Below are positions 1-40,373 of a stretch of DNA of 40,373 nt, piece after piece. The notes below the pieces were generated by a model. That model searched no databases, was not told the origin of the DNA, and saw only the letters and a program-made list of their open reading frames with translations. Within the stretch, counting starts at the first letter, position 1; every line of letters begins with the position of its first letter. The stretch spans positions 1 to 40,373 of the forward strand of contig BNWJ01000004.1 in assembly GCA_025998735.1 (NCBI GenBank), written 5' to 3'. This DNA comes from Alphaproteobacteria bacterium. GTDB lineage: Bacteria; Pseudomonadota; Alphaproteobacteria; UBA3830. The translations under genes were made by a program, and so were the position numbers.

Positions 1-50
1 AGACTCAAAAATATCGCTGGCTTCTTCTTTAAAATCTCATTTTTCATCAT
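1..50 (-). CDS. Putative transposase, N-terminal 16 residues only (runs off window)
   Basis: The frame reads MMKNEILKKKPAIFLS and continues past the window edge. A GGAG at 60-63 lies nine bases upstream of the ATG at 50, which favours this start over an in-frame ATG at 65. The charged start followed by KPAIF resembles IS5-superfamily transposases that open with a short K-rich helix and a PEIF-like motif. This is recognition from a very short stretch, so the product name is tentative. Its position about 75 bases inside an IS-like terminus supports the call. Confidence 0.4.
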   Translation of the reverse strand, partial: MMKNEILKKKPAIFLS

Positions 51-127
51 GAAAATCTGCTCCATACTGCATACAATAGATCTTTAACAGATCTTTAATC
101 CATATACAATCTTATGCAACAGGTCTA
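1..127 (-). mobile_element. Insertion sequence, one end only (IS5-superfamily-like, TAGACCTGTTGC terminus)
   Basis: Reading inward from position 127 on the minus strand the element begins TAGACCTGTTGCATAAG. The first 12 bases match both ends of the 71-bp miniature elements at 4626, 12868 and 26056. A short open frame starts at 50 and runs off the window. The terminus supplies the stop codon of the ankyrin fragment next to it, so the element was inserted into that gene. The family assignment rests only on the terminus, the probable TA target duplication and the first 16 residues of the open frame; other DDE families that duplicate TA are possible. Confidence 0.5.
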
Positions 128-394
128 TTGGACAATGTCATCGTTCCCTGTTCTAGACGCCACATGCAATGGTGTTTCGTATTCTTGGTTTCTCTCATTT
201 ATAGAGACTCCGTTGTCAAGTAACTTCTGTATGGTTTCAATGTTTCCACTCTTAGCTGCAACATGCACTCCCTCAGGATCATCTACAAACAGAGCGGTTT
301 GATCGTTTGGCAATTGCCAATTGTAATTATCTTGTTGCATGGCCACTAATAACTGGACAAGCAATATTAACAGTATGCATATCGTTTTCTTCAT
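125..394 (-). pseudogene. Exported ankyrin-repeat protein, truncated by an insertion sequence
   Basis: The 89-residue product has a signal peptide (KKTICILLILLVQLLVAM) followed by an ankyrin repeat (GVHVAAKSGNIETIQKLLDN...) and the start of a second (TPLHVASRTGNDDIVQ). The coding frame stops at the TAG contributed by the IS terminus at 125-127, so the remaining repeats have been displaced or lost. The start is preceded by a run of seven G (402-408 region), which acts as an unusual Shine-Dalgarno. The signal peptide resembles that of the intact ankyrin protein at 35233, suggesting the same class of exported protein. It is probably non-functional; a short one-repeat product is possible. Confidence 0.75.
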
Positions 395-609
395 TATATC
401 CCCCCCATTAAAAATCCATTAACAATGGTGCCACAACTCGAAATATTTGTCAAGCGTTTTCTGTATTTTTAGTAAATTTTTACACGAGCGTGTGCTGTGT
501 TTGCAATAGTGTGTTCCATACGAGCGCCAATCTTTGCCTATTGTCGAGATGTATGCAGACTACCTTTGCGATGCTAAAACAAAATCTATAAAAAAATGCA
601 ATTTTGCAC

Positions 610-638
610 TTGACATTTCGAGCGTGTACCACTACATT
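610..638 (+). promoter_or_regulatory. Sigma-70-type promoter for the TrpR-like/ABC operon
   Basis: A perfect -35 TTGACA at 610-615 is separated by 17 bases from TACATT (4 of 6 matches) at 633-638. It lies 42 bases upstream of the first gene of the operon and overlaps the palindrome at 626-651. Confidence 0.6.
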
Positions 639-651
639 AATACAGTGGTAC
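626..651 (+). promoter_or_regulatory. Palindromic operator candidate over the -10 region
   Basis: The arms GTACCACT (626-633) and AGTGGTAC (644-651) are perfect inverted repeats separated by 10 bases. The site covers the -10 box, where a repressor would block transcription. The arms recall the GTACT-type half-sites of the E. coli trp operator, and the first gene downstream encodes a TrpR-superfamily protein. Autoregulation is therefore the simplest inference, but no binding data can be read from sequence. Confidence 0.55.
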
Positions 652-679
652 GGTAATAAGGTAGAACACGGAGAAAATA

Positions 680-1003
680 ATGGATACACACCATAGAATC
701 GATTTATTTGATGCTTTAGTTCTGGTTGAAACTTCTGATGAGGCCCACAGATTCATGACAGATCTGTGCACTCCTTCTGAAGTCCGAGCTTTGGCAGAGA
801 GATGGAAAGTCTGCCAGCTTTTGAATGACGGCTTTTCATACAGGGAAATAAGGGAAGAGACGGGAGCGAGCCTGACAACGATAGGAAGAGTGGCTCGTTT
901 CCTGAATGATGAGCCATACAATGGCTATAAAAGTTTACTAGATAAAATAAAAAAGGAAGAGAGATATGAAAAAGTTATTTATACTGTTAATAGTTTTGGT
1001 TAG
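680..1003 (+). CDS. TrpR-like transcriptional regulator (YerC/YecD family)
   Basis: The 107-residue all-helical protein matches the YerC/YecD branch of the TrpR superfamily. The first helices contain FMTDLCTPSEVRALAERW, followed by the helix-turn-helix YREIREETGASLTTIGRVARFL at about residues 52-73. The start is preceded by GGAG at good spacing. The last 38 bases overlap the next gene, so translation is probably coupled. Members of this family bind DNA as dimers; whether this one senses tryptophan is unknown. A promoter and perfect inverted repeat lie directly upstream (610-651), and an ABC importer of the TrpXYZ type lies directly downstream, which points to local control of amino-acid uptake. 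Family membership is confident; the ligand is inference. Confidence 0.88.
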   Translation: MDTHHRIDLFDALVLVETSDEAHRFMTDLCTPSEVRALAERWKVCQLLNDGFSYREIREETGASLTTIGRVARFLNDEPYNGYKSLLDKIKKEERYEKVIYTVNSFG

Positions 1004-1913
1004 CGCATCTTTTTTATATGCGTTTATTTCAAACAAAAAAGAAAATGTTATAACCATAGGTGTATGCAAAAGCGTTGAACACGAAGCACTAAATTCTGTG
1101 GTTTCAGGAATGGAAGACTATCTGAAGAAGCAGAATAAGAAATATAAGATATTAGTGGAGACGTCCCAGGGAAATATGGCGTTAGGATCTCAGATAATGG
1201 CGAAATTCGCCAATTCTGGCATTGATATCGTTGTTACCGTTGGTACTTCTCCCACCCAATGTGGATTTAAACTCGCAAAGGCCGGAAAGATAAAGCTGGT
1301 TTTCGCTTCGGTAACTAATCCAGACGACATATCTCCGAATCTCGAGGGCAATAACACGACTGGAGTCTCGAATTTCGTTCCGCTGGAGCCGCAGGTCGAA
1401 TTGTTTAAGAAAATTCAGCCGTCTCTGAAGAATTTGGGAATCATATACAATTTCGGAGAAGCGAATTCGGTTTCCATTGTAAAAAGACTTCGGAGAGTTT
1501 GTAAGAAAGCGGGAATAAATCTGATAGAACAGGGAGTATCGACTATTACGGATATTTCTCAGGCGTTGGCTAAAATTTCGGCAGATGCTATATTTATAAG
1601 CAATGATAATTTGGCACTAAGTGCAATGTCCAACATAATAAAGATCTGCAATAAGAAGAAAATTCCGGTGTATGTCAGCGATACGGATCAGGTGGAAAAA
1701 GGATGCATGGCCGCTCTTGGCCCAAACCAATACGACATCGGGGTACAAACTGGAAAAATGGTTCAGCGTATAGTCGACGGAGAAAACATAACTGACATAA
1801 AAGTAGAATATCCGCGCGTTAGTGAACTATTTTTAAACGAAAAGTCTGCAAATTTACTTGGAATAACTCTTTCGGATGATCTGAAGGCAGAAGCAAAACA
1901 GACATTCAAGTAA
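966..1913 (+). CDS. ABC transporter substrate-binding protein (ABC_sub_bind/TrpX type)
   Basis: The 315-residue protein has an N-terminal hydrophobic export segment (about residues 4-20) and the two-lobed periplasmic-binding fold of the ABC_sub_bind family (formerly DUF534). Recognisable pieces are ITIGVCKSVEHEALNSVV, VTVGTSPTQCGFKLAK, the conserved SVTNPD loop near residue 119 and the C-terminal RVSELFLNEKSANLLGI. It captures a small solute outside the inner membrane and delivers it to the permease encoded next. Some members (TrpX) bind tryptophan or other aromatic amino acids. The start codon lies inside the preceding regulator gene and has a GGAAGAGAG ribosome-binding site. The permease gene follows after 10 bases. 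Tryptophan as ligand is inferred from family and neighbour, not shown. Confidence 0.87.
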   Translation: MKKLFILLIVLVSASFLYAFISNKKENVITIGVCKSVEHEALNSVVSGMEDYLKKQNKKYKILVETSQGNMALGSQIMAKFANSGIDIVVTVGTSPTQCGFKLAKAGKIKLVFASVTNPDDISPNLEGNNTTGVSNFVPLEPQVELFKKIQPSLKNLGIIYNFGEANSVSIVKRLRRVCKKAGINLIEQGVSTITDISQALAKISADAIFISNDNLALSAMSNIIKICNKKKIPVYVSDTDQVEKGCMAALGPNQYDIGVQTGKMVQRIVDGENITDIKVEYPRVSELFLNEKSANLLGITLSDDLKAEAKQTFK

Positions 1914-1923
1914 GGAATGGAAG

Positions 1924-2778
1924 ATGTTAAGTGTTCAAGAATTAATGACGTGTCTGGAAGTCGGACTTATATACGGAATTGCCGCAATTGGCATATATCT
2001 GACTTTCAGAACTATAAACTTCCCGGACTTAACCTGCGACGGGAGCTTCGTGCTCGGAGCTGCGGTGTCGTCGGTTATGCTGAAATCCGGCCAGGATCCA
2101 TATTTGGCAATGGCGTTAGCGCTGATTGCCGGGGGAATGGCCGGACTTCTCACCGGAATATTAAATGTGTATTTAAAAATAGAAGATTTATTATCGGGCA
2201 TCATTGTCGCTTTTATGATGTACTCGGTGAATTTGAGAATCATGGGAACGAATCCAAATATCGCCTTCATGGATGATGTGACAATATTTAGTGGTGGCTA
2301 CTCTACTATTAAAATTGCCGTCATTGTCACAGCTTTAGTTGCACTGTTCGGATATCTGCTGATAACGGATTTCGGATTGGGACTGAGATCCATAGGCCAA
2401 AACAAGCGATTTGCCTCCATTTGCGGCATAAATGTCAAGGCCATGACGATTGTTGGACTCGTGGTCAGCAACGGTCTGATAGGAATGTGCGGCGGGCTTT
2501 TTACGCAGTATCAGGGATTTTGTGATATCAGCCAGGGAGTTGGAACTCTGGTCATAGGACTTGCGTCCGTAATCATTGGTGAAAAACTCTTGAAAATCAA
2601 GAATATGCTGCTAGAGGTTTTCGTATGCGTTTTGGGATCTGTAATCTACAGAATCTTCATAGCATTTGCCATACACAGCGATGCTCTGGGACTAAGAACA
2701 CAGGATCTCAATCTGATAACCGGAATTTTGATAATCGCCATTATGTGCTCTCGGAGGAAAAATGCTGCGTCTAAATAA
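1924..2778 (+). CDS. ABC transporter permease (BPD_transp_2, TrpY type)
   Basis: The 284-residue membrane protein has about eight to nine hydrophobic segments, starting with LIYGIAAIGIYLTFRTINFPDLTCDG, which is typical of the permeases paired with ABC_sub_bind proteins (the F-x-D-L-T-x-D/E-G motif is characteristic). It forms the inner-membrane channel, presumably as a homodimer, with the ATPase encoded next. Its last 17 bases overlap the ATPase gene, indicating coupled translation. A start at 1924 (AAG ATG after GGAATGGAAG) fits the family length of about 280-300 residues. The substrate is likely an amino acid by analogy with TrpXYZ. Confidence 0.88.
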   Translation: MLSVQELMTCLEVGLIYGIAAIGIYLTFRTINFPDLTCDGSFVLGAAVSSVMLKSGQDPYLAMALALIAGGMAGLLTGILNVYLKIEDLLSGIIVAFMMYSVNLRIMGTNPNIAFMDDVTIFSGGYSTIKIAVIVTALVALFGYLLITDFGLGLRSIGQNKRFASICGINVKAMTIVGLVVSNGLIGMCGGLFTQYQGFCDISQGVGTLVIGLASVIIGEKLLKIKNMLLEVFVCVLGSVIYRIFIAFAIHSDALGLRTQDLNLITGILIIAIMCSRRKNAASK

Positions 2779-3427
2779 CATCACGGTCAGAAATACATTG
2801 GTTGATTTAAATCTGACCATCAATAAAGGGGATTTTGTGCTCGTAACCGGCGACAACGGAGCGGGAAAGACCACGCTGTTCAATACCATATCCGGGCATG
2901 TCTTTCCCAAAGGCGGGACCATCGTCATAGACGGCCAAGACGTGACCAAGCTTCCACAGTATGCAAGGGCGGCGGTCGTTTCCAATGTCCTGCAGGATCC
3001 GAGAGCTGGCACTGTTGGAAGCATGACGATCCGAGAGAACCTAAACATCGCTTACATGAGGGGAAAACGCAGGAAATTGATTCTAAGTAATTCTTCCACT
3101 CGCGATGACCTGTATCTAGAAAAATTAAGCATTTTAAAGATGGATCTCGAAAATAGACTGGATGACTACGTCGAGGATCTGTCCGGAGGTCAAAGACAGG
3201 CGCTGAGCATCATCATGTCGATCATCGTCGATTCCAAAATACTGCTGTTCGACGAAATAACCGCTGCGTTGGATCCCAAAACGTCCGACAATATTATGCG
3301 AATTGCGCGCGAAGTCGTGGCAACAGAACAAAAGACTTGCCTCATGATCACCCACAATGTCAACCACATGGATCAACGGGGCTGCCGACGACTCGTCATC
3401 AAAAACGGGAAGTTGAACGAACGGTAA
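2762..3427 (+). CDS. ABC transporter ATP-binding protein (TrpZ type)
   Basis: The 221-residue nucleotide-binding subunit carries a Walker A GDNGAGKTT (about residues 29-37), a signature LSGGQRQ, a Walker B ILLFDE and an H-loop (MITHN). It is about 30 residues shorter than usual for the family, which is within normal variation. It energises the importer with the two upstream products. Its final 19 codons recur, with synonymous changes only, at 4712-4771 beyond the next gene, so the 3' end has been through a recombination or duplication event. Confidence 0.9.
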   Translation: MLRLNNITVRNTLVDLNLTINKGDFVLVTGDNGAGKTTLFNTISGHVFPKGGTIVIDGQDVTKLPQYARAAVVSNVLQDPRAGTVGSMTIRENLNIAYMRGKRRKLILSNSSTRDDLYLEKLSILKMDLENRLDDYVEDLSGGQRQALSIIMSIIVDSKILLFDEITAALDPKTSDNIMRIAREVVATEQKTCLMITHNVNHMDQRGCRRLVIKNGKLNER

Positions 3428-3529
3428 ATGTACTTCTTCAAAAACCAAAAATATTTTTCTTTTTTTAACTTTTTCTTAATGTTTTAGCAATATCCTAAAG
3501 ATAGATTGCTTTGACAAGGGAGATAAAAA

Positions 3530-4531
3530 ATGAAAACAATTAGTTGTCTTTTATATTTAATTGTTGTGTTTTGCTTCGGGGGAATTGATATTATTAGTGC
3601 GTCAGAAAATGTAGCAACTGAAAAAGATGCTGCGCTCACTCAGCGAATCGAAAAATTTGCAAAGGAGGTTCTAGGTTTACGTGAAAAAGTAGGAGAGGTC
3701 TATCTGGTGATAGGTGAAAAAAACTGCAAAAGAAGCGAAGCTGAAATCGAAGCTAATCCGAAGCCTTATGGAGAAAAAGGATCGCGTAATGAAAGAAGGT
3801 TTGGGGCCGATAACTGGACATTCATGGATTACGATTGGAATGAAACGAACACAAAAAGAATAGGCATCAAAGGTGATATAGCTGATTTAGAAATGTTTAA
3901 ACAACTATCAGCTAAATTGCCAGGTGCTTTTAGCATTATTTTGGATGATTGGGCTTTGTTACAAGGCAATTGCGCGAAAAGAAAAGAAACCGTTGATGAG
4001 ATTCATAAGCTCCTGGGAGATGGAGGGATGCTTATTGCGAATAATCCGTTCGGATCAAAACAAGATGCAGATGAACTGTTTCGAAAATTCAAGGTATATC
4101 GATCATCCAATATATTGGAATGCTCACCATATGGTGGAGGACTTCCATCCGCGGGATCAATTTTTAGATACGGTAATGTGATAGAATTTCTTGTTTGGGG
4201 ATTATACTGTAAGTTGGATGTTGATCTGCAGAATGAAATCTGGTGGGCTTATAATATCATTGTCAAAACAGGCGGCAATAATATTGTGCAGCTTAAACCG
4301 CCATATTTCGTTAATTTCAGGCGGACTCCGAAATATGAAGAGGAAATAGGGAGAAGGGCTATACAGTTGGACAAAATGATTGAGACAGAAATAATACCAG
4401 ATCATTTTCGGTGGACAGTGAACAATATACTTGGGAGCGCAATGCAAATAAAGAAAGATATGTTGCTGTATATGATTGAGCATAAATCACCTGCACTCAG
4501 GGATGGTTTCTTCATACTCAAGAAAAAATAG
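3530..4531 (+). CDS. Exported protein of unknown function with a methyltransferase-like core
   Basis: The 333-residue protein begins with a signal peptide (hydrophobic residues 4-24, cleavage probably near IISASEN). The body reads like a Rossmann fold of the class I methyltransferase type: strand VYLVIG near residue 60, an acidic GDIADLEMF, the strand FSIILDDWALL and the turn LLGDGGMLIANN. No glycine-rich SAM-binding motif can be recognised, so activity is doubtful. A diverged relative is encoded at 32075-33178, with the same order of elements and a similar end (DGFFILKKK versus DGCAIVIKK). It lies between the intact importer ATPase gene and a second copy of that gene's tail. A host-directed role is a guess. 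The ribosome-binding site is GGGAGATAAAAA before the ATG. Confidence 0.75.
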   Translation: MKTISCLLYLIVVFCFGGIDIISASENVATEKDAALTQRIEKFAKEVLGLREKVGEVYLVIGEKNCKRSEAEIEANPKPYGEKGSRNERRFGADNWTFMDYDWNETNTKRIGIKGDIADLEMFKQLSAKLPGAFSIILDDWALLQGNCAKRKETVDEIHKLLGDGGMLIANNPFGSKQDADELFRKFKVYRSSNILECSPYGGGLPSAGSIFRYGNVIEFLVWGLYCKLDVDLQNEIWWAYNIIVKTGGNNIVQLKPPYFVNFRRTPKYEEEIGRRAIQLDKMIETEIIPDHFRWTVNNILGSAMQIKKDMLLYMIEHKSPALRDGFFILKKK

Positions 4532-4555
4532 CCATAAAAACGAGCACATTTGCTT

Positions 4556-4590
4556 GATACCACCGCTGCTTTTGCGGCAGTGGTATCTTT
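4556..4590 (+). terminator. Rho-independent terminator
   Basis: GATACCACCGCTGC pairs with GCGGCAGTGGTATC around a TTTT loop, with two mismatches or wobbles, and is followed by TTT. It sits 25 bases after the stop of the exported-protein gene. Confidence 0.75.
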
Positions 4591-4625
4591 ATGTATTGCG
4601 CGTGCTACGTTTTTTACTCGAAAAA

Positions 4626-4696
4626 TAGACCTGTTGCAAAAGCCTCTTGGAGTCACTGATTATCAGGACCAAAAATAGGCCTACGCAACAGGTCTA
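4626..4696 (+). mobile_element. 71-bp palindromic miniature element, copy 1
   Basis: The termini TAGACCTGTTGC and GCAACAGGTCTA are perfect 12-bp inverted repeats that include the probable TA target duplication. The centre is the palindrome CTGATTATCAG. The sequence is the exact reverse complement of the copy at 12868-12938 and matches the terminus of the insertion sequence at 1-127, which could have supplied the transposase. Confidence 0.85.
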
Positions 4697-4711
4697 ATAT
4701 GTAAGGATCTC

Positions 4712-4771
4712 ATGGATCAACGGGGCTGCCGACGCCTTGTCATCAAAAATGGGAAGTTGAATGAGAGGTGA
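4712..4771 (+). pseudogene. Displaced 3' tail of the importer ATPase gene
   Basis: Twenty codons encode exactly the same 19 residues and stop position as the end of the ATPase gene at 3368-3427 (MDQRGCRRLVIKNGKLNER). Six sense codons differ, all synonymously, and the stop is TGA instead of TAA. Similarity ends abruptly one base upstream of the ATG codon. It has no start signal of its own and is a remnant, not a gene. Confidence 0.85.
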
Positions 4772-4788
4772 GTGCTATGGTTTGCGGG

Positions 4789-5942
4789 GGTTACCCTTGC
4801 TCCCCCCCCCTGAAATTATACTATAATATTCAAGTGGTTAATGTGGAAGCATGGAATGCGAAGTATAATATCTGAATATTTTGGTAATTTGAATAGCGTA
4901 ACATTGAACAATTTTCATCAAGTTATAAGCGGCATGCTGCACTCAGGCAGCAGCAGTGTAGCGTCGATTGCAAGGGCGATGAGCCAACAAAATGGCCAAC
5001 AATTCAAAACCAATGAAAAGCGTGTCAATCGCCTGCTGCAGGACGACGATTTTCAAATTAATGATAGTTTACATAGAAAATACATAAATCTTTTATTTGA
5101 CTCGCTTCATGAAAGAGGATTGCTGAAAGTTGGCGATAACATATTGATAAAAGTAGATTTTACAACAGACACAGATGCGTTTTTGATACTGATGGCCAGC
5201 GTAGATTTTGGCGGAAGATCTGTGCCATTATATTTTTCGATGCGCTCCTATCCAAAAAGAAAAGGACAAAGCGATCAGAAAAAAATGGAAAAAGCATTTT
5301 TGAAACAACTAAGGCATCTTTTATCCAAGAAATACACATATACAATAGTAGCAGATCGCGGATTTGGAAACAATAGGTTTGCCGATTTGTGTCTGGAGAA
5401 TGGCTTCGATTATGTACTAAGAAAATGTGACAATTTAAACATAGAGGTTAACGGCAACAAGTTGAATTTGAAAGATTTTTCTGGCAAAACTCGAACATTC
5501 AAAGCATATGTTCCGGCATGAAAAAAAGAAGCGATTTTCGAAGTTAAGACCAAAAACGACAGCGCGTGGTTTTTGTTTTCGTCACTATCTGACGATAAAA
5601 GCTTTTCAGAAATTTATGAAAAAAGATTCGGGATAGAAAAATGTTTCCAAGAGCAAAAAAGCTCCGGATTTGATATTGAGAAAACAAAAATTAGAAAATA
5701 CGACAGATTCAAAAAGCTATATTTTTAAATGTGTTTAGCGCAATTGTTTGCTGTGCTGGTTGGAGAATATGTGCAAAACAACAATCATCCACTTAAAAAA
5801 AATTTCATATTCTTGCGGACGTGTTATCAGCATTTTCAAGCTCGGATGGTTCGCATGCAAGTTGTTTTTTAAACAAGCAATTCGACTAATTGTTAAAAAA
5901 AACCATAGATTATTATGATGGGGTGGAGCAAGAGGGGTTACC
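4789..5942 (+). mobile_element. IS4-family-like insertion sequence, decayed
   Basis: The ends are imperfect inverted repeats: GGTTACCCTTGCTCC at the left (4789) and, read from 5942 on the other strand, GGTAACCCCTCTTGCTCC. The left repeat runs into nine C. Between them lies one transposase gene with inactivating changes. The right end abuts a MORN-protein remnant, which it appears to truncate. Confidence 0.7.
4841..5889 (+). pseudogene. IS4-family (DDE_Tnp_1) transposase, inactivated
   Basis: The open part (226 residues to 5521) has the DDE landmarks KVDFTTD and TIVADRGFGNNRF. After an in-frame TGA at 5519-5521 the same frame continues with KKEAIFEVKTKNDSAWFLFS and the IS4 signature Y-x2-R-F-x-I-E-x-C-F-x-E-Q-K-S-S-G, so the TGA most simply replaces a Trp codon. 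A second in-frame stop lies at 5726-5728. A frame change near 5810 leads to the end ADVLSAFSSSDGSHASC and a TAA at 5887. TGA clearly serves as a stop in other genes here, so recoding is not the explanation. Confidence 0.85.
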
Positions 5943-6122
5943 GTCTACGAACTTTCCTTCGTAGATGGTTCCATCGGCGAGTGTTGTTTTACAAGGAAAA
6001 GGCAACAAAAACCCATTGCATAGCTTGCCACCCCAGCAGTTTGTAGAAACCCTGAAATTTTCGAGTTTTGGGATTTCCCGATGCACGCAGGACCTCTTCC
6101 ACCAGATGCCATTTTCCCACAA
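5943..6122 (-). pseudogene. MORN-repeat protein remnant, cut by the IS4-like element
   Basis: On the minus strand the frame contains one clear MORN motif, LADGTIYEGKFVDGNP, ending at the IS right terminus. The upstream part is not in a consistent frame with a start or signal peptide, so the gene is broken on both sides. Another degraded MORN gene lies at 24360-24695 with the similar ending GQWKDGNP. The rest of the 5943-6341 stretch shows no gene that I can support. Confidence 0.5.
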
Positions 6123-6341
6123 AAACGTTAAAAATCGCCAAAATCACAAAAATCTTCAACCATTAACGGAAATTTTATCATTTTCTGATATTATGGTACC
6201 TGGTGGAGAGAGACTTGCGGCGCATTTTTTCTATAGATCAACTCAAAAATCAGAGCATCGCAGAACTCCTGGGGTGTTAAGATTGCATAGTGCGAATAAT
6301 GCTGCTGTGACTATAAATATTGGAAACCCACGAGTTCTTAA

Positions 6342-6370
6342 TTGTATTTTAACGGTCTCCTGTTTATAAT
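6342..6370 (+). promoter_or_regulatory. Promoter for the ATP/ADP translocase operon
   Basis: TTGTAT at 6342-6347, a 17-base spacer and a perfect TATAAT at 6365-6370, 37 bases before the translocase start. Confidence 0.6.
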
Positions 6371-6407
6371 TGGTTCTCGTGTTTGCAATACTACGGAGAA
6401 TAACACT

Positions 6408-7895
6408 ATGAGTGATGCTAAAAAAGCTAAGGATCAAGAGTTTGTGAGCTGGAGGTCGATACTTTGGCCGATACACGATTTCGAATTGAAGAAATTCCTT
6501 CCGATGGCCGTCATGATGATGTGCATATTATTTAACTATAGCGTCCTGCGTGGAATGAAGGACTCGTTGGTGGTGACGTCGATGGGAGCAGAGACAATAC
6601 CTACACTGAAATTGTGGTTTGTATTGCCATCGGCAGTGCTGTTCATGATAATCTATTCAAAATTATCGAACGCATTTTCAAAAGATCAAGTCTTCTATGC
6701 AATAGTCTCATTTTTTATTGCGTTTTTCGCATTGTTTGCGGCTGTTCTGTATCCGTGCCATCAATATTTGCATGCTGATTTTTCTGACGTATCCAGCAAA
6801 TTCCTTCGGGGATTGCTCAAACCAATAGGTTGCTGGACGTTTTCTTCGTTCTATGTAATGGCTGAGCTTTGGGGAAGCGCAATGGTGAGCTTGATGTTCT
6901 GGCGTTTTGCCAACGACGTCACGTCACTGAAAGAATCAAAGCGCTTTTATTCGATGTTTGGATTCGTTGCCAACGGCGCTCTCATAGTTTCCGGTACTTT
7001 TCTGAAGGAAGTAAAGGGAAGCGGTGGATCCGGAGCAGATCAGTGGAACGCTCTTCCATGGCTCATTGCGACATTTGTGATATCATGCCTTATAATATTG
7101 TCGCTGTATTACTGGCTCAACAACAGCGTTCTGAAGGATCCGCGCTACTACAATCCTGATGAGATCAAAAAGCCAAAGAAAAAAGAAAAATTGTCTTTGG
7201 GGGAAAGCCTAAAGTACATTGCACAATCTAGATATCTGGGATTCATCGCCCTTCTTATAATATGCTATGGTGTGAGCATAAATCTCGTTGAAGTTATGTG
7301 GAAAGATCAGGCGAGATTGCTGTATCCGACAAAAGATGCATTTAACTCGTTCATGGGGGGACTTCAGATCTGGACGGGAATCGCCACTGTGCTGTTTATG
7401 TTGATTGGTACAAACATACTCCGCAGGTGCACCTGGTTCACCGCAGCCATGATGACACCAATCACGATTCTTGGAACTGGATTGATCTTTTTCGCATTCA
7501 TCATATTTAGAAAGGAGCTTGATCCCGTAATTTCGTCGTTTGGTGGACTTACGGTTTTGGGAGTTGTAACCGCGGTCGGATTAATTCAAAATGTGCTGAG
7601 CAAAGGCGTAAAATATTCGCTTTTTGATCCAACAAAAGAACAGAGCTACATCCCTTTGGATGACGAGCTGAAATCCAAAGGTAAGGCTGCAGTTGATGTC
7701 ATAGGCGGGCGAGCAGGTAAATCCGGCGGTGCGTTGATTCAGTATGTGCTTCTCAATATCATATTTGCCGGATCTGCACTTGTGGAATTGGCCCCAATTA
7801 TAGCAGGTATATTCGTTCTAATACTCGCACTGTGGTTTTTTGCAGTCTCTGGACTGAACAAGAAGTTTCTTCATATCACTTCCGACAGTAAGTGA
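6408..7895 (+). CDS. tlc: ATP/ADP translocase (Tlc/NTT family)
   Basis: The 495-residue polytopic protein has about 12 membrane segments and the hallmarks of the Rickettsia/Chlamydia nucleotide transporters: FLPMAVMMMCILFNYSVLRGMKDSLVVT near the start, EVMWKDQARLLYPT near residue 305 and the C-terminal KYSLFDPTKEQSYIPLD. It exchanges host ATP for bacterial ADP (or imports other nucleotides) across the inner membrane and is essentially restricted to obligate intracellular bacteria and plastids. I place the start at 6408 because GGAG lies just upstream, the resulting length fits the family and the promoter at 6342 ends before it; an earlier TTG would overlap the promoter. It overlaps the symporter gene by four bases (GTGA), so the two are co-translated. 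Confidence 0.95.
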   Translation: MSDAKKAKDQEFVSWRSILWPIHDFELKKFLPMAVMMMCILFNYSVLRGMKDSLVVTSMGAETIPTLKLWFVLPSAVLFMIIYSKLSNAFSKDQVFYAIVSFFIAFFALFAAVLYPCHQYLHADFSDVSSKFLRGLLKPIGCWTFSSFYVMAELWGSAMVSLMFWRFANDVTSLKESKRFYSMFGFVANGALIVSGTFLKEVKGSGGSGADQWNALPWLIATFVISCLIILSLYYWLNNSVLKDPRYYNPDEIKKPKKKEKLSLGESLKYIAQSRYLGFIALLIICYGVSINLVEVMWKDQARLLYPTKDAFNSFMGGLQIWTGIATVLFMLIGTNILRRCTWFTAAMMTPITILGTGLIFFAFIIFRKELDPVISSFGGLTVLGVVTAVGLIQNVLSKGVKYSLFDPTKEQSYIPLDDELKSKGKAAVDVIGGRAGKSGGALIQYVLLNIIFAGSALVELAPIIAGIFVLILALWFFAVSGLNKKFLHITSDSK

Positions 7896-9283
7896 GTATT
7901 TCTGTGAGTGAATTAGAAAGCATAATCGTTTCCATTAGCCGCATGATTTGGGGAGTCCCATTGATTGCGGCTCTTTTGGGAATAGGAATCTACTTTTCCT
8001 TTAAATTGAAATTTTTGCAGGTTACGCATCTGAAATTAGCCCTAAAATACGTCATTGGCGGTGACAAGCAATCGGATGAGCATCACATTGGAGATATCTC
8101 GAATTTCGCATCGCTTTGTACAGCTTTGTCCGCCACAATAGGAACCGGAAACATTGTTGGGGTCGCGCTGGCAATTACCACCGGAGGCCCGGGAGCCCTG
8201 TTCTGGATTTGGATATCTTCGTTTTTCTGCATGATCCTCAAATATGCAGAAGGCGTTCTGGCCATAAAATATCGCACAGTTGGAAGCGATGGAAAAATGT
8301 CCGGCGGTCCCATGTATTACATCGAAAAGGGACTCGGAAATAAATTTTTTGCGCGATGGTTTGCGTGGGGTGGAGTCGCTGTTGCTTTGGTTGGAATCGG
8401 AACCATGACTCAAACAAACACCATAGCCTCCGCCGCCAATTCATTTGGCATTCCAAACATATTGACAGCTGCGCTAGTGGGAATTGCTGTCGCAGTAATC
8501 ACCATCGGCGGAATTCATCGGATTGCGTATATTTCAGAAAAAATAGTTCCGCTAATGTGTGTATTTTACGTTGGCGCGGCAATCCTAGTATTGATTATGA
8601 AAGCAAATTTCATTCCTAACGCGATATCTCTAATATTTATCGGAGCATTTTCTCCGGAGGCTATTTTCGGTGGAAGCGTTGGTGTCACCTTCATGACTGC
8701 CATCCAGCTGGGAATATGCAGAGGCGTATTCTCTCACGAATCCGGACTGGGAAGTGCAGCAATCGCGTCTGCGGCAGCGAAAGTAGATTCTCCGACAAAG
8801 CAGGGACTCATTTCGATGGTCGGCGCTTTCTTTTCGATAATCGTATGCACCATGACCGGATTGGTACTGATCATCACCAGTAAAGAAACAGGCATCTTCA
8901 CTTCTCAATGCACCATAGACGGAACTCTGCTAACATCTCACGCTTTTGGACTGGGATTGGGAGCTGCAGAGCTGGGAAAATATATCGTTAGCATCGGTAT
9001 TTTATTTTTCGCCTTCACAACTATCATCGGCTGGAATTATTATGGAGAAAAATGCATCCAATATCTTTGGGGAACTAAAGCGATAGCTCCGTACAGGGTT
9101 TTGTTTCTTTTCTTTGTGCTTATTGGTCCGTTTTTCCAAATAGATATCATATTTACGGTAGCAGATATCGTAACCGGATTAATGACCATTCCAAATCTAA
9201 TTGGCCTCATTGGATTGAGAAAAGTAATAGTGGATGAGACATTGTCATTGTGGTTGCAACGCAAGCGGAGAGTTTTCACATAA
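7892..9283 (+). CDS. Alanine/glycine:cation symporter (AGCS family)
   Basis: The 463-residue membrane protein shows the AGCS signatures: CTALSATIGTGNIVGVALAI near residue 75, GGPGALFWIWISSFFCMILKYAE and the later FSHESGLGSAAIASAAAKVDSP. It imports alanine, glycine or glutamine with Na+ or H+. It starts at a GTG inside the stop of the translocase gene. Its final residues (RVFT) and stop codon fall within the miniature element at 9268-9512, so the original C-terminus has been replaced; this end is a variable cytoplasmic tail in the family and function is probably kept. Pairing an energy importer with an amino-acid importer fits host dependence. Confidence 0.93.
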   Translation: MSISVSELESIIVSISRMIWGVPLIAALLGIGIYFSFKLKFLQVTHLKLALKYVIGGDKQSDEHHIGDISNFASLCTALSATIGTGNIVGVALAITTGGPGALFWIWISSFFCMILKYAEGVLAIKYRTVGSDGKMSGGPMYYIEKGLGNKFFARWFAWGGVAVALVGIGTMTQTNTIASAANSFGIPNILTAALVGIAVAVITIGGIHRIAYISEKIVPLMCVFYVGAAILVLIMKANFIPNAISLIFIGAFSPEAIFGGSVGVTFMTAIQLGICRGVFSHESGLGSAAIASAAAKVDSPTKQGLISMVGAFFSIIVCTMTGLVLIITSKETGIFTSQCTIDGTLLTSHAFGLGLGAAELGKYIVSIGILFFAFTTIIGWNYYGEKCIQYLWGTKAIAPYRVLFLFFVLIGPFFQIDIIFTVADIVTGLMTIPNLIGLIGLRKVIVDETLSLWLQRKRRVFT

Positions 9284-9512
9284 ATATAGCACGCAAAGAA
9301 GCTCATTTATCAGCCTAAAAACTCGTTTTTAGCTTCATTAATTCGCTTTTTTGTAATAGACTGATTTATCAGCAAAAACGTGAAAAACGCAGCTCAATTT
9401 TGTCTTCTGTGATGAAGGTATCTGCATTTGTCTTGATATCAGCTGCGTCTATTTTTCTGAAATTTCAAAGTTTTCCGCCAACTTGCTCGACTATATTTGT
9501 CTGAAAACTCTC
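9268..9512. mobile_element. About 240-bp miniature element, copy 1
   Basis: The ends GAGAGTTTTCA and TGAAAACTCTC are perfect 11-bp inverted repeats. The interior is closely similar, in inverted orientation, to 25554-25790 inside fmt. It contains pairing segments around TAAAAAC/GTTTTTA and GAAGCT/AGCTTC that could form strong hairpins. No transposase is encoded. Left, it supplies the end of the symporter gene; right, it truncates an ISAs1-like transposase. Together with the flanking IS there is no intact gene between 9284 and 10800. Confidence 0.8.
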
Positions 9513-10524
9513 ATATTTAGGAGCGCAAAGTCGATGCATATGAAAAATATGCACGGATTAACTCGTTTTACAGTAAAATCTTCCCGGAACGTTGCATCTT
9601 TCACATGATACAATTTATTTTCGATAAACCAATGCTCGCGAATACATTTCACGTATTTTTCCGGCTCGAGTTCTCCATTGGAAACGTAGTAACTCGTTGT
9701 TATAGAAGGTTTTTCGTCGACACCAACTTCTTCTCTAACTTTTGTGACTCTTATGATTTTTCTCAGAAAAGGCCATTCATCTTGCCACTTGTTTAACATT
9801 GGCAATGGTTCGAAAATCTCGTATGTCCGCTGCTCGACACGCCCGTGTTCCTTATCGAAATCATTCTCAATTACAGCTGCAGATTTGCATATTGAGCAAC
9901 CGAACTCTATTTGCTTCAGCAGACTTGGTTGGTTATTTTTCACCTGTGTTATCAGAATTGCTTTTGCATCTTCAGCTGATTCAAAAGTTTTTTTTGGCAA
10001 TGAAGAGCATCTGCAGAAACCACAACTCCCTTCAAATTGAACTTCTGCAGAAATTCCTGAAGCGCTGGAATTTCACTATCTTTTTCGCTTTCCAGTTGCA
10101 GATGGCCTAGAACTTTTTTGCTCACCGCTGAAAAAGCACTGAGAATCTTTGACTCACTTTTGTCTTGCGTTTTTGAGCCGCTTCCGCGCAAAACTTTACC
10201 GTCAAAGCAAATGTGCTCGATCTCCTTCTGATATTCTGATGTATCAGAAAAATATTTCATGAAAACTTGTTCCATATCGGAAAAATCAATGCGTGTAAGG
10301 ATCTTCCATACGCATGATATCGTGGGAGATCTTCCCCATTTGAGCTCAAAAACACTCACTAAGTTATTAAAATTACACTCCATGAAGCGTTGTATATCGC
10401 TATATGTCTTCGCGTTGCTCGCTATCGCAAAAATTGAAAACAATATGATCTCCCACAACTGATATTCTTTCCCGTTAGGTTTGCGATCATCTTTTATCTC
10501 TTTTAACGCATCTATAATTTTCAT
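9513..10524 (-). pseudogene. ISAs1-family transposase, frameshifted and 3'-truncated
   Basis: The N-terminal part (from 10524) begins MKIIDALKEIKDDRKPNGK and includes CFDGKVLRGSGSK and VVSADALHCQK, typical of ISAs1/H-repeat transposases. The remainder is in another frame: KTFESAEDAKAILITQVK through EHWFIENKLYHVKDATFRED and VKRVNPCIFF. The frame change falls exactly on a run of eight A (plus-strand T run near 9989-9997); one extra A would restore the frame. The last residues before the stop at 9491 (MRVFRQI) are encoded by the miniature element, not by the transposase. Inactive, unless slippage on the A run occurs, and even then truncated. Confidence 0.85.
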
Positions 10525-10606
10525 CTCTACTCCAAATATTAAAACTTAATTAATATTCGGAGATTTTATCTCAAAAATCACCCCATATTTCTAGGAAAAA
10601 GCCCTG
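9513..10606 (-). mobile_element. ISAs1-family-like insertion sequence, truncated
   Basis: The transposase-start side has the terminus CAGGGCTTTTTCC (read on the minus strand from 10606). The opposite end is missing because the 240-bp miniature element replaces the last part of the transposase. Confidence 0.7.
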
Positions 10607-10800
10607 GCTGTATCTGAACCCGGACAAAAAATCTATTGAATTATTAACTTTTTTATGTTTCTATACGGATGTATCTTATAGTAATAGTAGATGCGCGTTG
10701 ATTGGTGCGTATGTATCTTGACGTTTTACCACGAAATGGAGTAAAAAGATCCGTGTCGATACATACAGGTGGTTTCGGCATTTGTGGTCTTTGATTTTAT

Positions 10801-10878
10801 GGCGGGTGTAGCTCAGTTGGTTAGAGCGCCAGATTGTGGCTCTGGAGGTCGTCGGTTCGATTCCGATCACTCGCCCCA
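10801..10878 (+). tRNA. tRNA-His (anticodon GTG)
   Basis: The cloverleaf is complete: acceptor stem GCGGGTG pairs with CACTCGC (one G-U), anticodon stem CCAGA/TCTGG with loop TTGTGGC, and T-arm GTCGG-TTCGATT-CCGAT. A G at 10801 can serve as the G-1 characteristic of tRNA-His, facing discriminator C at 10875. The CCA end is encoded (10876-10878). It lies 22 bases upstream of sspB. Confidence 0.95.
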
Positions 10879-10900
10879 CGTAGTTCGTTTGGAGATGATT

Positions 10901-11368
10901 ATGGGTCATTTTAGGTACGATGAGTTGGTTCAGAAAGCGCTCATTGCTGTCGTACGAGAGGTACTTGAAGATGTCTCGGCCAATGGATTGGCGGGGGACC
11001 ACCACTTCTATGTGCGTTTCCGTACGGATCATCCAAAAGCAAAAGTTCCCAATTATCTGAAGGAGCGTCATCCGGAAGAGGTGATGATCATCATACAGCA
11101 TCAGTTTTGGAACTTGAAAGTTTTTCGCGATTATTTTTCGGTGGATCTGAGCTTTGGTGGAATACAGGAAACGTTGATCATACCATTTTCTGCACTTACG
11201 GCATTTGTGGATCCTTCGGTCAAGTTCGCTCTGCAATTCACTCCATCATTTAATGGTTCAGATTTTCTAGAAGGTGGTCCTAAGAAGGCAAAAGCTGAAA
11301 AGCACGATTCGGATCCAGGAAATGGTGAGGGGAAAATCATAAGCTTTGAGAGTTTTCGCAAAAAATAA
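10901..11368 (+). CDS. sspB: ClpXP adaptor SspB, alphaproteobacterial type
   Basis: The 155-residue protein matches SspB-alpha: YDELVQKALIAVVREVLEDV at the start, GLAGDHHFYVRFRTDHP, the core VMIIIQHQFWNLKV and SVDLSFGGIQETLIIPFSAL. It delivers ssrA-tagged and other substrates to the ClpXP protease. The charged C-terminal tail ends GEGKIISFESFRKK, likely the ClpX-docking peptide (the VVxLDxFRKK type in alphaproteobacteria). I chose the ATG at 10901 because GGAG sits six bases before it; an in-frame ATG at 10895 is too close. The next gene follows after three bases. Confidence 0.92.
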   Translation: MGHFRYDELVQKALIAVVREVLEDVSANGLAGDHHFYVRFRTDHPKAKVPNYLKERHPEEVMIIIQHQFWNLKVFRDYFSVDLSFGGIQETLIIPFSALTAFVDPSVKFALQFTPSFNGSDFLEGGPKKAKAEKHDSDPGNGEGKIISFESFRKK

Positions 11369-11371
11369 AAC

Positions 11372-12031
11372 ATGTCAATTTCATTAATTTTAGATACTCT
11401 TTTTATACAGGTAGTTCCTTTTTTCTTTGCAATCGTACTGCATGAGATATCTCATGGAGTTGCCGCCTATTGTCTTGGAGATGACACGGCCAAAAGAGAA
11501 GGACGCTTTAAGCTATACACGCATTTTGATCTCTGGGGATCGCTTATAATTCCAGTGCTTTTGATTTTGGGCCACAGTCCTTTTATAATAGGATACGCAA
11601 AGCCGGTTCCAGTAGATATCAGAAAATTCAAGGATCCAGTCGCGGATATGGCCATAGTCGCCATTGCAGGTCCCCTATGTAACCTGTTGCTTGCCGTAAT
11701 ATCCGCTTGGCTGCTGAAGCACAATTTTGACGTTATGCCTGGAGCATTTCAAAAGTTCAGTGGGTGCTTTATAATGACAAACCTGTCTTTGTTTTTTTTC
11801 AATCTCGTACCGATTCCTCCACTTGATGGCAGTAGAATCGTAGCGGCGATAATTCCTACCGCATGGCTAGAGAAGTACTATGCACTAGAATCGTTTGGAT
11901 TTTTTATTCTGATTGCAGTTGAAATGACTTCTAGATATGTGTCCGGCATTATCGGATACGACGTAAGTCTTTTCCATCTTTTTATAGGAATTCCGGCAAA
12001 TGGAATCCTGCAACGGCTGTTTTCAACGTGA
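11372..12031 (+). CDS. Site-2-type membrane metalloprotease (M50 family)
   Basis: The 219-residue integral membrane protein has the zinc motif HEISHG (about residue 24) in its first helix and the second motif NLVPIPPLDGSRI (about residue 148) carrying the third zinc ligand Asp. It lacks a PDZ domain, so it belongs to the short S2P branch near sporulation factor IVFB-like/YwhC proteins. It probably cleaves membrane-anchored substrates within the bilayer; the substrate is unknown. It follows sspB by three bases, probably in one transcript. Confidence 0.9.
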   Translation: MSISLILDTLFIQVVPFFFAIVLHEISHGVAAYCLGDDTAKREGRFKLYTHFDLWGSLIIPVLLILGHSPFIIGYAKPVPVDIRKFKDPVADMAIVAIAGPLCNLLLAVISAWLLKHNFDVMPGAFQKFSGCFIMTNLSLFFFNLVPIPPLDGSRIVAAIIPTAWLEKYYALESFGFFILIAVEMTSRYVSGIIGYDVSLFHLFIGIPANGILQRLFST

Positions 12032-12106
12032 CGGTGCTTGCAACGCTGACATGTCAATTGTCGTTCCAAAGAAATGAAAAAGTTGAATAAACACCATAAT
12101 CCTAGC

Positions 12107-12439
12107 TTAATTTGACGTGAAATCAATCGTGAGTGGCGCGAGATCATTCTTTATGGTGTCGTAAAAAGCGGGAGAAATAGCATTTAAGTCGATAATATCA
12201 ACTTTAAACGGAAGACAACTTTCCTCGAATTCGTATTGTATCTTTAACAGCACAGAATCCGAAGCCTTTTTCCCACAGCAATCAATAGCCAGATCCAAAT
12301 CAGAAAACTTCTTAGCAGACTGCTTTACACGGGAACCGAAAGCATACACTGCGCAATCTACATCTTTCAAACAGCTCTGTAGTATTTGCATGATTAGTTG
12401 CAGATGCTCTTTTGGGATGTCTATTGTGTCCATTAACAT
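12107..12439 (-). CDS. mntA: MNT-domain nucleotidyltransferase, antitoxin (MntA-like)
   Basis: The 110-residue protein has the minimal nucleotidyltransferase signature GSRVKQSAKKFSDLD, i.e. the GSx10DxD motif, with a further acidic residue (DIID) near residue 86. In HepT-MntA systems this enzyme neutralises the HEPN toxin by adding AMP to a tyrosine in its RX4HXY motif. It overlaps the upstream hepT-like gene by seven bases, the usual operon arrangement. Members of the HI0073 family share the same architecture, so a strict toxin-antitoxin role is inferred from the pair. Confidence 0.82.
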   Translation of the reverse strand: MLMDTIDIPKEHLQLIMQILQSCLKDVDCAVYAFGSRVKQSAKKFSDLDLAIDCCGKKASDSVLLKIQYEFEESCLPFKVDIIDLNAISPAFYDTIKNDLAPLTIDFTSN

Positions 12440-12846
12440 AAATCTTTTGCTTTTTTCTTCAGTTCAGATAAAAAATAAACCGCTTCATCATAAAAATCTG
12501 GCACGATTGAAATTATCGCGTCAGCTTTATCTCCATCGTAGGTATGGGATGTAATGTTTCTTCTCCCCCTATAATCAAGCCATTTTGTTAAATCGCCCTT
12601 TAGCAGTCCTTTTTCATTGGCCGATCTTATCAAGGTTTGGAATGTCATGCCATCGATATTTTCCGAACTATGCTCCGAAACTTCCAAATATCTTTTGAGC
12701 ATTTTAATGCACAGCTCATACGTGTACTCAAAACGCTGAATCACTGAATCTTTTATGAAAGACCTGTTGTCGATGGTAACCTCATTGAGTGCCTCTTCAA
12801 GACTTTTTATTGCTTTTTCAAATGATGTTAAATCCAGAGTCTGCAT
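12433..12846 (-). CDS. hepT: HEPN-domain protein (HepT/HI0074-like toxin)
   Basis: The 137-residue helical protein is of the nucleotidyltransferase substrate-binding (HI0074/TIGR01987) type. It contains RNITSHTY near residue 99, which fits the RX4HXY catalytic motif of HEPN ribonucleases, including the tyrosine targeted by MntA. The gene precedes and overlaps the antitoxin gene. A 71-bp miniature element lies only 22 bases upstream and may carry or interrupt the promoter. No inactivating change is visible. Confidence 0.82.
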   Translation of the reverse strand: MQTLDLTSFEKAIKSLEEALNEVTIDNRSFIKDSVIQRFEYTYELCIKMLKRYLEVSEHSSENIDGMTFQTLIRSANEKGLLKGDLTKWLDYRGRRNITSHTYDGDKADAIISIVPDFYDEAVYFLSELKKKAKDLC

Positions 12847-12867
12847 ATTTTATTTCCTATTCTTCAT

Positions 12868-12938
12868 TAGACCTGTTGCGTAGGCCTATTTTTGGTCCTG
12901 ATAATCAGTGACTCCAAGAGGCTTTTGCAACAGGTCTA
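12868..12938 (-). mobile_element. 71-bp palindromic miniature element, copy 2
   Basis: Exact reverse complement of the copy at 4626-4696 over all 71 bases, with ends TAGACCTGTTGC/GCAACAGGTCTA. It stands just upstream of the hepT-like start codon, in a position to influence its transcription. Confidence 0.85.
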
Positions 12939-13094
12939 TTACTTCACTATGATCACGCCACAACGGACTTCAGTGTACAAAATAAGACAATATTGCTGCA
13001 AGGCTATATACATCTCCAACATGATGTATTGGAAGTTCTGAAAGTTATCAGTAATACACCTCTCATCTATTCGACAACATTTCCGCAAATTTCA

Positions 13095-14537
13095 TCAAAA
13101 ATGTGGGTTGGATGCCTGTGTTGCAGGATCTGGCGCTTCATCAGATTGGAGTGGTATTGCCGGGGTTGCATCATTTTTCATTACTGCCAATAGTAAACTT
13201 GGTTTGCATCGATTGAATCCATATCCTATTTTGAACGGTATACTCACTATGCTGTTTGCTCTATAGAAAGCCGCCATTGAAGGTTGCTTATAATCCTTGA
13301 ACACCCGCACAGCCGGCGCTTCGTAGTTACCAAAAACGTATTTTTGCCATTTTTCACCAAGATCATTAAATGGAACGCCAGTATCGTCCTGCAGAATGAC
13401 CTTCGAATTATCTAGCAGAAATTTTTTGAATTTAGAAAGCGTCCGACTATGTAGAGCGTAAGAAGCGCTTTTTAGATATGTTATAAATGTTCTTTTCTTT
13501 GCAAAACTCATAAAGCTAGCCAGTCGTGAATTAGAATCTGCCAGATTTATTCTCACATAATACACAAATCGTGGAGCACTCTCTTCGTCTTTTTGGCAAG
13601 TAATTCTAACGCAATCCACCATACCAGAAGATCGAGCTACTTCCTGTCCATTTGAATTGATGGACAGCTCCTCCACATTGCTGATGGAAAAGCCAAGTCG
13701 AGCCAACTGCGGAAGAATCAGATACAATGTCCCATTTAGAAAGTTGGTAGATAAATCCTTGGACATTTCCGACGTTATAAAAAAGCCCCTCTGTAGATAA
13801 CTAGAAAACGCTTTTTCTAGGGATTTTAAAGTTTCCGCTTTTCGGATATTTTTGCTTACTTCGCCAAATTTGCCAATGGGTTCTAGTCCAACCAAGATAT
13901 AGGTGTGCGCATCCGGAAAAAATTTAAATGGACACGAGACATCTGGACCACCAAACGGATAAAATACGGTTCGATGGTCTCCTATATGCGGAATTATGTG
14001 CTTTTTAGACCAATCTTCAATAGCGCCAAGACTATTTTCATTTAAATTCTTCCATTTCGTTTCGATGAATTGTCCGTATTCACTGCTATTTTCTGTATCC
14101 ATCCCCGCTAATTTTCTTGCAACAGAGTCGTATATAGCCATTGGATTGCCGGAAACCGTAGAATCTTCCGCCAGAGTTGGGGTAGCGCCAACTGTCTCGC
14201 TAATGGCTTTGCTAATGGCTTCGCCAACGGCTTCGTTATCTGTTTCATCGTGTGCCGATTGCGCTTGCAAAGTTGAAGCTGTAAGAGGGGATGGCGTCAC
14301 GCTGGCTGGAGCAACAACCGTCACTCTGGCCGGAACTATCTTCGATGCTTCAACCTTCTTATTAATGGCCGGAGGTACATCAGCAACTGGGCTCGGATCC
14401 ACATTAGTCGGCTTGCTTTTCTCCTCATAAACATAAGTAATTGTCTCGACGCTCTTATTGCTTTTTTCTACAATACTGCCATCTTTTGTGCATCCACAGA
14501 ACGTGAAGCAGACAAAAGCAAATAATATTCTTTTCAT
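13095..14537 (-). CDS. Lipoprotein of unknown function
   Basis: The 480-residue product starts with a lipoprotein signal peptide and lipobox (FTFCGC, Cys at residue 15-16 region). Residues 30-130 are a low-complexity Pro/Ala/Val/Ser linker. The folded part begins near residue 135 and contains YPFGGPDVSCPFKFFPDA followed by YILVGLEPIG, a pattern I associate with an uncharacterised bacterial family with the FYPFxGPD...FxLEPxG signature. It is probably attached to the inner leaflet side of the outer membrane, or the inner membrane. It is transcribed divergently from mreB. The C-terminal tail (QSDEAPDPATQASNPHF) looks disordered. No function can be assigned. Confidence 0.8.
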   Translation of the reverse strand: MKRILFAFVCFTFCGCTKDGSIVEKSNKSVETITYVYEEKSKPTNVDPSPVADVPPAINKKVEASKIVPARVTVVAPASVTPSPLTASTLQAQSAHDETDNEAVGEAISKAISETVGATPTLAEDSTVSGNPMAIYDSVARKLAGMDTENSSEYGQFIETKWKNLNENSLGAIEDWSKKHIIPHIGDHRTVFYPFGGPDVSCPFKFFPDAHTYILVGLEPIGKFGEVSKNIRKAETLKSLEKAFSSYLQRGFFITSEMSKDLSTNFLNGTLYLILPQLARLGFSISNVEELSINSNGQEVARSSGMVDCVRITCQKDEESAPRFVYYVRINLADSNSRLASFMSFAKKRTFITYLKSASYALHSRTLSKFKKFLLDNSKVILQDDTGVPFNDLGEKWQKYVFGNYEAPAVRVFKDYKQPSMAAFYRANSIVSIPFKIGYGFNRCKPSLLLAVMKNDATPAIPLQSDEAPDPATQASNPHF

Positions 14538-14595
14538 TCGGTTACCATACGAAAGCTAGTTGAAGTTTCTCAAACATAAACCCTTGAGAATATAA

Positions 14596-15702
<1,107 letters not shown>

Positions 15703-15813
15703 CGATGTCTACGACCATGGCGTTTTCTGCTTTGCTGCAGGTTGCATTGTGTGTGAAGGTGCGCGCCGACGTAGAGGACCATATTTTGTGTATTGTATTT
15801 TCATGGATATGAG

Positions 15814-16656
15814 ATGGAGTCGGTTAGTTACGCAAAATGGATATTATCCGGTGAACATACTGCAGTTAGAGGAGGAAAGGCAATAGCTTTCCCATTGTGT
15901 CGTTATAAGTGCACTGTAATCTATGAAGATAGTAATAAGTTAGAGGTAGATGACGATCTTCATAGGAATACGTTTATTACTCTACTAAAGAGAGCCGCTT
16001 TTTTAACCAACAGAGACTTTGAAGAAATTCGCGGGAAATTTATCGTAAAAAACGATATTCCCATAAAATCCGGATTGGGCAGTTCTGCCGCCATATGTCG
16101 AAACATAGCAAATATTTTCAAATATTTGGGATTTTGCGATGATGTTTCATTGCTTGCACGTCAACTGGAAGATGTGCTTCACGGAAAAAGCAGCGGTTTG
16201 GATATCGCAGTAGCTATGCTCAACAAACCCGTCATATTTCAGTATAACAAAGTAGTTGATATCATAGAAAATCCATTTTTATCACATTTAATGCTTACGT
16301 ATTCCGGAAAAAAAGCCACAACATCGAAGTGTATGGATGTTGTATGGAATGTTTTCCATAAAAATAGCCCCCTAGCCATTGAGTTGGATTCAATCATGAA
16401 TCAGGCTTCTGATCTTTGCGAGCAAGGGATAAAATGCGCAGATCTTGACAAATTAAGAAGGGGGATTATTTTGGGGAATGATGTTTTCAATCGATGGGGA
16501 TTGTGTGACGAAAATGTGTCCAATCACATTAGTACATTGATGCGTGATGGAGCCCTTGCTGCAAAACCAATAGGATCAGGACTTGGAGGATATGTCGTAA
16601 GCCTGTGGGAACAAAAACCGCAAGAACATGAGAATATTTGTTTGACTTTGGAATAG
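15814..16656 (+). CDS. mvk: Mevalonate kinase (GHMP kinase)
   Basis: The 280-residue protein has the three GHMP motifs: substrate-side KWILSGEHTAVRGGKAIAFP at the start, the nucleotide loop PIKSGLGSSAAI near residue 83 and the C-terminal PIGSGLGGYVVSL. The stretch LEDVLHGKSSGLDIAVA is typical of mevalonate kinases, including the catalytic Asp. It phosphorylates mevalonate in the isoprenoid pathway. No other mevalonate-pathway gene is present here; most alphaproteobacteria use the MEP route, so this gene suggests acquired or host-mevalonate-dependent isoprenoid synthesis. I prefer the ATG at 15814; an upstream TTG has no ribosome-binding site. Another GHMP sugar kinase activity cannot be excluded. 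Confidence 0.83.
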   Translation: MESVSYAKWILSGEHTAVRGGKAIAFPLCRYKCTVIYEDSNKLEVDDDLHRNTFITLLKRAAFLTNRDFEEIRGKFIVKNDIPIKSGLGSSAAICRNIANIFKYLGFCDDVSLLARQLEDVLHGKSSGLDIAVAMLNKPVIFQYNKVVDIIENPFLSHLMLTYSGKKATTSKCMDVVWNVFHKNSPLAIELDSIMNQASDLCEQGIKCADLDKLRRGIILGNDVFNRWGLCDENVSNHISTLMRDGALAAKPIGSGLGGYVVSLWEQKPQEHENICLTLE

Positions 16657-16705
16657 CCTTATGTATAGGATCACGACTTAGATATGTGTGATTGAGGAAT
16701 GATAA

Positions 16706-16984
16706 ATGACTAAAGATGAATGGGGAATAAAAAGAATATGTCAGGGATGTGGCGTTCGTTTCTATGATTTTAACAAATCTCCTATAATTTGTCCCGCCTG
16801 TGGAGCGCAATTTGATCCGGAGCATCTCTATAAAAGAAAGACAAAGAACTCACAGGAAAAAAGTGATGATGCCGAAAGCATTGCGGTCGATATACCAGAT
16901 GACGACGTTTTGGCTGCCGAAACAGATGATATCGATGATTTGGGTGATGGAGATATCGCACTTGATGATTCTAAAGATAGTTAA
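16706..16984 (+). CDS. TIGR02300 (FYDLN acid) family protein
   Basis: The 92-residue protein has an N-terminal zinc ribbon with two CxxC pairs (ICQGCG and IICPACG) around the family motif RFYDFNKSP, then a basic linker and an acidic, Asp-rich tail. The family is characteristic of alphaproteobacteria and of unknown function. Confidence 0.92.
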   Translation: MTKDEWGIKRICQGCGVRFYDFNKSPIICPACGAQFDPEHLYKRKTKNSQEKSDDAESIAVDIPDDDVLAAETDDIDDLGDGDIALDDSKDS

Positions 16985-16999
16985 TATGCGTTTGCTTTT

Positions 17000-17398
17000 A
17001 TGTTGAAATATAGGTCTTTTTTCATTATTTGCTTTTTGTTGTGTGCGTCACCTGTTTTTCCGGAGGAAACGCCATCTAATGACGATGCCTGCAACAATGA
17101 TTCCATCTGGGACTCGTATCCCATAGAGATATATGATGTCAATATACAAATACTTGATAAAATCAGTGGGAAAACATTTCGAAGAAACATAAAAACAAAT
17201 GAATCTATTAAATTCGGCAATATATCTCTCAAATTGAAAAGATGCTTTAAAAACAGTCCTGAAGACAATAAAGAAATCTACGCGTATATTGAAGTTTACG
17301 AAAATAAAAGACAGATTTTTTCTAACTGGAAATTCGCCTCGCATCAGTCTGTTAATCTTATGGAACATCCGGTATATGATATAAAAATAGAATTTTAG
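17000..17398 (+). CDS. Exported DUF2155 protein
   Basis: The 132-residue product has a signal peptide (hydrophobic residues 6-19, probable cleavage after SPVFPEE) and the DUF2155 features: an acidic start with VNIQILDKISGKTF, the strand NISLKLKRCFKNSPED and the terminal NWKFASHQSVNLMEHPVYDI. DUF2155 proteins are small periplasmic proteins of alphaproteobacteria with no assigned role. It stands between the TIGR02300 gene and dusB, with gaps of 15 and 7 bases, so probably in the same transcript. Confidence 0.87.
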   Translation: MLKYRSFFIICFLLCASPVFPEETPSNDDACNNDSIWDSYPIEIYDVNIQILDKISGKTFRRNIKTNESIKFGNISLKLKRCFKNSPEDNKEIYAYIEVYENKRQIFSNWKFASHQSVNLMEHPVYDIKIEF

Positions 17399-17405
17399 TG
17401 CATAG

Positions 17406-18497
17406 ATGAAATTAGACGAGAGACTGCCGCATAATCCTCCAGTATTTTTAGCTCCAATGGCAGGAATTACAGATGCTCCATTTCGGCGTCTGGTCTGTTC
17501 TTTTGGAGCATCTGCCGTGGTGTCTGAAATGATTTCCTGCGAAGCACTCGTTCGAAATAACCAAAAAACCCACCAACGTGCCGTTGGATCCGTTTACTTT
17601 GATGTTAACTCAGCTTCAACATTGCAAGGACATCTCGCATACAATGAAACCAGAGGCGAAGCCATTAGCGCCAGTGCGGCACGCACCGTCACCTTGGTGC
17701 AGATTATGGGAGCTGATCCCAAAACAATGGCAGAATCGGCCAAAATAAACGAATCGTTAGGATGTGATGTGATAGACATTAACATGGGATGTCCAGCAAG
17801 GAAGATTGTGTCGAACGAATCTGGATCTGCTCTTATGAAAAACGAGGATTTAGCCGTGAGAATTGCCGAAGCTGTCGTAAATGCCGTGAAAATTCCGGTC
17901 ACGCTCAAAATGAGGCTCGGATGGGACGCTGAGCATATCAATTGCTTTAGCTTAGCAAAAAAGTTCGAGGACGTTGGGATAAAAATGCTGGCAATTCATT
18001 GTAGAACAAGAAATCAAATGTACAGTGGAACAGCGAACTGGTCAGCAATTGCGCAATTGAAGGAAATCATCAAAATACCGTATCTATGCAACGGCGATAT
18101 AAAAACTCCCGAAAGTGCAATGGAGGCCATGAAATTGTCCGGAGCAAGTGGAGTCATGATCGGCCGAGCTGCGTTAGGGAGGCCATGGCTACTTCGCCAA
18201 ATCATGGATTTTATTCATCAAAAGAAGATAACTCCAGCTCCATCACTTGAGGAGCAATTGAGAATTGTAATGAGACATTTTTTCGATACACTAGATTTTT
18301 ATGGAGAACTTCACGGTATACGAATGTTCAGAAAGCACTTTTGCTGGTATAGTAGTGGCCTATGTGGTGCATCTAGATTTAGAGAAACAATCAATAGAAG
18401 CGACGATATCTCGTTTATAGAAGATTACGTAAAAGAATTCTACGAGAGCAATTTTGGGGGGAACCGTTTGGGGGGGGGTGTGACGCATGTTGACTGA
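17406..18497 (+). CDS. dusB: tRNA-dihydrouridine synthase DusB
   Basis: The 363-residue flavoprotein has the N-terminal FLAPMAGITDAPFRRLV, the catalytic-cysteine loop DINMGCPARKIVSNESGSAL, and the FMN phosphate motif GASGVMIGRAALGRPW. It reduces uridines in tRNA D-loops. The gene is the usual first member (nifR3) of the alphaproteobacterial ntr locus. Its 3' end contains runs of six and nine G (near 18454 and 18470) that encode GG and GGG, only bases before the start of the next gene, which it overlaps by 11 bases; slippage there would change the C-terminus and the overlap. Confidence 0.95.
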   Translation: MKLDERLPHNPPVFLAPMAGITDAPFRRLVCSFGASAVVSEMISCEALVRNNQKTHQRAVGSVYFDVNSASTLQGHLAYNETRGEAISASAARTVTLVQIMGADPKTMAESAKINESLGCDVIDINMGCPARKIVSNESGSALMKNEDLAVRIAEAVVNAVKIPVTLKMRLGWDAEHINCFSLAKKFEDVGIKMLAIHCRTRNQMYSGTANWSAIAQLKEIIKIPYLCNGDIKTPESAMEAMKLSGASGVMIGRAALGRPWLLRQIMDFIHQKKITPAPSLEEQLRIVMRHFFDTLDFYGELHGIRMFRKHFCWYSSGLCGASRFRETINRSDDISFIEDYVKEFYESNFGGNRLGGGVTHVD

Positions 18498-18756
18498 AAA
18501 AAATCCTGAATTACTGGAGGATGGCTTGTCGCATATCATCCGGAAGAATCTCGAAAAATATTTCGATTCCCATAATGAAGGTGCGGTTCCGTCGGGCCTA
18601 TATAATCTCGTCATAAACGAAGTTGAACGCGTAATGTTCGAAGTTACACTGAAGCGTGTCAATGGCAATCAGCTGCAAGCATCGAAAATACTGGGAATCA
18701 ATCGCAATACGCTTCGCAAAAAAATGCAGCAAATGAATTTGGGAGACAATAAATAG
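18487..18756 (+). CDS. Fis-like protein: stand-alone NtrC C-terminal DNA-binding domain
   Basis: The 89-residue protein corresponds to the very end of alphaproteobacterial NtrC. Residues 13-30 (LSHIIRKNLEKYFDSHN) match the NtrC linker and residues 35-86 the Fis-type domain: GLYNLVINEVERVMFEVTLK followed by the helix-turn-helix NQLQASKILGINRNTLRKKM. The receiver and AAA+ domains and the whole of ntrB are absent, yet the position between dusB and ntrY is exactly that of ntrB-ntrC. The frame is intact and has an own start, so it may act as a small DNA-bending or enhancer protein, like gammaproteobacterial Fis, which also follows dusB. A mere ntrC fossil cannot be excluded. Confidence 0.88.
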   Translation: MLTEKNPELLEDGLSHIIRKNLEKYFDSHNEGAVPSGLYNLVINEVERVMFEVTLKRVNGNQLQASKILGINRNTLRKKMQQMNLGDNK

Positions 18757-18776
18757 GCAGGACGATAAAAAATATT

Positions 18777-20936
18777 ATGCTTTTTTTCAAGAAGACCGGA
18801 GTGCGAAACTTCCTGACGTACCTGTTTTTCGCGCTGTCGATGATTTCTTGCATTTTTACGTATGCGTTATTATCAAAGTCAGAGATATACAGTAAGAGCT
18901 CCCAGGAAGTAATATCCATTTTGTACTGTGATGTTGCTTTCATATTGATTTTACTCCTACTAAGTAGCCATAAAATATACGAACTTTGGTCAGGGCGTCG
19001 CACCAAAGGCTCAAGATTATCCTTCAGATTTATGGTCGTCTTTTCGCTGTTGTCCGTGATTCCTTCCGTATGCATGAGTCTTTTTTCTGCGTTTTTCTTT
19101 CACAGTGGCATTGAATCCTGGTTCAACGAGCGAAATAGAACTGTTTTGCGGGAATCCTTAAATGTGGCCGAGTCATATCTCGGTGAACACAAGAGAAATA
19201 CGCTAAACGATTGCATTACCATTTCCAAAATAATAGATTATCACGTGGAAAGCATGTTTTACCTTAGGGAAATCGAATCAGATCAATTTTCACAAAATAT
19301 CGGATTCCAATTAGAGGATCTTTGCGTTCTAAAGGGAATCAATTCAGCGATCCTACTGGATTCGTCGCTGGAAATAATTGCCCATTCCAAATACAGTGTG
19401 GCATTGCATTTTATAAATATCGGAAACGGAGAGCTCATCAGAAATGTCAATGAAAAAAACTCAATGATTCTCGACATAGAAGGTAACGACGATAAGAACA
19501 TAATTGCGATTTCATCCTTCAAAACTCGCAACGGCGATCCAATGTACCTGATAATAGAGAAGAACGTAAATTCGAACATTGTGTCCAACGCGCAAAACGC
19601 AAGAAACGCCTACAACGAATACTACAAACTACTGGAAAATCGCGGTTCACTTGAGATTGCGTTTATATTCATGTTTCTGATAGTTGGCGTGTTACTCCTG
19701 ATTGTGTCCATAGTCGTGGCTATACGATATTCCTGGAGGATTGTGAGACCCATAAGCAATCTGATCGATGTTTCGGAAAGCATCATTGGTGGAGATGCAA
19801 CCGCCCGTGCAAAAGAAGGAAGCTCCTATGAGGAAATCTCGCTTCTGATAAAAACATTCAATGAAATGGTCAAGCAAGTTCATGAGAAAAAAGAGGACTT
19901 GGTAAAAATAAACACCCAATTGGATGAAAGAATAAAATTCACAAGCAGCGTATTGGCCGGAGTTTCGTCCGGAGTAATCGGCATAGATAATAATGCGATT
20001 TACATATGGAACAACGCTGCCGAAAAGCTACTCAATAAGAAAATTGTTTTTGGAGAGCATATAAGCAATCTCATTCCGGAAATCGAAGATCTAATCTTAG
20101 AGGCTTGTAACAAGCAATTTGTGGAGCGCGAAATACAATACAAGAAGGATAACGAATATTTGTTGTTTTCGATAAAAATAGAAAACATCGAGTTTTCAAA
20201 CAATTACTGCAACAGATTCGTGATAACATTCGATGACATGACGAACGTGGTTATGGCTCAGAGAAAAGTCGCCTGGACGGAAGTGGCGCGTCGCGTTGCA
20301 CATGAAATAAAAAATCCTCTGACTCCAATTCAGCTTTCGGCGGAACGTCTGAGGCGCAAATATATCTCGCAAATATCCACCGACTCGCACATATTTTCCG
20401 AGCTGGTGAACACCATAATCCGACAGGTGGGCGACATAAAAAGGCTCATCGATGACTTTAATTTCTTTGCTCGATTGCCAGAGCCGATACTTCGGGTATG
20501 TAATGTCTACGAGATCGGCAAGCAGGCTGTCTTTCTCATGGAAAACGCTACGAACGGCATTGAGCTCACATTCATTCATGCAAAAGAAAAATACGAAACA
20601 AAAGCAGATGAAAGACTTTTGCATCAATCTATCGTAAATTTAATTCAAAATTCCATAAATGCCTTGAACACGATAAATAAAGAGAGTAAAAAAATCTTTG
20701 TTACTATCGATGAGACTGTGGGATATGTTACGGTATCTGTGGAAGATAACGGTCCTGGGTTGCCAAAAGAGAGGATGGAGTCACTGGCTACTCCGTATTT
20801 CACCCTAACGCCCAAGGGAACTGGATTGGGATTGACGATCGTGAAGAAGATAGTACAAGATCATGGAGGAGAGTTGTTATTTGAAGAAAGTAAGTACGGT
20901 GGCGCAAAAGTTACTATGTCGGTTCCCTATAAGTAG
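18777..20936 (+). CDS. ntrY: Sensor histidine kinase NtrY
   Basis: The 719-residue membrane kinase has three to four N-terminal membrane segments, an extracytoplasmic loop (about residues 110-285), another membrane helix, a HAMP region, a PAS-like domain (about 390-490), the phospho-acceptor RRVAHEIKNPLTPIQLSAERL (His near residue 508), N-box NLIQNSINAL, G1 DNGPGLP and G2 GTGLGLTIVKKI. All kinase motifs are intact. It phosphorylates NtrX, encoded 17 bases downstream, and in alphaproteobacteria this pair responds to nitrogen, redox or envelope conditions. With ntrB absent and ntrC reduced, this is the only complete Ntr-type sensor in the locus. Confidence 0.95.
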   Translation: MLFFKKTGVRNFLTYLFFALSMISCIFTYALLSKSEIYSKSSQEVISILYCDVAFILILLLLSSHKIYELWSGRRTKGSRLSFRFMVVFSLLSVIPSVCMSLFSAFFFHSGIESWFNERNRTVLRESLNVAESYLGEHKRNTLNDCITISKIIDYHVESMFYLREIESDQFSQNIGFQLEDLCVLKGINSAILLDSSLEIIAHSKYSVALHFINIGNGELIRNVNEKNSMILDIEGNDDKNIIAISSFKTRNGDPMYLIIEKNVNSNIVSNAQNARNAYNEYYKLLENRGSLEIAFIFMFLIVGVLLLIVSIVVAIRYSWRIVRPISNLIDVSESIIGGDATARAKEGSSYEEISLLIKTFNEMVKQVHEKKEDLVKINTQLDERIKFTSSVLAGVSSGVIGIDNNAIYIWNNAAEKLLNKKIVFGEHISNLIPEIEDLILEACNKQFVEREIQYKKDNEYLLFSIKIENIEFSNNYCNRFVITFDDMTNVVMAQRKVAWTEVARRVAHEIKNPLTPIQLSAERLRRKYISQISTDSHIFSELVNTIIRQVGDIKRLIDDFNFFARLPEPILRVCNVYEIGKQAVFLMENATNGIELTFIHAKEKYETKADERLLHQSIVNLIQNSINALNTINKESKKIFVTIDETVGYVTVSVEDNGPGLPKERMESLATPYFTLTPKGTGLGLTIVKKIVQDHGGELLFEESKYGGAKVTMSVPYK

Positions 20937-20953
20937 TTATTGGAAAGCAGTAT

Positions 20954-22336
20954 ATGGCCAATGAAAACAGTAACGTATTGATCGTAGATGATGATCCCGA
21001 AGTCAGAAAATTGGTTGCGGATGTTCTGGCGGACGAAGGATATGCCGCTCGCGTTGCTTCCAATGAACATGAGGCGTTTGCCCATTTCAAAAAGTGCATG
21101 CCAGACGTGGTGTTCCTGGATTTATGGATAGGAGAAGAAGAGTCTGCCGGCATCAAAATTCTGGAAAAGATCAAAAGACTAAACGACGAAGTACCTGTGG
21201 TAATTATATCTGGACACGGAACAATAGATGTAGCCGTGCAGGCGATACAAAACGGGGCTTTTGATTTTATAGAAAAGCCATTTGTGATCGATAGACTTCT
21301 GATAACATGCCAAAGAGCCGTGGAAACATGTAGGCTAAAAAGAGAAAATATGTATCTGAAAAATAGCAGACTCGATTCTGAAATTTTCAGTGTGGGAACT
21401 TCTCAATTTGCGACGTCCATCAAATCTATTGTGGAAAAAATAGCGACATCCAACAGTCGAGTATTCATAGACAGTCCAGTTGGCACTGAAGCGGACGTCA
21501 TTGCCTATAATATTCATAGAAAATCCAGCAGAAGCGAGCATCCATTTGTTTATGTGAACTGCATTTCGGAAAATTCCGAAGTTTTTGAGAATGAATTTTT
21601 TGGGACAGACAAAACCTATGGAAAACTGGAAAAATCAGGCGACGGAACATTATTTCTCGAAGAAATTGATAAGTTACCAAAAGATCTGCAACGTAGATTT
21701 CTATCATTTCTGAAGGATGGAAAGTATACCTGCGGCAATAGGACCGTATACTTGGATACACGAGTGATCTGCAGTTCGAATAGCGAAAATATGCAGAAAG
21801 TCATTGATAATGGCAGCTTCAGCAGCGAGTTATTCTATCGCCTAAAGATTTCCGAGGTGATAATTCCTCCACTAAAAAACAGAAGAGAAGATATCATTCC
21901 GATAATCAACTATTATCTATCGAAATCTGAGCGTTTCTTCGGATTACCCCAGAAAAGATTTACGGAAAACGCTTTTGCGGTCCTGCAATCGTACGATTGG
22001 CCAGGAAATGTCCATCAGGTAAAGAATATTGTAGAGAGCAGTCTGATAAACGCCAGCGACTCTGCAGGCGTCTACCTGGATGAGAATGTTTTGCCTCCGG
22101 AACTCACTTCCAGCACCAAGGAGAAATTCGATTCTCTTAATGCGGCGAAATTCATAACATTACCTCTGAAAGAGGCAAAGGAGCATTTTGAAACGGATTA
22201 TTTGCGAGCGCAGGTCGAGCGTTTTTCTGGCAATATATCGCAGACGGCCACTTTCATAGGAATGGAACGCTCTGCACTTCACAGAAAAATGAAAGCACTA
22301 AATCTTCAGTGTAAAAAGAAAATAAAACCAAAGTAG
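20954..22336 (+). CDS. ntrX: Response regulator NtrX with degenerate ATPase motifs
   Basis: The 460-residue protein has a complete receiver domain (acidic pair DDD near residue 12, phospho-acceptor Asp56 in FLDLW, Lys in EKP near 108), an AAA+ domain and a C-terminal Fis-type HTH (NISQTATFIGMERSALHRKM). The Walker A position (about 173-182) reads SPVGTEADV instead of GxxGxGKE, so the phosphate-binding Lys is gone. Walker B is LFLEEID rather than LFLDE, and the GAFTGA loop for sigma-54 is absent (as in alphaproteobacterial NtrX generally). It is therefore unlikely to hydrolyse ATP and probably works as a phosphorylation-controlled DNA-binding protein. Confidence 0.93.
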   Translation: MANENSNVLIVDDDPEVRKLVADVLADEGYAARVASNEHEAFAHFKKCMPDVVFLDLWIGEEESAGIKILEKIKRLNDEVPVVIISGHGTIDVAVQAIQNGAFDFIEKPFVIDRLLITCQRAVETCRLKRENMYLKNSRLDSEIFSVGTSQFATSIKSIVEKIATSNSRVFIDSPVGTEADVIAYNIHRKSSRSEHPFVYVNCISENSEVFENEFFGTDKTYGKLEKSGDGTLFLEEIDKLPKDLQRRFLSFLKDGKYTCGNRTVYLDTRVICSSNSENMQKVIDNGSFSSELFYRLKISEVIIPPLKNRREDIIPIINYYLSKSERFFGLPQKRFTENAFAVLQSYDWPGNVHQVKNIVESSLINASDSAGVYLDENVLPPELTSSTKEKFDSLNAAKFITLPLKEAKEHFETDYLRAQVERFSGNISQTATFIGMERSALHRKMKALNLQCKKKIKPK

Positions 22337-22341
22337 ATATA

Positions 22342-23697
22342 ATGAAGATATTAATCTTGGGAGCAGGAGAAGTTGGACGTGGAATTGCAAATCATCTGTT
22401 TAGTCAGGATGAAGACGTAACCATAATCGAAAAGTCTCCGGAAGTCGCTGCAAGGATAAGAGAATCTTCAGGCGTTAATGTTGTCGTTGGCGATGCCATA
22501 AATATCGACGTTCTAAAGGAAGCCAATGCCGAAAACGCCAGCTACGTAATAGCAACAATGACTACGGACGAGCAAAATATCCTAGCCTGTAAACTTGTGG
22601 GATCATTGTTTGAGGCTAAGACCAAAATTGCCCGCATTAAATCCGATACGTTTTTGCACGGAGACATTTTCGAGCTATTTCTGAAAGAAAATTTCGATGT
22701 GGATATCATCATTCAGCCGGAATCAGACATAGCAAACGCTGTCTGTGATATAGCTGGTGTGAACGGAGCATTTGACGTTGTGGATCTGGAAAGTTTGGTG
22801 ATTGTCGGCTTGCAATGTCGGACCGGCGCGGAAGTTCTCAATACACCATTTCGGCATTTCCGGGGAATAGTAAATCTTGATGCATCTGTTCTGACCATCA
22901 CCCGAAACGGCAAGACATTTTTCCCAAAAATAGACGACATGCTGATGGATGGGGATGAAATTTATGTGGCCACGACCAAAGCGCACATGCACGAGGTTTT
23001 GAGGTTGTTTGGCTATGACCAGAAAAACAAAGAGCGCATACTGGTAGTTGGCGGCAATAAAATCAGCATATCCGTGATAAAAACAATGCTAGCGAAAAAT
23101 CCGGATCTTGATGTCACTCTGCTGGAAGAATCTATGGAACGCGCCGAGGAAATTGCGCAAAATTTTCCAGACATAACAACGAGTTACGGCAATTATCAGA
23201 ACTACGATTTTCTTCGGGAAATCGGTACGGAAATAGACATGGCGATCGTCCTGACTGGCAAGGAAAAGACCAACATTCTATCATCATTGTTTTTGAAGGA
23301 AATCGGAGTCAAAAGAGTCCTGACATTGGCCAAAAATCACAGATACGATGTACTACTGCCGATCCGTGCCGGATGCTCCGTCATTAATCCAAATGTGATC
23401 ACAATCGAAACTGTGCTGCACATGACCGTAAGAGGCGGAAATATCAAATCCGCAACAACTTTGAAGGACTGCAGTGCCACATTTTTTGTTGTGGAAGCAG
23501 TTGTAACAGAATCCAGTTCACTAGTCGGCAATGAAGTTTTATCCATTGAATTGGAGGATAAAATAGCTCCTATTTTTCTCGTGAGAAACGAAACCATAAT
23601 ACTCGCAGAAAAAAATCCCATCGTCGCAGCCGGAGACACAATAATCATTGTTGCCGAAGGAAGCCATATGAAAAAGTGCGTGCCGCATCGACTATAA
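22342..23697 (+). CDS. trkA: Trk potassium-uptake regulatory subunit TrkA
   Basis: The 451-residue cytoplasmic protein is a tandem RCK protein. It has an NAD-binding Rossmann start KILILGAGEVGRGIANHLF, a first RCK-C region, a second Rossmann unit (RILVVGGNKISISVIKTML) and a second RCK-C ending near the C-terminus. It gates the TrkH/TrkG potassium channel, which is not encoded here. The gene starts five bases after ntrX; the same order is usual in alphaproteobacteria. hfq, which often follows, is not seen; the 247 bases after the stop hold no gene that I can support. Confidence 0.95.
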   Translation: MKILILGAGEVGRGIANHLFSQDEDVTIIEKSPEVAARIRESSGVNVVVGDAINIDVLKEANAENASYVIATMTTDEQNILACKLVGSLFEAKTKIARIKSDTFLHGDIFELFLKENFDVDIIIQPESDIANAVCDIAGVNGAFDVVDLESLVIVGLQCRTGAEVLNTPFRHFRGIVNLDASVLTITRNGKTFFPKIDDMLMDGDEIYVATTKAHMHEVLRLFGYDQKNKERILVVGGNKISISVIKTMLAKNPDLDVTLLEESMERAEEIAQNFPDITTSYGNYQNYDFLREIGTEIDMAIVLTGKEKTNILSSLFLKEIGVKRVLTLAKNHRYDVLLPIRAGCSVINPNVITIETVLHMTVRGGNIKSATTLKDCSATFFVVEAVVTESSSLVGNEVLSIELEDKIAPIFLVRNETIILAEKNPIVAAGDTIIIVAEGSHMKKCVPHRL

Positions 23698-23944
23698 ACA
23701 CTTGCAGTATCTGCATTTTCTATCCATCAATTGCGAAAATAAAGATCAGGAACGTGGATCGGATAGAAAACACGTATTGCCTGTTGAACGTGCCAGAAAA
23801 AAACACATGTTCAGATTGACAACTTATTCAAGATCATATAGAGTAAAACGCATTTGTCTTGATTTGCTTATCAAGCAATTATTTATATGTTATTGAATAC
23901 GACATAAAGGATTTGTCCGTGTTTTTATTTTTTAGGAGAAGATT

Positions 23945-24376
23945 ATGAAAAAAGTTCTATTTACGTCAGTTGCCTCTCTTTGTGTGATAAGTGTTGTTCA
24001 AGAAGCTGGAGCTTCTGAGAATTCTTTCGCCACGCCTAATGGAGGAACCGGGTCTGCTCAGACCTCGCTTGCTGCTGGAACGCGGGATCGCTCGCCGGAT
24101 GAGCCTGGGCCTACTGGACGCTCCTCTACTGCGAGTGGACCCCCTCCTGGCGATTGGGGTTCTTTATCCTCGACTTGTTGTACGCAAATTCTCTATCCTC
24201 ATGGTGAAGCCGTGTTCGCGCCGCCCTTGTCTCAAAGTTGCGACGCGCCGCCTCCTCCACTCTCTTCTGCTCATGCGTGGCACGCGTATCTGACCGCTGC
24301 TAGCGTCGCTGCGAGTCCTACACGGCAAGAACAACAAGGTGCTAAGAAATTGTTACTGAATAACGTGGACAGATGA
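23945..24376 (+). CDS. Pro/Ser-rich exported protein of unknown function
   Basis: The 143-residue product has a signal peptide (KKVLFTSVASLCVISVVQEAGA, cleavage near ASEN) and a mature part rich in Pro, Ser, Gly and Ala with little predicted structure, including PPPGDWG and PPPPLSSAH. The start is clear (AGGAGAAGATT before ATG). The G+C content is visibly higher than that of the neighbours, and the downstream sequence in another frame encodes a MORN motif. It may therefore be the N-terminal part of an exported MORN protein whose frame was broken near 24360. No function is recognised. Confidence 0.55.
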   Translation: MKKVLFTSVASLCVISVVQEAGASENSFATPNGGTGSAQTSLAAGTRDRSPDEPGPTGRSSTASGPPPGDWGSLSSTCCTQILYPHGEAVFAPPLSQSCDAPPPPLSSAHAWHAYLTAASVAASPTRQEQQGAKKLLLNNVDR

Positions 24377-24695
24377 TGTCGTGGATGAAACTACGGCACT
24401 CCATCTGTACGCAAGCGGTGTGTCCAGTTTATTTGGTAACAATTCCTTAGTGGAAGGACAAGGCGTATATACCTTTGCAGATGGACGTGTATACGAGGGG
24501 CAATGGAAAGCAGAAGAAGTAGGAACTCTAAAAGACAAGAACGGAACAGTGCTCTGTGGCCTCCTGCGAAAATAAAATGAACTTTCAACGAGGTGTGTTG
24601 CATGGAATTACAGCATTTCCGCAAGACAAAAGTTCAAGTTATTTTCACACAGATGCTATAGTGGGCAATGGAAAGATGGTAATCCGGCTGAATAG
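24360..24695 (+). pseudogene. MORN-repeat protein remnant
   Basis: One frame (to 24575) reads TTALHLYASGVSSLFGN and then two MORN-like units, QGVYTFADGRVYEGQWKAEE. Further on, in a different frame, RCYSGQWKDGNPAE and a TAG at 24693 look like the original C-terminus. At least two frame changes are needed to join these pieces and the upstream signal-peptide ORF. A weak repeat of the 24345-24375 sequence appears at 24800-24835, suggesting an old tandem duplication. Similar in ending to the remnant at 5943-6122. Confidence 0.5.
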
Positions 24696-24856
24696 TAAAT
24701 CGCCCATTCAGAAATGAAGTGCATCATTTTGCGAACCAGAGACCGTAAATAATTTTGTGTAAAGAGCCGGAACTTGTTAGAACTGTATATTAGCAAGTAA
24801 GGAATTATTATCAAATAACATGGACAAGTGACATCACATGAGTTATATTTGTATCT

Positions 24857-25024
24857 ATGAAAGATATAGATATATTAGCGTTAACGACACGAATAGAAGG
24901 GATGTTACCCACACTTAATGAGTACCAACGCAGGAGGTATCTCTCAATAGAAGCGAAGGCGATAGGTTACGGCGGCGTAAGTCTTGTCAGTCGGGTGTCA
25001 GGAGTATCCAGGCAGACATTATAG
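24857..25024 (+). pseudogene. ISAzo13-family transposase, N-terminal fragment
   Basis: The 55 residues contain LPTLNEYQRRRYLSIEAKA followed by GYGGVSLVSRVSGVSRQTL, the HTH start of ISAzo13-family transposases. The frame ends at a TAG contributed by the palindrome-ended segment starting at 25020. The catalytic DDE part is gone. Confidence 0.7.
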
Positions 25025-25114
25025 TGGACTCGTTTTTGGATCGCGTCAAAGCTGGACATGCTTCTAATGAGCGCGCAACCACCATTGAAGCGATTCTTTA
25101 CTGGCTCCACTATA
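25020..25114. mobile_element. 95-bp segment with TATAGTGGA termini, possible miniature element
   Basis: TATAGTGGA at the left and TCCACTATA at the right are perfect 9-bp inverted repeats, with GATCGC/GCGATT further inside. It interrupts the ISAzo13 fragment. No second clear copy is in the window, so the call is tentative. Confidence 0.35.
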
Positions 25115-25136
25115 GCAGACGCCTATGGTACAAGTA

Positions 25137-25898
25137 CTATACAAAAGATTTTTCCAGAAGATTCTTATAACCGCGCATGAAATCTTCAGCCTTCATTTTG
25201 TTTTTCCCTTCCGGCTGAACTTCCAGAAGCCGAACGCAGCCGATTCCACAAGAAACAATCATCTTTTCATGTATGGTGCCAGGAGTTTCTGAGAAATCCT
25301 TGGAAGAGAGTTCTGCATCGAGAATCTTGATGCGCATACCGTTGATTTCGCTCCAAGCAGACGGAATTGGAGAAAACGCCTTGATTTGTCGCAGAATATT
25401 TTCCGCCGAATCGCCCCAATTAATTCGACACGACTCCTTCGCGATTTTTGCTGCATATGTGGCTCCGGATTCCGGCTGTTTGTACGCATTTGCCAGGTTT
25501 TCTTCGAGATTATCGAGTGTTTCCAGAATCATTTCCGCTCCAAGAGAGTTTTCAGACAAATATAGTCGAGCAAGCTGGCGGAAAACTTTTGGAATTTCAA
25601 CAAAATAGGCTCGGTTGACTTCAAGAAAAACGTAAGCATTCTTACTGCAGAAGACAAAATTGAGGCGCGTTTTTCACGTTTTTGCTGATAAATCAGTCTA
25701 TTACAAAAATGCGAATTAATGAAGCTAAAAACTCGTCTTTAGGCTGATAAATGAGCTTCTTTGGGCTGCTATATTTATGTGAAAACTCTCTGGTTTTGGA
25801 GGCTGCGTATACACCGCCACAACATTGCCCCCTTCCCGATGCATGGCCTCCAGAGCCTTTAGCGAAAAGCCCGATGTTCCCATAAAAACAATCTTCAT
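25137..25898 (-). pseudogene. fmt: Methionyl-tRNA formyltransferase, core replaced by a miniature element
   Basis: From the ATG at 25898 the frame reads MKIVFMGTSGFSLKALEAMH and continues to YTQPPKPE, the first 37 residues of Fmt. Then the 240-bp element (25554-25790) begins. Beyond it the frame LGAEMILETLDNLEENL onward runs to the natural end, containing the linker and C-terminal tRNA-binding domain (about 135 residues). About 130 residues in between are missing, including the formyl-folate-binding Asn-x-His and Asp active-site residues. The enzyme formylates initiator Met-tRNA; this copy cannot be active. Whether another fmt exists elsewhere cannot be told from the window. No def or rsmB neighbour is present. 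Confidence 0.92.
25554..25790. mobile_element. About 240-bp miniature element, copy 2 (inside fmt)
   Basis: Same 11-bp ends (GAGAGTTTTCA/TGAAAACTCTC) and closely similar interior as 9268-9512, in the opposite orientation. The differences are small substitutions and a few indels, clustered in the 25600-25650 portion. Confidence 0.85.
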
Positions 25899-26055
25899 GC
25901 AGTATAACCCATATCAAACGATATCATCATACTAGCATTTTTTAAGAAGATCATTAATAAAACCAACAAATTCAGGAGCACAAAAAATTAGCATTGCTCC
26001 CGACAAAAGCGATGCTCCAACACGCAAGACAAAATATCCGCATAACAGATTCTAT

Positions 26056-26126
26056 TAGACCTGTTGCGTAGGCCATTTTGTGGGCCTGATAATCAGGAGC
26101 TCCAAGAGGCTTTTGCAACAGGTCTA
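26056..26126 (-). mobile_element. 71-bp palindromic miniature element, copy 3
   Basis: Same length and ends as the copies at 4626 and 12868 and same orientation as the latter, but with changes in the middle (ATTTTGTGGGCC in place of TATTTTTGGTCC, and AGGAGCTCC in place of AGTGACTCC). It ends eight bases downstream of the exported-protein gene that stops at 26135. Confidence 0.85.
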
Positions 26127-26134
26127 TTGTATGG

Positions 26135-27121
26135 TCACGAATCTGGTGTCTCGAGCGCTCTAAGCCTTTGCAACGGTTCCTTTTGAACATCTGGTGACAA
26201 ATCTTTAAAACGTTTTACACCGATACTACTTTTTAGATATGTTTTATACTTTGCATTGTGCGCCAGCTCACGAATCGTAAAGCATCCGTGAAACGCAATC
26301 ACTGTGACAAAGTTAATGTTTATTTTTTCAGATTTTATCATTGTAGACGTCCATCGTTCTCGAAGTTCCTCTGTGTAAATATTGTCACTTTTCCAACGGT
26401 CGCTCCACATTGTTTCAACTGCACATTGGGACGCTGCTCTCGCGGCAATTAAAGATCCCGCCAAACCACATGCGGCACGTCGCTCTTCTTCAGCATCATA
26501 TTCACTCAAAAAAACTGTCTCATCTAAAATAGAATCGACAATCGACTCCGAAAGTTTGCCAAGGATAAACAGACCTGTAATCATTGGTGTAGCGATGTTG
26601 CATAGCGTCGTAGAATATAGGTGTTCCCACTTTTTATAATCCGTACGACTTTGTTCAAGCACTAGCACAACATCGCCTATACCTTCGACACGTACTCTGC
26701 GCCAATGTAGCACTCTTCTACAAGCTTCTTTTTCATCGTCGTAGAAAGATTGGCATCTTTCGTCAGCGATAGTGAGACGTTTTATTCTTTTCGTGCAATC
26801 TTTTCTATACCTTTCACAAAGACCCAGCATACCTTTCGCAAAAAACTGGCCATCACTGATGAGAGAGCTTTCACGACTTTTCGCGAAATAACGATGGTTT
26901 TTCCAAGATAAATGCTCGGCACTCATTCCCATTATGTTTCTTAGTTTGACATTGCCGGCAGATCCATTCCGAACACTAATCAAATGACACCCCCTGAGAA
27001 TTATGTCTCGATTCATCCCGCTGAGTCCATTTACAACATTATAATCTCCCATCGCTTTCAATGACGGTGACAACACAACTCCGCACATAACAAGAGCGGC
27101 AACAATTTTAATTTTACTCAC
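26135..27121 (-). CDS. Exported protein of unknown function, tandem paralogue A
   Basis: I start at the GTG at 27121 because CGGAG lies eight bases upstream; this gives 328 residues with the signal peptide SKIKIVAALVMCGVVLSPSLKA. An in-frame ATG 24 bases earlier is possible. The mature part is Cys- and Arg-rich, mostly helical in appearance, without any domain I recognise. It shares with the protein at 27467-28387 RNIMGMSAEH (RNLIGMCNEH there), a helix IATPMITGLFILGKL (IAVPLIKDLFILDKL) and a terminal GVKRFKDL (GARKFKDL). The leader and signal-peptide sequence is almost identical between the two genes. Probably a secreted accessory factor. Confidence 0.72.
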   Translation of the reverse strand: MSKIKIVAALVMCGVVLSPSLKAMGDYNVVNGLSGMNRDIILRGCHLISVRNGSAGNVKLRNIMGMSAEHLSWKNHRYFAKSRESSLISDGQFFAKGMLGLCERYRKDCTKRIKRLTIADERCQSFYDDEKEACRRVLHWRRVRVEGIGDVVLVLEQSRTDYKKWEHLYSTTLCNIATPMITGLFILGKLSESIVDSILDETVFLSEYDAEEERRAACGLAGSLIAARAASQCAVETMWSDRWKSDNIYTEELRERWTSTMIKSEKININFVTVIAFHGCFTIRELAHNAKYKTYLKSSIGVKRFKDLSPDVQKEPLQRLRALETPDS

Positions 27122-27292
27122 GTTTTTTCTCCGTATAACCATTAGTCCACTAAAGCTCCTAACACACCTGTGCCAAGACAACAAACTAAACATGAACTCC
27201 GTCCGGAGCGTACAACAAAAAAAGGCAAAATGCAATACGCCATTTCGTCTTTTTTGCGATTGTTAACTCACGCAACTATGAAAAATACGTCG
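27060..27292 (-). repeat. Leader and signal-peptide repeat, copy A
   Basis: The sequence from inside the signal peptide to about 165 bases before the GTG matches 28320-28552 closely (nearly identical over the first 130 bases), with the same length between the start codon and the distal GAAAAAT block. It should hold the promoter and ribosome-binding site; TTGCAT near 27232 is a possible -35. Confidence 0.8.
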
Positions 27293-27401
27293 TGCAAAAT
27301 TACGCACGCAGCAGTTGGAAAAGTAGTGTTGCTCCCAGTCGGAAGTGCTGGCGTTTCCCGTCCGAGGCAATGAGATAATTTTAGGCACACTTATAAACAA
27401 A

Positions 27402-27418
27402 GGGCACCACTGGTGCCC
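27402..27418 (-). terminator. Rho-independent terminator of the paralogue B gene
   Basis: Perfect palindrome GGGCACCACTGGTGCCC; on the minus strand it is followed by TTTGTTTAT. It lies about 50 bases after the stop of the gene at 27467. Confidence 0.75.
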
Positions 27419-27466
27419 TAAGGAGAGATTTGCGACAAAGATCTCACGCGCAAAAGCGAAGCACGC

Positions 27467-28387
27467 TTAGTGCGGGCCCCTTTCAAGAGCAATCCGCGCA
27501 ATGGCTTCATCTTTCTTCCACTTAGGTAAATCTTTGAACTTTCTTGCGCCGATACTGTCTAGAAACGGCTCATTCGCATCATCTGGATTCATATCACGAA
27601 TCGTTTCGTAACCATCCGGCCAACATGGCCAGACATGATTGACATCAAGACCACCACGTTCGCGCATTAGACGCGTTAATTCCCAACGCGTTTCGTTTGT
27701 GAAAATCTGGTCTGTAGCAAAGTACGGGTCCCAAAAATAATGCAATGCGTCATAATCCGCCACTCTCCTTTCAATTAGAAATCTGACCACATCTAGACCT
27801 GCACGTCTCTCCGCTACGGGGCGCATTCTATCAACCAAAGCGCCAGCGGCTGCCTGCAAAATTTCACAGGCACAGTCGTTGCCAAGTTTGTCAAGTATGA
27901 ACAAATCTTTAATAAGAGGCACAGCAATGTCAGACACTGCGGCAGAAAATACATTATTAAGCGCATGCTGGTTACAAAAACACATCCGGCCGATTTCGTC
28001 AAAGCGGGCGGCCAGCACAGCATTCCAATGGTTGGCGTACTCAGGTCCGGCAGCGCCGCCAGCATATGGGGCCACCACAGGAGCTGGCTGCGCCGATAGC
28101 ATACGGGCCGCCAAAATCGGACGGCACCTGTGAACATTTGCAGCCATCCGTTTGCGGCCTATCAAGAAAGCGCCATGGGTTATATGCTGAAAATGCTCAT
28201 TGCACATTCCGATCAGGTTTCTGATGTTGTCATTCTCTTTAGAGCCGTGGCAATCACGCCCAATCAAATCACATAGCTTGAGAACTGTATATTTCGGAAT
28301 AGGGTTCCCATCTTCCATAGCTTCCAACGACGGCGACAACACAACTCCGCACAAAACAAGAGCGGCAACAATTTTAATTTTACTCAC
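27467..28387 (-). CDS. Exported protein of unknown function, tandem paralogue B
   Basis: Starting at the GTG at 28387 (CGGAG eight bases upstream) gives 306 residues with signal peptide SKIKIVAALVLCGVVLSPSLEA, one to two residues different from paralogue A. The mature protein has a central Ala/Pro-rich stretch (about residues 85-105) and helical segments with the shared motifs listed for the neighbour, but overall similarity is low. No catalytic motif is recognised. The gene has its own terminator. The pair looks like an old duplication whose 5' parts have been kept alike. Confidence 0.72.
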   Translation of the reverse strand: MSKIKIVAALVLCGVVLSPSLEAMEDGNPIPKYTVLKLCDLIGRDCHGSKENDNIRNLIGMCNEHFQHITHGAFLIGRKRMAANVHRCRPILAARMLSAQPAPVVAPYAGGAAGPEYANHWNAVLAARFDEIGRMCFCNQHALNNVFSAAVSDIAVPLIKDLFILDKLGNDCACEILQAAAGALVDRMRPVAERRAGLDVVRFLIERRVADYDALHYFWDPYFATDQIFTNETRWELTRLMRERGGLDVNHVWPCWPDGYETIRDMNPDDANEPFLDSIGARKFKDLPKWKKDEAIARIALERGPH

Positions 28388-28552
28388 GTTTTTTCTCCGT
28401 ATAACCATTAGTCCACCAAGGCTCCAGACACACCTGTGCCAAGACAACAAACCATAACGCGGACTTCGCCTATGTATACAACAAGAGGAAGCGTAATGCA
28501 ATACGCCATTTCGTCTTTCTTGTTGTCGTTAACTCACTCAACTATGAAAAAT
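28320..28552 (-). repeat. Leader and signal-peptide repeat, copy B
   Basis: Counterpart of 27060-27292. A possible promoter is TTGCAT followed after 17 bases by TATACA, read on the minus strand about 28498-28470. Identity with copy A includes the non-coding part, so it is not explained by protein constraint. Confidence 0.75.
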
Positions 28553-29063
28553 GCACACGGATTTCTGCGTTGGTAAGTGCCGCACTGGCATTACTTTAAA
28601 AATGCCTGTGATGTAATCACTCATACAGAGGCCATGAAAGAGACCGCTGATTTGTTTCTTCACACTTTTTTGCATTTTCCACAAGACCATTGCGTCCACC
28701 TTCAATGTAGAGCAGAGCCGCTTAAAAAGCGCATCAACCTTTTCCGTAATGCTATGAAATTGCCATAAAACATTCTAATCGCGATTTTACTATAGTATGG
28801 CTTGTTCCATAAATATTTAGATTATGATTAACTAAAGGCATAGCAGTTAACAGAAAATTTACAATCTTGGTGCATTATAGCATATGATATAGTAAATTCT
28901 TGGCAGGATATACTGTGATGGTAGAAGTCGCCAAAAGGCTTTCATTTGAGGGTTCGACATTTTACAACTGTTTGAAGTTGTGTTTGTTGGGCGTTTTGTG
29001 ATACCTTGATCTGTTCGTTTTTTGCCATGTGTAATTTGGTGTGTGTCGCTATGGAGCATTGGA
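28553..29063. other. Intergenic region before secA
   Basis: No convincing gene. A 63-codon frame starting with GTG at 28577 has no ribosome-binding site and no recognisable feature. The region should contain the secA promoter and the start of the divergent leader. Confidence 0.5.
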
Positions 29064-31778
29064 ATGTTTGAGAGTTTTTTGAAGTCGGTTTTTGGTTCCC
29101 ACAACGATAGAGTTGTAAAAAAATATTTGAAGATTACGGAAGAGATAAATGCTCTGGAGGGGTCCATTGTACCTTTGTCTGACGAGCAGTTGCGTGAAAA
29201 AACCGTTGAGTTTAGAGCGCGTCTAGCCGGGAACGAAACTCTCGACGATATTCTTCCAGAGGCATTTGCCGTCGTCAGAGAGGCCTCCAAGAGAGCGCTT
29301 GGTCTTCGTCCATTCGATGTGCAGATGGTGGGAGCGTTGGTGCTTCATAATGGAATGGTTGCTGAAATGAAAACCGGAGAGGGAAAGACCCTCGTGGCAT
29401 CAATGGCGGTTTATCTGAACGCTCTGGAAGAAAAGGGAGTTCACGTCGTTACGGTTAATGATTATCTTGCTCGACGCGATGCCGAGTGGATGGGAAAAAT
29501 CTATAGATTCCTGGGACTTACGGTTGGTATCATTGTGCATGGTCTAACGGATTACCAGCGAAAAGAGCAGTACGCCTGCGATGTCACCTACGCCACCAAC
29601 AACGAGCTGGGATTCGATTATCTGCGGGATAATATGAAGTTCTATTCTTCTGAATTGGTAATGCGTCCATTTAATTATGCCATCGTTGACGAGGTCGACA
29701 GCATATTGATCGACGAAGCGCGTACTCCACTGATTATATCTGGTGCAGCCGAAGATTCTGCAGATTTATATGTGCGAGTCGATTCCATCATTCCGAAATT
29801 ATTTAAAGAGGATTACGAAATTGACGAAAAGCACAGGGGAGTAACTCTGACGGAAGCGGGAAATGAGCACATCGAGAATCTTCTGTACGAGGTGGGACTT
29901 CTGCAAACGCACAATCTCTACGACATACAAAATATAACCATCGTGCATCATGCGAATCAGGCTCTTAAGGCTCATCATTTGTTCAAAAAAGACGTGGATT
30001 ACATCGTAAAAAATGGAAAAGTCATAATAATCGACGAATTTACCGGAAGAATGATGGAGGGGCGCCGCTATTCGGACGGACTGCATCAGGCCATAGAAGC
30101 CAAAGAAAAAGTGCATGTGGAAATGGAAAATCAGACGCTGGCTTCCATTACGTTTCAAAACTTCTTTAGAATGTACAAGAAATTGTCCGGTATGACGGGA
30201 ACGGCCGAAACCGAAGCTCAGGAGTTATCGGAAATTTATAACGTAGAGACAGTCGTTATTCCCACAAATGTTCCGGTGGCTCGACAGGATCTTGATGACG
30301 AGGTCTACCGAACTGCCGAGGAAAAATACAGCGCCATTGTTGCTCTGGTTAGGGAGTGTAACGCTCGGAAGCAGCCGGTTTTGGTCGGTACCGTCAGCAT
30401 AGAGAAGTCGGAAGTTATTTCGGCAATTCTTGAGCGAGAAGGGATTCAGCATAGCGTTCTAAACGCCAGATATCACGATGTGGAAGCTCAAATCATCGCC
30501 GATGCCGGAAAATCTGGCGCCGTCACCATCGCTACCAACATGGCTGGTCGAGGCACCGACATAAAATTGGGCGGAAATCTTGAGGCAAGATTGGCTAGAG
30601 AATTAATGGGCGTTGAAAGTGCGGAATTGAGAGAAAAAATCCAAAAAAATGCCGAAGAAGAAATCACCAAAGACTTCGAAGTCGTGAAAGCGGCTGGAGG
30701 TCTATATGTCGTTGGTACAGAACGCCACGAAAGCAGAAGAATAGATAACCAGCTGCGTGGTAGATCTGGACGTCAGGGAGATCCGGGCGCATCGAAGTTT
30801 TTCCTATCGCTGGAAGATGATCTGATGCGTATTTTTGGTGCAGAAAAACTAGATTCCATGCTCATAAAACTTGGAATAGAAAAAGGCGAGGCAATTACGC
30901 ATCCGTGGGTAAATAAGGCTCTGGAAAAGGCTCAGATGAGGGTGGAGGCCAGAAACTACGATATCCGCAAGCATTTGCTTAAGTTCGATGACGTAATGAA
31001 CGACCAGAGAAAGGTCATTTATGGCCAGAGATATGAGCTCATGGATGAAAACACCGATCTGGCAGATAGCATAAATGAGATGCGTCTGGAGGTCATAAAA
31101 AAGATAATTTACGGTTTTGTTCCGGATAATACACCGTATGAGTTCTGGGAGCGCCATCTTATTAACGAAAGAATCGCCGAGTTTTTTGGAAATGACGTAT
31201 CTCTAAAGGACGACGACAATCTCTCCAGAGACAATGCTATCGAAGTGATATTCGAGCAGGTCATCAAGAAAATGCAGGACAAAGAGAACCTCTATACTCC
31301 TCATATGATGAGATATATGGAAAGAACGGTTTTGCTGCGAATGATAGATCAATACTGGAAGGATCATCTGCTTAATTTGGACAGAGTTCGTCAGGGAATT
31401 AATTTGAGAGCGTATGCTCAGCGGGATCCTCTGAACGAGTACAAGCAGGAAGCCTTTTCCCTGTTTGAAAGAATGTGTAGCACCGTAAGAGAAGAGGCCG
31501 TTAAGGCTCTGTCGTTGTTCGAACTATCCGGCTTAAGCAGAGAAGAGGAATTGAGTGACCTCCTGTTGGGCGGCGGCGATTTTGGTGAGTTGAATGAGTT
31601 AAGTGGGCTAAATGGATTAAGTGAATTAAATGGATTTGACAATGGTTCTCAGTCGTTTTTGGAAGATACTCCGAAAGCAAAAGAAAGTCGCGATGATATA
31701 TTCGCAATTTCGAGAAACGCCGATTGTCCATGCGGAAGTGGCCTTAGATATAAGAATTGCTGTGGTAAATTGAAGTAG
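29064..31778 (+). CDS. secA: Preprotein translocase ATPase SecA
   Basis: The 904-residue motor of Sec export is complete: N-terminal MFESFLKSVFGSHNDRVVKK, Walker A MKTGEGKT near residue 105, DEAD-like VDEVDSILIDEAR, the helicase motif NMAGRGTDIKLGG, GRSGRQGDPG, the scaffold and wing domains, and a zinc-binding tail CPCGSGLRYKNCCGK. The start at 29064 follows GGAG by seven bases and matches the family. A leucine/asparagine-rich near-repeat (GELNELSGLNGLSELNGF) sits in the flexible C-terminal linker at 31585-31638. It drives export of the many signal-peptide proteins encoded in this window. Confidence 0.98.
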   Translation: MFESFLKSVFGSHNDRVVKKYLKITEEINALEGSIVPLSDEQLREKTVEFRARLAGNETLDDILPEAFAVVREASKRALGLRPFDVQMVGALVLHNGMVAEMKTGEGKTLVASMAVYLNALEEKGVHVVTVNDYLARRDAEWMGKIYRFLGLTVGIIVHGLTDYQRKEQYACDVTYATNNELGFDYLRDNMKFYSSELVMRPFNYAIVDEVDSILIDEARTPLIISGAAEDSADLYVRVDSIIPKLFKEDYEIDEKHRGVTLTEAGNEHIENLLYEVGLLQTHNLYDIQNITIVHHANQALKAHHLFKKDVDYIVKNGKVIIIDEFTGRMMEGRRYSDGLHQAIEAKEKVHVEMENQTLASITFQNFFRMYKKLSGMTGTAETEAQELSEIYNVETVVIPTNVPVARQDLDDEVYRTAEEKYSAIVALVRECNARKQPVLVGTVSIEKSEVISAILEREGIQHSVLNARYHDVEAQIIADAGKSGAVTIATNMAGRGTDIKLGGNLEARLARELMGVESAELREKIQKNAEEEITKDFEVVKAAGGLYVVGTERHESRRIDNQLRGRSGRQGDPGASKFFLSLEDDLMRIFGAEKLDSMLIKLGIEKGEAITHPWVNKALEKAQMRVEARNYDIRKHLLKFDDVMNDQRKVIYGQRYELMDENTDLADSINEMRLEVIKKIIYGFVPDNTPYEFWERHLINERIAEFFGNDVSLKDDDNLSRDNAIEVIFEQVIKKMQDKENLYTPHMMRYMERTVLLRMIDQYWKDHLLNLDRVRQGINLRAYAQRDPLNEYKQEAFSLFERMCSTVREEAVKALSLFELSGLSREEELSDLLLGGGDFGELNELSGLNGLSELNGFDNGSQSFLEDTPKAKESRDDIFAISRNADCPCGSGLRYKNCCGKLK

Positions 31779-32074
31779 TATAAACCTCATCTGTCAATGA
31801 TGATGGGGGGAATGATGGGGTGCTTTTTTGTATGACGAATGGTGTTGCAAGTATAATCAGCATACCCATCAGCCGGAAGCGGAGCAGAAAGCTTGGACCG
31901 TCATTCTTGCAAGCGTAGCGCAGCGAAAATCCAGTGGTTTTTGCGCATTTTCTTCGCGAAGATTTTTTATAGAACTTAACGTATTATTAACTTTGTTGTA
32001 ATATACTTTTACCTAGATTGCGACAAAGTGGTTTGTTGTGGTTGAAAATTTTATTAACGGAGAGGAAATGAAAA

Positions 32075-33178
32075 ATGAATAAGTTGATGCTCTGTCTTTT
32101 GGCTTTTTGTCTGTTGGGGATGGTTGAAACAGCAAAAACTGAAGAAATAATAAATAGATATGGCACAATGAGACCCTCATCTATGTACGCTAAAGTGGAA
32201 ATCTCAGATGGAGCAGTGCAAATCAATCGTGATACATTGTTGCGTATTAAAAGCAAAACAGGAAAGAAAGTTCTTTTTGTTGGTTTTGATCAATTAGGAG
32301 CATACAGCGGTAATCTCAAAGCAGAAGGTGGAGAGATATACTCGGACACTGAAGGCTTTGAAGGCACCGCTTTCATGAGTATGCCAAATTCAGACCATTT
32401 GGCATCTCTTCAAAAAAAAGAAGAAGATGCAAATGTGAAGTACAACCATCTTTTTGCCGACTTCGAAGATTTGGGACATTGGTTGCCGGATTTGGCTAGT
32501 AATAAATTCGATGTGATTGTATTAGGAGGCGCTACAGCTGAGTACTGTCGTACAGACAAAGCTCTAAGGGATCTCTTTGGTATGCTAAATGACGGCAGCG
32601 CTATCATAATGCCTCAAAGCTGTACATCCGGCATTTTTAACCTGCCGCATGATTGGTTGGTAAAAGAATGGGGGCAAATAGGAGACAAAAAACCTGGCAG
32701 CTATTGGAAAGCCGGGATATATAAGAACATTGAGCAAATTAAGACTGTTTGTTTAGATGAATATGAGAGGAATTATTTGAGGACAATGGCACATTATTTT
32801 GGTCCTGCTTTGTCCAATAAGCTTATCTATCCATTTGATGCTTATATTGGCTGTTTGTGTGACGATAACATTGTTATTTTTCCTACGCGCGGCGCTGTTG
32901 TTATCCCGAGGCACTTTCCTGATTTATTAAGGGAAATAATTACGCATGATGGAAAAGGTGCGGAAGTTTCAGTTGTGTGCTTTGATTCCAAATCTAATGT
33001 GGAAGCAGAGGTCATGGATGAGATTTGCAAAACAGACAGATGCCGACACCTCATAAGCTTTATTCAGCTGCCAGCAGGAAGAATCGATGGCCTAAATGGC
33101 GCCCAATGGAAATTCTATCGAGAAAATTCATTTAAGGATGGTTGTGCGATTGTAATAAAGAAGGTTCCATCCAAGTAA
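32075..33178 (+). CDS. Exported protein with methyltransferase-like core, relative of 3530-4531
   Basis: The 367-residue product has a signal peptide (LMLCLLAFCLLGMVETAKT) and a Rossmann-like body: VLFVGFDQLG near residue 70 in the position of methyltransferase motif I, then FADFEDL, FDVIVLGGATAEYC and MLNDGSAIIMP in the positions of motifs III-V. The glycine pattern GxDxxG is not a standard SAM loop. Compared with the protein at 3530 the same elements occur in the same order, and the C-terminus is alike. GAGAGGAA precedes the start; the first ATG at 32068 is out of frame and stops at once. It stands between secA and msbA. The preceding 31779-32074 stretch shows no gene. Function unknown; secretion suggests an envelope or host-facing role. 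Confidence 0.75.
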   Translation: MNKLMLCLLAFCLLGMVETAKTEEIINRYGTMRPSSMYAKVEISDGAVQINRDTLLRIKSKTGKKVLFVGFDQLGAYSGNLKAEGGEIYSDTEGFEGTAFMSMPNSDHLASLQKKEEDANVKYNHLFADFEDLGHWLPDLASNKFDVIVLGGATAEYCRTDKALRDLFGMLNDGSAIIMPQSCTSGIFNLPHDWLVKEWGQIGDKKPGSYWKAGIYKNIEQIKTVCLDEYERNYLRTMAHYFGPALSNKLIYPFDAYIGCLCDDNIVIFPTRGAVVIPRHFPDLLREIITHDGKGAEVSVVCFDSKSNVEAEVMDEICKTDRCRHLISFIQLPAGRIDGLNGAQWKFYRENSFKDGCAIVIKKVPSK

Positions 33179-33315
33179 ATGTGCTTTTGACGCGTCAGCG
33201 TATGTCGGTGCGCCTTTCAGGCCGCTGGCAGGCAGTGTTGCCTCATATTGTATCAATTGCCCTAACATTACAGCTGATTTTGTGATAACGTTAACTATTG
33301 TTAAATGAAATTGAT

Positions 33316-35082
33316 ATGCTTGATAAAATAAAACGTTGGCTAAGTGGTTCCCACATTGTAATGGACTACAAAGACATATACCCATACATAGAACCGTACA
33401 AAATCAGAGCATTGTTGGCGGTTTTGATCACGTTTCCGGTTGGAATGATGGACGCCATAATCGCATGGTCGTTGAAACCGTATATGGATGTGGTCATGAT
33501 AGAGAAGAATCTGTCTGCCAGTTCCTACATACCACTGTTGATAATATTTTTCAGTTTGCTGCAGAGTGGATTCAACTACTCTGCCACCTATCTAAACGCC
33601 TGGGTTGGTGCAAAAATAAGCAGTAGCCTCAAATACAGTCTATTCAAAAGATTAATGAGATACGAGGCCACATTTTTCGACAGAAACACGTCCGGTAACA
33701 TTCAGATGCGCTTTAACTCGGACGTAGACTCCGCCTGCACAGGCCTTCTAAATAACATGAAATTATTTACCACACGAATTTTCTCTTCTATATCACTCAT
33801 CTCCGTACTGCTAATTAACTCGTGGCAATTGGCAGTTGTAGCTATGGTTGTACTGGCGGGAGCGCTGTATCCACTGACGACAATAAGAAAACGCATAAAA
33901 AGCATTCTGGGAAAGACTGTGTTTTCCGGAGCTGCCATAATGACCCACTATGTTGAGGCATTTAATGGAAATCGCATAATCGCCTCCTATAATCTCTACG
34001 ATCGATTGCAGAAGAAATTTTCAGATACATTGGCGAGTGTGTTTACGCTCAGCATGAAGATGATCCAGAGAACTGGTATTTTATCGCCCATGATGCATTT
34101 CATAATTTCCATTGGAATAGCCGCTGTAATTTGGCTTGGAAGTTATCTCGTTGCACACAATGACCTAACTCCTGGAGGATTTGTGTCGTTCATAACTGCG
34201 CTTCTGCTGCTATATCAGCCGATAAAATCCATTGGAAACGATTATAATGCCATGCAGGTGTCTCTAATGGCAATGGAGCGCGTATTTACACTACTAAATG
34301 AATCTGCGTCGATTGTGGATAGTCCATCGGCCAAGAAATTGGAATTCATAAAAGACAGTATCTGCTATAAAAATGTTTGTTTTGAATATGCAAAAGGTAA
34401 GCCAGTACTGAAGAACATTAATCTGGAGATAAAAGTTGGCGAAACCACAGCATTGGTGGGAAATTCCGGCGGAGGCAAGACCACGTTGGTAAATTTACTG
34501 CCGAGATTCTATGATATTAAGTCCGGAAAAATACTCATAGATGGCCATGACATACGAGATATTGAGCTGGATTCACTTCGAGACCAAATCGCCATAGTTT
34601 TTCAGGATAACTTTTTGTTTGCCGGAACCATCCGAGAAAATATTATGGTCGGAAAAGAAAATGCCACGGAAGATGAGCTGAAACAAGCCATAGAATCATC
34701 GTGTCTAACCGAGTTCATCGCATCGCTTGATCTTGGCGTTGATACGGAAATAGGAGAGCGTGGCGTTCTGCTATCCGGCGGTCAAAAACAGCGAGTAGCC
34801 ATTGCTCGGGCATTTCTGAAAAATGCAACAATTGTAATACTGGACGAGGCGACATCGGCGCTGGATAACAAGTCCGAAGCCATTGTGCAGGAGGCCATCG
34901 AGAATCTCATGAAGGATAGAACTGTCTTCGTTATTGCCCACCGACTATCCACAGTCCGAAATGCCGACAAGATAGTAGTCGTTAATCACGGAAAAATTAT
35001 AGAAATTGGCTCGCACGAGGAACTAATCAACAAAAAAGGCAGCGAATACGCTTCTTTGTATTACACGCAATTGTCGAGTTGA
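33316..35082 (+). CDS. msbA: Lipid A exporter / ABC half-transporter MsbA
   Basis: The 588-residue half-transporter has an N-terminal membrane domain of six helices (about residues 25-310) and a C-terminal ATPase with Walker A GNSGGGKTT, Q-loop VFQDNFLFAG, signature LSGGQKQR, Walker B IVILDEATSALD and H-loop IAHRLS. It most resembles MsbA-type lipid flippases of alphaproteobacteria; other export substrates are possible. I start at the ATG at 33316; no clear ribosome-binding site is present, and a TTG at 33298 is an alternative. Its last 40 codons recur in diverged form at 36205-36327. Confidence 0.9.
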   Translation: MLDKIKRWLSGSHIVMDYKDIYPYIEPYKIRALLAVLITFPVGMMDAIIAWSLKPYMDVVMIEKNLSASSYIPLLIIFFSLLQSGFNYSATYLNAWVGAKISSSLKYSLFKRLMRYEATFFDRNTSGNIQMRFNSDVDSACTGLLNNMKLFTTRIFSSISLISVLLINSWQLAVVAMVVLAGALYPLTTIRKRIKSILGKTVFSGAAIMTHYVEAFNGNRIIASYNLYDRLQKKFSDTLASVFTLSMKMIQRTGILSPMMHFIISIGIAAVIWLGSYLVAHNDLTPGGFVSFITALLLLYQPIKSIGNDYNAMQVSLMAMERVFTLLNESASIVDSPSAKKLEFIKDSICYKNVCFEYAKGKPVLKNINLEIKVGETTALVGNSGGGKTTLVNLLPRFYDIKSGKILIDGHDIRDIELDSLRDQIAIVFQDNFLFAGTIRENIMVGKENATEDELKQAIESSCLTEFIASLDLGVDTEIGERGVLLSGGQKQRVAIARAFLKNATIVILDEATSALDNKSEAIVQEAIENLMKDRTVFVIAHRLSTVRNADKIVVVNHGKIIEIGSHEELINKKGSEYASLYYTQLSS

Positions 35083-35171
35083 ATATGTGACTCTATTCCT
35101 GAAAAAATATAGACTCAAGGGTGGAGCAAAACATGGGCATAAAAATTTTTCAATAAAAGCGCATAAAAGCA

Positions 35172-35200
35172 TTGACAGCTTTCCCGAGGTGTGATATTGT
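35172..35200 (+). promoter_or_regulatory. Promoter of the ankyrin gene
   Basis: TTGACA at 35172-35177, a 17-base spacer and TATTGT at 35195-35200 (4 of 6), 32 bases before the start codon. The accessory gene thus has its own promoter independent of msbA. Confidence 0.6.
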
Positions 35201-35232
35201 TTTTGTATAAGGTTTTAAATACGGAGGGAATA

Positions 35233-36102
35233 ATGAATAAAACCATTTGTGCAATAAAAGGAGCTATATGCATGCTGTCAATGGTGGCAGTTGCGTTGTT
35301 GAGTGCGGCAGATAAGGCTAAACTTAACGAAGAGCTCTTCGCAGCAATTCGGGGGAAGGATTCAGATGCCGTGCAACAGCTACTGGAGAGAGGCGCAGAG
35401 GCAACTGCAATAGACAGCAGCTGGACCAAATATGGACTCCGCTGGACAGCGCTTCATATTGCGGTGATGGGTAGCAGCAGTCAAATTATCGCGTCTCTCA
35501 TATCAAGAGGAGCCAATGTTAATGAGAAAAACCACAACCTCGCTACGCCATTGCATCTTGTTAGACGCCCGGAATATGTCCCGTTTCTTCTCGGCGTTCC
35601 AGGTGTTCTAGTAAATGAAAAAGATAAGGATGGAATTACCCCATTGGTTTATTATGCAGGATGTGGCAATTTGGGCATCGTAAACGCTCTTCTGGCCGAT
35701 GACAGAGTTATAGCACTCGTAAACACGCCAGACGAAAATGGTCGGACACCATTGCACTATGCAGCAAAAGAAGGAAAACACGAAGTCGTCAATGCTCTTC
35801 TAGCAAGCGGGGCTGACGCAGACACAGTGGATGTTAATAACCAAACAGCTTTTGATTTAGCATCGGCGAAATACAAAGAATATGGTGGCAAAGTAGAGGA
35901 ACTCCATGCTATTAGAAATGCGCCCGGTTATACACGAGAAGGATACGCTGCCGCGCATGACATCAACGCTTATGGTCCGCAGCATGCAGCCTTTGGTCTT
36001 AATGTTGGTGCGTCAGAATACCAACACGATCAGAGCCGCAGGGCTGCGACATATAAAGCCGTTATAGATATTCTTGAACCAATCACTCACAAGCCTTCAT
36101 AA
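35233..36102 (+). CDS. Exported ankyrin-repeat protein
   Basis: The 289-residue protein has a signal peptide (residues about 5-25, cleavage near LLSAADK) and five ankyrin units between residues 30 and 215: a clear TALHIAVMGSSSQIIASLIS, TPLHLVRRPEYVPFLL, TPLVYYAGCGNLGIVNALL and TPLHYAAKEGKHEVVNALLAS. The C-terminal 75 residues are of no known fold. Ankyrin proteins bind other proteins and are frequent host-interaction factors in intracellular bacteria; the signal peptide points to Sec export first. GGAGGG precedes the start. It lies between msbA and a second copy of the msbA tail, with its own promoter and terminator. Confidence 0.9.
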   Translation: MNKTICAIKGAICMLSMVAVALLSAADKAKLNEELFAAIRGKDSDAVQQLLERGAEATAIDSSWTKYGLRWTALHIAVMGSSSQIIASLISRGANVNEKNHNLATPLHLVRRPEYVPFLLGVPGVLVNEKDKDGITPLVYYAGCGNLGIVNALLADDRVIALVNTPDENGRTPLHYAAKEGKHEVVNALLASGADADTVDVNNQTAFDLASAKYKEYGGKVEELHAIRNAPGYTREGYAAAHDINAYGPQHAAFGLNVGASEYQHDQSRRAATYKAVIDILEPITHKPS

Positions 36103-36122
36103 GGCAAGAGAGTTGTTGGAGA

Positions 36123-36150
36123 ACGGTCTCTTGTTTAGAGGCCGTCCTTT
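36123..36150 (+). terminator. Rho-independent terminator of the ankyrin gene
   Basis: ACGGTCTCT pairs with AGAGGCCGT (one G-U) around a five-base loop, followed by CCTTT. Confidence 0.65.
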
Positions 36151-36204
36151 CGTGTAACCAAGCTCTTCCTTGAAAACACAGTGTTTCCAGACACGCCGCC
36201 TTGC

Positions 36205-36345
36205 AATGCCGACAAAATAGCGATCGTTAATGACGGAAAAATTATAGAAATTGGCTCGCACGAGGAACTAATCAATAAAAAAGGCACCGAATACGCTTCT
36301 CTGTATTACACGCAATTGTCAAGTTGAATGTGTGACTCTGTCAAC
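36205..36345 (+). pseudogene. Displaced 3' tail of msbA
   Basis: Forty codons plus the stop (36205-36327) correspond to the end of msbA (34960-35082). Nine bases differ: four codon changes are silent and four give mild replacements (V to A, V to I, H to D, S to T). The frame and stop are kept, and similarity continues about 15 bases past the stop. There is no start codon or ribosome-binding site. The remaining part of 36103-36520 holds only the terminator and no gene. Confidence 0.88.
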
Positions 36346-36520
36346 GCAATTTAGAAATGTCCGGTTTTAGTGCAAGAACAAGCCTACAGCAAAGCAGCGC
36401 TTTTCTTGCAATTTAGAAAATGGTCCTAATATCTCAATAGCTCCTGTATGCTACAGAGAAATTTTGTTGAGAAATTAAGTGATCCACAAGAACATTTACT
36501 TCTTTTGAAGTCTGTAGCGC

Positions 36521-39500
36521 CTATTGCCCCTCCACTATGTGTGCTGGAGTATATTCGGCAAATGAGTCTGATTTTATATCGGTGGCGATTTCGGCGAGTT
36601 TGGCCTTTAGAGCGTCTGCGGTGGAGACGTCGTAGACATAATCAGAGTCAGACGCGCATTCGTCGATGTACGTGTAATCTCCAGCTTGTTTTTTATATTT
36701 TATGACGTAGATGCGGATGTCTGAGTTATCGCTCTTCAGCTTGGCGCAGGCGGCGATTGTGACGTCCTTGACCGTTCTGCCGGCAGCTGCGTCGGATATG
36801 GAGATGCCTGTAGCATTATAGAGGACCGCATTGACGGGCTTAGTGAATCCGCTGTAAATCATGCGATATTTGGCTCCGGCCGCGGCGTTTCGAACCTCAA
36901 ACGTGGCATCAGGATCGGGATATGCACCTTGTGGCATAAACATTCGGTGAATGCCGGGCAAATAGAGAGCATTTGCATCGTGATCTGCGGTTGCATGGTC
37001 GTTATCGTACCAGTATGTGAGTGGTAGAGCGCCAACGCTTTCCATCAGGCAGAAGAAATCGCCTTTTGCGCCTGATCTACCGACGCTAACGGAGGATATT
37101 CCGGTACTGTTGTCTTTTGTCACCCAGTAACCGAGATTGGCGTCCCACTCAGCGCTATCATTTGCTGTAAATGAGACATCGGAGCCGGAAGATGCTGCTC
37201 CAGATGTGGAAAAGTCCATGTAGCGAGTCAGGGCGGCGTTCGGTGCGCGGACAGGCTTCATTTCGGGTGTGGAAATGAATTTCGCCTTTACCAATGCGAT
37301 GTTATTCATTGTAAATGACGGCGTAGTGTATGTATCGCCGCTTTTGGTCATATTTGAGAACGGAATCGTGATGGTTTGCCTGGCGGAAATGGTTTTCTGT
37401 GCCTGATCGGAGCCGGAATCGAACTTAAACGTGCATCCACTGGTTCCGGGAGCGGGCGCGATGGTCAGTTCGATGTTTCCTTTTTTCGTCGACGTAAGAG
37501 TGCCGGAGCCGGACGTGCATACAAAAAATTTGCCGTCTGTAGATATAGATCCCGCGCCCGAGTAGTTGATTACACCGTTTCGTCCTGCAGAAATCGCTTC
37601 GGAAAAGACGATTATGTCATCGACGATTTCGGTGACCGGATAGGTAACGGAAGCCGACACAATACTAGCGTTAGTCCGATTGATGTCCATATACCCGCCG
37701 GCGGTGGATATGGTTTCAGTCAAAGTTTGCTCTACGCTGTCCTGCGTGATAGACGTAGAAGTGAAACCACTGTCACTGCCGGAATCGTCACCTGGATTTC
37801 TAATGGCAATGGTGGCAGGCGAATCGTCAAGATTCGCCTCCAACACTTTGCCAGAGCCGCACTCTATGGCATATAATTTATTGCCCATTGAGCAAAGGTC
37901 GTGCCAATATCCAGAAACAGCGTAGCCGCCCTCCACATTGCCAGCTTCTTCCGGGCTAGGCGCGACGAGTGTCCATTTGCCACTTCCTCCCGGCGTGTAC
38001 TCCAACACTTTGCCAGACTCCACATCTATGGTATACAATTTATTGCCTATTGCGCAAAGGCCGTACCAATATCCAGAAACAGCGTAGCCGCCCTCCACAT
38101 TGCTAGCCGTAGCGGGGCTAGGCGCGACGATTGTCCATTTGCTATTCCCCCCCGGCGTGTACTCCAACACTTTGCCAAAGTCGTAAGCTATGGCATACAA
38201 TTTATCGCCTATTGTGCAAAGACCGAACCAATATCCAGAAACAGCGTAGCCGCCCTCCACATTGCCAGCTTCTTGCGGGCTAGGCGCGACGATTGTCCAT
38301 TTGCCACTCCCCCCCGGCGTGTACTCCAACACTTTGCCAGAGAGGCGCTCTATGGCATACAATTTATCGCCTATTGTGCAAAGACCGTACCAATATCCAG
38401 AAACAGCGTTGCCGTCCTCCACATTGCCAGCTTCTTCCGGGCTAGGCGCGACGATTGTCCATTTGCCACTCCCCCCCGGCGTGTACTCCAACACTTTGCC
38501 AGAGAGGCGCTCTATGGCATACAATTTATCGCCTATTGTGCAAAGACCGTACCAATATCCAGAAACAGCGTTGCCGTCCTCCACATTGCCAGCTTCTTCC
38601 GGGCTAGGCGCGACGATTGTCCATTTGCCACTCCCCCCCGGCGTGTACTCCAACACTTTGCCAAACCCCTCCTCTATGGCATACAATTTATTGCCTATTG
38701 CGCAAAGGCCGTACCAATATCCAGAAACAGCGTTGCCGCCCTCCACATTGCTACCATCTTCTGGGCTGGGCGCGACGAGTGTCCATTTGCCACTCCCCCC
38801 CGGCGTGTACTCCAACATTTTGCCAGTAGTGTTATCTGAGGCATACAATTTATCGCCTATTGAGCAAAAATTGTACCAATATCCAGAAACAGCGTTGCCG
38901 CCTTCCACATTGCTAGCTTCTTCTGGGCTAGGTGCGACGTGTGTCCATGGCGGTGATTTCGTCACCGTTAGCGTGATGGTTTCGGCTTTGGAAGAGGCCA
39001 GGCGGTCGATGGTCTTGGGCTTCTGGTAGTCGATGGAAGCCGACACGATTGTAACGCCGTCTCGGTTGATGTCCACGGTGTAGCCGGCGGCGTCGTTTCC
39101 ACTTAGCTCGTTCGCGGAAATTGTGAAGGTTGTGCCACTTACAGTCGTTCCATTGATCGTGTGGGATGTGGCGCCCGCGTCGAGAGTCATCGTCAGCATA
39201 ATATCCGCTTTTTTTGTGGAGGTCAGGCGGTCGATGGTCTTGGTTTCCGTATAGTCGATGGAGGCTGAGGTGATTGTGATGCCGACCAGGTTGATGTCCA
39301 CGGTATAGCCAGTGGCGTCGTTTCCAGTTAGCTGATTTGCGGAAATTGTGAAGGTTGTGCCGCTTACGGTCGTTCCATTGATCGTGTGGGATGTGGTGCC
39401 CGCGTCGAGAGTTACTGTCAGCGTAATATTTGCTTTTTTGGTGGATTTCAGATGCTCGACGGGGTTTGGCTGGACAGAAGCCGACACAATATCAACGTTG

Positions 39501-40373
39501 GTCCGATTGATCTGTATTTGCCCGCCAGTGGTGATGAGAACCGTAAAAGTTTGATTTGCTGTGGTGTTAGGATCAAAGCCGGAAGGCGCTGTCCCGTCAA
39601 TTTGGAGAGACGTAGGCACTAGACTTGTCTCCAACACTTTGCCAGAGCCGTACTCTGCGGCATATAATTTATTGCCTATTGTACAAAGACCGTACCAAGA
39701 TCCAGAAACAGCGTAGCCGCCCTCCACATTGCCAGCCGTAGCGGGGTTAGGTGCGACGAGTGTCCATTTGCCACTCCCCCCCGGCGTGTACTCCAACACT
39801 TTGCCAGAGTCGCGCTCTATGGCATATATTTTATTGCCTATTGCGCAAAGACCGTACCAATATCCAGAAACAGCGTAGCCGCCCTCCACATTGCCAGCTT
39901 CTTCCGGGCTAGGCGCGACGAGTGTCCATTTGCCACTCCCCCCCGGCGTGTACTCCAACACTTTGCCAGAGTCGCGCTCTATGGCATATATTTTATTGCC
40001 TATTGCGCAAAGGCCGCACCAATATCCAGAAACAGCAGTGCCGCCCTCCACATTGCCAGCTTCTTCCGGGCTAGGCGCGACGAGTGTCCATTTGCCACCC
40101 CCCCCCGGCGTGTACTCCAACACTTTGCCAAGGCCGTACTCTGCGGCATATAATTTATTGCCTATTGCGCAAAGGCCGCACCAAGATCCAGAAACAGCAG
40201 TGCCGCCCTCCACATTGCCAGCTTCTTCCGGGCTAGGCGCGACGAGTGTCCATTTGCCACCCCCCCCCGGCGTGTACTCCAACACTTTGCCAAACCCCTC
40301 CTCTATGGCATACAATTTATTGCCTATTGCGCAAAGGCCGTACCAATATCCAGAAACAGCGTTGCCGCCCTCC
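36521..40373 (-). CDS. Large repetitive surface protein with TadG-like C-terminus (5' end outside window)
   Basis: At least 1283 residues are encoded; the frame is open to the window edge. From the N-terminal side: five copies of a 54-residue unit (GLCAIGNKLYAI...GKVLEYTPGGSGKW), a spacer with two copies of a 75-residue beta-rich unit (SHTINGTTVSGTTFTISAN), seven more 54-residue units, then a Gly/Ser/Thr-rich region and a C-terminal part. The last 80 residues (CAKLKSDNSDIRIYVIKYK, then ECASDSDYVYDVSTADALK) resemble the end of VWA-type TadG pilus proteins. The repeats, with regular Trp, Gly and Tyr, suggest beta-propeller blades. Each contains a poly-G codon run (7 to 9 G). Probably an envelope-anchored or secreted adhesin. 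Confidence 0.78.
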   Translation of the reverse strand, partial: EGGNAVSGYWYGLCAIGNKLYAIEEGFGKVLEYTPGGGGKWTLVAPSPEEAGNVEGGTAVSGSWCGLCAIGNKLYAAEYGLGKVLEYTPGGGGKWTLVAPSPEEAGNVEGGTAVSGYWCGLCAIGNKIYAIERDSGKVLEYTPGGSGKWTLVAPSPEEAGNVEGGYAVSGYWYGLCAIGNKIYAIERDSGKVLEYTPGGSGKWTLVAPNPATAGNVEGGYAVSGSWYGLCTIGNKLYAAEYGSGKVLETSLVPTSLQIDGTAPSGFDPNTTANQTFTVLITTGGQIQINRTNVDIVSASVQPNPVEHLKSTKKANITLTVTLDAGTTSHTINGTTVSGTTFTISANQLTGNDATGYTVDINLVGITITSASIDYTETKTIDRLTSTKKADIMLTMTLDAGATSHTINGTTVSGTTFTISANELSGNDAAGYTVDINRDGVTIVSASIDYQKPKTIDRLASSKAETITLTVTKSPPWTHVAPSPEEASNVEGGNAVSGYWYNFCSIGDKLYASDNTTGKMLEYTPGGSGKWTLVAPSPEDGSNVEGGNAVSGYWYGLCAIGNKLYAIEEGFGKVLEYTPGGSGKWTIVAPSPEEAGNVEDGNAVSGYWYGLCTIGDKLYAIERLSGKVLEYTPGGSGKWTIVAPSPEEAGNVEDGNAVSGYWYGLCTIGDKLYAIERLSGKVLEYTPGGSGKWTIVAPSPQEAGNVEGGYAVSGYWFGLCTIGDKLYAIAYDFGKVLEYTPGGNSKWTIVAPSPATASNVEGGYAVSGYWYGLCAIGNKLYTIDVESGKVLEYTPGGSGKWTLVAPSPEEAGNVEGGYAVSGYWHDLCSMGNKLYAIECGSGKVLEANLDDSPATIAIRNPGDDSGSDSGFTSTSITQDSVEQTLTETISTAGGYMDINRTNASIVSASVTYPVTEIVDDIIVFSEAISAGRNGVINYSGAGSISTDGKFFVCTSGSGTLTSTKKGNIELTIAPAPGTSGCTFKFDSGSDQAQKTISARQTITIPFSNMTKSGDTYTTPSFTMNNIALVKAKFISTPEMKPVRAPNAALTRYMDFSTSGAASSGSDVSFTANDSAEWDANLGYWVTKDNSTGISSVSVGRSGAKGDFFCLMESVGALPLTYWYDNDHATADHDANALYLPGIHRMFMPQGAYPDPDATFEVRNAAAGAKYRMIYSGFTKPVNAVLYNATGISISDAAAGRTVKDVTIAACAKLKSDNSDIRIYVIKYKKQAGDYTYIDECASDSDYVYDVSTADALKAKLAEIATDIKSDSFAEYTPAHIVEGQ
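37870..38945 (-). repeat. Seven tandem 162-bp (54-residue) repeats
   Basis: The landmark CCAGAAACAG recurs every 162 bases at 37911, 38073, 38235, 38397, 38559, 38721 and 38883. Two neighbouring units (roughly 38341-38502 and 38503-38664) appear identical, showing recent duplication. Seven units fit a closed seven-bladed propeller. Confidence 0.92.
39020..39470 (-). repeat. Two 225-bp (75-residue) repeats
   Basis: The segment around CATTGATCGTGTGGGATGTG recurs 225 bases apart (39151 and 39376), encoding the same SHTINGTTVSGTTF strand-rich unit; a third, partial relative lies on either side (KTIDRLASSKAETITLTV and NPVEHLKSTKKANITLTV). Confidence 0.85.
39640..40373 (-). repeat. Five 162-bp repeats continuing past the window
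   Basis: The same landmark recurs at 39702, 39864, 40026, 40188 and 40350. The units near 40090 and 40260 have nine consecutive C on the plus strand (PGGGGKW), whereas most others have seven (PGGSGKW). Confidence 0.92.

Follow-up and report, generated by a model that had tools for sequence, protein, structure and literature searches.

The window, i.e., the whole stretch of 40,373 nucleotides that was analyzed, comes from the draft genome (260 contigs, 81% complete) of a bacterium related to Holosporaceae and contains, on the forward strand, a complete gene for an msbA-like lipid A exporter (33316–35082). Its product matches ABC_membrane and ABC_tran; the best NCBIfam match, TIGR02203, reaches 515 bits, under the cut-off of 602. 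The tail of this gene, stop codon included, belongs to a direct repeat (D7) of 135 nt: the proximal copy lies at 34960–35094 and the distal one, formed by 40 codons, the stop and 12 nt, at 36205–36339 on the same strand, with a spacing of 1245 nt and 92.6% identity. A first-pass annotation had reported this tail repeat, with a cargo gene in between, nine coding changes and an intact frame and stop, and the arrangement is real; the copies have 10 differences, 9 of them within the coding 123 nt. Four silent codon changes (AAG/AAA, AAC/AAT, TTG/CTG and TCG/TCA) agree with that description, but the four residue changes (V to A, V to I, S to T and H to D) are not all conservative as it had stated, H to D being non-conservative. 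Past the stop, where a similarity of about 15 bases had been described, 12 bases match with one difference. None of five first-order Markov shuffles of the window sequence contained a repeat of this type, taken as any direct repeat of at least 40 nt with E at most 1e-5 and copies 300–5000 apart.

Between the two copies lies the cargo gene (35233–36102, forward strand, ATG at 35233), coding for a 289-residue ankyrin-repeat protein with Ank_2 and Ank matches, whose best non-self match has 39% identity over 57% of its length. As already proposed, the protein is predicted to be exported, judging from an N-terminus that is signal-peptide-like under a simple in-house rule. The gene had also been credited with its own promoter and terminator: a promoter-like site, a consensus match only, is present at 35172–35200 on the forward strand (TTGACA-17-TATTGT), as is a terminator-like hairpin with a weak T run at 36123–36145 on the same strand, but such sites are no commoner in the window than in shuffles (3 vs 3.1 and 1 vs 1.5, respectively). 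The end of the distal tail nearly coincides with the start of a dispersed repeat (36337–36414, forward strand), which has partial copies in contigs C71, C37 and C13 of the same genome, G000. Among 42 msbA loci of relatives, some of which are two cuts of one record and 35 of which have more than 1245 nt downstream, each contains its own tail once and none a second tail; the independent tandem duplications of msbA named as a possible refutation were therefore absent from these loci. The nearest msbA relative, in which the gene 3′ of msbA is on the opposite strand, shares no gene order with the window within the 13.7 kb compared.

The same layout had been noticed at 3368–4771, and this sister case is confirmed. 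The parent is a small ABC transporter ATPase (2762–3427, forward strand; ABC_tran), left at the general ABC level since none of the 25 NCBIfam matches listed reaches its cut-off. The proximal tail (3367–3420) and the distal one (4711–4764), both on the forward strand, are 92.6% identical over 54 nt, and enclose the gene for an exported-type protein (3530–4531, forward strand), which has a signal-peptide-like N-terminus and no Pfam match and for which a similarity search returned only the protein itself. A dispersed, MITE-like repeat of 75 nt (4624–4698, forward strand) adjoins the distal tail.

Further cases, sought as the first-pass annotation had suggested, were found behind many genes in the scanned part (57%) of the genome. 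The layout consists of a complete household gene, a cargo gene and an altered second copy of the household gene's tail; one such copy lies downstream of msbA, the ABC ATPase, dnaA, DUF167, gyrA, vgrG, iscS and 5S rRNA, and two each behind gap and polA, while folC is a related case, where an internal folC fragment recurs downstream. Thus, with ten or eleven distinct target genes, the 3′ ends of ABC ATPases are not special, contrary to the initial impression, as dnaA, gyrA, gap, polA, iscS, vgrG, DUF167 and 5S rRNA serve equally; likewise, cargo size is not fixed at 1.1–1.3 kb, but ranges from about 0.5 to 2.7 kb. Tail copies measure 50 to about 180 nt, are variable in length and end, and are about 73–97% alike; most distal copies (10 of 13) terminate no more than 40 nt away from the stop codon, the exceptions being 5S (+49), iscS (-187) and folC (-311). 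In a draft of this fragmentation, two strains of the sample could have been wrongly joined during assembly; this origin is hardly credible, as the copies differ by about 3–27% and start inside coding sequence, those of iscS carry independent decay, and a similar case is present in the relative G002, though its second copy stops at a contig end.

The position of the copies was also explored by a scan of ORF segments, which took in 620 ORFs without signal peptide and gave, as raw rows outside ORFs, 15 tail segments recurring downstream and 1 upstream, 4 head segments upstream and 5 downstream, and 6 middle segments. Nine of the 15 rows are the named cases (msbA, ABC ATPase, DUF167, dnaA, gyrA, polA, vgrG and gap twice), whereas the other six (L095, L105, the second L112 ORF, the minus strand of L130, L132 and L143) concern ORFs that were classed by eye as antisense, as unidentified or as members of repeat families. 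By the same judgement, the 16 control rows (tail upstream 1, head upstream 4, head downstream 5, middle upstream 2, middle downstream 4) lie in ORFs of these kinds, one middle row being the DUF167 case. Thirteen further rows inside other ORFs (tail downstream 2 and upstream 2, head downstream 2 and upstream 3, middle downstream 3 and upstream 1) were left out as likely paralogues. The scan of G002 (300 ORFs) gave three tail-downstream rows, two of them from the L234 repeat family and the third from L244, and one row each for head downstream, head upstream and middle downstream. When grouped by neighbour, raw tail-facing matches were 7/90 with an exported neighbour and 11/477 with another one, and head-facing matches 2/77 and 8/464; counting by eye retained as real six tail cases with an exported and three with another neighbour, and no head case, so that the head/tail contrast leans on the rows dropped by eye, the raw figures being 18/567 for tails vs 10/541 for heads. 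A listing of repeat pairs contained 45 pairs, but many of these come from MITEs, from the beginnings of paralogous genes, or from repeats within a repeat gene or shared by several.

For msbA, the ABC ATPase and iscS, the distal copy is bordered by a dispersed repeat, which was counted against a simple insertion, and the iscS insert includes about 250 nt of a multi-copy repeat. Together with the occurrence of the 75-nt MITE-like repeat of the ABC-ATPase case on both sides of a different exported gene (L109, 14626–14695 and 15449–15518), these borders would fit a scheme where the cargo was carried along by insertion sequences or MITEs, the tail copies being by-products of transposition or of repeat recombination. 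We consider it improbable: the copies range from 50 to about 180 nt and match the neighbouring gene, unlike short target-site duplications, and the interiors of the DUF167, 5S and vgrG cases matched nowhere else in the sampled genome.

Cargo genes are enriched in signal peptides, as had been predicted: by the in-house rule they are present in 8 of 10 cargoes vs a background of 120/730 (binomial 1.7e-5), the iscS cargo being without one. In the Pfam scan nine of nine G000 cargoes had no match, the msbA cargo matched only ankyrin families, two polA cargo pieces only MORN, and the folC cargo none. Islands and prophages located at the 3′ end of tRNA or protein genes, such as tRNA islands and e14 at icd, have a similar arrangement of complete gene, cargo and displaced 3′ fragment with base changes, and small islands of this kind, whose site-specific recombinases target gene ends and restore the gene, would account for the layout; four tyrosine-recombinase matches do occur in the genome, on contigs C136, C100, C40 and C78, none of which bears a case. 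However, no recombinase family was found among the scanned cargo proteins (ten in G000, plus the two polA pieces with MORN and the folC cargo). Neither an integrase in these proteins nor a fixed core was seen, the cargo is usually one gene, and the ten or eleven targets, with tails of variable length and end, argue against a fixed attachment site, making such islands a very unlikely source. No motif shared by the junctions, as had been envisaged, was recognized by eye in ten of them.

Evidence for insertion comes from iscS, whose cargo separates it from iscU. In 14 of 14 relatives of the same family the start of iscU lies between positions -21 and +57 relative to the iscS stop, and it is equally close in one of nine more distant loci, the other eight having no iscU match. 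Because the two genes adjoin in all 14, the iscS cargo is an insertion with the distal tail in its native place; iscS is the only case for which these comparisons show that DNA was gained where none had been and that the distal flank is native. At 5S rRNA the empty-site test gave no support, the adjoining tRNA-Cys being found there in no relative listed. The distal copies of dnaA and vgrG break off before the stop, and the complete dnaA gene keeps the end found in relatives; here the insertion model needs either that the remnant was later shortened by a deletion or that the recipient had already undergone some other event. The ends of gyrA and DUF167 favour neither model. Since dnaA and vgrG fit insertion only with later damage, a tandem duplication of a unit formed by gene tail and cargo, after which the distal cargo was lost or decayed and only its tail was left, is a serious rival, even if we find it somewhat unlikely. 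Indeed, nothing resembling the cargo or its promoter region at the DNA level was found after the distal tail of the single-cargo cases, random deletions would not place 10 of 13 distal ends so near the stop codon, and the first arrival of the cargo between iscS and iscU stays unexplained.

The same rival draws its strength from two arrays. The polA array runs in the order tail, exported gene, tail, paralogous MORN gene, tail and MORN remnant, and with its paralogous cargo it is plainly a tandem duplication. In the gap array three tails accompany two cargoes, and the last two tails share their flanks; its middle tail is a mosaic, matching the far tail on the left and the near tail on the right, a sign of recombination between tails. 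The duplicated unit is present on both sides of the junction in polA and in part in gap, and these two arrays show that tandem amplification is also taking part.

The best explanation of the whole set, to which we give a probability of about one half, is the insertion of an exported-protein gene behind a household gene by one-sided homology, followed by amplification through the tails. The gene would insert just behind the household gene, together with, or thereby causing, a second copy of that gene's final 50 to about 180 bases; of the two, the proximal would remain in the complete gene and the distal would be a decaying remnant. Incoming DNA, probably acquired by uptake, may pair by homology inside the tail on one side and be joined loosely on the other, by homology-facilitated illegitimate recombination. 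A cargo with a tail on each side could then be deleted or multiplied by tail-to-tail recombination with the household gene unharmed, which would yield the arrays at gap and polA. The ends of genes may be preferred because insertions there keep the gene whole, through selection and not through a special site. This genome has matches to ComEC and DprA above cut-off, which may provide an uptake route, and none of the 12 genomes searched, among them this one, gave a Ku match; the accessible part of a Holosporales review (PMC11909080) contains no match for "competence" or "natural transformation". The reading of the first-pass annotation as cassette acquisition thus stands for recurrence, signal-peptide enrichment and one insertion, and fails for the ABC preference, the fixed size and the undescribed mechanism.

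The combination of homologous capture and loose joining, which had been thought an undescribed route, corresponds in fact to homology-facilitated illegitimate recombination, according to the accessible sections of PMC3240628 and PMC5361080. In that process homology at one end and a loose join at the other add foreign DNA; it is tied to natural transformation and is described, in the available parts of the sources, in Acinetobacter, Streptococcus pneumoniae and Pseudomonas stutzeri, and in E. coli conjugation (PMC2884548, PMC3240628). As these parts present it, it is known from competent or conjugating species and single loci, whereas here many natural footprints lie behind household genes, with exported cargo and a mechanism deduced from them. 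It was also proposed for the T6SS effector-immunity arrays of Vibrio cholerae and for orphan Rhs/CDI tips, where, in the portion available, modules enter the 3′ region of a gene and displace the older 3′ part downstream, forming arrays (PMC5361080); in those systems the end that is pushed downstream is part of the effector system, while here it is the tail of an unrelated household gene, with the cargo in between. In S. pneumoniae merodiploids, as far as the accessible text goes, alternative pairing of repeats in transformation uses the repeats as crossover points and leaves hybrid junction repeats, which resemble the mosaic gap tail; however, those repeats are pieces of insertion sequences and the duplications span about 100–900 kb (PMC3784515). 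No description of household-gene-tail insertion as a system was found in the open-licence literature searched.

A further and more tentative proposal, which we regard as unlikely, is that the tails of essential genes are standing docking and amplification sites. As recombination between tails would leave the essential gene whole every time, genes for exported proteins could come and go, multiply and be exchanged at numerous loci with no integrase involved, building the exported and perhaps host-acting protein repertoire of these bacteria. Integron arrays consist of single-gene cassettes with short repeats between them, adjoining an anchor. The present loci are alike in having single-gene cassettes and short repeats by an anchor, but here the repeats belong to the anchor gene; the docking sites would amount to an "integron" made of homologous recombination only. 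How host-associated bacteria acquire new exported proteins without a visible transfer element is an open question; if tails were reusable landing places, the distal tails would record each gain, readable in any genome, and would flag fast-evolving exported genes, mostly without a recognizable domain. They would also offer evidence from nature, on the scale of a genome, for a type of recombination that is known, in the available parts of the cited papers, mostly from selected events and single loci.

Polarizing the copy differences with relatives gave mixed results, by which a tail of foreign origin and a duplicate in decay look alike. Relatives sided with copy 1, sided with copy 2 or gave a tie at 4, 2 and 3 positions for msbA, 2, 1 and 0 for gyrA, 7, 3 and 1 for dnaA, and 15, 10 and 0 for iscS; for gap the counts were 5, 2 and 1 for the near and middle tails and 13, 5 and 3 for the near and far ones. 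In dnaA, all 11 mismatches between the tail copies fall within the first 41 of 104 nt, a mosaic pattern as in gap that was counted in favour of insertion, and the complete gene ends in RLLTHVMEK, the corresponding end being RLLTQVMEK in the genomes G002 and G005.

Of the draft genome (G000; 1.62 Mb, 260 contigs, 81% complete), the window represents contig C4; named relatives include Holosporaceae bacterium records as well as genomes sampled from yak rumen and red deer. The complete msbA-like gene (33316-35082) is followed, as the first-pass annotation had claimed, by a second copy of its tail at 36205-36339, comprising the last 123 nt and 12 nt past the stop with 10 differences; a single ankyrin gene with a signal-peptide-like start, the cargo, separates the two tails. 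In 42 loci from relatives (some being two cuts of one record), the msbA tail was seen once and a second one was not; more than 1245 nt downstream of the gene were covered in 35 of them. The other window case proposed at first reading is also real, with a repeat at 3367-3420 and 4711-4764. Places on contigs C32, C28, C21, C49 and C22 share the ankyrin gene's start region. Beyond the distal tail, a long minus-strand ORF (36521-40315) with 162-nt repeats nearly reaches the contig end; its Kelch-like and DUF6230 matches are below cut-off.

The expectation that further cases would exist proved correct, since the same layout lies behind many other G000 genes. A sample of 921,593 bases of this genome, compared piece by piece against itself, yielded tail-cargo-tail cases at dnaA (sequence piece L093), a DUF167 gene (L099), gyrA (L109), 5S rRNA (L115), vgrG and iscS (both L117) and gap (L130), the last with three tails and two cargoes. 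In family scans dnaA, DUF167, gyrA, vgrG, gap and folC exceeded NCBIfam cut-offs; msbA, iscS and iscU rank first among the NCBIfam matches for their genes, yet stay below cut-off. The 5S rRNA was identified by Rfam, and its repeat spans the final 26 nt and 49 nt further. A polA case, whose parent has a DNA polymerase I match above cut-off, was added by a protein-level search over neighbours of exported genes; the fragment downstream of folC derives from the gene interior, not from the tail. The copies are between 73.5% (far polA tail) and 96.6% (DUF167) identical. The layout is commoner in G000 than in the samples of two relatives, yet it is not exclusive to it: G002 (488,971 bases) has one tail case, whose parent looks exported and whose second copy lies at a contig end, plus one repeat pair just past the end of era; no tail case was found in the 164,447 bases of G003.

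The clearest insertion is that of iscS, to which proof of this kind is confined among the cases. The locus reads iscS, an opposite-strand cargo, a decayed iscS piece, iscU, and then IscA/SufA, HscB (weak) and HscA matches. Since iscU begins directly at the iscS end in 14 of 14 same-family relatives examined, the cargo entered between the two genes, and it is the distal tail that lies at the native place; among nine more distant iscS loci, iscU is directly adjacent in one and an iscU match is absent in eight. Each iscS copy has a dispersed repeat behind it, suggesting that the copied unit extended past the gene. For 5S rRNA, a comparable test against relatives gave no support.

Exported genes would be gained through DNA joined by homology in a tail on one side and loosely on the other. 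The claim of an undescribed route was too strong: the process is likely an already known one, as PMC2884548, PMC5361080 and PMC3240628 describe DNA gain in which homology joins one end and the other is joined loosely; the second of these papers proposes it for Vibrio T6SS arrays. The accessible parts of the literature searched do not describe this process as a recurrent means of acquiring and multiplying exported genes at the tails of household genes. G000 has ComEC and DprA matches, and a Ku match is absent in all 12 genomes searched, G000 included. Dispersed repeats border some of the copies and may have helped. The dnaA ends are the reverse of the simplest prediction of insertion: the complete gene, unlike the distal copy, carries the end that is typical in relatives; the distal vgrG copy likewise ends early. 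Later deletion in a useless distal copy, if assumed, would account for both. Tandem duplication followed by loss of the distal cargo gives a better account of polA, and perhaps of gap, but the single-cargo cases showed no second cargo at the DNA level, and 10 of the 13 distal copies terminate no more than 40 nt from the end of the gene.

Tails also appear to have recombined with each other. In gap, the first part of the middle tail and the preceding spacer are common to the far tail; its last 135 coding nt equal the near tail, except for one base common to the far tail. In dnaA, all 11 differences fall within the first 41 of 104 nt, the final 63 being identical. Both patterns (chance values 4e-5 each, calculated after the pattern had been seen) look like crossover or conversion between tails; an unequal crossover between near and far gap tails would yield both a second cargo and a middle tail of this kind. 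The polA array (tail, gene, tail, paralogous gene, tail, remnant) shows the kind of outcome expected from this event.

Among 620 ORFs lacking a signal peptide, repeats outside ORFs comprised 15 tails downstream; the controls gave one tail upstream, four heads upstream, five heads downstream and six middles. Named cases account for nine of the 15; inspection by eye assigned the remaining rows and the controls to antisense, unidentified or repeat-family ORFs or, in one row, to DUF167 again. A neighbour-based test gave, before trimming, a weak contrast (tail-facing 18/567 versus head-facing 10/541). For seven protein parents, repeat ends fall no more than 45 nt from the stop codon; the chance product for random placement, 3e-10, overstates the case because these parents came from a tail-favouring search rule. 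Selection is enough to explain the use of tails, because a gene stays intact when the insertion falls behind it.

By our own simple signal-peptide rule (ATG starts only; background ORFs of at least 100 aa), 8 of 10 first-list cargoes passed, versus 120 of 730 other ORFs (binomial 1.7e-5). The 5S cargo and the first gap cargo fail it, though exported-looking by eye; the iscS cargo shows no signal peptide and does not look exported. The polA and folC cargoes, found later and outside this count, look exported by eye. No Pfam match was obtained for nine of nine G000 cargoes in one scan; the msbA cargo and two polA cargo pieces, scanned separately, contain ankyrin and MORN repeats, respectively. 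The ankyrin cargo is without a close relative (39% over 57%), and a search with the other window cargo returned only itself. Orientation is variable, being opposite to the parent in dnaA, vgrG, iscS, polA and folC.

Other repeats were observed in the same genome. A 75-nt MITE-like repeat (window 4624-4698, 12866-12940 and 26054-26128) has many copies in the sample and stands on either side of an exported gene in L109 (14626-15518). A ~250-nt multi-copy repeat forms an inverted pair 16 kb apart (window 9268-9513 and 25544-25790) and also lies inside the iscS insert; a dispersed 60-75 nt repeat (L117 9369-9443 and 7872-7930), with many sites in the sample, is reminiscent of Rickettsia palindromic elements. 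Over 244 nt (window 27044-27286 and 28310-28552; 86%), two adjacent minus-strand genes have their upstream and start regions in common, and no longer match between them was found. Direct repeats including no gene tail surround exported genes at L121 2687-2825 and 3773-3911 (judged exported by eye) and at L137 5798-5854 and 6671-6727, and 297-nt direct repeats (95%; L097 4963-5259 and 6722-7018) enclose a gene without a signal peptide, AAA ATPase-like by eye.
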